From contig OX328110.1 in the NCBI GenBank assembly GCA_946811185.2, positions 21,810,456 through 21,874,455 of the forward strand: a DNA stretch of 64,000 bases, written 5' to 3'. Position numbers and translations under genes: made by a program. Below the pieces are notes generated by a model that was given only the letters and a program-made list of their open reading frames with translations, was not told the origin of the DNA and did not search any database. The stretch is from Hippopus hippopus. Taxonomy: Eukaryota; Mollusca; Bivalvia; Cardiida; Cardiidae. Shown here piece after piece: positions 1-64,000 of this stretch (the stretch's first letter is position 1; every line of letters begins with the position of its first letter).

Positions 1-149
1 ATGTTGTTGTCAGATAAACAGTTAAAATTGCAAAATCCAGAGTCTCTTTACTGATTAATGCAGTCAGTTTTTAACTGGTATACTAATGATTCCATTCATC
101 TAGTTGTAAAAATACTATGCAGTGCAATGCAACTACATCATTACGTGAC

Positions 150-447
150 GAGCCCAGTAGCTCAGTTGGTAGCATACATGACTTGTGAACAGGGGGTCGC
201 TTGCATGATCCCCTGCTCAGCCAATTTCTCTCTGAGGATTGATGATAGTCATTGCAACAGGATTTATTCCTCTCTCACCGCTGACTATTGTTTCGACGAT
301 GGTTATGTGGGAAAGCAGCCAGTGGCTTGAAAAGAATATTGTGCAGAGTACTGGTAAAATAAACTCCAGGAAAGCATGTATAGATGCACTGGCCACCGCG
401 ATATAACTTACATAATGTTGAAAACAGTGTTAAACACTATAAAATCA
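150..447 (+). repeat. tRNA-derived SINE
   Basis: Starts with a tRNA-like head (box A TAGCTCAGTTGGTAGC at 158-173, decayed box B near 198-210). A conserved body follows (GGGAAAGCAGCCAGTGGCTT), then a tail ATAACTTACATAATGTTGAA plus GTTAAACACTATAAAATCAATC, the tail shared by many mollusc SINEs. Confidence 0.8.
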
Positions 448-1515
448 ATCGACATCATTAATTCATCAAATTTTCAAAACAAAATTTTCTGTATTACATA
501 GTATATTTGTAGAAATAATTTCCTACGTTACTAGTACTTATGTACTTTATGGCTCAAATAATGTGTATGTATGGACAAAATTGGACATGACAGGAAAAAA
601 AACCCATTACCTACATGGTATCAAATACAGTTCGAAGTATGACATGACCAGCAAGTGAACTGCTTCAAGGTTGGTTTCTGATTTGACTGTCAATATTTTC
701 AGTTATTATATTCATTCGCCATTCCTAAATACTATTTTCCATTCCTCATTTGTTTTTATTTGCCTACCAATTTTTAATAAAATTGTCCATAATTGCAGTG
801 TTTTGTCATTAGAGTTTGGTATATTATAAATGGAATATAATGTTGTAATAACTTTCCTGTGGGTTGTATTTTCTCCTCCCTGCATAAGAAAATTTTGATA
901 TTTTGCTCGACATTCAGTCTTGTAGGACATCAAAGTTTGAGGCAAATAAAAGCCCTTGGAAATATACTACATACATGATACCGGATATCATGTTGTAATA
1001 ACCTTCCTGGTGCTTGTATTTGATTAGAGCAGCATGAGAAAGTTTGAGACCAAAGGTCAAGCAAGATGTTTTCCCAGCAAGAAGCAAATACAATAACCAG
1101 AAAAGTTACAACATAATCCTTTAATTACATACCTACAATTGTCAATGACAAAATTTTGCAATTATTGACATTTTACCTGAAAAAAGTAAACAACAAAAAA
1201 AAATAAATAATGGATTAATCAGGGGATGCATCATTATACAATATTTGGAACCCTTTTTGACACTCTGTAGAAAAAGATTTTTTCGGTTAAGAATTTTATT
1301 TTATCTATGGCAGAAGCTTGTAGTTTTAGGCGTAGAAATTACAGTTATATAATAAAATATAATATTCCGTATTTATTCAAACAAAATTAGCACTTGTTCA
1401 ACAGTACTTTCAACCAAATACAAAAATACTTGGGATAAAAAAGCATACATAAACTTTTAACTCCATAATTATCACCCTAAAACAAACTTGCAACAAACAA
1501 CTTCATTTATTCTTC
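448..1515. other. unannotated AT-rich intergenic sequence
   Basis: No gene, tRNA or recognisable repeat seen. A short direct repeat TGTTGTAATAACTTTCCTG occurs at 841 and, with one change, at 991. Confidence 0.5.
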
Positions 1516-1737
1516 TTAATGTTTTCCCAAACAGCAAATTGTTACATCTTCTAAACTGCAGACCACTAATTTGAAACTGACACAAATGAGCTATATTTTT
1601 CTGATAGGGTAAAAAAAACTGGGGGAAAAGGCGAAAATGCTGGTTACCAGCATTTTCTCCTTTTCCTACAGTATTTTCAAAAGCTGTTTTGCTCAAGGTT
1701 GTTAAAATTTGGGATGGTTCTATCTGTTAAGGGTTAA
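1516..1737 (-). mobile_element. TTAA palindrome MITE
   Basis: Reverse copy bounded by TTAA. Centre AAAATGCTGGTTACCAGCATTT, right terminal repeat decayed to TGTTAAGGGTTAA. Confidence 0.75.
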
Positions 1738-1771
1738 TGATGAATAATAAACATCAAACTAGGTTTGATAC

Positions 1772-1973
1772 AATACCCTTTACCATACAATCCCAAGATT
1801 TAACGACCATGAAATAGAGGCCTTTTGAAAACATAGTGGGAAAAGGAGAAAATGCTGGTACCCAGCATTTTCCCTTTTTCCCACAATAATTTCAAGCCAT
1901 TTGAGCCACGTTCAGTACGCTGTCTGTAATTGCCTTGGACTTGGACAAGCCTGTAATTTGTTGAGTGGTAAAT
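1772..1973 (+). mobile_element. TTAA palindrome MITE
   Basis: Forward copy, CCCTTTACCATACAATCCC to GAGTGGTAAA. Central palindrome around 1846-1888. Confidence 0.7.
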
Positions 1974-2664
1974 ATATATGGATCATTTAAAAGGAAAAAT
2001 TGCTAGTACATGTAATAAGAAAATTTTCCCATTTACACGATGCTTCCAAAAGCAAACGAAAGCATGGTCTGAAGGGTGATGAGCCGAAATGAAGTTTTTT
2101 TAAAAACTATAATATGAAACAATATTAGAATTAATCAAAATCATAGGACAATGTTACAAGCTCGTATCATTGCCAAACAACAAATCTACGTTGTGTTTTA
2201 CGCAGCTTTCAACAATATTTCAGTTATATCACTGCAACTGCTGAACAACAAAATAAGGAAAACTAGATTTTGCAAACACGACGGCATCCTTTTCCTGACT
2301 GCTTCTTTCTCGAACAATAAGAAATGATTTGCCTTCTCAAATGTTCAGTTGTAAATGAAACTGTACATGGACATATTACAACTTTGAAACAATTTTTAAT
2401 CTAGCAGCAGACAACTTTAAAAACATTGCAACAAAGGGAAAAACCACCTGTTGCAAGCAATGTCTATTTTCACCATTATGCTCCCACATGGATTCACATT
2501 TTCAACCATAATATATGTTGCATTTTTTACATGGGCATTTTCACATTTGTATGAGGTAATCAACAAGAAGATTCAATATGTGAATCATGAAAACAACAAA
2601 ATAACTCCCTTCTCCTTGCCCTTTCCTCCCCACCCAATCCCCCTAAAAATGACAGAAATTGCAT

Positions 2665-2891
2665 TTAACTCTCTAATATACGGCAAAGTTTTAGACCTCT
2701 CAAAGTTGAAAACATTTGCACAGGGCAAGTTAAAGGTGGCTCAAATGATTGAACTTGCCCATGATTGGATAGAAAACATTATGGAAAAGGATAAAATGCT
2801 GGTTACCAGCATTTTCTCCTTTTCCCACAATGTTTTCAGAAGCTTCCTTTCTCAGGGTTGTTAAAACTCAGGATTTTTTGCAAAAGGGTTT
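2665..2891 (-). mobile_element. TTAA palindrome MITE
   Basis: Reverse copy with the central palindrome near 2788-2830. The left end is TTAACTCTCTAATA. Confidence 0.75.
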
Positions 2892-3194
2892 ATCAGATTA
2901 TCTGACCTACTGGTGTTTTATATTTCTGCAATATGGCACGCTTTCCTTGAACACTGCTTTTATCACATAAATTCCCTTGTTTTCAGTGTATTATACCCAT
3001 TACCAATTTTCTTATCTTATACACATTTGATATCACAATTTTCTAACATCATTTTTGACGTCATTTTGTATGTATTTCATAGAAACAAATGTTTTTTTAT
3101 GGATATAATCGTGGGCACATCTATAGATGGTTTTGCATCTTCTGATCTATAATTTGTGAAATATCTTTATGTGATAAAAAGAATCTGACGTTTG

Positions 3195-3315
3195 TTGGCG
3201 TTTGAGATAAAATTTTATCAAACTTGCCAAGAAAAAATGTTATTAAGCTCGCCAAAGGCTTGCTTAATGACATTTCTTCTAGACTTGTTTAATAAAATTT
3301 TATCTCCAACACCAA
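3195..3315. repeat. 121-bp imperfect palindrome
   Basis: Arms TTGGCGTTTGAGATAAAATT and the complement of TTGGTGTTGGAGATAAAATT meet at CGCCAAAGGC. Likely the core of a larger AT-rich foldback element, about 2910-3420. Confidence 0.7.
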
Positions 3316-3616
3316 TTCATGTCGGATCCTATATATCTCATGCAAACAAATGCTTTAGCAACTTGAGATTGAAATGCATGTACTAAAATACAAAGGTAAT
3401 ATATCTCATCACAAATCAAGAATCGCACATGATTTTAATCACATAACAGTTGACAGTCAATCCTTCTCCACTACGACAGTATAATCTGCTTTTAAACAAG
3501 GCAAAGATCAAGATCAGACTGCGTGTAACAACTGATCTGATCTTGAATCAACACTGTCTAATGACTGTTTCTAAACTACAACACTGTCTAGTAACTGTTT
3601 CTGAACTGGTATACTA

Positions 3617-3711
3617 GTTACCAGCATTTTCTCCTTTTGCCACAATGTTTTCACAGGGCTTTTTCCTCAGAGTCATCAAAACTTAGTAACGTGTGGTCAA
3701 AGGTTTAGTTA
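3617..3711 (-). mobile_element. TTAA palindrome MITE, half copy
   Basis: Only the segment from the palindrome centre to the terminal GTGTGGTCAAAGG is present. Confidence 0.6.
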
Positions 3712-4132
3712 GAGGTGAAAAAAATTCAAGCATCATTTTTCTAGATGCCATTTTACAGCCAAATAAAAAAAGACTATATCTGATTGCTTCACTCTGAACC
3801 CTCATACAAACACAAACAACAGAAAAAAAGACTCATTATGATTCTATAGGAACTGCAGTCTGTTTTCCTGGTATATCTCAACCTAGCACACTGTCAGCAT
3901 GACTTGTCCCAACCAATACAGGTAGCCTACAAACAAGTAATCAAGTTAGGTGTTGGATCATCTTCTGTACTTCAACTTTCATTACCAAGATAAGTCAGAC
4001 TCTTCAACACCATGTTGTTACCAGAACTTACTCCTTTACTGACAATTTTTTTTAAAAGGTGTCAATTCCAGAAGCATTACAAGTTGTATTTGTAACACTT
4101 AACACCATTGCAAATACTTGTCAGTTCTCTGT

Positions 4133-4167
4133 CTACTTCCTCATTGGTCCCAAGCTGCCGTCATCAA
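4133..4167 (-). CDS. mael: mael terminal coding exon 15
   Basis: After acceptor CTTTCCACAG the frame from exon 14 continues as VDDGSLGPMRK and stops at TAG. The exon is short and found by phase and splice site only. If it is wrong, the protein differs only in the last eleven residues. No AATAAA was seen on the minus strand within the next few hundred bases. Confidence 0.7.
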
Positions 4168-7100
4168 CTGTGGAAAGAAAAATATGAAAGATTTCATAAT
4201 TTACCATGCAATCTAAGGTTTTCACGACCCTTGGGAAGGGCTTTTGAAAACAATGTGAGAAAAAGAGAATATTTCCTCATTTTCTCACTATTTTCAAAAG
4301 CCTTTTTTGCCAGAGTTGTTAAATTTCTCAACTAACTGGTAAAGCATTGAACATACTTTTTTACCATTTCTTAGAATTTGTTACCATTTATTACATGCTA
4401 CTTCATGAAATAACTGCTCAGTGGATGATAAATTCAGCATTTTGATTATGCTGTACGTGCAGTGTTGTATTCCTTTTCAAAACAGCACACTGTCATGGCA
4501 TTTTTGACCTAGGGTTAAAAATACTGATGAAGTAACACCACTGATGTTAAAAATATGTCACAGAAATGGATTGAGAAGAAGAAAAAAATCTTAATTTTTG
4601 TCTGTTTCAAGCAATTCAAGACAAGGAAAATTTGTTTGCTTTGAAGTCAGATTGAAATGGATTTCATTGGCGAAAATGCATTCAAATGTGAGTGCTCAAA
4701 TGATGATTTCTGTCTTTAACAGGGTAAAAAACATTGTGGAAAAAGGAGAAAATGCTGATCACCAGATTCATCAAAACTCCGGATTGTACAATTAATACTT
4801 ACCCCAATCTACTGGTGTATAGCCTCTACCTATTGACACTCCAGATCTGACACCATCTTTCAGCAGTTTTTCTAAAATACCTCCATAGCCACCACCTGAC
4901 CCTCGACCTACCTGTATTTTTGGAGCTGCAATATATTGTTAACCCTTTACCAAACAATCACAAGTTTTAAAGCCCATGAGAAGGAAGCCTTTTTAAAACA
5001 TTGTAGGAAAAGGAGAAAATGCTGGTAACCAGTATTTTCTCCTTTTTCCAAAATGTTTTCTACCTTATCTGAGACAACCTCTATCATTTGAGCCTAATTT
5101 AAATCATTGTCTGCAAATGCTTACAATTTTGGCAAGTCTACATTTCTCTTGCAGATATTACGGAGAGAAACATTCTGACCAATTTTCGTAAGTATTTGAC
5201 TGAAAATGTGGCCTCTAGAGTATACATAAGGTTTTTTCCAAAGATTTGTTCAAAAGACCTACTTATTGAGCCAGCACAACCTGATTTCAAAATTGTCATA
5301 GAGATCATCAGGACAAATATTCTGACAAATTTTCATGAATATTGGATTAAAAAATAGGCCTCTAGAGTATACATAAGGTTATTCTCAGATCTGTCCCAGT
5401 GACCTACTTTTTTACCATGAATGTGACCCATTTTCAAACTCATCTGAGATATCATCAAGATAAACAATCTGACCAACTTTGATAAGAATTAGACTGAAAT
5501 TGTGGCCTCTACAGAGTACCAGAGATTTTTCTAAGATCTGTCCCACTTAGCGGTTTTTTGACAGAATGTGACTGATTTTGAACACATCTGAGATAAAACT
5601 AAAATAAATATTTTGACCAGCTCTTTTGGGTATTGGTCTAAAATGTGGCTTTTAGAATGTTTACAAGGTTATTCTAAGATTTGTACCAGTGACCTACTCT
5701 TTAACAAGACATAACCCACTTTTAACTAGATCTGAAATATCATCAAGAAAAAGACCGACTTACTCATGAAAGCTGAAACCTGGCCTCTTAAAGTGGCATT
5801 ACACCAGATTTTGACCAAAAAATATTCAGATTAGAAAAATCTGAAAAGCACCCTTTAAAATCATGAATAAAGTTATCATACAAAATGGTTTTACATTGAC
5901 CCTCCAACAAAACAATTAACACAAACTTTACATGAATTCACAAACTACATAGAGGATATTTATTTTTAAGGTGAAAGATCGAAATTTATTTCATCGAGTG
6001 AACATCATCAGTAATATTTTCACTAGTGGCGCAGCCACGAGTGAAATTATTACTAATTATGTTCACGAGATGAAATAAATTTCGATCTCTCACCAAAAAA
6101 AAATATTCTATTTATTTCATGCTTTTAACCCTTTCTGGGGGGGAACTTAATCAAAATCCAGTACAGTTCTTTTTGGTTATTCCCCTTGGCGTAGCCCCTC
6201 CGCATAGCAACGCATTACAGTATGACGTCAGGCGCAAGAAATGTAATGTAAATTACGTCATATCTCCATCTGGTTGTGAGGCACGCGCATTTTACCTAGG
6301 TAACTAGTGCGCAGCAACAACTGTTTTCGCCTTCAGTTGAAGAGTTAGAACATATAAATGGGTATTTTCACTGGTCGTAACCATGAAATATCGAAAAATA
6401 TTTCACTGATATTTCTAGATAACCTACCAGAAAGCATGAAATAGATAGCAATTTTAAATGAGTGGGGCTCTTCAAAAGTGGGGTTTATTGCATCTCCACG
6501 ATGCATTATACCAAGCAAGTCATCACATTATCATGGATCCAAAAAGTCTGTTTCATCCAACGCTCAACTGAATTATGAGGCAGACTGGTCCTTTATGTAG
6601 AAAATAAAACAATACCAAAACATCATGACCCAAGTCAGCCCGTGCAAAACTGTACAGGCTGACTTGGGTTGATAATTTTTGGAGATGCACTAAACCCCCT
6701 TTTCACAAAGCATGACTAAAATAAACTTGACTTACCCCTGCTGGACTGTTCTTCAACATCATCAAATCTTGGTGGGACTGTTTGACCTGGCAATCTCAAA
6801 GGAGCATAATCATCAGCCAGGTCTATACCATTTCTATCAGAATAACCAAAAGCTTCAGATGGGACTGACTGAGGAGGTGGAGGTGGCATACTGACATTTG
6901 ATTGGTTCTTCAAAAACATCCCTCGTCCAATACCCATTGGCTCTTGAAATCCAATGTTGACTGGTTGTTGCTGTTCCAAGAAAAGAAACAAACATCATTT
7001 TTATTTAACCCTTTAACAAATGATCCAGTGTTCTAACAACTCTGACTTGGTTTCTTGTGGAAGAGTCTTTGGGCAATACACTTCAAAGTCTCAAAATCCT

Positions 7101-10100
7101 AGCCTTTTACAGGTGAACCCAGGACATGTATGAATATGTCAGCTGTTGTTGTGTTATAATGGAAATTATGTTGAAAGTGGCATAAAACTCGATTAAATAA
7201 ACAATCAATCAACAACTCTGAGGCAGAAGGCTTTAGAGGCATTGCGAAAATAAGGGAAAATACATGTACTAGTATCCAGCATTTTCTCCTTTTTCAAAAA
7301 CATGGCTTTTTCCCAAAAACGTTCTTCTACCCTATCAAAGGCAAGTGTCTTAATTTGAGCCACATTTTACATATGGAAGAAGTCTAAAATGTCTAATTTT
7401 CTACGATGTTTTCAAAATCCTTTTTCTCGGGACCTTTAAAATATAGAATTGTCTGACTAAGGGTTCAGGGAAGGTATCTCACCATACTTGTTACTGACTG
7501 TAATTCTCCATTTACTAATAAAAAAACAGGCCATAATTGACATGAAAAGTGACATTTCTATAAATCTGTAATCAATGCATGAATTCAAAGTACTGAAATA
7601 ACACTTGCAGCCTGGATTCAAGTCCATTCATTTTTTTCCTTGTCTATCATTTGTACATTACTTTGACCAAAATGACAGCCTGGGGACATTCGAAAACCAA
7701 TCGCAGCGACATCTAGTTTACCCCATCTCACAGTGGGGTAAAGTATATGTCACTGCAATCATTTTTGAATGTAAATGACTAAAAATAGATACAGAAATTC
7801 CAAAAGCCTCATTTTGGTCACTTCCTGTTTGAGGGCCATCTTTGAAAATATTGACAACAAAATTTCAAACGGGTATTCACAATGACTTTAGAGGGATACT
7901 TTAACAATAGCTGCTAATCATTTCGTCTGTTTGACTCTGAAAGCTTTTCAAAAAGTTATTTTTACTAGTTTTGTTGAAGGTCGCAATGATTTTTTGATAA
8001 AACAACATGTTCGGGAAAATCACTCGTCCCCGTTGTACTTGAATTAGTTGAAAAATGCGCCAATTCATCATTATCAATATTGTGACATCAATCAATAAAC
8101 GAATCTATAATTTGATTATCAGCACAATTCATAATCATGAGGAGACCCTCAAATGTCCCCAGGTGGTAATAATAACGGATAGCTGCCAAAGATCGACAGC
8201 AGACCGAGGTTAGGACAGTGTGATACGAAGTAATTAATAAATTATTACCGCCTGGACCCAGGCTACTAGCTATATGTAAACAACCTGTGTATGTAATAAA
8301 GACAAATTGTCATTCATACTGATTGCAAGTACTGAAATTTTTGTAGGTCTGAAGGTCTGTATAAAAGTGCCTTTGGTCAAGGTACATTTCTTTATTGGAG
8401 TCTGACACTGTTTCAATAGCTTACATCATATTATGGCAGCCAGTGCACCTATGCATGTTTTTCCTATCTTTCTCACACCGGCACTGACACAAGTTTCTTT
8501 CCAAGTCACCTACTACTTTTCTCACATGCATCAGTTTTAATATTGGTTGTTCTGCCAGTGACTTGAACTTTGAACAACCACACTTTAACTCTTCACCAAA
8601 TGTTAAAATCTTATACTGGTCAAAGTTGAAAGCATGTGCAGACAACATTTTTATTGTGGCTCAACTGATGATACCTTTCTTTGATAGAGTAGAAAACACT
8701 GCGGGAAAAGGAAAAATTGCTGATGACCAGCATTTTCTCCTTTTACCACAATGTTTTCAAAAGCCTTCTTCCTCAAGGTCATTAAAACTCAGGGAAAGTG
8801 TGGTAAAGGGTTAGCATATGATCAGACTTAAATTATTGCCATACTTTTAATGCCTGAAATTTAACTGTATTTTATATGTAGATTTGTGTGCATCTGGCCA
8901 AGATTGGGCCTTTAAACACTATTCAAAACATGAAATTTGTCTTTCAGAGGGTAGAATATAATGTGGGGAAAATGGGTAAAGAAGAAAATATTGGAGTGAC
9001 AGCATTTTCTCCTTTTCCAGCAATATTTTCAAAAACATGCTTTCATACAGTAGTTAAAAGTCTGGAGTGATTGTTATTTAACTCATTACCACACAATCCG
9101 AGTTTTAACGACCTTCATGAAGAAGCCTGGGAAAAGGAAAAAATGCTGGTTACCAGCATTTTCTCTTTTTGCCACAATGTTTTCCATCCTATCATAGACA
9201 AATTTTATCATTTAAATAACGTTTTAATTGTCGTCTGCAAATGCTTTCAACTTGGCCAAGTCTAAAATTTTGTCGTTTGGTAACGAGTTAAGAGCAGCAG
9301 GTATTTAAAATGAAATTCAACCCTTCACCAAATGACAAATTTCTGACTTGTCCCACTTAAAAGCATTTGCAGATGAAAATTGAATACGGCTAAAACTGTG
9401 GAATTAAATACTAGTAATTAAAGGTAGAAACCATTGTCAGAAAAGGAGAAAATGCTGGTAACCAGCATTTTCTCCATTTCCCACAATGTTTTCAAAAATC
9501 ATCTGTCTCAGGGTCATTAAAACTCAGGACTGTGTGGTAAAAAGTTAACACACAGATGGACACACACACAGATGCACAACAAACACAAGGCCATGGCATG
9601 TGCTTGCTGGCCTTTCACCAGTAGAACTAAAAATTGTTTCATTATTAATTAAGGTTACATGGACATATCAAAATCAAATTGAATTATTTAAAGAGTAACT
9701 ACTGTCACATTTTCTACTTTCCATAAAATGTAAACTTGATATTATACAAAACTAATCATGCTCCAGATAGTGTAAAGTGTGATATCAGTACTCAAAAGTG
9801 GATACAACACTATCACTGTCATTCTATTGAGATCATGAGCTCCTTTGTTATATCATACATGTAGCTTTGTAATACATTTCGCGTGTTATTTTGCAGATCG
9901 AGACTACACCATGAAAAATGTCAACCATGGATCACTTTATGAAAATTACAGAGTACTTCATACCTAATATATTTTGAAAGATTTCTATTACATTCCATTT
10001 AGTTAAGTTGCCATGGCGACCATGAAGACTAAGGGCATCATTTCAGGTAGGTTTCATAGGAAAAGACATCTGCTTCTCGTGTTATCACGACATCTGAAAA

Positions 10101-13100
10101 GTTATCACAAAACTGAAATCTAAGCATGATATGTTCTTTCTGACTTTAGATCAACAGAGTAAAAAATCCTGGATTTACCTTCCAAGCCATAGGAGGCTCT
10201 GGAGCAAGGTTTGCCGGGGGAGGTCCTGCCCTTCCAGCATGTCTGTCTGTCAAATTTATATCTGTTGAAAAAATGATACAAAATATTGTATTGAATGCCC
10301 TACCATATGGCAAAAATTTTATATGTGTTGATACTAAAAATATTAGCAGACAAAAAAATTGAATGTGGCTAAAATGTTCCAATTCATCTTTCACAGACAA
10401 GAAACACTGTAGGAAAAAGGAGCCTTCTAGAACAGAATAAATGTGGGAAAAGGAGAAAAACAATACTGGTTACCAGCATTTTCTTTTTTTTCCAATGCCT
10501 TCTTCCTCAGGGTCTTTAAACATCGTAATTGCATGGTATGAAATAAAAGTTACCTTGAAAAACCTGAGATAGTCCTCTACCCATTGGCATCGGGGTGCGA
10601 TCACTATAAACTCCACCTATATTTCCATTTGCAACCATAAAACCAGGATCTAATTGCATTCCACGGCCCTGCCCAGTGGGAGGTATACCATTTTGAATAA
10701 CTCCTCTCATTGCACTGCCCCAAGCATTGGTACTAGAGGGTTCCCCTGCTGCATACTGACCTAGAAAGGACATTAGGAACTGATTAGGTATCTACTGGCA
10801 TGCATTCAGGAACATTTGTTTCTTACTACACATGTAGAAACAGATACTAAATCACCTTTTGATATGATTCTGTGTCCATTTTCACACTAAATGCACCATG
10901 ATTGACCAATGGGATTGAATGAAATGGATTTTAATGCCATTCTAACAGCCTAGGTCATATCAAGGCAGTCAGTGCACCTATGCATGTGTTTCCTTAGTAC
11001 TGACACAACTTTCTTTCCAAGTCACAGACTACCTTCTCACATACATCAGAGGTGAGAGGCGAAAAATCACCAGAAAGAAAGTTTGCCTCAACCTGGTATC
11101 AAACTCACAACCACCAGATCCAGAGTCCAATACGCTAATCACTGAGCTACTCAGGCAGGCATTGACCAATTAATTGCAAATCATTTATTGCAATTACTAC
11201 TTCGATAGCACACACAATTAAAACAAGCTTGTTTATGTCCATGTCAAGAGTATGCTTATGATTCCATTACATTACGCAATCTCTCTTAAATTATATGCAA
11301 CACCTCATTAGATCACCCACCACAATCAGTCTCTGCCTCTTTTTTGTATTTTTAGACTTGTGCTGATTTTAGACAGGCTCTTCTTGAAGAAAAACAAAAA
11401 GAAGTGTATCACTTAAGTAGCAGAATTTCTTCAATTTCTCTTCACAAAATCATAGTAATGTTACACCATCTTTGAGAAAAAAATTGAGAACAAAAAGGCC
11501 ATGAGAGCCCTGTATCGCTTCACTGGAATTTAATCCTTTACAAGACAATTCTGAGTTTTAATGACCCTGAAAGAGAAGGTTTTTGAACTAGAGGCGCTTG
11601 AGCGCCTGTATCGCTCCACAGGCCTGATATTTCTATAATGGCGAAAGGAAGTTTTTAACAATTATCATTCAATCCTGCATTTTAGCTCACTGAAGAAACA
11701 ATTTGGTAGACAACCACCATAGGAACTTACCTGCAAAACAACAATGAAATCCAATGAATAGTTTTAGAGAAGAAATTTTTCAAAGATTTTACTTTATACC
11801 ATAAAAGGAAAATGAGTCTCCCATAAAAGCCATGTTTTTTGACAGATCTTTTTTTTTTAAAGGAATTCTGTAAACCTGTATCTAAGGAACATTCCTGCAA
11901 AATAATAATGCTATCCAAATAGCGGTTTGGGAGGAGAAGATTTTTAAAGGTTTTTTACTTTGGTTGCCATGGCAACCAGAATTCTTCATGGAACACAATT
12001 ATTTGAAGGAATTTGAAAGAGGACCACCAAAGGAACATTCCTGTGAAATTTGGTAAAAATCCAGTCAATAGTTTCTGAGGAGAAGTTTTTTAAAGAAAAA
12101 GTTTACGGACGCACGCACGCACGCACGGACGGACGCACGACGGACACAACGCCATGACAATAGCTCGCTGGCCGAAGACAACCACCATAGGAACTTACCT
12201 GCAAAACAACAATGAAATCCAATGAATAGTTTTAGAGAAGAAATTTTTCAAAGATTTTACTTTATACCATAAAAGGAAAATGAGTCTCCCATAAAAGCCA
12301 TGTTTTTTGACAGATCTTTTTTTTTTTTTAAGGAATTCTGTAAACCTGTATCTAAGGAACATTCCTGCAAAATAATAATGCTATCCAAATAGCGGTTTGG
12401 GAGGAGAAGATTTTTAAAGGTTTTTTACTTTGGTTGCCATGGCAACCAGAATTCTTCATGGAACACAATTATTTGAAGGAATTTGAAAGAGGACCACCAA
12501 AGGAACATTCCTGTGAAATTTGGTAAAAATCCAGTCAATAGTTTCTGAGGAGAAGTTTTTTAAAGAAAAAGTTTACGGACGCACGCACGCACGCACGCAC
12601 GCACGCACGGACGCACGACGGACACAACGCCATGACAATAGCTCGCTGGCCGAAGACAACCACCATAGGAACTTACCTGCAAAACAACAATGAAATCCAA
12701 TGAATAGTTTTAGAGAAGAAATTTTTCAAAGATTTTACTTTATACCAAAAAAGGAAAATGAGTCTCCCATAAAAGCCATGTTTTTTGACAGATCTTTTTT
12801 TTTTTAAGGAATTCTGTAAACCTGTATCTAAGGAACATTCCTGCAAAATAATAATGCTATCCAAATAGCGGTTTGGGAGGAGAAGATTTTTAAAGGTTTT
12901 TTACTTTGGTTGCCATGGCAACCAGAATTCTTCATGGAACACAATTATTTGAAGGAATTTGAAAGAGGACCACCAAAGGAACATTCCTGTGAAATTTGGT
13001 AAAAATCCAGTCAATAGTTTCTGAGGAGAAGTTTTTTAAAGAAAAAGTTTACGGACGCACGCACGCACGCACGGACGGACGCACGACGGACACAACGCCA

Positions 13101-16100
13101 TGACAATAGCTCTCTGGCCTTTGGCCAGTGGAGCTAAAAACTGTAGTAAATGGAGAAAATATTGTCAACCAGCATTTTCTCCTTTTCCCACAATGTTTCC
13201 TACCCTACTAAAGACAAAAATAAAACATTTAAGCTATATTCAATTTGTTGTCTACAATGGCTTTTAATTTGGACGTGTCAAAAAATTTGTTGTTTCATAC
13301 AAAGTAAAACAAATGTATGATGAGACATACATCATAAATGGTCTGTGAGTCTAAATTTTCAGAGAAAAAATACACCCCCCCCCCAAAAAGGATAAAGTCA
13401 TAATTTTTTCAAATATATAGATAATGTCAGTGAATACATACAGGTTTTTTTCAATCGCATGAACGGTAAAGTTCTGGAACAAAAATCTGAATGATAGAAA
13501 CCTTACTTCATGTTAAATATTCCACATATCTAAGGAAAACCATAAGCATCAATTAATCACTGTCCTTGAAAACTGAACATTTTTTATCCCAAAATCCTGA
13601 ATACCTAACATCAATCATGAAATAGTGCAGCTTGGTAATTGATAATTAAGGGAGGTAAATAATGACAACCTATGTATCTCTTATAAAAGGAGTTGTTTCC
13701 CTTGACACTATGTAAATTTAAGGCACAATATAAGCTCATGTTAAATTTGTGACCCTGACAGTGGGGCCAATTTTGACCCCAGGGCTATAATTTGAAGAAA
13801 CTTGGCAGAGGTCTATTAGAGAAAGCTACATGCCAAATTTTGTAGCCCTGGGCCTTTAGATTACATACAACAAGATTTTCAAAAATTTTCAATCCTTTTT
13901 AGTTTCTTTTGCCATGGCAACCAGAGTCTTTGAAGGAATCAAATTCTTTCAAGAAATTCTGAAGAGAACTATGCCAGGATCATTTCTGTGAAGTTTCATC
14001 AAAATTGGATGGATAGTTTCAGAGAAGAAGATGCTTGAAATAAAACTTAACACATGGATGGACGACCAGACAAACGCACGGTGGACACCCGGCTATGACA
14101 TAAGTCGGCTGTCCTTCGGCCAGTGGAGGTAAAAATGGAGAGTCTGTTAACTCTTTACTAGAAGACAAAATTTTAGACTCATCCATATTGAAAGCGTTTA
14201 CAATTTTAATTTGGCTTAAATGATGGAATCATCTTCGAAAGGGCAAAAAAACATTATGTGGAAAGGAGAAAATGCTGGTTACCAGCATTTTCTCCTTTTC
14301 CCACAATGTTTTCAAAAGCCTCTCTCCTGGTCTTTGAAACACAGGATTGTTTGGTAGGGGTTTAAGCATTAAGACTGATACACATCAAATTCTAATATAA
14401 GCGTCCTATGTTCCATAACTATACAGGCTGTTTTTTTATCAACTAAAACGTGAAACTTTTATACTACTACATAAAGGCAATTTTATGAAGACAAATCTGC
14501 GAAACAAAATGCTGACTTTAAATACTGCATATCAATTTCTACACTGGTTAATATAGAACACAAGGTAACGAAAAACAAGGCAAAAAACAGAAGATTATTT
14601 TCGTAATTTATCTCCCTTACATGACAAAAAAATTAGCAAATACATACCAGGATTCTTTGGCATACGTAAATCTGAGTATTCTTCATCTTCTATGTTTTCC
14701 TGAAGTACACAATGTAATTTCTATGAGTCCTCCACCCTATTCTGTTAGGACTTATTTTACCCATACAAAATACAGTAAGAAACAAGAGCTGTGCTTTTAC
14801 ATAGAAAAACAATAATCACCTACAAGTCAATAGCCTGGTTTTCCCTCTTTTTCATTGCTTTTTTATTGTTTAATGGCATTTTCAGCAATATTTCAGTACT
14901 ATCATGATGGTCAAAGCACATATCCATGAATACCCAGTGTTTCTTTAACCAGTACATGGCAAAACTTTCTTTCAAAGCCACATCTTCTTTCTGGTAAATA
15001 CATAATATAAATACAAATATATGATGATGGTACTCAATGGATGAATGACTGTTATTTTACGATGCATCAGCAGCTTAGGTCATTTACCCCACACAAGTAT
15101 TCACACATAAGTTTAATACAACAACAACAAGTCTGAAGAGTGGTTTTTACAACAAACATATACCCAGGTAAATGCCACTAACAAACAAGGCTGAATCCAA
15201 CAAACACCTTCAAGCATTTTTTGGGCAATACTAACCCTCTCTCAACAAACACCATGTTTTTTATGACTACAAGGAAGAAGGTTTTTGAAAACACTATGGG
15301 AAAAAAAGAAAATGCTGCTTAACTCTTTCCCAAACAACAATATTTTTGACAGGTCCAATTTGAACAACTTAGAAACGACAAAATTTATATGGCACAAATG
15401 ATGGGACTTGTATCAGATATAGAAAACATTGTTGGAAAAGGAGAAAATGCTGGCTACCAGCACTTTCTCCTTTTCCAACAATGTTTTCAAAAGGCTTATT
15501 TCTCAGGGTTGTTAAAACTAGGGATTGTGCGATAAAGGGTTAACAGCATTTTCTACTTTTCCCAGAATGTTTTCAACCCTTTCAAAATCAAATTCCTATA
15601 TATATGCAGGATTTCTATCTGCAATCACTTTCAAAGCTTTGTCATAAAATAACAAGAGGGCCATGATGGCCCTAAAGTCGCTCACCTGGGTCTTTTGACC
15701 AAACATGGCCCATTTTCAATCTCTTTTGAGATATCATGACAAACAATCTACTAAGCTTTCATAATTATTGGACTGAAAATTTGGCCTCTAGCATGTACAC
15801 AAGCTTTTTCTAGAATTTCTCTCAGTGACCTACTTTTTATCCAACCATAGCCAATTTTCCCATTGTAGATATTATCAAAAGAAAGATTCTGACCACCTTT
15901 CATAAGTATTGGACAGAAAATGTGGCCTATATTGCATACACAGGGTTTTTCTAAGATTTGACCTATTGACCTACTTTTTCACCCAACATGACCGATTTTC
16001 GAGGTCGTCTGAGATGTCATCAAGACAAACATTCTGACCAAATTTCATGAGTTTTGGACTGAAAATGTGGCCTCTAGAGCATACACAAGGTTTTTGTAAG

Positions 16101-19100
16101 ATTTGACCTAGTGACATAGTTTTTGACCCAACATAGACCATTTTTTAACTCGTCCAAGATATCATAAAGTCAAACATTCTGACCAACTTTCAAGAAATTT
16201 GGACTCAAAATGTGACCTCTAGAGCGTACACAAGGTTTTTTTTTTTTTAAGATTTGACCTAGTGCCCTATGTTTTTGCCCGACATGACCCATTTTCAAAC
16301 TTGTCCGAGATATTATCAAGACAAACATTCTGACCAACTTTCAAGAGTTTTGGACCAAAAATGTGGACTCTAGAGCGTACACAAGGTTTTCTTAGATATG
16401 ACCTAGTGACCTACTCTTAGACCAGACATGACCCATTTTCGAACTCGTCCAAGATATCATAAAGACAAACATTCTGACCAACTTCCAAGAGTATTGGACT
16501 GAAAATGTGGCCTCTAGAGTGTGCACAAGGCTTTTCTAAGATTTGACCTAGTGACCTCATTTTTTACCCGACCTGACCCATTTTCAAACTCGTCCGAGAT
16601 ATCATCAAGGCAAACATTGTAACCAAGTTTCATGAGTATCTGACAGAAAATGTGGCCTCTAGAGCGTACACAAGGTTTTTCTAAGATTTGACCTACTGAC
16701 ATAGTTTTTAACCCAAAATGACCCATTTTCAAACTCAACCGAGATATCATCAAGACAAACATTCTGACCAACTTTCAAGAGTTTTGGGCTGAAAATATGG
16801 CCTCTAGAGCATACATAAGGTTTTTCTAAGATTTGACCTAGTGACCTAGTTTTTGACCCAACATGACCCATTTTTAGACTCTTCCAAGATATCATCAAGA
16901 CAAATATTCTGACCAACTTTCAAGAGTTTTGGACTGAAAATGTGGCCTCTACAGCATACACAAGGTTTTTCTAAGATTTGACCTAGTGACCTAGTTTTTG
17001 ACCGGACATGACCCATTTTTGAACTCATCCGAGATATCATCAAGGCAGACATTCTGACCAAGTTTCATGAGTATCTGACTTAAAATGTGGCCTCTAGAGC
17101 GTATACAAGGTTAAAAGTTGTCGACAGACGATGCACAACGAACGACAGACACCAGACACAGCACGATCACAATAGCTCACCATGAGCACTTTGTGCTCAG
17201 GTGAGCTAAAAAGAAAACACAGAAAAAAAAAATTAACCCTTGGAGCGCCAAAAAATACCAATGGGCATTTTTTGTTTAGAAATAAGACCATAATAAAAGC
17301 AATGTCAGGGTTGCTCTTGTCCAGCATGTTTAAGTAGAGCGGATAAAATAGATTCAAGATCAGACGGCACTAATTGTGCAGCCTGATCTTGATCTACACT
17401 GGCTGCATATGTAACAATAGTAGTGAAAGGTGCTTTAGCGTTAAAAAAACCCCATCTCACCTTTTTGGGTGGTTTTGCATAAGTGGTTGATCTGGGAGGG
17501 GGTGGTTGGGGTTGAGCCCTGTACATCGGCATCGTTGATGGTGGTAAGACAGTATGTGATGGCATTGTTTTTCTCATTGGTATGTGATTCTCTGTTAGCT
17601 CAAAATCATACAGCTCATGTAGTTCATCCGACATTGCAAAGCTACAGTACACAAAATTGCTTTTTACCAGATGGGAAAAAATATTTTCACCAGATGAAAG
17701 GCCAAGCCAGCAGTTGGAAGCATCCAGAACTTGAAACCAGGGGGTCGATGGTTCATATCCCAAGCTTGGCTTATTTCTCTTCAGTGATTAATGTTAGTCA
17801 GTGCAACCGGTTTCATTTCTCTCTCACTGGTGATCATTGTTTCAACAATAGTTACATGGGAAAGCAGCCATTGGCTCGAGAAGAATATCTTGTTAAAGAA
17901 CTGGTAAAAGAAATTCCAGGAAAGCATGTATAAGTGCATGGGCTGCCACGATATAACTGAAATGAAGTTGAAAACAGCATTAATCACCATTCAAACAAAC
18001 AATGAAATTTAACTAACTAGAAATGTATCACTGACACAATGCTCCAGCAACATGACAAAGGTCACATTCATGGTACAGTTCCAAACTCAAACAAGAGGGC
18101 CAAGATGGCCCTGGATCGCTCACCTGAATTTTTTAGAGGACCATAACCAACTTTTTTTAAAGTATTGAAATTTTGGAAACAAAATCAGTATTTTGCCAAG
18201 CAATTATAAAAAGGTCACCTGTAAAAATCATTTCAAAATCTGTCACCACCCTTACAATCATCACCACAGCCATGTTTTTGACGAATCAGAATTCTGCAAA
18301 TAAATTTTAGGACAGGTCACCCAAAGACCTTATCTTGAACAAGAGCACATGCCCGATAGTGGCTAAAAATACTAAGTTGAACAAGAGCACCTCATGAGAG
18401 TGCCAATGATTGGCTGTTGGAACCTTGCTGGATAGTAAAATAAAATTCCAAGTTGCAAAAGGGGCCTAATTTGGACAAAACAATTTTGGAGTTAACTGCC
18501 CTTGTTGTATGGGTTGCTTTTTACTAGTGAACAATTATTCCGAGTTTTAAGTACATGTGTTGAGTGGAAGCTGAGATATAACAAAATGTCAAAGTTTTTG
18601 CACAACAACAACAACTCAGATGACGCCAACAGGGCTATGTCAATACCTTGATGTTTTCTTTGAAAATAGCTAATCTAAATAAGGGGTATAATATAAGGAT
18701 CATTTCTGTGAAATAACTTCAAAATCTGAAAAGTGGTTTCAGAGAAGACAAAATTTTTAAGAATTTCTTCATGTCCTCATAATGCAAATAGCTTCCACCC
18801 ACCACAGCCATGTTTCTTGACAGATCAAAATTTCGTGAATAAATTTTCAAAAGGGGCACCTAAGGAATATTTCTGTGAAATAATTTCAAAATCTGACGAG
18901 TGGTTTAGCAGAAGAAGAATTTGAAAGAATTTCTTTAAGTCCATACAGTGCAAAGATGCCCATCCCCACCCAGGCCATGTTTTTCGACGGATCAAAATTA
19001 CACAAACAAACTTTAAAAAGTGTTACCCAAGGAACATATCCGTGAAATTATTTCAAAATCTGACCCGTGGTTTCAGAGGAGAAGATTATCAAAGAATTTC

Positions 19101-22100
19101 TTGGAAAATTCCATTTGGTTGCCATGGCAACGAGAGTTTTTGATGAATCAAATTCTGTAAACAATTTTCAAAGGGGACCTCCCAAGGAACATTCCAGCCA
19201 AGTTTGGTCCAAATCAGCCAAGCGGTTTAGGAGGAGGAGATGTTTAAAGAATTGTTGATACCGCTGGACGCCAAGAGCCCCCCCCTCCACAACGGCCATG
19301 TTTTTCAACAGATCAAAATTTCGCGAACAATTTTTAACAAGAGGGCCAAGATGGCCCTAGATCGCTCACCTGAGCTTTTGAGAGGAACATAGCCAATTTT
19401 TTTTGAGGTATTGAAACTTTGGAAATAAAATCATTATTTTGCCAAGCAATTGAAAAGGTCACCTGTAAATGTCATTTCAAAATCTGTCACCACCCCTACA
19501 ATCATCACCACAGCAATGAATTTGATGAATCAGAATTCTGCAAATAAATTTTTGGATAGATCACCCAAGGACAATTTCTTGAAGAAGAGCACATGCTCGA
19601 TAGTGACTAAAAACATAAGTTGAACAAGAGCACCACATGCAGGTGCCAACATTTGGCTGTTGTTTTTTGACGGATAAAAATTTCCCTAACAATTTTTGAA
19701 AAGGGTCACCCTAGGAACATTTCTGTGAAATTATTTCAAAATCTGACCAGCTGTTCCAGAGAAGAAGAATTAAGAAATTCCTCTTCATGCCCCTGTACTG
19801 CAAATAGCCCCCATTCACCAGAGCCATGTTTCTTGACAGATCACAATTTTGTGAACACATTTTGAAAAGAGTCACCCAAGGAACATTGCTGTGAAATTAT
19901 TTCAAAATCTGACCAGCGGTTTCAGAGAAGAATAATTTTTAAGAATTTCTTCATGTCTGTATAGTGCAAGTAGCCCCCATTCACCAGTGCCATGTTTCTT
20001 GACGGATCACAATTTCGCGAACACTTTTTGAAAAGGGTCACCCAAGGAACATCTCTGTGAAATTATTTCAAAATCTGACCAGCAGTTTCAGAGAAGAAGA
20101 ATTTTTAAGAATTTCTTCATTTCTGTATAGTGCAAGTAGCCCCCATTCACCAGAGCCATGTTTCTTGACAGATCAAAATTTCGCGAACAGTTTTTGAAAA
20201 GGGTCACCCAAGGAACATCTCTGTGAAATTATTTTAAAATCTGACCAGCGGTTTCAGAGAAGAATTTTTAAGAATTTCTTCATGTCTGTATAGTGCAAGT
20301 AGCCCCCATTCACCAGAGCCATGTTTCTTGACGGATCAAAATTTCACGAACACTTTTTGAAAAGGGTCACCCAAGGAACATATCTGTGAAATTATTTCAA
20401 AATCTGACAAGCAGTTTCAGAGGAGAAGATTTTTAAAGAATTTCTCAGAAAATTCCATTTGGTTGCCATAGCAACCAGAGGTTTTGATGGAATCAAATTC
20501 TGTGAACAATTTTTAAAGAGGACCTCCCAAAGAACATTGCAGCCAAGTTTGGTCCAAATTGGCCCTGCGGTTTAGGAGGAGTTGATGTTTAAAGAATTGT
20601 TTACGACACACCGACGCACGATGGACGACGGACACCAGGTCATCCTAAAAGCTCTCCTTGAGCACGTTGTGCTCAGGTGAGCTAAAAAGGGTGACCTAAG
20701 GAACATATCTGTGAAATTATTTCAAAATCTGACCAGCAGTTTCAGAGGAAAAGATTTTCAAAGAATTTCTTGGAAAGTTCTATTTGGTTGCCATGGCAAG
20801 CAGAGTTTTTGATGAAATCAAATTCTGTGAACAAATTTTAAAAGGGGCCTCCCAAGGAACATTCCAGCCAAGTTTGGTATAAATCGGCCAAGCAGTTTAG
20901 GAGGAGAAGATGTTTAAAGACTTGTTGACACCGCTGGACGCCAAAAGCCCCCCCCTCCACAACGGCCATGTTTTTCAACGGAACAAAATTTCGCGAACAG
21001 GTTTTGAAAAGGGTCACTCAAGCAACATATCTGTGAAATTATTTCAAAATCTGACCACCATCTTCAGAGGAGAAGATTTTTATAGAATTGTTGACACCGA
21101 TGGACGCCAAGAGCACCCCTCTTCTACCACGGCAATGTTTTTCAACGAATCAAAATTTCGCGAACAATGTTTGAAAAGGGTCACCCAAGGAACATATCTG
21201 TAAATTATTTCAAAATCTGACCACCAGTTTCAGAGGAGAAGATTTTTAAAGAATTTCTTGGTAAATTCCATTTGGTTGCCATGGCAACCCTAGTTTTTGA
21301 TGGAATCAAATTCTGTGAACAATTTTTAAACAGGACCTCCCAAGGAACATTCCAGCCAAGTTTGGTCTAAATCGGCCAAGCGGTGTAGGAGGAGAAGATG
21401 TTTAAAGAATTGTTGACACCGCTGGACGCCAAAAGGCCCCCCCCTCCACCACGGCCATGTTTTTCAACGGATCAAAATTTCACGAACACTTTTCGAAGAA
21501 AGTCACCCAAGGAACATATCTGTGAAATTATTTCAAAATCTGACCACCAGTTTCAGAGGAGAAGATTTTTATAGAATTGTTGACACCAGTGGACGCCAAG
21601 AGCACCCCCCCTTCTACCACGGCCATGTTTTTCAACGAATCAAAATTTTGTGAACAATGTTTGAAAAGGATCACCCAAGGAACATATCTGTGAAATTATT
21701 TCAAAATCTGACCAGCGGTTTCAGAGGAAAAGATTTTTAAAGAATTTCTTGGTAAATTCCATTTGGTTGCCATGGCAACCCTAGTTTTTGATGAAATCAT
21801 ATTCTGTGAACAATTTTTAACTAGGACCTCCCAAGGAACATTCCAGCCAAGTTTGGTCTAAATCGGCCAAATGGTGTAGGAGGAGAAGATATTTAAAGAA
21901 TTGTTAACACCGCTGGACGCCAAGAGCCGCCCCCCTCCACCACGGCCATGTTTTTCAACAGATCAAAATTTCGCGAACAATTTTCGAAAAGGGTCACCCA
22001 AGGAACATATCTGTGAAATTATTTCAAAATCTGACCTCCAGTTTCAGAGGAGAAGATTTTTATAGAATTGTTGACACCGATGGACGCCAAGAGCCCCCCC

Positions 22101-25100
22101 CCCTTCCACCACGGCCATGTTTTTCGACGGATCAAAATTTCGCGAACACTTTTCGAAAAGGGTCACTCAAGGAACATATCTGTGAAATTATTTCAAAATT
22201 TGACCAGCGGTTTCAGAGTAAAAGATTTTCAAAGAATTTCTTGGAAAATTCCATTTGGTTGCCATGGCAACCAGAGTTTTTGATGAAATCAAATTCTTCG
22301 ACCAATTTTTAAAGAGGACCTCCCAAGGAACATTCCAGCCAAGTTTGGTCCAAATCGGCCACGCAGTGTAGGAGGAGGAGATGTTTAAAAAATTGTTAAC
22401 ACCGCTGGACGCCAAGAGCCCCCCCCTTCCATCACGGCCATGTTTTTCGACAGATCAAAATTTCGCGAACACTTTTTGAAAGGGGTCACCCAAGGAACAT
22501 ATCTGTGAAATTATTTCAAAATCTGACCACCAGTTTCAGAGGAGAAGATTTTTAAAGAATCTCTTGGTAAATTCCATTTGGTTGCCATGGCAACCCTAGT
22601 TTTTGATGAAATCATATTCTGTGAACATTTTTAAAGAGGACCTCCCAAGGAACATTCCAGCAAAGTTTGGTCTAAATCGGCCAAGTGGTGTAGGAGGAGA
22701 AGATGTTTAAAGAATTGTTGACACCGCTGGTCGCCAAGAGCCGCCCCCCTCCACCACGGCCATGTTTTTCAACAGATCAAAATTTCGCGAACAATTTTCG
22801 AAAAGGGTTACCCAAGGAACATATCTGTGAAATTAATTCAAAATCTGACCACCAGTTTCAGAGGAGAAGATCTTAATAGAATTGTTGACACTGATGGACG
22901 CCAAGAGCTCCCCCTTCCACCACAGCCATGTTTTTCGACGGATCAAAATTTCGCGAACAATTTTCGAAAAGGGTCACTCAAGGAACATATCTGTGAAATT
23001 ATTTCAAAATTTGACCCGCGGTTTCAGAGAAGATGATTTTCAAAGAATTTCTTGGAAAATTCCATTTGGTTGCCATGGCAACCAGAGTTTTTGATGAAAT
23101 CATATTCTGTGAATACTTTTTAAAGAGGACCTCCCAAGGAACATTCCAGCCAAGTTTGGTCCAAATCGGCCAAGCGGTGTAGGAGGAGAAGATGTTTAAA
23201 GAATTGTTGACACTGCTGGATGCCAAGAGCCCCCCCCCCTCCACCACGGCCATGTTTTTCAACAGATCAAAATTTCGCGAACAGTTTTCGAAAAGGGTCA
23301 CCCAAGGACCATATCTGTGAAATTATTTCAAAATCTGACCACCGGTTTCATCAGAGAAGATTTCTATAGAATTGTTGACACCGCTGGACGCCAAGAGCAC
23401 CCCCCCTTTCCACCACGGCCATGTTTTTCGCCCCGAATCAAAATTTCGCGAACAGTTTTTGAAAAGGGTCACCCAAGGAACATATCTGTGAAATTATTTC
23501 AAAATCTGACCACCAGTTTCAGAGGAGAAAATTTTTAAAGAATCTCTTGGTAAATTCCATTTGGTTGCCATGGCAACCCTAGTTTTTGATGAAATCAGAT
23601 TCTGTGAACACTTTTTAAAGAGGACCTCCCAAGGAACATTCCAGCAAAGTTTGGTCTAAATCGACCAAGCGGTGTAGGAGGAGAAGATGTTTAAAGAATT
23701 GTTGACACCGCAGGACGCCAAGAGCCGCCCCACTCCTCCACGGCCATGTTTTTCAACGGATCAAAATTTCGCGAACAATTTTCAAAAAGGGTCACCCAAG
23801 GAACATATCTGTGAAATTATTTCAAAATCTGACCACCAGTTTCAGAGGAGAAGATTTTTATAGAATTGTTGACACCGATGGACGCCAAGAGCCCCCCCCC
23901 CTTCCACCACAGCCATGTTTTTCGACAGATCAAAATTTCACGAACACTTTTTGAAAAGGGTCATTCAAGCAACATATCTGTGAAATTATTTCAAAATTTG
24001 ACCCGCGGTTTCAGAGGAAAAGATTTTCAAAGAATTTTTTGGAAAATTCCATTTGGTTGCCATGGCAACCAGAGTTTTTGATGAAATCAAATTCTGTGAA
24101 CAGTTTTTAAAGAGGACCTCCCAAGGAATGTTCCAGCCATGTTTGGTCTAAATCAGCCAAGCGGTGTAGGAGGAGAAGATGTTTAAAGAATTGTTGACAC
24201 CGCTGGATGCCAAGAGCCCCCCCCCTTCCACCACAGCCATGTTTTTTGACGGATCAAAATTTGCGAACAATTTTTGAAAAGGGTCACCAAAGGAACATAT
24301 CTGTGAAATTATTTCAAAATCTGACCACCAGTTTCAGAGGAGAAGATTTTTATAGAATTGTTGACACCGATGGACGCAAAGAGCCCCCCCCCCCCCTTTT
24401 CACCACTGCCATGTTTTTCGCCGAATCAAAATTTCGCAAACAATTTTTGAAAAGGGTCACCCAAGGAACATATCTGTGAAATTATTTCAAAATCTGACCA
24501 GTGGTTTCAAAGGAGTAGATTTTTAAAGAATTTCTTGAAAAATTCCATTTGGTTGCCATGGCAACCAGAGTTCTTGATGAAATCGGCCAAGCGGTGTAGG
24601 AGGAGAAGATGTTTAAAGAATTGTTGACGCCAGACGATGCACTACGGACACAGCGTGACCCTAAAAACTCCCCTTGAGCACGTTGTGCTCAGATGAGCTA
24701 AAAACCTGTAAGTTATTAGCCGTTCAGACACACCTGTCAGTACTATAATTGTAGCAACGGGTTAAAGGGTTATAGCCTGCACAAAATCTGACAACTATGG
24801 GAGATAACTCACAGAGTCAACTGAGAACTGTGACCTTGACCTTGAAGCTGGGGACACGGTTCTTGCCTGCGATACATCATTTATTCATGGTGATCTTTTT
24901 TACCAAATAATTTCAAAATCCAACCAAGTAGGATGGACAAAACAAGAGGGCCATGATGGCCCTGGATTGCTCACCTGAGTCAATAGGCGAAATTCACTCC
25001 ACATGCATAATTCAATTTCTGACAAATTGTCAGGTCAACTGAGCTTAAAATGTGGCCTCTAGAGGCGTCCACAAGGGATTCCATAAGTTGACCTAGTGAC

Positions 25101-28100
25101 CTAATTATCACCCCACGTGACTCAATTTAGAAATCATCAAAAAATTTATCAAGACAAACATTCTGAACAGTTTTCAAGTTAATTGAGCAATAAATGTAGC
25201 CTCTAGAGTGCCCACAAGGTATTTCTTTAATTTGACCAAGTGACCTAGTTTATGACCCAAGGTGACCTAATTTCAAACTCATCCAATATTTCATCAAGAC
25301 AAACATTCTGACCAATTTTCAAGTCAATTGAGCAAGAAATGTGACCTCTAGAGTACCCTAAAGGTATTTCTTTAATTTGATATTGTGACCTAGATTATGA
25401 CCCCAGGAGACCCAATTTTGAACTCATCCTAGATTTCATCAAGACAAACATTTTAACCAATTTTCAAATTAATTGAACAATTAATGTGGCCTCTAGAGTG
25501 CCCTAAAGGTATTTCTTTAATTTGACCAAGTGACCTAGATTATGACCCCAGGTGATCAAATTTTGAACTCATCCTAGATTTCATCAAGACAAACATTTTA
25601 ACCAATTTTCAAATCAATTGAACAATAAATGTGGCCTCTGGAGTGCCCTAAAGGTATTTCTTTAATTTGATATTGTGACCTAGATTATGACCCCAGGTGA
25701 CCCAATTTTGAACTCATCCTAGATTTCATCAAGACAAACATTTTAACCAATTTTCAAATTAATTGAACAATAAATGTGGCCTCTAGAGTGCCCACAAGGT
25801 ATTTCTTTAATTTGACCTAGTGACCTAATTTAAGACCCAACATGACCCAAATTCAGACTCATGTGAGATTTTATCAATACAAACATCCTGACTAATTTGA
25901 AAGTCAATTGAGCAACTAGAGGCGCTTGAGCGCCTGTATCGCTCCACAGGCCTGATATTTCTATAATGGCGAAAGGAAGTTTTTAACAATTATCATTCAA
26001 TCCTGCATTTTAGCTCACTGAAGAAACAATTTGGTAGACAACCACCATAGGAACTTACCTGCAAAACAACAATGAAATCCAATGAATAGTTTTAGAGAAG
26101 AAATTTTTCAAAGATTTTACTTTATACCATAAAAGGAAAATGAGTCTCCCATAAAAGCCATGTTTTTTGACAGATCTTTTTTTTTTTTAAGGAATTCTGT
26201 AAACCTGTATCTAAGGAACATTCCTGCAAAATAATGCTATCCAAATAGCGGTTTGGGAGGAGAAGATTTTTAAAGGTTTTTTACTTTGGTTGCCATGGCA
26301 ACCAGAATTCTTCATGGAACACAATTATTTGAAGGAATTTGAAAGAGGACCACCAAAGGAACATTCCTGTGAAATTTGGTAAAAATCCAGTCAATAGTTT
26401 CTGAGGAGAAGTTTTTTAAAGAAAAAGTTTACGGACGCACGCACTGACGAACGGACGCACGACGGACACAACGCCATGACAATAGCTCGCTAGCCTTCGG
26501 CCAGTGGAGCTAAAAAATGTGGCCTCTAGAATGCCCACAAGGTATTCCTTTAATTTGACCTAGTGACCTAGTTTATGATCCCTGGTGACCCAAATCCAAA
26601 TTCATGGGAGATTTTATCAAGACAAACATTCTGACCAAATTTCAGGTCATTTGAGCTATAAATGTGGCCTCTAGAGTGCCCACAAGGTATTACTTTAATT
26701 TGACCTAGTTACCTAGTTTATGACCCCAGGTGACCCAATTTTGAACGGACTGTACACGTTGTGCTTGGGTGGGCTAACAAACTTAGAACAGGTTCACTAC
26801 ATACCAAAAAACAAAGCTCTATGTCTTCCACTTTTAGAAATGAAGAATTTTAAAGTTTTCCGTCTTTGTTCCTATGTTCGAACTTGTGACCCCCCTGGGC
26901 GGGGCCAGTTTTGACCCCAGCGGCATCATTTGAACATACTTGGTAGAGGTCCACTAGGAGATGCTACATACCAAATATCAAAGCTCTACACCTTCCAGTT
27001 TTAGAGAAGAAGAATTTTAAAGTTTTCCTTCTTTTTTCCTATGTTAGAACTTGTGACCCCAAGGGCTGGGCCAGTTTTGACCCAAGGGGCATCATATGAA
27101 CAAACTTGGTAGAGGTCCACTAAGAGATACTACATACCAAATATCAAAGCTCTACGCCTTCCAGTTTTAGAAAAGAAGAATTTTAAAGTTTTCCTTCTTT
27201 GTTCCTATGTTCAATCTTGTGACCCCCGGGGCGGGGCCAGTTTTGACCCTAAGGGCATTGTATGAACAAACTTGGTAGAGGTCCACTAGGAGATGCTACA
27301 TACCCAATATCAAAGCTGTATGCCTTCCAGTTTCAGAGAAGAAGAATTTTAAAGTTTTCCTTCTTTGTTCCTATGTTCGAACTTGTGACCCCCGGGGCAG
27401 GGCCAGTTTTGACCCCAGGGGCATCATATGAACAAACTTGGTAGAAGTCCACTAGGAGATGCTAGATGCCAAATATCAAAGCTCTATGCCTTCAAGTTTC
27501 AGAGAAGAAGAATTTTAAAGTTTTCCTTCTTTGTTCCTATGTTCGAACTTGTGACCCCCGGGGCATGGGCCACTTTTGACCCAAGGGGCATCATATGAAC
27601 AAACTTGGAAGAGGTCCACTAGGAGATGGTAGATCCCAAATATCAAAGCTCCACGCCCTCCAGTTTCAGAGACTAAGAATTTTAAAGTTTTCCTTCTTTG
27701 TTCCTATGTTCCAAACTTGTGACCCCCGAGGCGGGGCCAGTTTTGACCCCAGGGGCATCATATGAACAAAATTGGTAGAGGTCCACTAGGAGATGCTACA
27801 TACCAAATATCAAAGCTGTATGCCTTCCAGTTTCAGAGAAGAAGAATTTTAAAGTTTTCCGTCTTTGTTCCTATGTTCAAACTTGTGACCCCCAGGGCGG
27901 GGCCAGTTTTGACCCCAGGGGCATCATATGAACAAACTTGGTAAAGGTCCACTAGGAGATGCTACATACCAAATATCAAAGCTCTACACCTTCTAGTTTC
28001 AGAGAAGAAGATTTTCAAAGATTTTGCTATTTTTTCCTTTTTTGTTGCCATGGCAACTAGAGTTACGGGTCGAATTCAATCTCTTGAACAACTTTGGTAG

Positions 28101-29530
28101 AGCTTCACCCAAGGAACATCCCTGCCAAGTTTCATCAAGATTGGCCAAGCGGTTTAGAAGAAGAAGATGTTTAAAGGAATTGTGGACAGACGGACAGACG
28201 GACAGATGGACGCCGGACAACAACCGGTCACAATACCTCCCCTGAGCACTTCGTGCTCAGGTGAGCTAAAAAAACCATCATCAATACACATGTAGCAAAA
28301 ATTAACAAATTTCAACTAAGCACTGTGACCTTGACCTTTCAGAAGGTGAAATGTTTTTTGCTCCCAGCACATTGTCTATCCATAATGATCATTTATGCCA
28401 TATTATTGAAAAATCCAACCATGTCACATTTATAGGCCGGACAGGAACACCTGTCATTACCTGCACCTCGAAGTTGTTGGCCGCACACAAACACCTGTCA
28501 TCACTATAATTGTAGCAACTTTTGAAACTTTCATTCAAGCACTGTGACCTTGACCTTTGAGATGGCAACAGTTGTTGCATGTGACACATTGTCTATCCAT
28601 GGTGATCATTTGTGCCAAATTATTTTAGAACTGAACCATGCACCAAGAAGTTATTAGCCAGACACAAACACCACTATTTACTGAACACGCGCATGCACAC
28701 ACACATACACACACACAAAATGAAAGATAACTTACGCAAATCGTTTCACAATACCCAAGGCACAATCCTTCACTTCCAGCTCTTCATGATATTTACATCT
28801 AAATGTACAACATAACAAATAAACCATTTGAGTGCCGATCTTGGAAAAGGACATTAAATACATCTCTATGATACATTACATCAAGCAAGTCATCACATTC
28901 TTACGGATCAATACCATGGTCCTTGCACAAGCAGAAAATAATCAAATATTATAATAAAAAGTGTTGACTTATGTCAGCCTGTGCAGACTTTATGCTAACG
29001 CATTAGTTCCCCTTTTTACAGGGCATTTCTATTGTTCTTCTTTTTATATTGTTTTACATTAGTGTATCCATTTTTCGGATGAACTGTGACAAAATTGATT
29101 TCAGACTGTATAGTTCGGATATATTTGTGTATATATCTTTTAGTATGCAATGGCTGCCAAGAGTTTTATATTGGTCAAACAGGAAATAAACTTAAGAATA
29201 GAATTACAATACATAATCAACAGATTAGGGACCCTTCAACAAGACAAATACCAGTGAGTTCTCATTTAGATAGTTGTTGTAAAACAGATCCAAAATTTTC
29301 AATTTTTCCATTTTTTAAATGCAAATCACACGACGTTTCAGCTAGATTAACAAAGGAAAAAATATTTCATAAAAATTTTTTGTCCAAAATTGAATTGTAT
29401 TTAACCGTTACACTATGACGTAAAATAACGTTGGTTACGACGTTTTATATAAAGCGTTGCCCCGATGAGCTTTCCTAAGCGAAACCGGTTGGCACGTTGA
29501 AAATACTAATTGTAGTGTCATTTCTCTTTT

Positions 29531-29579
<49 letters not shown>

Positions 29580-32500
29580 CTGTGATATTTATGCATACGA
29601 AATCGAAATATTTGAGCCATGCCCTGGCAAAATGGGACTTAATGCATCTCTGTGATGCATTATACCAAGCAAGTCATCAAATAACTATGGATCCATAAAA
29701 TCCATTTTGTAAATTAACCATCTGAATTATAAGGTAAATTGGTCCTTTGAGCTGCAGAAAATTGACCAATTCAGCCTGCGTGGATTGCACAAGCTTAACT
29801 GTGTCAATACATTTTGCAGATGCAGTAAGCCTCCTTTTCACACAGCATGGTGCATATATGATGGAATGCACAAAATGGTCACATGGAAGAAAACCATCGT
29901 TTACTAATCCCGAGACTGGCAGGAGTTCACTCTATATTTTTGTAATCCAAAAATCAGTAACAAAAAGAAGCCAGGCAATGCGATGTCCCAGGTCAATCCG
30001 AAAGATACACGATAATTATGCACATTGGTCTATTTCTTATATGGGTGTTTAACTCTTTACCACACAACCCTGGTTTAAAGACCCTGAAATACACACATAT
30101 ATATCCACATATACAGTATACATGCTAGACCTTTGCCATATGGTCAGGAACAAGTAGATTTTTAAAGGTTTCTCTATATAAGCCCATGTAAAACTTGTGA
30201 CCCTTGGGCTGGGTAAAATTTGTGCTATAATCTGATGAATCTTCGATAAAGCTGCATGCTAAATTTGGTAACCCTAGGCCCTATTGTTTGGGACAAGAAC
30301 ATTTTCAAATATTTTTAATAATTATATTTTTCAGTTTTGTTGCCATATCATCCACAGATTTTACAGCAATCAAATTCTTTCAAAATTTCCTGAAGAGGAC
30401 CATGGCAGGATCATTTCTGTGAAGTTTGGTCAAAATCAGGCAGCTAGTCTCCGAAAAAAAGACGTTTAAAATAAGTCAACACAAGGATAGACGCACGACG
30501 GACAACTGACCATGGCATAAGCTTTCTTGCCTTCAGCCAGTAGAGCTAAAAACTAACCCACCAAAAAGTACATTTAAACTTGGCAATCAGCTTATTTTGA
30601 CAACACTGGCTTTAACAACACTGGAGTGCAAGGTAAAAGTTAACAATAGAAAACATACTTTGTGTCAGGTTCATATTCCCATTCTGATGATGTCAGCTTA
30701 GCTATACACCTTGTTTTCGTTGTTTTTCCTCCCATATGTACACACAGTTCATGCATCAGGCTTTCTATCTCAAACACATCTCTAATCCTGTTTGGAATCC
30801 CTGTTAGAGCATTGCCATGTATCCACTCTAGGCAGTACTCTACCAGCTGGTAGTTTTCCTGGGCACCCTGTGGTAAAGGACAAGCAAATGAAACTCTTTA
30901 TCACACAGTCCTGATTTTTTAACAACCGGTAAAGAGAAAAGTATTTAAAACATACAGAAAAAGGAAAAAATGCTGGTAACCAACATCTTCTCCTTTTCCC
31001 ACACGGTTTTCTACCCTATTAAAGACAGATAATGTGATTTTAGCAACATTTCTCATTTGCAAATGCTCTCAATTTAGTCCAGTCCAAAATTTTGTTGTTT
31101 GATAAAGAGTTACACCCTTTGCTTGACAATAAACAAGAGGGCCATGATGGCCCTAAAGTCACTCACCTGAGTCTTTTGACCAAACATGACCCATTTTCAA
31201 TCTCTTTTGAGATATCATGACAAACAATTTACTTAGCTTTCATAATTATTGGACTGAAAATTTGGCCTCTAGCATATACACAAGCTTTTTCTAGAATTTC
31301 TCTCAGTGACCTACTTTTTATCCAACCATAGCCAATTTTCCCATTGTAGATATTATCAAAACAAGGATCCTGACCACCTTTCATAGTATTGGACAGAAAA
31401 TGTGGCCTATAGAGCATACACAGGTTTTTTCTAAGATTTGTACTACTGACCTAGTTTCTGACCCAACATGACCAATTTTCGAAGTCATGTGAGATGTCAT
31501 CAAGTAAAACATTCTGACCAACTTTCAAGAAATTTGGACTGAAACTGTGACCTCTAGAGCGTATACAAGGTTTTCTTTTAAGATTTGACCCAGTGACCTA
31601 GTTTTTTGCCTGACATGACCCATTTTCAAACTTGTCCAAGATATCATCAAGACAAACATTCTGACCAAATTGCAAGAGTTTTGGACCAAAAATGTGGCCT
31701 CTAGAGTGCACACAAGGTTTTTCTAAGATATGACTTGTGATCTACTTTTTGACCAGACATGACCCATTTTAGAACTCGTCCAAGTTATCATAAAGACAAA
31801 CATTCTGACCAACTTTCAAGAGCATTGGACTATAAATGTGGCCTCTAGAGTGTGCACAAGGTTTTTCTAAGATTTGACCAAGTGACCTAGTTTTGGCCCA
31901 GCATGATCAATTTTCGAACTCATCCGAGATATCATCAAGACAAACATTCTGACCAAGTTTCATGAGTATCGGACTGAAAATGTGGCCTCTAGAGCGTACA
32001 CAAGGTTTTTCTAAGATTTGACCTACTGACCTAGTTTTTGACCCGACATGACCCATTTTCAAACTCGTCAGAAATATCATCGAGGCAAACATTCTGACCA
32101 AGTTTCATGAGTATCGGACTGAAAATGTGGCCTCTAGACTGTACACAAGGTTTTTCTAAGATTTGACCTACTGACCTAGTTTTTGACCCGACATGACCCA
32201 TTTTCAAACTTGTCTGAGATATCATCAAGACAAACATTCTGACCAAGTTATATGAGTATCTGACTGAAAATGTGGCCTCTAGAGTGTATACAAGGTTTTT
32301 CTAAGATTTGACCTAGTGACCTAGTTTTTGACCCGACATGACCCATTTTCAAACTCGTCCGAGATATCATCGAGACAAACATTCTGACCAACTTTCATGA
32401 GTATCGGACTGAAAATGTGGCCTCTAGAGTGTACACAAGGTTTTTCTAAGATTTGACCTAGTGACCTAGCTTTTGACCCGACATGACCCATTTTCAAACT

Positions 32501-35500
32501 CGTCCGAGATATCATAAAGACAAACATTCTGACCAAGTTTCATGACTATCAGACTGAAAATGTGGCCTCTAGAGTGTACACAAGGTTTTTCTAAGATTAG
32601 ACCTAGTGACCTAGTTTTTGACCCGACATGACCCATTTTCGAACTTGTCCGAGATATCATCAAGACAAACATTCTGACCAACTTTCATGAGTATCTGACT
32701 GAAAATGGGGCCTCTAGAGCGTACACAAGGTTTTTCTAAGATTTGACCTAGTGACCTAGTTTTTGACTCGACATGACCCATTTTCAAACTCATCCGAGAT
32801 ATCATCGAGACAAACATTCTGACCAACTCTCATGAGTACTGGACGGAAAATGTGGCCTCTAGAGCGTACACAAGGTAAAAGTTGACGACGGACGATGAAC
32901 GACGGACGACGCACGCCGGACACAGCACGATCACAAAAGCTCACCATGAGCACTTCGTGCTCAGGTGAGCTAAAAATGTAAGAGTTGTCCAAATTGAAGC
33001 CATTTGCAGAAAAAATGTTAAACCTTAAGCTGCTGAGCCTGACTCACTGACCTTTTGAGTCTGATCTTTGATCTACACTGTATGATAAGGGAGATATTTC
33101 TCCCAAAAAAGTAACTTTGAAATAGCAACCTTTGGGTCCGTATTCACCAACCAATCTTAAGAACATTCTAAGTCTTATTCTCCAAGTTTTTCCATATTTG
33201 AAAGTAACACAAATTCTGATTGGCTAAACCAAATAGCCAATCAGAAGTTGTGTTACTTTCAAAGTTAAAAAGTTATTGAGAATAAGACTAAGAACGTTCT
33301 TAAGAATGGTTGGTGAATACGGGCCCTGGCTTTTTACTTTTGACTTGAAGGTATAGTTTAATTTACTTAGCATGATAAGGATTAAATGTGGCTCAAATGG
33401 TAGGAGGCATTTCATCGGCTAGGAGGCATTGTGGGAATGAGCGAAAATGCTGGTTACCAGCATTTCCACTTTTCCTGTGCTTTTTTTTAAAAGACTTCTT
33501 TAACCGGTAATTGAAACTCAGGACTGTTCATTTACCAAACAACAAAATTTTGGATCATACCAAACTGAGACTCGGAGCAATTGAAGTCAACAATGTGAAT
33601 GTAGCTAAAATGATGATTTCTGTCTTTCATAGGGTACAAAACATTGTGGGAAAAAGTAGAAATTGCTGGTTACCAGCATTTTCTCCTTTCTCCACAATGT
33701 TTTCAAAAGCCTTCCTTCCCAGAGTCATGAAAACCAGGGATTGTTTGGTAAAGGGTTAAAGTGCTAAGCATTTTCAAAACAATTCCACGTTTTAACAAAC
33801 ATTAGAAAAAAGATTTTGAAAACACTGTGGGTCAAGAAATGTTGAAAGCATATGCAGACGACAAATTAAACACAGTTTAGATAATAAATGTGGCTAAAAT
33901 AATGCTGTTTATATCTGAAAGAGCAGAAAACATTCTTGGAAAAGGATACCAGTATTTTTTTTCTTTTCCAATAATGTTTTCCAGAGTCACTTTCTTCAGG
34001 ATTGTTACAAGACAGGATTGTTGGGCAAAGGGTTAAAAAAAAAACACTCACAAGACAGTACAAAGGTGGGTATTCATGTTTCTCTCCATTCGGGTTAATA
34101 AAGTTCTCGATCTGGTTCCACAAGCCCAAATAGTTTGAGTCCGCCAGCTTGAAATTTTCCACGGGTATTTGGTGAGTATCCTGACCTATCAGATAAATCA
34201 ACACTTTGTGTGTAATAACTTCACCAAACAATCTTATGTTTAACGAGCCCAAGAAAAAAAATTTTCCAACTGAGATTGCAGAAGATACTACGTCATGAGA
34301 GTAAAGTACATGATCAATACTTGGTTGATGTTTTCGGTCAGCATCCAATCAAATTTCATTTTGCATATATGCACCTTAGCCTGTTTACAATTGTAGCTCG
34401 GTTTCAAATGTGTACATACACAAGTAGATAGCTCCATGACATTTACTCCGAAAGTAGAATAAAACAGTCTCTAGAGGGGGTGAGTGCAACAAATTCGCAA
34501 ATTTTGTTGTTTTTAAAAAGCTTTGGCTGCGTTTCTTGCTTTTCATTAAACATGCAAATCAGAAACTGTCCACGTGCATATGCCTTAGCAATAATGACGT
34601 CACTTTTTTCCGCGAAACGGTGTAGTAGAAATTCCAGCATTTACTGTGGTTGATTTCTCGCGCTCATGACTGAAAATTGATCAAAACCGGGACCCAAAAA
34701 AATGATAATACACTAGTGTATTATCAAAAATGAGTCATGGGTTTAATGGTTTTATGTGATAAACTTACTTTAACACTTCAAAGGGGATATTCAAAATGAG
34801 TAGCAATGAGAACTCTTTTGTGGCTTTTAACCTATTCCAAACAACCCTGAGCTTTAACAGCCCTAATTAAGGCATTTTTGAAAGTATTATGGGAAAAGGA
34901 GAAAATGTTGGTGGCCATATGTCATAGAGAATATCTCACATGTATAAACCTACACTTACATTAACACTTCAATGGAGATATTCAAATTCAAAATGAGAAG
35001 CAAGGAGAAATCTTTTGTGACTTTAACTCTTTACCACACAATCCCGACTTTTAATGACCCTGAGAAAGAAGCCTATAGAAAACATTGTGGGAAAAAGAGA
35101 AAATGCTGGTTACCAACATTTTCTCCTTTTCCCACAATATTTTCTACCCTATCAAAGTCAGAAATCATCATATTACCAAGATTTAATTTGTCATCTGCAG
35201 ATGCTTTGAATTTGGTCCAGTCAAAAAATTTGTCATCTGGTAAAGAGTTAAGCAATTCCAAACAATCCTGAGTTTGCACAACCGTAAAGAAGGAATTTTT
35301 GAAAACATTGAGGGAAAAGGAGAAAATATTGGTGGCCAACATTTCTTCCTTTTCCTACAATGTTTTCAAATGTGAGACATTTGTCTCTACTTTTTAAAAT
35401 CCTTGGCAGAACACTGATTACCCCTATACAGAGAAACCAGAAAGATCCTGTCAAAGTACATTTAATCTCAACATCTAGTTGGATACTTCCTAGCTTGCAA

Positions 35501-38500
35501 ACAGAGCAAAATTGTACCCGAAGGACTTTAAATGAAGCTCCAATTTAAAATCCAGGACCCGGAACTCCAAACACAATGGAACCGGATCCTGATTTAATCA
35601 CCGCTGAACCTAGTAGAATTACTACCACTCTACTACCAAAGGAGAACAACCAACCTCGATAGATCGTACTGGTTACCAGCATTTTCTCCATTTCCCACAA
35701 AGTTTTACATAGGCTTCTTTCTCAAGGTCGTTAAAAGTCGGGATTATTTGGTAAAGGGTTAAATAAAGTAACTTCCTGTGAGGTTACTAAGGTTGAATGG
35801 CAAAGGTTCAGATTTTCAACTACTTACTAGCTGATGAAATTTTTTACATACTTACTAGCTGATGGAATTTTTTACATACTTACTAGCTGATGGAATTTTT
35901 TACATACTTACTAGCTGATGGAATTTTTTACATACTTACTAGCTGATGAAATTTTTTACATACTTACTAGCTGATGAAATTTTTTACAAGTCCAAATTGA
36001 AAGCATTTGCAGGCGACACATTGATTGTCACGTAATGGTAGCTTTCTTCAACAGGGTAGAAAAACAATGCGGGAAAAATGCTTGTTATCACAATTTTCTC
36101 CTTTTCTCATAATATTTTCAAATACTGCTTCTTTAAGGTTGTTGAAACTTAGAGGGCGGAGTTGTAAATACTTAATTTTTTACCACACTGTGACACAATC
36201 CATTTTTAACAACTCTTTAGTAGAAGGCTTTTGAAAACATTGTGGGAAAAGAAGAAAATGCTGGTAACCAGCATTTTCTCCTTTCCCCACAATGTTTTCA
36301 ACTTATTAAAAGAAGAATACTGTCATATGAAAAACATTGCAAAAGTCATCTGTAAATTTCTTCAATAGGGACTAGTTTAAAAGTTGGCTGTGTGGTAAAG
36401 AATTTGATCATAAGAAGATATGCTTGAACACAAAATTCTTTTAACAGACACAACAGCATTGCCCGTATTCACCAATCATTCTTAAGAGCATTCTTAGCCT
36501 TATTCTGAAGAATTTTCTAAAATTTGAAAATAACACAACTTCTGATTGGTTAAACCATTTGGTTTAACCAATCAGAAGTTGTGTTACTTCCAAATCCATA
36601 AGTAGACCAAGAATGTCCTTAAGAATTGTCTGTGAGTATAGACCCTATGATAGCACATCCTATCTACATGTGTTATAAGAATGACAGAAGACTTACTGTG
36701 TTCTATGCAGGTAAACCTATACCCTGTAGGAATTCTTCCTGAAATGATTAAAGAATGGAAAGCTTAATTAACTTTTGTTTTCATGGTGTTTAAGGCAGTT
36801 TTCAACATTATTTCAGTTCTATCATGGACTCACAAATCAAATCTGTCCCTGTATTGTAAGATAGAATGAGCTCACAATATGCAGAAAATTTACCAAAAGC
36901 AAACAGTTTGACTCTGGTGGACTTCAACCTAGGCCTATACTTTTTGCAGATGCATTTAACCCTCTTTCACCAGAGCATGGCTCATTTAAATTTTGAGAAA
37001 AACACAACAGTATATTAATGTCAAATAACTGAGAGTATAGATAGTCAAGATTGTAGTCAGAGGACAGCAACCTGAGAATTGATTTTAAGAAAAACATGAA
37101 AGTAGTAGAGCATTTGTGTATGGACATAAAGTTTAATCAAAGTACAAAAAGTCTTTTAATTCCTTTACCACACAATCCTAAGACCCTGATGGAGAAGGCC
37201 TTTGACAACATTGTGGGAAATGGAGAAAATGCTGGTTAATAGTATTTTCTCTTTTTACCGTAATGTTTTCTACCCTTTCAAAGACAAATACCATTATTTA
37301 AGAAACATCTTATTTGTTGCATGCAAAATGCTTTTAATTTTGTCATGTGCTAAAAAGTACTATATAATGGTGAACTATGCTCTGTTAAACTACACAAACA
37401 GAGTAAAACTAAAACTCAAAGCAATAACCACTTACCTGGGTCTATAAACCTATGGAGATGTTTTGTTATACCTTTCTCCAAAGAATACTCTATGATGGCT
37501 ATTTCACAAGGGAGGTAATGGCCGTCTTCCGTCCGACATAAAATTTGGAAACTCACAAAGTAGAACTTCTCTTCTGCTACTTCTGAAATTTTGACATGAA
37601 CTCATCAAAACATATTTGTATCCTATCTTTACATAATTCAATATTAGTTTTTTTCATGAACATTGGTGAGTTCTGATTGGCTGAAAATTTTTTTTCATAG
37701 CTCCATGGAAAAAAAAAAAAAAATCAGCAGTGCCGGAACTACTTTTGCAGTCATACTAATGTAAACAAACATGTATACGAGATTTCATAATGTTTTTCAT
37801 TCTGATTCTATATCGAGTCCGAAGTTCAAATTGCTAGCTGAATTTATTTTTTCTGAATACTAAAAAAAAAAACCCAACAGTAAATTCAAAGAGAGAACGG
37901 AAAACTCATTGTTACTCTGCTGGGTTTAAACAATCTTATATTCAACTTAACCCTAGCATATTGAACTTCTAATAATAAATCCACTCAATCTGCGAATGTT
38001 CAATACCATAATGACATCATAAATTACGTCATTTCTACGTCATGAAGGACCAGTTTTACCGCGCTATGAAATATCAATGAAAAGGACAGTAAATAAATAC
38101 GCAATGTTGGATTTACAAAAAAAGAGCAGTTAGAATTATTTAAGTGCATATTTGTTGTCTGTGATATTGAATTATAAGGAAGCGAAGCGGTTTCATACAA
38201 AGTGTGGCTAGGTTTTTTTTTTTCATACCTCCATGAAAACAAAAAAAATTCTCTTCATTCCTTAAATAAAAAAGAAATAATAATAAAAGTAATAATTATA
38301 ATAAACATTATAATTGAGCCATGCTCTGTGAAAAGGTTACTTAATGCATGTGCGAAAAGTTTCAACCCAAGTCAGCCTGCGCGATCCGCACAGGCTGACC
38401 TGGACCGAAACTTTTCGCTATTGGTCAATTTTCTGTATGTCAAAGGACCTGTCTATCTCATGATTAAGTCATTTGTTTAAAAAAAGTGGCTATTATGGAT

Positions 38501-41500
38501 CCATAATTATGTGATGACTAGCCTGGCATCATGTATCACAGAGCTACATTAAGCCCCCTTTTGCCAGAGCATGGCTCAATTATATGAGCCATGCTCTGTG
38601 ATTGATTGTACAGGGCCCAAAGAATCCACTTGTCTGCTCGTATTTACAAGCAAGAAATGGATGAGGACAAGTGAAATATCAGTCATGGTTGTCCGACCCT
38701 GACGAGTGGTGAATAGGAGATAGTAAACAACTGAGTTTTTTCAGATGAATATTTAACTTACAGGAGACAAAACGGCCATTTCATTATTAAATAAGCGAAT
38801 TAAGGGTGTAGGGGAAATCAAATATTGAAACAGGACATAAAACGTGCTGGTCCCCTCTCCAAATATAGACCGGTTTCAAGTCAGCCTAATGATATAACCC
38901 GGGACCTTTCATTGCAAACAGTAATGTTTTAATATGCTTCGGGTAGATCTAATTCAATACGAGTGACTTTGCTAATAATAAAAATGAACGATATTTACAT
39001 TAACGCAAGTACTTTCCCGAAACCAGTTCAAAATACCGTGTTGGTTTGGCCGTATTAATTTCTATAACTTGACCAGATAAATGGTACTGGCTATTGAAAC
39101 CTGGTATTTAAGGTTCGTTGCTACGGGAAACAATATAATTAGCGTTTCCGTTTCGTCTGAAAAAAAATGTAGGAGTCCAATATATTAGATGGGTTTTTCT
39201 TGTGGGACGAGTGAGGATCAAAGCAGGGCAAGCTTTTTTTTCAAAGTCACCTGTCCTACAGGACGAGTGCCTTTCCTGCAAATTTTTGGACCCTGTTGTA
39301 TGGTGTTTAACGCTGTTTTCCACATGTCGCGGTGTCCAGTGCACTTATCCATCCTTTCCTGGAGTTTCTTTTACCAGTCCTCCACTTAATATTCTTCCCA
39401 AGCCACTGGCTGCTTTCCCAAATAACCACGTCGAAACAATGGTCAGCAGTGACAGAGGGATGAATCCTGTCGCAATGACCATCATCAATCCTCGGAAAGA
39501 AATTGGCCGAGCCAGGGATCAAACCAGTAATCCTCCTGTTCTCAAGTCCTCAACACTACCGACAGAGCTATCAGGGCTCAGCCCATGCTCTGTGAAAAAG
39601 GGACTTAAAGCATCTGCAAACAGTAATGAACCATGTCAGCCTGCCCAATCTGTGCAGGCTGACATGGGCCAAAACTTTTTGTAAATTTTCTGTATACATG
39701 TCAGAGGGCCATTCTACCTCATTACTAGGTCAATTAATAGACATAATAAATTTTTTGGATTTGTAAGTTCATGTGATGTCATGCTTGGTATGACGCACTA
39801 CAGAGATGCATTAAAGCCCCTTTTGCCAGAGACTGCCCACATGTATAAGCAGTGTTCAGCAAAGTCAGGGATTTTGGTACATCCTATCAAATTAGAAAAA
39901 GGACCAATCAAAATGCAAGCAGGTGGCACAATGTTCCCTTCAAACTTATCTGAAAGTTGACATATAGTGCATTTGTCTTACTTGTTTTGAGAATCCACCC
40001 TATTCCTACAAGTTTATGTAACAATTTATCTTTATTACATTGCCTCGAAACAAGTTCTTATAACTTATATAAGCAATTTTCCACACAATCTCCACTTTTA
40101 ACAATCCTGAGATAGAGAGCTTTTGAAAACATTGTGGGTAAAGGAGGAAATGCTGGTAACCAGCATTTCCTTCTTTTTCCCCCTACAATTTTTTCTACCC
40201 TTCCCTAAACAAATTTAAATTTTTCAATAACATTTAATTTGTTGTCTGTAATTGCTTTCAATTTGGACAAGTCTAAGATTTTGTCATTTGGTAAAGTGAT
40301 TGCTTCATGAAAACAGTGATAAGGACTCTTTCCATGATGTGTATAGTTCCAAAGGCTGACTATCACTCATCACTGCTAATTCCAGCTCAGATCTTTGATT
40401 AAGATGCAGTTGCTGTAATCTAACACCATGGTCTCCCATTGTTCTAACCATGGGATATGAGCACAGAACATTTGGCGTGAGGCCAACGCTCTGATCCTAC
40501 ACTATTGTAGTTAACTCTCTACAACACAACAAAATTTGAAATTGTCCAATACCAAAGCATTTGAAGACAACATATTTAAAATCAACTCTTTCTCACACAA
40601 TCACAATTTTTATAAATTTGAGAAAGACAGTTTTTGAAACCATAGTTGGAAAAGGAGAAAATGTGGGAAAACAGTATTTTTTTACCACCATTTTCTCCTC
40701 TTCTTATAATGTTTTCTACCCTCTTACAGAAAATTTTCATCATTTGTACCACATCTGTCTTCTAAAGATGCTTTCAATTTGGACAAGTCTAAAATATTTT
40801 TGTTGCATTGCAGAAAAAGGAGAAAATCCTCGTTACCAGCATTTTTTCTTTTTCCTACATTGTTTTGAAGTCTTTTTTCTCAGGGCCATTAAAATTTTAA
40901 ATTATGTGCTAAAGGGTAAGATAAAAATTAGGAAGTCACCAAACCTTTTCCAGGCGGCCAGTCTTTCCTCATTTTCTTTCTTTCTTGCATTCTTCTCTTC
41001 TCCAGGTCTTGGTATTTATTTGACCGGTACTGCAACAACAACAAAATCTGATAAAAACTGTTCAGATATTAATGTTGCTTTGAATCTGAGCTCAATTCGC
41101 AAGTTTTCAAGAAACGCTATAAAAGACTGCTAATATTCAGTCCAAGGGTAAAGTCAGAACCCTACGACTTTTCCTCTCAAAATACCAATTTTCTACCCAA
41201 TCCCCCCCCCCCCCTGCTCCCCCACCTCCCCCCACCCAAAAAAAGGGGGGTCAATCTCTGGTTTAACCCTTTACCAAACAATCCCTGGTTTTTACGACCC
41301 TGAGATATAAGCCTTTTGAAAACATTGTGGGAAAAGGAGAAAATGCTGGTAACCAGCATTTTCTCCTTTTCCCACAATGTTTTCTACTCTGCTGGAAACA
41401 AATTTCAATCTTTGAGTTACGTTTATTTTGTCATCTACAAGTGCATTCAATTTGGACCAGTCTAAAATTTTGTCGTTTGGTAAAGAGTTAACTGTTTACC

Positions 41501-44500
41501 ACACAAGAAAAATTTAGACCTGTCCCAATCTAAAGCATTTGCAGACCACATATAATCAGTGACTTAAATGACGGAATTTGTCTTTGATAGAAAAATCAAT
41601 GCTGGTTACTAGCATTTTCTTCTTTTCCCACAACATGTTTTTAAAAGGTTTCTTCCTCAAGGTCGCTTAAAGTCGAGATTGTGTGGTAAAGGGTTAATGC
41701 CCCTTTAACTCTTTACCAAACAACAAAATTTTTGACTTCACCAAATTGAAGGCATTTCCAGGCGACAAAATGATTTGGAGCTCAAATGACAATTTCTGTC
41801 TTTGATAGGGTAGAAAACATTGTGCGAAAAGAAGAAAATGCTGGTTAAAGACATATTCTCTTTTTCCTAAAGTGTTTTCCGAAGCCTTTTTCCTAGGGTC
41901 CTTAAAATTTTGGGTTGTGTGGTAAACATTTAAGATCATGACCCATAGACATTTGAGATAAGCACATAAATTATCAACATAGAAAAACATAGAGGGAAAA
42001 GGAGAGAAGGCTAGTTATCAGCATTTCCTCCCTTTCCCATATTTTCAGAAGCAACTCTTCTTCCAGGTCTGTTTTTCCTCTCAGTCATTGTCTCTTCTAT
42101 AATGAGTGATTGTGTGATTCACACAGATTTTTTTCAGATCCCACATAAATTCAGACCCAATGCGTAACAGTCCCTCATACAAAAAGAGACAAAAGAAAGT
42201 CAGAATTTACTCTTGTGTCGAGGAAATTCAGCTGTTCTGAATAAAATGGCATCATTGCTAAAGCTGGTTTTTGCAACATATTACAAGTATGTCCATTAAA
42301 GTAACCTCCCTTTACATGGAGTGGCCTGCTGCCAAGACGACCCACTTTTCTGGGTACTCCCTACTTTTTGAAAATCCTGCTAAAGTTTTAGATGAAAGGT
42401 GGAAAATCTCCAATCAGCTTCTAGAATAGACACTGCCCAGTTGCTATCAAAAGCCTTTCTTCTTTCGGGTCATTGTGCAATTGTTTGGTAAAGGGCAAAG
42501 GGCACTCAAAATATGCTTGCTTAACACATGTACATTTCAACATTCATAAAGTCAACATTATTCTTGCTTTATTACAGGTTGCTTGCTTGCTTAGCCCTTC
42601 ACCAAACAATCTCAACTTTTAACGACCCTGACAAGGAGGGCCTTTGAAAACATTGTGGGAAAAGGAGAAAATGCTGGTTACCAGCATTTTCTCCTTTTCC
42701 CAAAATGTTTTCTACCTCGTCAAATACAAATCTTATAATTTGAGCCACAATGAATTCATCTTCTGAAAAGGCTTTCAATTTCAACATGTCTAAAACATTG
42801 TTTTAGTGGTAAAAGTTGTAAAAGAAGGATTGGGTCACTAAAACTTGGTTTACTGTACTTAGCCAAGCTAAATAATGCAGTTGGTAACAAACAAGACTCG
42901 AAACCAGGAGGTGGTCGATTCAAATCTCAATCTCTGCCAATTTTTCTCCGAAGATTGTTTATATAAGTGATAGTCACAAGATTAATTCCTCACTCACCGC
43001 TGGTCTTTGTGTTGACAATGGTAATGTGGGAAAGCAGCCAATGCTTTGGGAAGAATACCTTGTAAAGAACTGGGAAAAGACACTACTGGAAAGCATGGAT
43101 AGGTGCACTTGCTGCCACAATATAACTGAAATAATGTTGAAAATGGTGTTTAACACCCAACAAACTGTACTTACCGCTAAAACATCTCCCTGGTTGTCCA
43201 GTCTATATTTGTCCCCTTCCTTTCCTCTCATCTTTGCTTTGTACTCCTTGGCCATTTTTTCAAAGCGCTCTTTGTCCTTCTCTGGTAATGCCTAGCCACA
43301 ATATAATCACAATAATTATAAAATCACCTCTATTGACCAAACAATACCATGTTTTAACAATCCTGTGGTAAATGGCTTTTAAAAACATCCTGTAAGAAGG
43401 AGAAAATGCTTGTTACCAATGCTCCTTTGGGAAACTGGACAAACATGGATTTGTCAAAAATTACCCTAATAACTATAAGTTCCTGAAATCTCACAAAAAA
43501 TTCCTGAAATTCAGAATCAAAGTTTCCAAATCCCTAAATTTAGCCCTACATTCATGATAGCACTGGTTACGGTATTGCCATAGAAAACTTAAAATCATAA
43601 TATGATCAGACAAGTGAAAACCTGGAAAGACAAGTGAATTCATAAACTACCTGTCTGAATGATCCAATGGATCAAAAAGTTAGTATTGCACCTGATCTTA
43701 ATAATGAAACATTTGCGATGCTTTTCATATTTGAATGTTTATTGTGCACCGTACCATCTCATGTCTATTGTGAGTTTTCCGGAGAAAAGCTGCAACGCTG
43801 CACTGCCTTTTTGTTTCATTGATTTAATCTGCATTGCAGGGAAATTCAATTAATATTTAGTGACACATGATCAAGGAAAAATTATCCAACGTTTCTTTAA
43901 CAAACTATTAAAAGTCGTTTATAACAGGTAAATCTTGAAAAAAAAATAATGAAATTTATTGTGTTTGGCAGCAATTTTTGTGTCTATTTTGGGAAACATA
44001 AATATCTCAAGGAAAAGATGAATTAAACTGTTTTTTCTTATGTTCATGCTTCCCAACTCTCCCGATTTGATCGGGAGTCTCCCGATTTAGGACAAAAAAC
44101 CCGATCACCCTGACAGACAGTTCCAAAACCCCGACTGGCAAATATTCCGATATAAGGGTGAAAAGGGTGTGATATTGTTATACATACGAAGCCACTAAGT
44201 AAGTGACAAGTGTGTGTCAATCGGTTCATGTTTTATTCAGATGACTTTCTTATCGAGATTTTATGGATCGTATATCATGAACCAATCAAATTTGAGAACT
44301 TGCTGATCGGCAAAATCCGTATTCTTTCCGGCAGAAATTAAGTCGTCCTTCACCTTACGTTAGAAAACTATGACAGCTTGTTGACAAAGTTAACAGCAAA
44401 TCAAGCCGGATTAAACGGTGTAAGAGACGTCTGTATGCAACAATGGAGTTTGAACAGAGACAGACAGTCAGCAATCACGGTACATATTTGAAGTTTATTT

Positions 44501-46872
44501 TGTCATGGTTTAACCAATTAAAAACGCCAAATAAGCGACCAAACTGATAATTACTCAAATAATATTCTCGAAAAGAAGAACCGATCAGTATGTTTCTCTT
44601 CATTCGATCTTTGGTTTTCTTTGAGGTGATATAATATTTTGGATGGCATAAGATCAGATCAAAATGCCGAAATGCCCATGTGATGCTTCTGAGCCATTAA
44701 ATCAAAAGAGGAAAAAGTATATGTGTAAATTTAATTCTCAATGGACTTCAGTGTACAAAGGAATAGAGAAAAGTGAAAAAGGTTATCAGTATGCATTCTG
44801 CAAATCATGCCTTCAGAAAATACTTTTGAACTAGAGGCACTTGAGCGCCTGTATCGCTCCACAGGCCTGATATTTCTATAATGGCAAAAGGAAGTTTTTA
44901 ACAATTATCATTCAATCCTGCATTTTAGCTCACTGAAGAAACAATTTGGTAGACAACCACCATAGGAACTTACCTGCAAAACAACAATGAAATCCAATGA
45001 ATAGTTTTAGAGAAGAAATTTTTCAAAGATTTTACTTTATACCATAAAAGGAAAATGAGTCTCCCATAAAAGCCATGTTTTTTGACAGATCTTTTTTTTT
45101 TTAAGGAATTCTGTAAACCTGTATCTAAGGAACATTCCTGCAAAATAATAATGCTATCCAAATAGCGGTTTGGGAGGAGAAGATTTTTAAAGGTTTTTTA
45201 CTTTGGTTGCCATGGCAACCAGAATTCTTCATGGAACACAATTATTTGAAGGAATTTGAAAGAGGACCACCAAAGGAACATTCCTGTGAAATTTGGTAAA
45301 AATCCAGTCAATAGTTTCTGAGGAGAAGTTTTTTAAAGAAAAAGTTTACGGACGCACGCACGGACGAACGGACGAACGAACGGACAGACGGACGCACGAC
45401 AGACACAACGCCATGACAATAGCTCACTGGCCTTCGGCCAGTGGAGCTAACAACAATGAAATCCAATGAATAGTTTTAGAGAAGAAATTTTTCAAAGATT
45501 TTACTTTATACCATAAAAGGAAAATGAGTCTCCCATAAAAGCCATGTTTTTTGACAGATCTTTTTTTTTGTAAGGAATTCTGTAATCCTGTATCTAAGGA
45601 ACATTCCTGCAAAATAATAATGCTATCCAAATAGCGGTTTGGGAGGAGAAGATTTTTAAAGGTTTTTTACTTTGGTTGCCATGGCAACCAGAATTCTTCA
45701 TGGAACACAATTATTTGAAGGAATTTGAAAGAGGACCACCAAAGGAACATTCCTGTGAAATTTGGTAAAAATCCAGTCAATAGTTTCTGAGGAGAAGTTT
45801 TTTAAAGAAAAAGTTTACGGACGCACGCACGAACGGACGGACGGACAGACGGACGCACGGACGCACGACGGACACAACGCCATGACAATAGCTCTCTGGC
45901 CTTCGGCCAGTGGAGCTAAAAATGAAAAAAAAAAAAAAAAAAAAACTGGTAACCAGCATTTTCTTCTTTTCCAACAATATTTTCCACCCTATCAAGATAA
46001 AATCCGTCATTTGAGTCACAGTTAAAGATTTGCGTGCAAATGCTTTGAATTGAGATAAGTTAAAAACTTTGTCAACTGGTAAAGACTTAAAATGTTTGAA
46101 ATTATTTTAAAAATTCCTGTTTGTCAGTACGTATGATAAACAATATATTTAACAAAATTTATGAAGATATTTGGACTAGACTGGTTATGAAATTTGAGAG
46201 GAGAAACCGTCCTGTAGGTCTGAAAAAATCTCCCCCTTTAGACCCCCAATCTCCCCCTTTGAAATTCTAAAAAAAAACCTTTGGTATCAGAAAAAGTTTG
46301 TTTAGTGTTTAAATTGAAACTATTTGTATATAAAATGAAGGATTATTGAAAACATGAGAGTTTAAACGGGCACGAAAAATCTGTGTAAAGATTTCACCAT
46401 TTTTCTCATAAATGTCTCTGTACCCAGCTCTGACCAATCAAAACTAAAATTGCATTTGAGGAGTTATCTGTGCTAGTGTTGAACCCTGCAATTATGTTGT
46501 TTGGTAACCCTTTACCATAGAATCCCATGTATTAAAAATCCCTGGAAGTCTTTTACAAACATAATGGGAATAGGAGAAAATGCTGGTAACCAGCATTTTT
46601 TCCTTTTCCCACAATGTTTTCTACCCTTCCCAAACAATGTTCAATTTTTCAGTCACATATTGTTGTCTGCAAATGCTTTCAATATGGACTAATCCCAAAT
46701 ATAGTTGTTTGGTAAAGATGTTTTGGTAGTAACGTAATACCTTCCATCGTGGGTGGCAAACTGGAACCATATCTGCCATGCCATTTGGGAAAACTCTACC
46801 CTCTCGTCTCAACTTAGGTTCCTCCTCTTTCATGAAGAAGTAGAACGCATTTCTAATCTGTTTCTTAGGCAT
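4133..46872 (-). CDS. mael: maelstrom homologue, 15 coding exons, 614 aa, complete
   Basis: Maelstrom acts in the germline piRNA pathway, in nuage and nucleus, in transposon silencing (family knowledge). Joining 46741-46872, 43175-43291, 40945-41029, 37436-37582, 36697-36738, 34052-34185, 30659-30867, 28736-28798, 17461-17641, 14648-14699, 10554-10760, 10179-10261, 6736-6970, 4803-4925 and 4133-4167 (all minus strand) gives 1845 nt: one open frame from ATG to TAG, with GT/AG borders and matching phases throughout. The HMG box is about residues 1-68 (RNAFYFF near the start, as in vertebrate MAEL). The Maelstrom domain spans about 112-325 and carries the CxxH...C part of the ECHC zinc motif (C290, H293, C301). 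Residues 371-614 are low complexity, Pro/Gly-rich, with repeated GRG motifs, making it much longer than the 434-residue human protein. The ATG lies one base after an AG acceptor-like site, so a 5' non-coding exon is likely. Recognition rests on remembered family sequence, not a search. Confidence 0.93.
4203..4350. mobile_element. TTAA palindrome MITE, rearranged copy
   Basis: Two left halves in inverted orientation meet at a degraded centre (4250-4300). It lies in intron 14, 36 bp from exon 15. Confidence 0.55.
4640..4796 (-). mobile_element. TTAA palindrome MITE, truncated
   Basis: GTCAGATTGAAATGG through ACATTGTGGAAAAAGGAGAA, ending ATTGTACAATTAA six bases from the exon 14 donor. Confidence 0.6.
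4803..4925 (-). CDS. mael: mael coding exon 14
   Basis: Residues 563-603. KIQVGRGSGGGYGGILEKLL resembles the human C-terminal segment with RGRGITRLLESI, and a second motif SIGRGYTP follows. Acceptor ATTGCAG, donor GTAAGT. TTAA MITEs lie about 6 and 13 bp from its two ends. Confidence 0.88.
4939..5150 (+). mobile_element. TTAA palindrome MITE
   Basis: Starts TTAACCCTTTACCAAACAAT, 13 bp beyond the exon 14 acceptor. Palindrome near 5008-5050. The right end fades near 5150. Confidence 0.7.
5155..5810. repeat. decayed ~140-bp tandem core units
   Basis: Four to five degraded units with TGTGGCCTCTAGAG, GACCTACTTTT and ATCATCAAGA spacing, recognisably the core of the pearl-like elements at 15.7 and 31.1 kb. 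Both element ends are missing. Confidence 0.65.
5969..6094. repeat. 126-bp palindrome in a larger element
   Basis: Arms AAGGTGAAAGATCGAAATTT and its near complement, centred on CTAGTGGCGCAGCCACGAG. Flanking 6095-6455 may be the rest of a transposon (ends near ATTTCATGC and GCATGAAAT). Confidence 0.7.
6460..6715 (-). mobile_element. CATGCTCTG-family MITE
   Basis: Internal palindrome CAGCCCGTGCAAAACTGTACAGGCTG, flanked by the conserved ATGCATTATACCAAGCAAGT and ending CTTTTCACAAAGCATG. Adjacent to the donor of mael exon 13. Confidence 0.65.
6736..6970 (-). CDS. mael: mael coding exon 13
   Basis: Residues 485-562 plus one base. Carries PMGIGRGMF (GRG 499-501) and a PPPPPQS run, then an acidic stretch ending DVEEQSSR. 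Acceptor TTGGAACAG, donor GTAAGT. Confidence 0.88.
7209..7452 (+). mobile_element. TTAA palindrome MITE, degenerate
   Basis: Left start at 7007 is separated from the rest by a SINE tail (7120-7208). The second half is strongly diverged. Confidence 0.5.
7677..8163. mobile_element. putative TIR element
   Basis: AGCCTGGGGACATTCGA at the left is matched in reverse by TCAAATGTCCCCAGG at the right. Two further short palindromes, TACCCC...GGGGTA (7719-7740) and GCCTGGACCCAGGC (8251-8264), lie in and next to it. No ORF. Confidence 0.45.
8424..8535 (-). repeat. SINE fragment
   Basis: CAGTGCACCTATGCATGTTT and the sequence around it match the SINE at 10945-11165. Head missing. Confidence 0.55.
8585..8814 (-). 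mobile_element. TTAA palindrome MITE
   Basis: Complete reverse copy, TTAACTCTTCACCAAATG to GTGTGGTAAAGGGTTAG. Confidence 0.75.
8925..9081 (-). mobile_element. TTAA palindrome MITE, truncated
   Basis: Degraded centre. Its right TTAA (9078-9081) is shared with the next copy. Confidence 0.55.
9078..9291 (+). mobile_element. TTAA palindrome MITE, complete
   Basis: TTAACTCATTACCACACAAT to GTTTGGTAACGAGTTAA, with the palindrome AAATGCTGGTTACCAGCATT. Confidence 0.85.
9316..9548 (-). mobile_element. TTAA palindrome MITE
   Basis: Complete reverse copy ending GTGTGGTAAAAAGTTAA. Confidence 0.8.
10179..10261 (-). CDS. mael: mael coding exon 12
   Basis: Residues 457-484, containing DRHAGRAGPPPANLAPEPP, with one GRA motif (466-468). 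Acceptor TTCAACAG, donor GTAAAT. Phases fit exons 11 and 13. Confidence 0.86.
10289..10553 (-). mobile_element. TTAA palindrome MITE filling mael intron 11
   Basis: From about TGAATGCCCTACCATATGG to GCATGGTATGAAATAAAAGT, with the central TACTGGTTACCAGCATTTTC. It occupies nearly all of the 292-bp intron between exons 11 and 12. Confidence 0.7.
10554..10760 (-). CDS. mael: mael coding exon 11 (GRG-rich tail)
   Basis: Residues 388-456 plus one base. Gly-rich and includes TGQGRGMQ (GRG 419-421) and PMPMGRGLS (GRG 448-450). Acceptor TTCTAG, donor GTAACT. The donor overlaps the terminal sequence of a TTAA MITE that fills the following 292-bp intron. Confidence 0.88.
10945..11165 (-). repeat. tRNA-derived SINE, different subfamily
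   Basis: Head complement CACTGAGCTACTCAGGCAGG at its right end (tRNA box A in reverse), with box-B-like TGGTATCAAACTC. Body CAGTGCACCTATGCATGTGT is shared with fragments at 8424-8535 and 14868-14990. Confidence 0.65.
11529..13312 (+). mobile_element. TTAA palindrome MITE split by an ACGC-repeat element
   Basis: The left part (11529-11586) ends in GAAGGTTTTTGA. The right part resumes at about 13141 with TGGAGAAAATATTGTCAACC and TACCCTACTAAAGAC. The inserted element is 11587-13140. Confidence 0.7.
11587..13140 (+). mobile_element. pearl-like (ACGC/ACGG) element with three ~475-bp units
   Basis: Begins ACTAGAGGCGCTTGAGCGCC and ends GGCCAGTGGAGCTAAAAA. Three near-identical units start near 11706, 12174 and 12653, each ending in a GCAC/GGAC tetranucleotide microsatellite of different length. 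No transposase ORF, so non-autonomous. The tandem core plus ACGG/ACGC microsatellite matches the pearl family described in bivalves. Confidence 0.8.
13747..14135 (+). mobile_element. pearl-like element, short
   Basis: Core TGACAGTGGGGCCAATTTTG and TTTGCCATGGCAACCAGAGT, degenerate ACGG tract, 3' end TTCGGCCAGTGGAGGTAAAA. Confidence 0.6.
14147..14365 (-). mobile_element. TTAA palindrome MITE, complete
   Basis: TTAACTCTTTACTAGAAGAC to TTTGGTAGGGGTTTAA, with an intact central palindrome. Confidence 0.8.
14648..14699 (-). CDS. mael: mael coding exon 10 (small exon)
   Basis: Encodes ENIEDEEYSDLRMPKNP, an acidic linker. Inferred from splice sites (acceptor CTTCAG, donor GTATGT) and from phase: it converts the phase 0 end of exon 9 into the phase 1 start of exon 11. 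No direct homology that I can recall. Confidence 0.75.
14868..14990 (-). repeat. SINE tail and body fragment
   Basis: Begins with the tail complement TTTTCAGCAATATTTCAGTA, followed by a degraded body. Head missing. Confidence 0.5.
15221..15640 (+). mobile_element. older TTAA MITE carrying a nested copy
   Basis: Left half 15221-15318 ends AAAATGCTGC. Right half resumes at 15540 with TTAACAGCATTTTCTAC. The nested copy is 15319-15543. Confidence 0.75.
15319..15543 (-). mobile_element. TTAA palindrome MITE inserted in another copy
   Basis: Complete reverse copy, TTAACTCTTTCCCAAACAAC to GATAAAGGGTTAA. It sits between the two palindrome arms of an older copy, with TTAA at both junctions. Confidence 0.85.
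15652..17212 (+). mobile_element. pearl-like element with ~145-bp tandem core
   Basis: Head CAAGAGGGCCATGATGGCCC then TCGCTCACCTGG. About nine units of TGTGGCCTCTAGAGCGTACA...GACCTAGTGACCTAG follow at a 145-bp period, then a GACGG-type tract, and the end GAGCACTTTGTGCTCAGGTG AGCTAAAAA. Head and tail share GCTCACCTGAG in inverted orientation. The open frames inside are by-products of the repeat. Confidence 0.85.
17461..17641 (-). CDS. mael: mael coding exon 9 (end of Maelstrom domain, start of tail)
   Basis: Residues 310-370. FAMSDELHELYDFELTENHIP matches human YCISNSLATLFGIQLTEAHVP, closing the domain. The rest is Pro-rich (QPQPPPPRSTTY). Acceptor TGTAG, donor GTGAGA, ends in phase 0. Separated from exon 8 by an ~11-kb intron filled with pearl-like elements. 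Confidence 0.93.
17690..17998 (+). repeat. tRNA-derived SINE, head decayed
   Basis: Body GGGAAAGCAGCCATTGGCTC and tail ATAACTGAAATGAAGTTGAA match the SINE at 150-447. The head keeps box-B-like GGTTCATATCCC. It lies just upstream of mael exon 9, in intron 8. Confidence 0.75.
18091..24704 (+). mobile_element. large pearl-like element with ~490-bp composite units
   Basis: Head ACAAGAGGGCCAAGATGGCC, tail GAGCACGTTGTGCTCAGATG AGCTAAAA. Repeated blocks contain TGGTTGCCATGGCAACC, recurring near 20.79, 21.28, 21.77, 22.27, 22.59, 23.08, 23.57, 24.06 and 24.56 kb. The period is about 490 bp, with one ~323-bp shortened unit. Each unit has a C-homopolymer of variable length after GACGCCAAGAG. It is interrupted by the element at 19337-20687. 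Confidence 0.8.
19337..20687 (+). mobile_element. pearl-like element nested in the larger one
   Basis: Its own head (CAAGAGGGCCAAGATGGCCC, then CGCTCACCTGAG) and its own tail (GAGCACGTTGTGCTCAGGTG AGCTAAAAA) are present, and core sequence of the outer element continues on both sides. Confidence 0.8.
24705..24951 (+). repeat. CTGTGACCTTGACCTT repeat, left block
   Basis: Shares CACCTGTCAGTACTATAATT and CTGTGACCTTGACCTTGAAG with 28275-28690. Probably one array split by the elements between them. Confidence 0.55.
24952..26779 (+). mobile_element. pearl-like element, ~150-bp core, interrupted
   Basis: Head ACAAGAGGGCCATGATGGCC and TTGCTCACCTGAG. Core TGTGGCCTCTAGAGTGCCC plus GACCTAGTGACCTA. Tail decayed to CACGTTGTGCTTGGGTGGGC. 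Interrupted by 25915-26516. Confidence 0.75.
25915..26516 (+). mobile_element. pearl-like (ACGC) element, single-unit copy, nested
   Basis: Same ends as the element at 11587-13140 (ACTAGAGGCGCTTGAGCGCC to CCAGTGGAGCTAAAAA) but with one unit and a shorter microsatellite. Confidence 0.85.
26780..28274 (+). mobile_element. pearl-like element with ~166-bp GGGGCCAGTTTTGACCCC core
   Basis: About seven units of GTGACCCC..GGCGGGGCCAGT..GGTAGAGGTCCACTAGGAG. These are followed by a TTGCCATGGCAAC block, a GACGGACA tract and the tail GAGCACTTCGTGCTCAGGTG. The 5' head is missing where it joins the preceding element. Confidence 0.75.
28275..28690 (+). repeat. CTGTGACCTTGACCTT repeat, right block
   Basis: Two to three units of GCACTGTGACCTTGACCTTT...CACATTGTCTATCCAT...AACACCTGTCAT. 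A CA-rich tract follows, before mael exon 8. Confidence 0.6.
28736..28798 (-). CDS. mael: mael coding exon 8 (zinc-ligand segment)
   Basis: Residues 289-309 plus two bases. KCKYHEELEVKDCALGIVKR aligns with human RCKWHEENDILFCALAVCKK and supplies the C290/H293/C301 ligands of the ECHC motif. Acceptor ATTTAG, donor GTAAGT. Confidence 0.94.
28831..29026. mobile_element. CATGCTCTG-family MITE, degraded
   Basis: ATGATACATTACATCAAGCA, GTCAGCCTGTGCAGAC and CCCTTTTTACAGGGCAT are shared with other copies. Confidence 0.5.
29086..29418 (+). pseudogene. Penelope-like element GIY-YIG endonuclease fragment
   Basis: The frame contains LLVCNGCQEFYIGQTGNKL, then R39, H43, a Ser-rich HLDSC motif (60-64) and KEKIF with the likely catalytic Glu 91. 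This is the GIY-YIG plus CxxC/HxxxC zinc arrangement of Penelope-like retroelement endonucleases. No reverse transcriptase is found upstream, so it is a 5'-truncated copy. The 3' sequence (to about 29520) includes the short AAGCGAAACCGGTTGGC motif often seen behind such ORFs. Confidence 0.7.
29534..29579. repeat. GT/TA microsatellite
   Basis: About 18 GT repeats followed by a short TA run. Confidence 0.95.
29613..29852. mobile_element. CATGCTCTG-family MITE
   Basis: GAGCCATGCCCTGGCAAAAT to CCTTTTCACACAGCATGG, with an internal TCAGCCTGCG motif. Terminal repeats partly decayed. Confidence 0.65.
30190..30553 (+). mobile_element. pearl-like element, short, relative of 13747-14135
   Basis: AACTTGTGACCCTTGGGCTG, then CATGGCAGGATCATTTCTGT, a brief GACGCACGACGG tract and the tail TTCAGCCAGTAGAGCTAAAA. 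Confidence 0.6.
30659..30867 (-). CDS. mael: mael coding exon 7 (Maelstrom domain)
   Basis: Residues 220-288 plus two bases. Contains VEYCLEWIHGNA, FEIESLMHELCVHMGG and AKLTSSEWEYEPDTK, in the order of human VNWCLKHMAKA, LTVEDLVVGIYQ and VAMWDYSSNTR. Acceptor CCACAG, donor GTATGT. Confidence 0.95.
30890..31112 (+). mobile_element. TTAA palindrome MITE
   Basis: AAACTCTTTATCACACAGTC to GTTGTTTGATAAAGAGTTA. It starts 23 bp from the acceptor of mael exon 7. Confidence 0.7.
31133..32976 (+). mobile_element. pearl-like element with ~145-bp tandem core (second copy)
   Basis: Same head, core and tail as 15652-17212, with about eleven units. Later units are nearly identical to each other, which suggests recent homogenisation. 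The tail is GAGCACTTCGTGCTCAGGTG AGCTAAAAA. A TTAA MITE fragment lies on each side. Confidence 0.85.
33134..33326. mobile_element. foldback MITE (GGGCCCGTATTCACC family)
   Basis: Almost entirely palindromic: GGGTCCGTATTCACCAACC to GGTTGGTGAATACGGGCCC, with a centre near GATTGGCTAAACC. No coding capacity. Confidence 0.85.
33360..33526 (-). mobile_element. TTAA palindrome MITE, truncated
   Basis: Contains TGTGGCTCAAATGG and AAAATGCTGGTTACCAGCAT. The ends are decayed. Confidence 0.6.
33527..33759 (-). mobile_element. TTAA palindrome MITE
   Basis: TTCATTTACCAAACAACAAA to TTGTTTGGTAAAGGGTTAA, near complete. Confidence 0.8.
33767..34036. mobile_element. two TTAA MITE fragments fused
   Basis: A forward left half (33767-33829) joins a reverse copy (33830-34036) ending GTTGGGCAAAGGGTTAA, 15 bp from the donor of mael exon 6. 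Confidence 0.6.
34052..34185 (-). CDS. mael: mael coding exon 6 (Maelstrom domain)
   Basis: Residues about 175-219. Includes THQIPVENF, LWNQIENFINPNG and YPPLYC, matching human SHKIPISNF, LYRFIHPNPG and WPPIYC. Acceptor GATAG, donor GTGAGT, ends in phase 0. Confidence 0.95.
34703..34726. repeat. perfect 24-bp palindrome
   Basis: TGATAATACACT followed by its exact complement, centred on ACTAGT, in otherwise unannotated intron sequence. Confidence 0.8.
34827..34914 (+). mobile_element. TTAA palindrome MITE, left half
   Basis: TTAACCTATTCCAAACAACC to GGAAAAGGAGAAAATGTTGG, then breaks off. Confidence 0.6.
35023..35251 (+). mobile_element. TTAA palindrome MITE, complete
   Basis: TTAACTCTTTACCACACAAT to TCATCTGGTAAAGAGTTAA. 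Full 229-bp length. Confidence 0.85.
35248..35375 (+). mobile_element. TTAA palindrome MITE, left half
   Basis: Shares its first TTAA with the preceding copy and breaks off after the central palindrome. Confidence 0.6.
35668..35762 (-). mobile_element. TTAA palindrome MITE, half copy
   Basis: ACTGGTTACCAGCATTTTCT to ATTTGGTAAAGGGTTAA. Confidence 0.65.
35821..35988. repeat. 28-bp minisatellite, six units
   Basis: Unit TACTTACTAGCTGATGRAAT plus TTTTTACA. Units differ only at one A/G position. It directly adjoins a truncated TTAA MITE. Confidence 0.95.
35989..36168 (-). mobile_element. TTAA palindrome MITE, truncated
   Basis: AGTCCAAATTGAAAGCATTT through a degraded centre. The terminal part beyond the minisatellite is missing. 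Confidence 0.55.
36172..36406 (+). mobile_element. TTAA palindrome MITE
   Basis: TTAATTTTTTACCACACTGT to GTGTGGTAAAGAATT, with an intact central palindrome. Confidence 0.75.
36471..36645. mobile_element. foldback MITE (GGGCCCGTATTCACC family)
   Basis: GCCCGTATTCACCAATCATT to TGTGAGTATAGACCC. Centre AACCATTTGGTTTAACC. Confidence 0.75.
36697..36738 (-). CDS. mael: mael coding exon 5 (42-bp small exon)
   Basis: A short exon encoding GRIPTGYRFTCIEH, matching human EIPRGFRFHCQAAS directly after the FINPG motif. Phase 1 at both ends, so skipping it would keep the frame and remove 14 residues. Acceptor CATTTCAG, donor GTAAGT. Confidence 0.9.
36919..36987. mobile_element. CATGCTCTG-family MITE, terminal fragment
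   Basis: TTTTTGCAGATGCATTTAAC then CACCAGAGCATGGCTCATTT. Confidence 0.55.
37156..37355 (+). mobile_element. TTAA palindrome MITE
   Basis: TTAATTCCTTTACCACACAA onward, with the palindrome near 37222-37260. The right end is diverged and lies about 80 bp from mael exon 4. Confidence 0.65.
37436..37582 (-). CDS. mael: mael coding exon 4 (start of Maelstrom domain)
   Basis: Residues 112-161 (split codons both ends). Contains EEKFYFVSFQIL, YLPCEIAIIEYSLEKGI and HLHRFIDPG, a clear match in order to the beginning of the Maelstrom domain (compare human FLPCEIGCVKYSLQEGI ... FHSFINPG). Acceptor AATTTCAG, donor GTAAGT. Confidence 0.95.
37636..38263 (+). repeat. ~600-bp dispersed element, copy 1
   Basis: Matches 50146-50765 in inverted orientation over its whole length, e.g. 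CATTGTTACTCTGCTGGGTT, TACCGCGCTATGAAATATCA and GCAATGTTGGATTTACAAAA. No ORF and no recognised family. Confidence 0.8.
38309..38583. mobile_element. CATGCTCTG-family MITE, complete
   Basis: Terminal inverted repeats TATAATTGAGCCATGCTCTG are exact at both ends. An internal palindrome GTCAGCCTGCGCGATCC...GCACAGGCTGAC is present. A second partial terminus follows at 38585. Confidence 0.85.
39296..39582 (-). repeat. tRNA-derived SINE
   Basis: Full-length copy in reverse. The tail complement (TGGTGTTTAACGCTGTTTTC) comes first and the box-A complement GACAGAGCTATCAGGGCT last. A palindromic MITE of another family begins directly at its head end (39580). Confidence 0.8.
39580..39838. mobile_element. 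CATGCTCTG-family MITE
   Basis: GCCCATGCTCTGTGAAAAAG to CCCCTTTTGCCAGAG, with the internal CAGCCTGCCCAATCTGTGCA GGCTG palindrome. Confidence 0.75.
40076..40302 (+). mobile_element. TTAA palindrome MITE
   Basis: TTTTCCACACAATCTCCACT to GTCATTTGGTAAAGTGATTG. The palindrome is intact but both terminal TTAAs are lost. Confidence 0.7.
40511..40919 (-). mobile_element. TTAA palindrome MITE carrying a nested copy
   Basis: Reverse copy in two parts (40511-40578 and 40813-40919), ending GTGCTAAAGGGTAAG, separated by a forward copy (about 40579-40812). Confidence 0.65.
40579..40812 (+). mobile_element. nested TTAA palindrome MITE
   Basis: TCAACTCTTTCTCACACAAT to GACAAGTCTAAAATATTTTT. The terminal TTAAs are mutated. 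Confidence 0.6.
40945..41029 (-). CDS. mael: mael coding exon 3 (linker between HMG box and Maelstrom domain)
   Basis: Residues 84-111 plus one base. Basic, coiled stretch (LEKRRMQERKKMRKDW) ending WPPGK, which resembles the conserved Trp-Pro-Pro-Gly linker of MAEL proteins. Acceptor is GTTGCAG. The donor that keeps the frame is G|GTTTGG, weaker than the usual GTAAGT/GTATGT donors of this gene. The alternative donor GTGACT, six bases further, would put a stop at the start of exon 4. Confidence 0.85.
41263..41491 (+). mobile_element. TTAA palindrome MITE, reference copy
   Basis: Best-preserved copy, 229 bp. TTAACCCTTTACCAAACAAT at the left, GTCGTTTGGTAAAGAGTTAA at the right. The central palindrome has arms of GGAAAAGGAGAAAATGCTGG and its complement, extended by TGTGGG/CCCACA and AAAACA/TGTTTT. 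No coding potential. TTAA ends suggest piggyBac-type mobilisation. Confidence 0.9.
41488..41697 (-). mobile_element. TTAA palindrome MITE
   Basis: Reverse copy sharing a TTAA with the preceding copy. Right end GTGTGGTAAAGGGTTAA. Confidence 0.8.
41705..41933 (-). mobile_element. TTAA palindrome MITE
   Basis: TTAACTCTTTACCAAACAAC to GTGTGGTAAACATTTAA. The third copy in a row. Confidence 0.8.
41985..42070 (-). mobile_element. TTAA palindrome MITE, central fragment
   Basis: GGGAAAAGGAGAGAAGGCTA to CATATTTTCAGAAGC. No ends. Confidence 0.5.
42593..42821 (+). mobile_element. TTAA palindrome MITE
   Basis: CTTCACCAAACAATCTCAAC to TTTTAGTGGTAAAAGTTG, with an intact palindrome. Confidence 0.75.
42868..43172 (+). 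repeat. tRNA-derived SINE next to mael exon 2 donor
   Basis: Box B GGTCGATTCAAATCTC, body GGGAAAGCAGCCAATGCTTT and tail ATAACTGAAATAATGTTGAA. The tail ends at the splice donor of mael exon 2 (exon starts at 43175). Confidence 0.8.
43175..43291 (-). CDS. mael: mael coding exon 2 (HMG box second half)
   Basis: Residues 45-83, 39 codons, phase 0 at both ends. Acceptor ...GGCTAG, donor GTAAGT. The segment KERFEKMAKEYKAKMRG is the basic third helix expected of an HMG box. A tRNA-derived SINE (42868-43172) ends within a few bases of the donor site. Confidence 0.92.
43331..43435 (+). mobile_element. TTAA palindrome MITE, left half
   Basis: CTATTGACCAAACAATACCA to AAAATGCTTGTTACCAATGC, in intron 1 close to the exon 2 acceptor. 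Confidence 0.5.
44046..44100. repeat. CTCCCGATTT repeat
   Basis: CAACTCTCCCGATTTGATCG, GGAGTCTCCCGATTTAGG. Possible 5' end of the hAT-like element whose first exon is at 44664. A related CTCCCCCTTT pair occurs at 46228-46262. Confidence 0.5.
44664..44834 (+). pseudogene. hAT-like zinc-finger N-terminal exon, truncated
   Basis: The ORF starts MPKCPCDASEPLNQKRKKYM and contains KFNSQW...YAFCKSC, the BED-like N-terminus seen in hAT-derived proteins of molluscs and cnidarians. Upstream (44046-44100) is a CTCCCGATTT-rich repeat typical of the ends of such elements. The frame closes at TAG, which lies in the first bases of the inserted repeat at 44830. No downstream transposase domain is visible. 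Confidence 0.45.
44830..45922 (+). mobile_element. pearl-like (ACGC) element, two units
   Basis: Same head and tail as 11587-13140. Unit 1 ends with a full tail motif (GGCCAGTGGAGCTAA, 45436-45450) fused directly to unit 2. The two microsatellites differ in composition (ACGA/ACGG). It truncates the hAT-like exon. Confidence 0.85.
45944..46091 (+). mobile_element. TTAA palindrome MITE, right half
   Basis: ACTGGTAACCAGCATTTTCT to CAACTGGTAAAGACTTAA, behind a poly-A run at the end of the pearl-like element. Confidence 0.65.
46505..46722 (+). mobile_element. TTAA palindrome MITE
   Basis: TAACCCTTTACCATAGAATC to TTGTTTGGTAAAGATG. It ends about 20 bp from the donor of mael exon 1. Confidence 0.75.
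46741..46872 (-). CDS. mael: mael coding exon 1 (start codon, HMG box first half)
   Basis: Encodes residues 1-44, starting MPKKQIRNAFYFFMKEEEPK, close to the start of the HMG box of MAEL proteins. Ends in phase 0 at AAG followed by donor GTATTA. Upstream of the ATG the minus strand reads TTTTCAGCTCTTACAGG, a pyrimidine tract plus AG, so the exon probably begins one base before the ATG and is preceded by a leader intron. A TTAA MITE ends about 20 bp beyond the donor. Confidence 0.92.
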
Positions 46873-47521
46873 CCTGTAAGAGCTGAAAACATTGGCAGAA
46901 AATGAATAATTGTGTACTTAACATGCCTGAGGGTCAACCTTTCAATAGTGTACATAGGATAAGTGACCAAGTCTGCATCTTCTTAGGACCTTACTGTCTA
47001 AAGTTGTAACTGTCCGATATGACTTTCTTCAAAATGTACAATTTCTACACACACAAACAATGAAACAAACAAAAAAAAGTTAGGTTACATGACTAATTGA
47101 AAACCATAGTCCTGCGACTTATCTTGGAACCAGTGCCTGACCTACATAGTGTTCAATAAACTTCAGACGAATACTAGTGGCATCCGGAAGCTATGCTATT
47201 TTACACAGTGATTAAAGTGAGAATGAAATTCATCGTCTTCGAAATATTTACAGTCACTTCTGTACAAAGATGAAAAACCACATAACAAGGTATTTCATTA
47301 GATTTACATTTTTCCTTTTTAATGTGGAAACTTTTGATCGCTGAATCAGAAGAAATAAATAAAAACGATTGTTCAATAGTCGTAGATTGCGGGAAACCAT
47401 GAATTGGTTGAGGGTATGTGTAGTCCTCGGCTCCACCGGTAAAAGAGTGGATTCGATATTTCCCTGCCCTGTAGGCTCGAGAGTGGAACACATAGACCCC
47501 TGACTATTTAGAACCCCTAAA
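46873..47521. other. region upstream of mael, possible promoter and leader exon
   Basis: Contains no recognised repeat. The AG directly before the mael ATG implies that a non-coding first exon may lie here or further upstream. A minus-strand frame at 47201-47493 (MFHSRAYRAGKYRIHSF...) has no family I recognise. Confidence 0.35.
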
Positions 47522-48117
47522 TTTTTTTTAGCTCACCTGAGCACAACGTGCTCAAGGGGAGCTCTTAGGACCACAATGTGTCCGTCGTGCGTCGTGCGGC
47601 GTCAACAATTCTTTAAACATCTCCTGCTAAACCGCTTGGCCAATTTAGATCAAACTTGGCTGGAATGTTCCTTGGGAGGTCCTCTTTAAAATTGTTCACA
47701 GAATTTGATTCCATCAAAAACTCTGGTTGCCATGGCAACCAAATGGAATTTTCTAAGAAATTCTTTAAAAATCTTCTCCTCTGAAACTGCTGGTCAGATT
47801 TTGAAATAATTTCACAGAAATGTTCCTCAGGTGACCCGTTTCAAAAACTGTTCGCGAAATTTTGATCCGTCAAAAAACATGGCTGTGGTGGTGGGGGGGG
47901 GGGCTCTTTGCGTCCAGGGGTGTCAACAGTTCTTTAAACATTTTCTCCTCCTAAACCGCTGGGCCAATTTGGACCAAACTTGGCTGGAATGTTCCTTGGG
48001 AGGTCCTTTTTCAAATTTGTTCACAGAATTTGATTTTATCAAAAACTCTGGTTGTCTTGGCAACCAAATGGAATTTTCTAAGAAATTCTCTAAAAATCTT
48101 CTCCTCTGAAACTACTA
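47522..48117 (-). mobile_element. pearl-like element, 3' end portion
   Basis: Tail complement TTTTTTTAGCTCACCTGAGC at the left, then CATGGCAACCAAATGG-type core units. It ends without a head at about 48117. Confidence 0.7.
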
Positions 48118-48185
48118 TTTTTTTTCTATTTTACAGGTAAAATAACAAAATCATTCGTCACTGAAATAAACTTTCCTGAGAACTG

Positions 48186-49545
48186 TTTTTAGCTCACCCG
48201 AGCACAACGTGCTCAAGGGGAGCTTTTAGGATCACCCGCAGTCTGTCATCCGTCCTTCGTCTTGTGTCGTTCGTTGTGCGTCATCAACAATTCTTTAAAC
48301 ATCATCTCCTCCTAAACCACTGGGCCAATTTGGACCAAACTGGGCTGGAATGTTCCTTGGTAGGTCCTCTTTCAAATTTGTTCACAGAATTTGATTCCAT
48401 CAAAAACTCTGGTTGCCATGGCAACCAAATGGAATTTTCTAAGAAATTCTTTAAAAATCTTCTCCTCTGAAACTGCTGGTCAGATTTTGAAATAATTTCA
48501 CAGAAATGTCCCTTGGGTGACCCTTTTAAAAAATGTTCGCGAAATTTTGATCCGTCGAAAAACATGGCCCGGGGGGGGGGGATCTTTGCACACTTGAGGT
48601 GTCAAGAATTCTTTAAAAATCTTCTCCTCTGAAACAGCTTGTCAGATTTTAAAATAATTTCACAAAAATGTTCCTTGGGTAACCCTTTTAAAAATTTGTT
48701 TGCGAAATTTTGATCCGTCGAAAAACATGGCCGTGGTGGGGGGGGGGCTCTTTGCACTCATGCGGTGTCAACAATTCTTTAAACATCTTCTCCTCCTAAA
48801 CCGCTGGGCCAATTTGGACCAAACTTGGCTGGAATCTTTTTTGGGAGGACTTCTTTAAAAACTGTTCACAGAATTTGATTCCATCAAAAACTCAGGTTGC
48901 CATGGTAACCAAATGGAATTTTCTAAGAAATTCTTTAAAAATCTTCTCCTCTGAAACCGCTTGTCAGATTTTGAAATAATTTTACTGAAATGTTCCTTGG
49001 GTGACCCTTTTCAAAACATGTTTGCGAAATTTTGATCCATCCAAAAACATGGCCGTGGCCATGGTGGGGGGTGGGGCTCTTTGCACTGTATGCACTTAAA
49101 AGAAATTCTTTGAAATGCTTTTTCTCTTAAACCACAGGTCAGATTTTGAAATAATTTCACAGAAATGTCCCGTAGTTGTCCCTTTTGAAAAATGATCGCG
49201 AAAGTATGATCCGTCGGGAAACAAGGCTGTGGCGGTGGGGGGCTATTTGCACTATACGGACATGAAGAAATTTTTAAAAGTTCTTTTTCTATGAAACCAC
49301 TTGTCAGATTTTGAAATGATTTCACAGAAATGATCCTTTGGTGCCAAATTATGTCCCTTTTTAGACTTAGAATTTTAATTTACTATCCAGCACCCAACAG
49401 CCAATTGTTGGCACCCACATGCGATGCTCTTGTTCTTTTTATTGAAGTTATTGAAGAAAAAGTTTTGGAATAACAAAAAAAAATTGGCTATGGTCCTCTC
49501 AAATATTCAGGTAAGCGATCCAGGGCCATCTTGGCCCTCTTGTTC
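48186..49545 (-). mobile_element. pearl-like element, complete
   Basis: Tail complement TTTTTAGCTCACCCGAGCAC to head complement GGGCCATCTTGGCCCTCTTG. Core units are homologous to 18091-24704 but in the opposite orientation, with variable G-runs. Confidence 0.8.
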
Positions 49546-50145
49546 ATGTATCTAACTATGTAACGTATAACTATAAATACAATTTAAGATATTATAAAAA
49601 ATAATATTAAGAAATTAGAAATAGACGCAGGCACTTTTTCAGCGCAGGGATCGTACAGGGTGTTTCATATTATCTGTCCTTTTTCTAAGAGTCAATATTC
49701 TCTACTAATTTCAATTTATTGAAAGCTGCCGAATTTTTGTAAACATAATGAAATTTCATTCGATACGTAGTACAAAGACATTACTCTTATAATAGTTAAT
49801 ACACTCTATTTTTTCTGACAAGCCCGTTTTACAACAATGACGTCTACTCTGAGCAATTTTGACGTCGATTTTTTTGTGAGAGTTTTTCATTACATGTCTT
49901 CGACACCCACCACCGCTATTTTCATAAATTTCTTTCTTATTTCAGTTCTGAGTATCTCCTGACATTGGGCTGTGCACCTTTTATGATGCACCTTACAAGA
50001 AAAAGTCTGGAGGGTCGGAGTATGTAACCATTCCTGAAAGAATTTAACTTTTGACTGGATGCTTTTGAAAGTCATTCAAATATGCTGAACCGGTCATATT
50101 TTGTGTGGCTCCTCCTTGCTAAAATCAGATGCGTTGTCTGTGCAG

Positions 50146-50812
50146 CGGTTTCATACCACAGTGTGATTAGGTTTTTTTTTTTTATACCTCCATGAAAACA
50201 AACAAACAAACAAACAAAATCTTCATTCCTTATAATTCAATATCACAGACAACAAATATGCACTTAAATAATTCTAACTGCTCTTTTTTTGTAAATCCAA
50301 CATTGCGTATTTATTTACTGTCCTTTTCATCGATATTTCATAGCGCGGTAAAACTGCTCCTTCATGACGTAAAAATGATGTAATTCATGATGTCATTATA
50401 ATGTTGAGCATTTGCAGATTGAGTGGATTTATTATTAGAAGTTCAATACGCTAGAATTCAGTTCAAAATAATAATGTTTAAACCCAGCACAGTAACAATG
50501 AGTTTTCAGCTCTCTCTTTGAATTTATCGTTGGGTTTTTTTTTTTTTTCAGTATTCAGAAAAAATAAATTCAGCTAGCAATTTGAACTTCGGACTCGATA
50601 TAAAATCAGAACGAAAAAACATGAAATCTCGTATATGTTTGTTTACATTAGTATGACTGCAAAAGTAGTTCCGGTACTGCTGGGGTTTTTTTTTCAAGGA
50701 GCTATGAAAAAAAAAAATTTCAGCCAATCAGAACTCGCCAATGAAAAAAACTAATATTGAATTACACCTCAATGAAAACAAAAAAGAATTCTCTTCATTC
50801 CTTAAATATAGC
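50146..50812 (-). repeat. ~600-bp dispersed element, copy 2
   Basis: Inverted counterpart of 37636-38263. Poly-T/poly-A and ACCTCCATGAAAACA motifs occur at both ends. Confidence 0.8.
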
Positions 50813-50826
50813 ATGGAAGTAAATAT

Positions 50827-51090
50827 GGCCCATGCTCTGTGAAAAGATTTAATGCATCTGCAAAAAGTATCGATCCTGGTCAGCCTGTGCAGTCTGCGCA
50901 GGCTGACCAGGGTCGAAACTTTGTGCTATTGGTCAGTTTTCTGCATGTCAAAGGACCAGTCCACATCACGACTCATTCTGTTGTTAGACAAAATGGATCT
51001 TATTGATTCACAATTGTATGATGATTTGCTTGGTATAATGCTTCATAGAGATGAAGTAACTCCCCGTTTGCTGTTTAGAGCGCCGCTCAT
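50827..51090. mobile_element. CATGCTCTG-family MITE
   Basis: CCCATGCTCTGTGAAAAGAT at the left and the internal palindrome CAGCCTGTGCAGTCTGCGCA GGCTG. Its right terminus is degraded. Confidence 0.7.
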
Positions 51091-51202
51091 ATGTTTTGAT
51101 AATGAAAAGCATCATAGTAAGTAGGTCCAATTTACAATTTTTCGATAAATCAAATTCATGGAAAGTCTGAAAAAAGTTAAACTAGCATGAGATCATCGCC
51201 AA

Positions 51203-51703
51203 ACCCAGCCCTAGCTCAGTTGGTAACATGCAGGGTCCGTATTAACCAACCATTCTTGAAAACATTCTTAGTCTAATTATGGATTTAGAAAGTAACGCAA
51301 TTTCTGATTGGCTAAACCGTTTGGTTTAGCCAATCAGAAAGTGTGTGACTTTCAAATGTAGGAAACTCATGAACACAAGACTAGAATGTTCTTAAGAATG
51401 GTCGGTGTGTAGATCTGCTGACCGAGAAGTTGAAACTATGGGTTTTGCTGGTTTGAATGCTCATGTCAGCCAATCTTTTTTCGATGTTTGATGATAATCA
51501 CCGCTACAGGATTATTCTTCTCTTACCACTGATCATTGTTTCGACGATGCGGTTTTGTGGGTAAGTGGCTTGAAAAGTACAACGTGCAAGGTATTGTTGA
51601 AAAGAAACTGAAGTAAAGGATGGGTAGGTGTCCTGGTCAGTGGTCACAAAATATCACTTATATAATTTTGAAAACGACGTAAAACACCACACAATCAATC
51701 GAA
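51203..51703 (+). repeat. tRNA-derived SINE split by a foldback MITE
   Basis: The tRNA head (CTAGCTCAGTTGGTAACATG) is at 51203-51232 and the SINE body and tail run 51413-51703. The intervening 51233-51412 is a foldback MITE. Confidence 0.75.
51233..51412. mobile_element. foldback MITE inside a SINE
   Basis: GGGTCCGTATTAACCAACC to the complementary end near GGTCGGTGTG. Centre CCGTTTGGTTTAGCCAATC. Confidence 0.8.
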
Positions 51704-51787
51704 CTAATCATTTTTCCAACTTCCTCAGCCAAAACACCCGATGAGAACTTGGAATAAAGACAGACACACACAGACAAACAGAGAGGC

Positions 51788-51905
51788 CCGGGTTGACTCG
51801 TGACCTAGTGGTTGTGGGCTCGATACCCGGTTAAGGCAAAGCCCCGCTCCGGTGATCTTTTGTCTCTCACATCTGTTGCTTGTGAGAAACATACTTGTAG
51901 TCAGT
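51788..51905 (+). repeat. possible tRNA-related SINE head of another type
   Basis: CCTAGTGGTTGTGGGCTCGATACCC has the spacing of a tRNA variable loop and T-arm. The following ~80 bp is unlike the other SINEs. Weak. Confidence 0.3.
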
Positions 51906-52077
51906 GACTTGGAAATAAGATTGTCTAATGACATAAGCTCAATTCCGGACCATTTCCTCCTTTCTAATGTATGTTTTTTTTTTGGTTGTTGTTGCTGCTG
52001 CTTTTTTCTTCTCTTTTGGTATTCATGATAGATAAATAAGAAAACTACAGTTCCTAAAATTTTATTGAAAACTTTAA

Positions 52078-52279
52078 TTGAACCCTTTAACAAGCGATAA
52101 AATTTTGTACTTTACCAGACTGAAAAAGACAAATGAAGCTCAAATGATGAGTTCTGTCTCTGATAGGGTTGAAAACATTGTGGGAAATGAAGAAAATGCT
52201 GGTTACCAGCTTTTTCTTTTTTTCCCCCCACGATATTTTCAGGGGCGTTAAAACCCGGGATTGTATGGTAAAGGGTTAA
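52078..52279 (-). mobile_element. TTAA palindrome MITE
   Basis: ACCCTTTAACAAGCGATAAA to GTATGGTAAAGGGTTAA. Confidence 0.75.
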
Positions 52280-52589
52280 ATTCCTTTACCTAATTTTCTC
52301 TAAGGGGTTTGGTTCTACTAAGTCTTTCACTAAAGTTGTAAATGAACTCCTTAATTGTGACAGGAAGGTTGGCTACTTGAGCTTCAGTAGAAGATGATTG
52401 TCTCTTATGATAAGAGCTGATAAAGCATAAGAAACGTTTATGATATGATAAAGAATCATATTTTCTTCATCTTTAATTCTGTTTGGCTTTCTTCATATTG
52501 AAATACTAGTAAAGTGACCATTAACTTCAAGTAGAGCAATTCAGGCCCTTTTTAGAATGACAGAGAAAAAAAAAAAAGATAAGACAGTA

Positions 52590-52770
52590 GGGCCCATTTC
52601 ACCAACCATTCCATATTGCATTCTTAGTCTTATTCTAGATTTAGAACGTAATCCAATTTCCGATAGGCTGAACCATTTAGTTTAGCCAATCAGAAATTGC
52701 TTTACTTTGCAATTTAGAAAACTCTTGAAGGTTAGACCAGAAATGTTATCGAGAATGGTTGGTGAATACC
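52590..52770. mobile_element. foldback MITE (GGGCCCGTATTCACC family)
   Basis: GGGCCCATTTCACCAACCAT to ATGGTTGGTGAATACC. Centre AACCATTTAGTTTAGCC. Confidence 0.75.
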
Positions 52771-52779
52771 GTGAGACCC

Positions 52780-53712
52780 AGGATATTTAGAGAACATTTT
52801 TTTCACGGTAACAGTCACAAATAGTCACATTTTTTTCATCAATTAATTCTTTTCTGAACTCATTTTAGTCCATTTTTTAAAGGGCAAATCCAATAATTTT
52901 TTAACTTGGCTGTTTTTTTCATTCAATCATCTGAAAATGATGTCAATAAAACATATGTACATCATTTTCCACAATTATCGCCCACTAACATGCCATAAAT
53001 CACGGTTGAATTGTCACGATGATTTAGGGCTCTAAAATGGTCCCTGATTTGGTTACCTCCCGTCCCTGTGTGACGTCACTGTCGAGGTTGGCTATTTTCC
53101 GTTCCATAGGGATACTGAAGATCGGACGCAATTATCCAAGTGTCAAATAAAAATTTAGTCAGAAAATGACAATTTGTGCAACCGATGGCCTCAACGTCGA
53201 TTCGTGGAACCATAGAGTCAGTATATATTCGATTGTTCTAGAGATTTAAGAAGGAGAAAACTATATATTTAACGTGTGAAACCGGGATCGGACAGTAACG
53301 ACGGATTTTTTGCCATCGAATCATTCCGAACTGTGTCCTTTGAGGACAGTATGGTTGCAATAGATCTATATTCATAGCTCACAAAGGTAGTTGTTTTAGG
53401 ACTTTTAGGCAGGGATTAAAGTCTGACGCTGTGCCAACACTGTTCGACAGAGAGAGGTAAAATCGAAAGGCTGACACTCCGCGATAGCCGTTGGAAAAGA
53501 AACTTGAGGTATCTTGCGTTCCATAGAGATACTGAAGATCGGACGCAGTTATCCAAGTGTCAAATGAAAATTTACTCGGAAAAATGACAACATTTAACAA
53601 AATTATAGATTCATCAAAATTCATAACATAAATTTTGCAAACAACAAAGTCGGCTATGTTCAAATGGTGTTATCTTTCAATGGATAATAATTCTTCTTTG
53701 AAAAGCAAACAT
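52780..53712. other. unclassified sequence
   Basis: GC-richer patches with TGACGTCAC (53072) and the direct duplication noted separately. TTTAAAGGGCAAATCC near 52878 recurs inverted near 56345, so both blocks may belong to one unclassified element or gene family. Confidence 0.35.
53082..53600. repeat. ~75-bp direct duplication, unique sequence otherwise
   Basis: CGTTCCATAGNGATACTGAA, GATCGGACGCA and TTATCCAAGTGTCAAAT occur at about 53100-53175 and again at 53518-53590, some 420 bp apart. The sequence between is not a recognised repeat or gene. Confidence 0.6.
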
Positions 53713-53797
53713 CATTTTTTTCCTACAATGTTTTTTAAACACTCTTTCTTTCGGTATTGGAAACTAGATCTAGGGTTTGTATGGTAAAGGGTGAAAT
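53713..53797 (-). mobile_element. TTAA palindrome MITE, terminal fragment
   Basis: CCTACAATGTTTTTTAAAC to GTATGGTAAAGGGTGAAA. Confidence 0.55.
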
Positions 53798-54272
53798 CAG
53801 TATCTGGCTACCCCAAGTGACGGTCATAAATGTTAATCCATCACCAACCAGTTAAAACAATACACGAAATGATTACATAACATTTGCATATCTCACCCCT
53901 TTACAACGTTATGTTTGTTTGTGATAGTGGTCGGTGACAGTAGCTGTTGTAGCTTTTTATCCCCTACAATACTTCTCTGACATTTCACTCTTAAAGATGA
54001 TTTGTAAACTTACACGCCTTTTGAACAAATTTTGAATTATCTCTATACAAGTTTGACTTGTGCAAATTATTTCCTTGTTCCTATTCATATTATGTCTTCT
54101 AGACAGGCTACTGAGACAAATCTTTTGAACAGTATGAAAATTCTGAAATTTCACATTTGACACAAGTCATTTTTTCTGAAAATCAGAAAAAAATGAGCAC
54201 ATTAAAAATTATATATATTTTTCTGAAATTAAGAAATAGAATGTTTCTGACCAGACTCACACACCAATTCTT

Positions 54273-54504
54273 TTACCTTTTACCTAACAATTCCGACCTT
54301 CAACCACCCTTATGGAGAAGGCTTTTGAGGACATGGTGAAAAAAGGAATAAGTTCTGATAACCAGAATTATCTCCTTTTCCTACAAAATTTTCTACCCTC
54401 TATCAGACAAACCCATTCTCAAGGCTACATTTGATCTGTGGTCTGCAAATACTTTCAGTGTGGAGTGGACAAGTCTAAAGTTTTGCCATCTGTGTAAGGG
54501 TTAA
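54273..54504 (+). mobile_element. TTAA palindrome MITE, diverged
   Basis: TTTACCTAACAATTCCGACC to CATCTGTGTAAGGGTTAA, with the centre TTCTGATAACCAGAATT. Confidence 0.65.
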
Positions 54505-54582
54505 GCCTAACCCTAACCCAAATGATAAAATATTAGAATATTTCAAACCCACAGCATTTGAATATGACCGATAAAATGCGGA

Positions 54583-54680
54583 AAACTCTTTACCAGACAA
54601 AAGTCTAGACTTGTCCGAACTGAAATTAAATATAGCCCAAAATTAATGATGTTGGTCATTGACAGGAGGGAAAACAATGT
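54583..54680 (-). mobile_element. TTAA palindrome MITE, half copy
   Basis: AACTCTTTACCAGACAAAAG to GACAGGAGGGAAAACAATG. Confidence 0.5.
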
Positions 54681-55920
54681 TTGACGGAACAGTTTGATGG
54701 CCTTTCATTGCAAAACACCAAACGATATCGAAATACACTACATTTTCCCAAATGGTACATACAATATATATGTATGATAAATATTTGGATTAAATGGATC
54801 GAGTGTACAAGGTAAACAGCAAAAAGTGTTTAACTCAGGTTAATCCCCTCTCCCTCTCTCTTATGTACATGTATTTTTATTTATCATAAAGGAATACACA
54901 CAACAATAATAAAACATTTCAAAATAATTTAAAGAATTAACTCTAAATAATCTCGAAACATATTCTTTTATCAAATTTCTTGCTGGTTTACCAGTATTTT
55001 TAAAATTCTCTTCTTTTTATGAAAATCGTGATTCATTGTGTATTCACCCATGAGAGAATAAACTTGTACCCGTCAATTAATACAGAATTCTTCTTTACAA
55101 GGTACAAATATCAACAAATAGTAAGAACTAATATCTCATGATTATCAATCATTAAAGGTGGCCCTTCAGATTTTGGGACAAAAATTTTGCAAAAATACAA
55201 AAAAATCATCCTTATACTCCCAAAGCCTTTTAATTTTCATTCATAAAACCCCAGTAGCCGAAAACCATCCGACAACAAGAGAAATTAGCGATTTACTACG
55301 GCCCAGGTCGACACCGACGGGAAACACGGTCTATTTTTACATGAGCAACTCTCTCATTTACATACCGGAAATACACAGACGAAGCTTCAAACATGGCGTT
55401 CGAAGAAGACATTATGGAAAATAATAACATGTTTGTTATGTTATGGAATTTAAGCGTCATTATTCACTTGACATTCCCACAATGCTTTTTTGATTTCTGG
55501 CGCGAAATCTAAAAATACCTTAAGAGGCTATGTAGCCTTTTAAGGGAACACCATCAAAAAAAAAAATTGTAATCTTATGATTCTTAATTATTGATGATTT
55601 GTATTGTTTTTTCATATAAATTTCAGTGATATATATATTTTTTTAATTTGGTGAGATGTGAAAAATCTAAATACCCTCCTTTAAAGTCAATAAAAAGGTT
55701 ATTTGACATGAAACTAAAGTGTCAGAGAACTGTCTTTAAAAGTGTTGATGAACTGTCTCGAAAACCTGTGTAGGGAAACTGTCTTATCGGGGAACTGTCA
55801 GATTAAAAACCCTAGTTTTCGTTATTTTTGTTTAATTCCGCCCGTTAATCGACTGAAAATGCTTCACATGAAACAAAGTTTACACCATATACTTAATTTT
55901 ATCATGTATAGATCAATATT
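54681..55920. other. unclassified sequence
   Basis: A possible first-exon-like segment at 55260-55430 on the plus strand ends ATGGCGTTCGAAGAAGACAT. No domain is recognisable, and the rest is AT-rich with no gene seen. Confidence 0.3.
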
Positions 55921-56140
55921 TCTGTAAGTGATGTTCGCCCCGTAATGGGCGTATTTCAAAAGCGCCCGATACCATGTTGAAACGTCCGGCACAACATCGT
56001 CATCAGTGGACGAAAAGTTACTTTCATCCTCATCTTCAGAAACTTGATTACTTTCTTTAAAAAATGGCTCGTACATGTACGGCCTTACCGGACCGGAATC
56101 GTCTATTTCTTCGTCTTCAATATCGCCAAATTTACTATCG
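55921..56140 (-). other. possible acidic exon fragment (RPYMYEP motif)
   Basis: The minus-strand frame reads FGDIEDEEIDDSGPVRPYMY then EPFFKESNQVSEDEDESNF. An R-P-Y-x-(F/Y)-E-P motif followed by an acidic stretch resembles the N-terminus of P2X7-like zinc-finger proteins that are multi-copy in molluscs and cnidarians. The downstream zinc residues are absent and no Met opens the frame cleanly. Treated as an unresolved fragment. Confidence 0.3.
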
Positions 56141-56445
56141 TAAGTTTACAACGTCCATATTCAAACATCCTCTCCTATGACGTCACAAATCAAGGGACGC
56201 AACCAAAAAGTAAGGGAAATAAGCGATGCCGTAAAAATTAATAAGCAGAAATAAAAATTGAAAAAAAAGTCCTTTTACTGATTTTTTTTTTTTCTAATTA
56301 CAACATCAACAGGTTACCAAAATTGACCATATCTGAAACTTGTTGATTTGCCCTTTAAAGACGATGTAATAACGTAAATGTATCTCTTTTCGTTAATCAA
56401 GTACATCTGACACGAAACAATAATGTTCTTTAATTTTTAAGTATA

Positions 56446-56712
56446 TATATGGCCTGCAAACGCGAAAAAGGGCATTCGGCCATTTGCGTAGTGTCGTCTC
56501 GGATCAGCCTGCGCAGTCCGCGCAGGCTTATCCGAAATGACGTTTTCCGTTTTTATGTAATTTTCTGTTTTGCACAAGTCTACTGTAGCACAAAATCTAA
56601 TGTAGTCGTAAAGTGCCGTCTTGGATTAGCCTGCGCAGACTGCACAGGCTGATCCGAGACGACACTTTACGCAAATGTCCGAATGCCCCTTTTCGCGTGT
56701 TGCAAGCCATAT
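56446..56712. mobile_element. MITE with TATGGCYTGCAA ends
   Basis: Terminal repeats TATGGCCTGCAA... and ...TTGCAAGCCATA. Two internal palindromic pairs (ATCAGCCTGCGCAGTCCGCG CAGGC and TTAGCCTGCGCAGACTGCAC AGGCTGAT), plus GTGTCGTCTCGGATC. Complete, non-coding. Confidence 0.85.
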
Positions 56713-56719
56713 AACATGG

Positions 56720-57790
56720 TGTCTTCTCTTATTGTTCAAGTATATGCACCTATTAATATTCTCCGCTCATTGTTCAAGTACATGAACATTGTATATGCAC
56801 TCATTATTATCCACATTCATTGTCCAAGTACATGTACATGCACTCATTAATATCTACATACATTCATTGCTCAAGTTTATAGACTAATTAATGCCTACAT
56901 TCGTAATTCGAGTACATGTATATGTACTCAAAAATACCTACATACATTCTTCAAGGTTATATACTAATTAATGACTATATTAATCATTCAAGCACATGCA
57001 TATGTACTCCAAAATATCGATATTCATTGTTCAAGTATATAAGCTAATTAATTACTACATTCATTTTTTCTAGTACATGTACGTACTCAAAAATATCTAC
57101 ATTCATTGTTCAAGAACATGTACATGTAATCATTAATATCTACATTCAATGTTCGAGTATATGTATCCTATATGAAGTACCTATAATCATTGTTCAAGAA
57201 GTGTAACATACATGTAGTTTCTCTATTGAGTACATGTTCTAACTCAAAGCTCTAGGTTTTTCATGAGAGTATCCTTTGGCGAGAGACTTCAGAGCACTAG
57301 CCAGAAATTCTAGTGGAACTCAAGAAATGCATGAAAAAGTGAGCTGTCATCATGATTTGACTGAAATAAAGTTGAAATGGCTATAAATAATATTCAGTCA
57401 ATCAATCAAGAACATGTGACCCAATAACTTTATTCATTGTTCAAATGCATGAAAAAAAATCTATTAATTTTTCAACATAAGGTGTAACATCTTCATTCAT
57501 TGCTCAAGTTCGCCGTGATGTAATTAAATAATGTTGAAAGCAGCCTAAAACATCAATCACTCAATCAATCAATCAATAAAGTATAAATAACATACATACA
57601 ATTAAATGTAGCGTAACATCTCCATTCACTGTTCAAGTACATATAACCTACATATAACACCTCCATTCATTTTCAAGCACATGTAACATTTATAACCAGT
57701 TCAGTGTTGAAGTATATAAACATTTAGAATCTCTATTCATTGTTAAAGTATATGTAACCCACATGTACTCCGTCGACTGTTCAAATGCAT
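56720..57790. repeat. degenerate tandem array, ATTCATTGTTCAAGTACATG type
   Basis: Irregular units of roughly 50-60 bp with CATTGTTCAAGTAYATG and ACTMATTAATATCTAC. SINE tails are inserted near 57335 and 57505. It lies 3' of the OLD-like gene. Confidence 0.65.
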
Positions 57791-58249
57791 GTTATCATAA
57801 GAATGCTTTCAATTGGGCTTGGGTCGATAATTTTGTCGTCCGGTAAAGAGTTAACTCCCTTTTTCCACAGCGCCGCTCATTTTTTTTTTTGTTACATACT
57901 GTTCAAACAAGATGTTTTCCCCTCCTTAAAATACTTCGCCTTTGTGTCGATTGAGCTATTTCTAGTATGTCTAAAATGGCATGTACAGTAATAGATTACA
58001 AACAAAGACAAGGACATAGCCAGGGTTTTAGAACCATTAGGTACCCAGAATGAAAACCAATAAAATTAAGAAAAAACTTTTAATTGATTTCCTTAATGGG
58101 CTACGCAACCGCTTTAGATATCTTTAGATTTCTCGCGAGAGATTCGCAACAAAACTTGTGAGAATGTCATATGATCAAAAACGAGGATTAGTATTCAAAT
58201 AAGTATACTTATATGTTGTCATATATATCAAAGATCATAATGCACTTTC

Positions 58250-58410
58250 CATGCAGTCTGATCTTGATGTATACTGTCTGCAAAAGCTCCTTGAGTAGCA
58301 CTTAGCAGGTTAAGGGTCGATAAATGGCGGATGTTTGTAGACAAAAGATCAGACAGCCCATTTTGCAGCCATCTGCAAAAAGCAGTCGTATCTCGATTAA
58401 CACTACTAAA
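58250..58410. repeat. GTCTGATCTTGAT palindromic repeat
   Basis: GCAGTCTGATCTTGATGTAT and AAAAGATCAGACAGCCCATT form inverted motifs. Related short copies are seen near 3505-3545, 17355-17405, 33040-33075 and 63870-63955. Confidence 0.4.
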
Positions 58411-58684
58411 ATAGCTCAGGTCGTGCTTAGCGCTATATGGGTTTATAATGAGGATTGCTAATTAACAAATTATTATTCCATTTATATGAAGAAAACTGTC
58501 CGTCCAATACCCAATGACAGTCTTTGTCAATATGAGCAAACCCTGCCAATCCGAGAAAAATCTCGACCAGTATCAAAGAAAGTGAAGACCAACATGACAC
58601 GATCAATATCAAATCCAAAATGGACGACAAATTCCGGCCGCTGTTCAATAAAATTGTCTTTAATCAAGATATTCTGTATTAGCT

Positions 58685-58738
58685 GAGTTACAGGTCCGAA
58701 GCCCCGGGCTAATACCGCAAATCTCGGACCTGTAACTC
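58685..58738. repeat. perfect 15-bp inverted repeat downstream of the OLD-like gene
   Basis: Arms GAGTTACAGGTCCGA (58685-58699) and its exact complement (58724-58738) around a 24-base loop containing CCCCGGG. It lies about 180 bp past the stop codon. It could be an mRNA 3' hairpin, a MITE end or a protein-binding palindrome. Confidence 0.7.
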
Positions 58739-58915
58739 GGCCAACACGAAATTACTTCAATAATAAACATTATACAGTCAAATATGCTCTATAATGACAA
58801 AAAATATAAAAGTATTTGATCTGATCCTTCTATTTTGGAACGTTATTCACCAGCTATTGTACTGTGTGTAATGGGCGTTATGCACACATTTTATAAAAGC
58901 TCTATTTTAAAATCA

Positions 58916-60823
58916 TCACTCATGATAATCTTCTCCGTCCCATTGCAATTCGTCGCCTCGGCCATTACTCTCAAGCATAGCTATGATGATAAATTTCAGA
59001 AACATCGGTACTGTACCTCCTTTCCTTGGTTCTCTCTGTCGTTCGTTGACCAAATTAATAGCAGACAACATCCCTGATACAATGCTGTGTCTGTTGGCTT
59101 CTGTGAGGTTGGGTGATTCTAGAAAGAGCTTTCCATTCTTATTAGTCGAGCCCCATTTCTTTATCTTAAATGGAATTCTTCCTCGGACCCTCCTTAAGGG
59201 TACGTTATTTCTTGTTAAAAGATTTCTAAGATTTTCTGCGTGACAAAACGATGCAACCTCCATCTCTAGGTCATGATTCCAAATAAAAACTCCTCTTTCT
59301 GCTATTTCAGTGAATGAGGGATTAGCTGATACAATCCCCAGATTTAGGGTTCCACTGATGTCATCATAGGTATCGTGATCTAACAGGAAGTAACGTGAAA
59401 CTGGCTGCCCATGACTACCTTTCATATCTAAAAAATCGCACACTTTCTCTGCTTTCTGTTTATTTCCTTCTCCTGCTATGTTTATTATTGTCAAGGATGA
59501 TAGAAACTCTTGTAGCTGACTCAAAAAGGGGTCTGCTCTTAATCCAGCCTGTTCCAGAAGATTACGTCCGACATCATTAGAATCATGCACAATAACATCT
59601 CGTATCGCTTCGACAAACATAACATCAGAGTCCCCTTCAACAAGAAACACTCTCTTGGAGAACCAAATAAGACTCATAGGATAAGTTGTTATAGACCTCT
59701 TTACCTTCTCATTAATTTCATCAGATCCCACACTCAGTAAATTTTTGCCATTAAAAACCCTACATTCATCCCCCTTCCCACAAAATATGTAACTTTTTGG
59801 TAAGTTCCAGGGGCTTATAAAGAAAGGATCATGAGTTGCAACAATTACTAGTTTCTCCTGACGATCTATTTGTTTGAGAATATCAAACAATAATTTTGTT
59901 GTCTGCCTATCCATCCCCCTGCTCGGTTCTTCTAAACATAATGTTGTGGGTGTGGTTCCATACAACAGAGCAGAGGATAAATGTCCTTCAAGCACTGCTT
60001 CCGGCAAACGGAGAAGAGGCACCTTCTTCCCGGTACTGCCCATTTTTATTTCGATTGGGCCATTTCTATGTTCTGACGAATATACATCACCGTTTACAAG
60101 CTTACGAAATATACCGGTATGTAAAACCGTCTCACTATCACCATCGTCAACATTCTCTAGATACCACCTCAAAACGTCTGCGTTATCAGAGGATGCCTGA
60201 AATTGATTGGCATCAGCATAGGTAGACTGTGCCGGATTGATACCTCTGTGTGGCAAAGTCATTTGTATTAATATATTTTTTTCAATGAATTCATCGAATG
60301 AAGGTGTTTCAATTTTACGTTTCTTTAATTCCGGAAATATCACCTTATATACATGGAAAACGTCTACATGTAGATCTTCTTCAAGATTACGAAAAAATTT
60401 CTTTATCGTATTTTTTAAAAGGATCAGATCTGCCTGTAAAATGCCGTCTAGCTTTACTTGAAATATTTCCCAATCGTTGTGAACCCTTCTTGCGCCATAA
60501 ACTTGCATTTTGCAGTCGTCTTTATCAGTTGCCATTAAAATCTTTGAAATTTTGTTTCTTTCAATTTTGTGCATGTATATGGATGCGATCTGATAACTAT
60601 TTGTTCGAAAATAGCAGACAGCAAATGAATAACCCGTTGGATTACAAGGAGACGACGCTTGTTTGAGGTCTGTAGTTTTGAGACAGTTACGAATTGCTTC
60701 AAACACGCATGTTTTTCCGGTGCTGTTTCCTCCCAGGAAAAAGTACACCCCATTTTTCTGAAATTTGAAGCTGATCTCATCTCTAAAGCAAACGAAATTG
60801 TAGAGAATAATTTTTCGCAGCAT
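58916..60823 (-). CDS. OLD-like ABC ATPase with C-terminal TOPRIM nuclease domain, intronless, 635 aa
   Basis: An uninterrupted ORF from ATG to TGA. The N-terminus MLRKIILYNFVCFRDEISF is the typical first strand of SMC/OLD-type ATPases. Walker A is GGNSTGKT (31-38), a degenerate signature lies near LEGHLSSALL (278-287), Walker B is TTLCLEEP (293-300, acidic pair E298/E299), and the H-loop is ATHDP (H331). A TOPRIM domain follows: VFLVEGDSDVMF (E396, D400), LLDHDTYDD (D482, D484) and HDLEMEV (about 517-523). In prokaryotes this order is the class of OLD nucleases and GajA, ATP-regulated DNA endonucleases used against phage. The ATPase would gate cleavage by the metal-binding TOPRIM site. All catalytic-type residues appear present, so it looks intact. 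The start is chosen because it is the first Met, opens the conserved strand, and has A at -3. There are no introns, unlike mael. Function in an animal is unknown. Horizontal acquisition or membership of a larger bivalve family are both possible. Confidence 0.87.
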   Translation of the reverse strand: MLRKIILYNFVCFRDEISFKFQKNGVYFFLGGNSTGKTCVFEAIRNCLKTTDLKQASSPCNPTGYSFAVCYFRTNSYQIASIYMHKIERNKISKILMATDKDDCKMQVYGARRVHNDWEIFQVKLDGILQADLILLKNTIKKFFRNLEEDLHVDVFHVYKVIFPELKKRKIETPSFDEFIEKNILIQMTLPHRGINPAQSTYADANQFQASSDNADVLRWYLENVDDGDSETVLHTGIFRKLVNGDVYSSEHRNGPIEIKMGSTGKKVPLLRLPEAVLEGHLSSALLYGTTPTTLCLEEPSRGMDRQTTKLLFDILKQIDRQEKLVIVATHDPFFISPWNLPKSYIFCGKGDECRVFNGKNLLSVGSDEINEKVKRSITTYPMSLIWFSKRVFLVEGDSDVMFVEAIRDVIVHDSNDVGRNLLEQAGLRADPFLSQLQEFLSSLTIINIAGEGNKQKAEKVCDFLDMKGSHGQPVSRYFLLDHDTYDDISGTLNLGIVSANPSFTEIAERGVFIWNHDLEMEVASFCHAENLRNLLTRNNVPLRRVRGRIPFKIKKWGSTNKNGKLFLESPNLTEANRHSIVSGMLSAINLVNERQREPRKGGTVPMFLKFIIIAMLESNGRGDELQWDGEDYHE

Positions 60824-60875
60824 TTTTCTTCTAGTTACTTCGAATTTTTATTCTTAAAAGCCAAAGTAACATGGT

Positions 60876-60881
60876 CTTATA
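60876..60881 (-). promoter_or_regulatory. possible TATA element upstream of the OLD-like gene
   Basis: The minus strand reads ACTATAAGACC about 55 bases before the start codon, spaced plausibly for a short leader. If transcription instead begins further upstream, a 13-codon upstream ORF starting at 60872 would precede the gene. Sequence pattern only. Confidence 0.25.
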
Positions 60882-61659
60882 GTATCTGTATCTTTGATTA
60901 TACCATCGAGGTAGATTTGTATGAAAGACTTGCTTACATTTTAATCATAAACGAAGTGTTAAGTTCTTGTTATAATGCAAATCGTCAGCTTTGGTCATTT
61001 AGCGCGGATATCCGTATGAAAAGATGATACAGTGAAGTTTTTGCGCTTAAATACATTTTGACAATTGATGAATTGACATTAAAAAGTGTTTATATGAGGT
61101 AAGACTGTGTGTTATATTGATATGTATGTATAAAAGACATTGAGCTGCTGAGCAGTCCCTATCAAACTAATGCAAAGCAGCGGGTTTTCGAAAACGTACA
61201 AAACGTAAAATATCTTGGCGATACCAAATAATTATGATTCAATCACTGTAGCGATCTAGACAAAATTTTTGGCCACCTGGCATATGGCAATGTACAATTT
61301 ATCTGTACCTGACGTGGTCTGACAGTTGAAGATTTCAAATATGGGATAGCATGTAAAGGATCTGAAACGAAGCATGTTAGAAGAGTAAAGAAGATGATAC
61401 TTCCTATGAATTAAAGTAAAAGTCACGGCCATGGTACCTCAAGGTCGTTTAAGATATATTGTTTTTACACAACTTTTAGAAAGTGGCAATATGTAACTAG
61501 GTAAACTGTGGCGAGTTCAATTTTTAAGATATAAACTATACGTGAAATGTGTTTGAAGATGATTCATAGCAAATGACGCACAATTATAGTAATTTTTGTG
61601 GAGGGTTTCTAATAACGTCAACCAGATATAGTAAAATTAATGTGTGTACATATATTTTC
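60882..61659. other. upstream region of the OLD-like gene
   Basis: AT-rich. No ORF with recognisable content, no second gene, no repeat that I can place. Any promoter of the OLD-like gene should be in the first part. Confidence 0.4.
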
Positions 61660-62680
61660 ACGAAGACTGTATAGTGTCTATAGCAACTGTTGCAGTCTAA
61701 AACGATGTCACGAAGCTGCAGAAAGTTTATACAACCAAAGTAACGTTTAATATGTAATAACAATGTCTATAGAGCTCTAAAACAGCTGTAGATCTACATT
61801 TAAGTCGACGATGCTTTTACAACTGTAGATAGTTTATACAACCAAAGTAACTTTTAATATGCTATCACTACGTCTTTAGGGGCCTTAGAAAGCAACTGTT
61901 TATAGATCTGCATTTAAGTCCTATCAACAATACCCGAGCAGCAACCAAAGAAGCGACACATGATTTTCCACGAAGTCTGCAGATAGTCCATAGAAACAAC
62001 TGTAAAAAAGACAGATGATTTCTCACGAAGTCTTTTGATTTTCTATAAAAACTTTAGCAATGTTACATGTGCTGTCACAAAGTACGCAGAAAGTGTTACA
62101 ATAACTGTAGCCAAGTCTCATATTTCGCCGCTACGTATTTAGGAATTAAGAACAATTGTAGCCACGTTAGAAATGTTATCAAAAAGTCGTAAAACGCCCA
62201 TTAATAACAGCTTTCGCAACGTTAATTCAATGCACCATCACAAAGTAAGTAGAAGGCTTTATTACATTAGATGTTAATTGTAACTGTAGCCACGGCAGAT
62301 ATGTATACACGAATTCTGTCGCTTGTTAATAACTTTTTCAACATTAAATCAGCAATCACATAGTCTGTTGAAGCCTTGTACAACGTTAAGTAAATGAAAT
62401 ATCAGATGGAATGTAGAAAGCTTTATTAACCTGAGCCACGTCTACTATGATTCCACTACTTCAGAGCTTAATTGCAATTGTATCCACGGTAGCTCTCCCT
62501 GTATGTAAACACCAAGTCTGTAGATTGTTCGTAATAACTTTTCAACATTAAATAAGCTATCACAACGTCTGTTGTTCAAAGGCTTATACATCTGTAGCCA
62601 CGCCTAATGTGTTACCACTATGTCTCTACAATTTAAGTGATATACTGTACTGAGCTCTGTATACGGTATAAAAGGCTTGT
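61660..62680. repeat. degenerate tandem array, AACTGTAGCCACG type
   Basis: Diverged units of about 110-130 bp with CACGAAGTCTGTAGA, TTTATACAACCAAAGTAAC and GTAGCCACG. It lies 5' of the OLD-like gene. Confidence 0.6.
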
Positions 62681-62794
62681 TATATTTCTGTGGCCGCAGC
62701 CATCATCCATGTACCTGTAAAACAGAGAGATAAATCAAGTTTCAATTCCATTCATTTAGTAAACTCTTGTCGAGTTGCTTGGTCCCAAAAATCG

Positions 62795-63086
62795 TTTTCA
62801 ACATTTCATACGTGTCACGGCGTCCAGTACACCTGTAAATTCGGCCATTGGGTTTTCCTTGCCATTGCTTCATACAACTCTTTTTCCGAGCCACTGACCG
62901 TCTTTCTACATGAACATAGTCGTAAAACATACCAGGTGAGGGAGAGAAATGAATCCTGACACCATAGTCGCAGGTATAAAAGCAAACTCCACTAAGAGAG
63001 TATAGCCGTGCTTGGATTCGGTCTGTCAAGCCTTGGGTTACAAGTCTTGTATGCTACCGACTAGCTACCGGGTTTGGTCGCCGAAC
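62795..63086 (-). repeat. tRNA-derived SINE
   Basis: Reverse copy. Body complement near 62810-62960 (GTCACGGCGTCCAGTACACC) and a tRNA-like head complement near 63040-63080 (ACCGACTAGCTACCGGG). Confidence 0.65.
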
Positions 63087-63184
63087 TCAACTAGCAAAAG
63101 AACTACATGTACCTCGATTTAGTGCCAGCGTTTACCGGAACTATGGAAAATAGTACACGGGATGGGGGTTGGGAGTGTTCCCAA

Positions 63185-63358
63185 GCTTTAATGAAGCTAT
63201 GAGTAAAGGCATTTGAAAATATTGTGGGAAAAGGAGAAAATGCTGATAAACAGCATATTCTTCTTTTTCCAGCCATGTTTCAACAATTTTAAAGACGAGT
63301 TCCACTGTTCGGGACGAATTTGGACGAATCTAAATTTTTGTCGCTCGGTAAAGAGTGA
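63185..63358 (+). mobile_element. TTAA palindrome MITE
   Basis: GGCATTTGAAAATATTGTGG to GTCGCTCGGTAAAGAGT. The left end is missing. Confidence 0.65.
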
Positions 63359-63433
63359 AAAGGGAACCCCAAATGTTGCAACGCTTGCTACACTCAAGAT
63401 TGTATGGTAATAAGTTAGAATTATATATACGTC

Positions 63434-63603
63434 TTAACCTTTCCCCTCACAATCTCAAGGTGGAGAAAATGCATTTTCCCCTATTCCCACAATGTTCTAT
63501 CCTTTCAATGACAAATCCCACAATTTGGGCCACATTTAATTTGTCGTCTGCGATTGCTTTGGAATTTGACATGTTGTAAAATTTGTCGTTTGGTTAAGAC
63601 TTA
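63434..63603 (+). mobile_element. TTAA palindrome MITE, internally deleted
   Basis: CTTAACCTTTCCCCTCACAA to GTCGTTTGGTTAAGACTTAA. One palindrome arm is shortened. Confidence 0.6.
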
Positions 63604-64000
63604 AAAACGACTTAAAGTATAAATATGCTCATCACATGTTATTTTCATCATTTGAAAACAGTGAAGCAATCAGAAAAAAATCGTTTGCATCATTTTCATG
63701 GGACATGTTTTGTTCCTGCACAGTGATATTTCGAATTAAACATACCGAGTGATCATTTTCACCTGTTATCCAAGACGAAATACCGGCGGGATGACTTGCC
63801 CAACTCTTTGAAGTTGGTAAATTTTAATTTCATGTTTTTAGGGTCTCAGGGCATGCCTCAGAAAATCAGTCCAAATTCATGATCGCAGAAGTCCACATTC
63901 TGTGCAGTCTGATCATGAGCTACACTTTTTGCAAATTTTCTGCAATGGGCAGTAGCATCAAACACTGTCATGCTAGATCTTTCATTTCAACAATCATTTT
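63604..64000. other. intergenic end of window
   Basis: Only a short GTGCAGTCTGATCATGAGCT motif of the GTCTGATC repeat near 63903-63922. Nothing else seen. Confidence 0.5.

Follow-up and report, generated by a model that had tools for sequence, protein, structure and literature searches.

The window analysed here, a stretch of 64,000 nucleotides (C15:21810456-21874455), belongs to a contig of 46.3 Mb in the Hippopus hippopus assembly, which comprises 1,068,471,763 bases in 34 contigs. The gene under study (L001) is an uninterrupted frame of the reverse strand running from ATG to TGA, as identified in the list of open reading frames:

58916..60823, minus strand: coding sequence of a predicted OLD-family ABC ATPase-TOPRIM nuclease, subfamily A copy L001; single exon, 635 aa; from the ORF, profile and structure matches

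The stop-to-stop frame has 643 codons; 200 first-order Markov sequences of equal size reached 153 on average and 226 at most. CpG observed/expected is 0.53 across the window versus 0.78 within the gene. A short inverted repeat, GAGTTACAGGTCCGA ... TCGGACCTGTAACTC, was seen by eye directly 3' of the stop codon (58684-58742).

Tandem repeats are abundant in the window and include arrays of a 145-base unit at three sites (15693-17112, 25017-25915 and 31165-32876) and a 166/323/492-base array at 19661-24584. About 12 kb downstream of L001, on the same strand, lies an HMG-box exon (46624-46917, minus strand; Pfam HMG_box_2 7.2e-7, PDB 2cto 1.5e-7), which by eye we take to resemble the start of maelstrom, with a possible next exon at 42977-43291; among the maelstrom-like exons guessed by eye, the HMG-box is the only one confirmed by Pfam and PDB profile matches. 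A frame with a GIY-YIG domain (29083-29415, plus strand, 3.8e-7) presumably resembles, also by eye, the endonuclease of Penelope-type retroelements. Neither a tRNA nor an Rfam match at gathering score was identified in the 64-kb window.

L001 is almost certainly a member of the OLD family. The original prediction of an OLD-type ATPase-TOPRIM protein was borne out by profile search against PDB, by hhalign and by AlphaFold2 combined with Foldseek. The family profile (49 rows) retrieved TsOLD (6p74) as the best of all PDB sequences (1.3e-13), ranks 2-6 being five GajA sequences (1.8e-7 to 4.4e-7). In hhalign the family reached a probability of 99.7 (E 6.6e-26) against eight OLD-like proteins, presumed prokaryotic, which came from the weak tail of the subfamily-B profile search and include two named OLD-family endonucleases; against phage P2 Old it reached 97.3 (E 1.7e-11), with the VEG motif and the DxD region in register. 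AlphaFold2 with the 49 rows predicted the expected OLD/TOPRIM fold for L001 (pLDDT 78.4, pTM 0.82). Foldseek placed 6p74 (Thermus OLD) at rank 1 both for this model and for a first one; for the model with 49 rows the match stands at 1.6e-13 over 685 columns, with GajA at ranks 13 and 24; TM-scores of the L001 model versus 6p74 are modest (0.38/0.45). A second structure aligner (VIA-align) covers only residues 1-388 of L001, and its matches are full of Rad50/SMC heads; TsOLD is absent from its best 50, which is no evidence against OLD.

Single domain models gave a divided answer. AAA_21 (29.5 bits, cut-off 27) and AAA_23 (27.1, cut-off 27) match L001 above the Pfam cut-offs, whereas AAA_15 (23.2, cut-off 32.1) and OLD-like_TOPRIM (22.6, cut-off 23.2) remain below them. 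NCBIfam gave only ABC ATPases and similar models, far under their cut-offs. The best PADLOC match is GajA (1.2e-14), and the GajA models match 13 of 13 family members scanned; other ABC-type defence ATPases match L001 as well (75 families at E up to 1). Across the Hippopus hippopus genome, OLD-like_TOPRIM was identified in 11 places, 9 of them over the cut-off and all within loci of the OLD family, with no match in L003, L007 and L010. The same model was positive in 5 of 14 control genomes, all prokaryotes.

The family alignment of 49 rows used 36 of the 47 strong matches to the subfamily-B profile described below. Since many rows are close kin, its active-site columns amount to fewer than 49 independent tests; rows outside subfamily A are just 21-29% identical to the L001 protein, so the retention of nearly invariant active-site columns is meaningful. 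The elements of L001 are the following:

60710..60733, minus strand: Walker A / P-loop GGNSTGKT, residues 31-38; G36 and K37 in 49 of 49 rows
60269..60643, minus strand: fast-evolving stretch within the ATPase region, residues 61-185; dN/dS 0.87-0.99
59927..59944, minus strand: Walker B TLCLEE, residues 294-299; position 298 is E in 47 and D in 2 of 49 rows
59831..59833, minus strand: H-loop histidine H331; 46 of 49 rows
59624..59638, minus strand: TOPRIM first acidic motif EGDSD, residues 396-400; E396 in 49 of 49 rows, position 400 D in 46 and E in 3
59459..59473, minus strand: TOPRIM glycine motif GEGNK, residues 451-455; G451 and N454 each in 47 of 49 rows
59372..59380, minus strand: TOPRIM DxD (DHD), residues 482-484; D482 in 48 of 49 rows (one gap), D484 in 46 of 49
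59258..59272, minus strand: second acidic motif DLEME, residues 518-522, putative metal B; position 522 is E in 46 of 46 non-gap rows

The Walker A, Walker B, H-loop and TOPRIM acids claimed originally for L001 are therefore all present, in the contexts TLCLEEP (E298/E299), VEGDSD (E396, G397, D400), LLDHD (D482, D484) and DLEME (D518/E520/E522). Exceptions at D484 are one N, one E and one gap, and the column of E522 has three gaps among the 49 rows. In TsOLD metal A is bound by E377, D431 and D433 and metal B by D381, S478 and E480, the matching residues of P2 Old being E398, D453, D455, E402, D541 and E543 (PMC7049728); the active site of GajA comprises E379, G409, D432 and D434 (PMC10781630). 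By analogy with E377 and D381 of TsOLD, E396 would serve metal A and D400 metal B, and DLEME probably stands in register with S478xE480. As to the catalytic Lys/Arg that follows the second acidic motif in OLD, the two columns tallied hold no invariant residue of this kind (49 rows), column 565 being K or R in 30. The D-loop position is H in 44 rows and D in five, the subfamily-A rows including L001; this histidine corresponds to H283 of TsOLD and H306 of P2, and some such variants are not strictly conserved (PMC7049728). L001 is predicted to be, with good likelihood, an active nuclease.

Among known systems, the class 1 OLD proteins (TsOLD 6p74 and P2 Old) share with L001 the ABC ATPase plus TOPRIM layout, the acids for metal A (E/D/D) and for metal B standing in register, TsOLD being the best match of the family both by sequence profile and by Foldseek. 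Class 1 genes stand alone; no partner gene was seen beside L001, where exon-split neighbours could escape. L001 differs in being encoded by an animal, in being about 100 residues longer than TsOLD (635 versus 528 in the 6p74 chain), in the distance from the first Glu to the DxD (86 versus 54, some 30 extra residues) and in the D of its subfamily at the D-loop, where H is the rule in the family. GajA (class 2, Gabija) provides the second-best solved structures by profile (about 2e-7) and is similar in length and in its E, G and DxD active site (PMC10781630), but its Foldseek alignments are only 11-12% identical. No GajB-like helicase was seen beside L001, and no helicase-size ORF was identified among the ORFs of at least 80 aa in two stretches, of 10 and 9 kb, lying past the right end of the window, a search that misses exon-split genes. 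Class 3 OLD (retron) goes with a neighbouring reverse transcriptase and ncRNA; for the ncRNA, the window has the lack of Rfam matches given above. Cran1 is likewise an OLD-family ATPase outside bacteria with a reported non-defence role (PMC12796447); it differs in being archaeal.

The search of the genome with the L001 protein gave at least 22 matching stretches, which after merging of neighbours form 16 loci on five contigs (C15, C7, C2, C13 and C1), some of them clustered at C2:6.64-6.86 Mb. Eleven loci are full-length open frames of 627-693 aa (L001-L010 and L012) and five are broken or partial (L011/L022, L013/L016, L014, L015/L017 and L021). Subfamily A comprises L001, L002 (84% identity) and L003 (66%); subfamily B is about 30% identical to L001. 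Nine residues are missing from L006 directly ahead of the end of the P-loop. In the neighbour copy L002 (C15:21885481-21887382), N replaces the second Asp of the TOPRIM DxD, a change that may alter its metal binding.

The original prediction of an intact, intronless gene holds for the coding sequence, all 11 full-length frames being uninterrupted from an OLD-type N-terminus. It holds less well for the family as a whole, with six paralogues (L004, L006, L007, L008, L009 and L010) presenting a pyrimidine tract and CAG that end about 11-17 bases before the ATG. The 14-base pyrimidine counts of these acceptor-like sites are 10-14, values that random 60-base window stretches reach in 11% (10), 3.7% (11) and 1.3% (12) of cases. 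A 5'-UTR intron before the single coding exon is thereby suggested in six copies, several of them close kin; no acceptor-like sequence precedes the ATG in L001, L002, L003, L005 and L012.

The closest pair of copies shares its surroundings:

52001..64000, no strand assigned: stretch matching the L002 region (C15:21879270-21892380) in colinear pieces of 75-85% identity (blastn, 12 kb)

Some of these pieces are tandem repeat. Because the 12 kb compared match in colinear pieces, the L001/L002 pair arose by DNA duplication (tandem segmental). Upstream flank is also shared by L001 and L003 (about 0.8 kb), and L008 and L009 share about 0.75 kb. An A-tract of 8 or more is absent within 900 bases downstream in 8 of the 10 copies checked. 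The proposed transposable or retrocopied lineage is thus unsupported for the recent copies, the neighbour L002 in particular sharing a colinear flank. That a mobile element or retrocopied lineage carries the gene would account for the single-exon frames in 11 of 11 full-length copies and for their spread on five contigs, but the shared flanks, the scarcity of A-tracts and a number of at least 16 loci in 1.07 Gb make it very improbable.

Substitution patterns distinguish several regions of the protein. Within subfamily A dN/dS (NG86) is 0.61, 0.56 and 0.57, and 0.29-0.42 in four subfamily-B pairs; YN00 gave 0.68-0.70 within A (L001/L002 0.70) and 0.36-0.51 in five B pairs. The pair L005/L012 was dropped because dS was saturated. 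For L001/L003 the ratio is 0.56 overall and 0.39 in TOPRIM, with dS equal to or below dN in 0 of 300 bootstraps for either. Within A, the ratio is 0.19-0.22 in residues 1-60 and 0.15-0.40 in 266-360, rising to 0.60-0.88 in 186-265 and 0.41-0.95 in 531-635. Residues 61-185 stand at 0.87 (L001/L002), 0.99 (L001/L003) and 0.95 (L002/L003); being under 1 in the three A pairs, these values give no positive selection in this insert. The counterpart of the insert in subfamily B (residues 61-200) has 0.20-0.54, and residues 410-560 of B (approximately TOPRIM) have 0.29-0.43 in three pairs and 0.76 in L004/L006. With low regional ratios on one side and values near 1 on the other, the ATPase core is kept and the subfamily-A insert is freely changing.

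Neutral simulation agrees with constraint on whole frames. Runs with zero stops numbered 4 of 2000 for L001/L002 and 0 of 2000 for L001/L003, and 31, 1 and 0 of 2000 for three B pairs; amino acid-changing codons were below the neutral expectation (z -1.6 for L001/L002, -3.5 for L001/L003 and -5.0, -5.1 and -4.5 for the B pairs). Purifying selection acts on the ATPase core and, over longer distances, on TOPRIM. In the closest pair, L001/L002, constraint is weak (dN/dS 0.61, TOPRIM 1.03, C-terminus 0.95). This TOPRIM value would suit a regulatory ATPase that has lost DNA cleavage, as would the loss of the second DxD Asp in two members, L002 (N) and P0001 (E). We find such a protein distinctly unlikely for L001, which retains the acids and whose TOPRIM ratio falls to 0.39-0.40 in the longer L001/L003 and L002/L003 comparisons. 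Some copies may nevertheless not be nucleases, given the two lost Asp residues and the five of 16 loci that are broken or partial.

Relatives outside Hippopus hippopus were identified by two kinds of protein search. The L001 protein or the subfamily-A profile matched only P0001 and P0002, 64% and 57% identical. The subfamily-B profile matched 57 proteins, 47 at E below 1e-37. After a gap follow ten more at 5.6e-4 to 0.73, including two that their sources name OLD-family endonucleases. Two of the 47 are bivalve proteins annotated as 'uncharacterized', Mytilus galloprovincialis LOC143082249 and Crassostrea angulata LOC128192386, and the other 45 are probably of animal origin, judging by their sequences. 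The B profile did not list P0001 and P0002, so such profile searches miss members. Five relatives (P0013, P0016, P0032, P0036 and P0045) have a strongly hydrophobic segment at the C-terminus, possibly a membrane anchor, which was not seen by eye in the Hippopus hippopus copies; in the tree, two of the five (P0013 and P0036) fall together with P0048 from Crassostrea.

These relatives bear on the explanation that L001 is bacterial contamination or an assembly artefact. The prokaryotic nature of the OLD family speaks for it, and nothing further does; the gene shares its window with tandem repeats and an HMG-box exon on a 46-Mb contig of a 1.07-Gb assembly, the family has copies on five contigs and there are relatives in Mytilus and Crassostrea. 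Contamination was rejected on these grounds, its probability being practically negligible, and the placement of L001 in an animal genome stands. Near-identical bacterial matches, which would have told against that placement, were not found among the plasmid and phage records listed. With L001, tblastn gave 81 plasmid records at E up to 1, the top match among the best 20 of the 81 having E 2e-2 and 28% identity over 28% of the protein, and 7 phage records with a lowest E of 9e-3; with L008 no phage record was found at 0.01. P0037, which groups with the Crassostrea protein, gave 15 plasmid records at 0.01, the best (1e-6 over 27%) being a Hoyosella AAA ATPase beside an annotated helicase.

The small tree separates the family from the distant rows included in it. 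Its 25 family rows (11 from Hippopus hippopus, the two Mytilus and Crassostrea proteins and 12 further relatives) lie on one side of a branch with SH-aLRT 100, the other side holding 17 prokaryotic, viral or distant rows, which are long-branched in a small sampling. Three copies pair with proteins of other records and not with copies of their own genome (L003-P0002, L005-P0008 and L012-P0007), a pattern indicative of old duplications followed by vertical descent. The fork by which P0001 joins subfamily A is unresolved in the tree.

Presence in oyster, mussel and clam together with the single branch suggests one old gain, and we infer an acquisition by a bivalve ancestor that predates the split between oysters, mussels and clams. 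The horizontal transfer of the original prediction fits; no donor was found for it, and the prokaryotic matches are distant. Two pattern scans of genome contigs for a close prokaryotic donor (328 and 58 pattern matches) gave no relative, and three scans of viral contigs (194, 8 and 80 pattern matches) gave one distant relative (L042), matching residues 1-45; each scan used two short patterns and so misses distant kin. The immediate source may also have been a eukaryotic virus, such as a giant virus, and not a bacterium or archaeon. The best matches in the viral structure library are giant-virus proteins, 'ATP-dependent endonucleases' of Terrestrivirus (1.1e-13, TMq 0.45) and Catovirus (2.2e-12, TMq 0.40), above the TMq of TsOLD (0.38), though TM-scores of this magnitude cannot rank possible donors. 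Those proteins are known here as predicted structures, no close sequence relative was present in the viral contigs scanned beyond the distant one mentioned, and the best solved structures by family profile are bacterial, which leaves a viral source unlikely.

Taken with these results, the preferred reading is a bivalve multigene family of OLD nucleases, acquired long ago, kept and expanded (probability about 0.75, any defence step excluded). By analogy with bacterial OLD and GajA, the L001 product would act as a dimer or in a larger assembly, in which nucleotide binding in the ATPase head would hold or release the TOPRIM domain; this domain would then nick or degrade DNA on a trigger such as DNA ends, foreign DNA or falling nucleotide levels. 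This picture of an oligomer with nucleotide-gated DNA cleavage is taken from TsOLD and GajA.

Of the roles of OLD proteins, defence has been studied most; Cran1 is an example of another. Copy-number growth, broken copies and the freely changing insert fit a conflict with parasites, without proving it, and a role of this bivalve family in restraining DNA viruses or mobile DNA, though the likeliest role, has somewhat less than an even chance. The main rival is a domesticated OLD with a housekeeping role (DNA repair, meiosis or cell cycle), like archaeal Cran1. We regard it as rather unlikely, since expansion, clusters, broken copies and a changing insert would recall immune families more than a repair gene present in one copy. 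In its fullest form, which is tentative to the same degree as the defence role itself, the family would be an animal counterpart of OLD/Gabija immunity: ancient, expanding ATP-gated nucleases cutting the DNA of viruses or mobile elements, with residues 61-185 as a changing recognition surface and the relatives with a hydrophobic C-terminus acting at membranes.

OLD proteins have been described from bacteria, archaea and some viruses (PMC6755086, PMC12796447 and PMC10568477), and the word eukaryot- is absent from the main text of three OLD papers, PMC7049728 and PMC10568477 among them. By title and start of abstract, no paper on OLD proteins in animals was identified among the matches listed, subscription literature lying mostly outside them. 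One likely-looking title (PMC13142454) concerns TIR proteins of amoebae, by its abstract and a term search. In bacteria, archaea and viruses, the sources of the enzymes described so far, nucleases of this kind often help to fight viruses, and animals may have taken over such an anti-virus enzyme. An intact, selected, multi-copy animal OLD family would extend the list of prokaryotic-type immune proteins retained by eukaryotes with a nuclease.

Malacoherpesviruses are among the DNA viruses that infect bivalves. The presence of an OLD family in bivalve genomes would make its use against such viruses a testable question.
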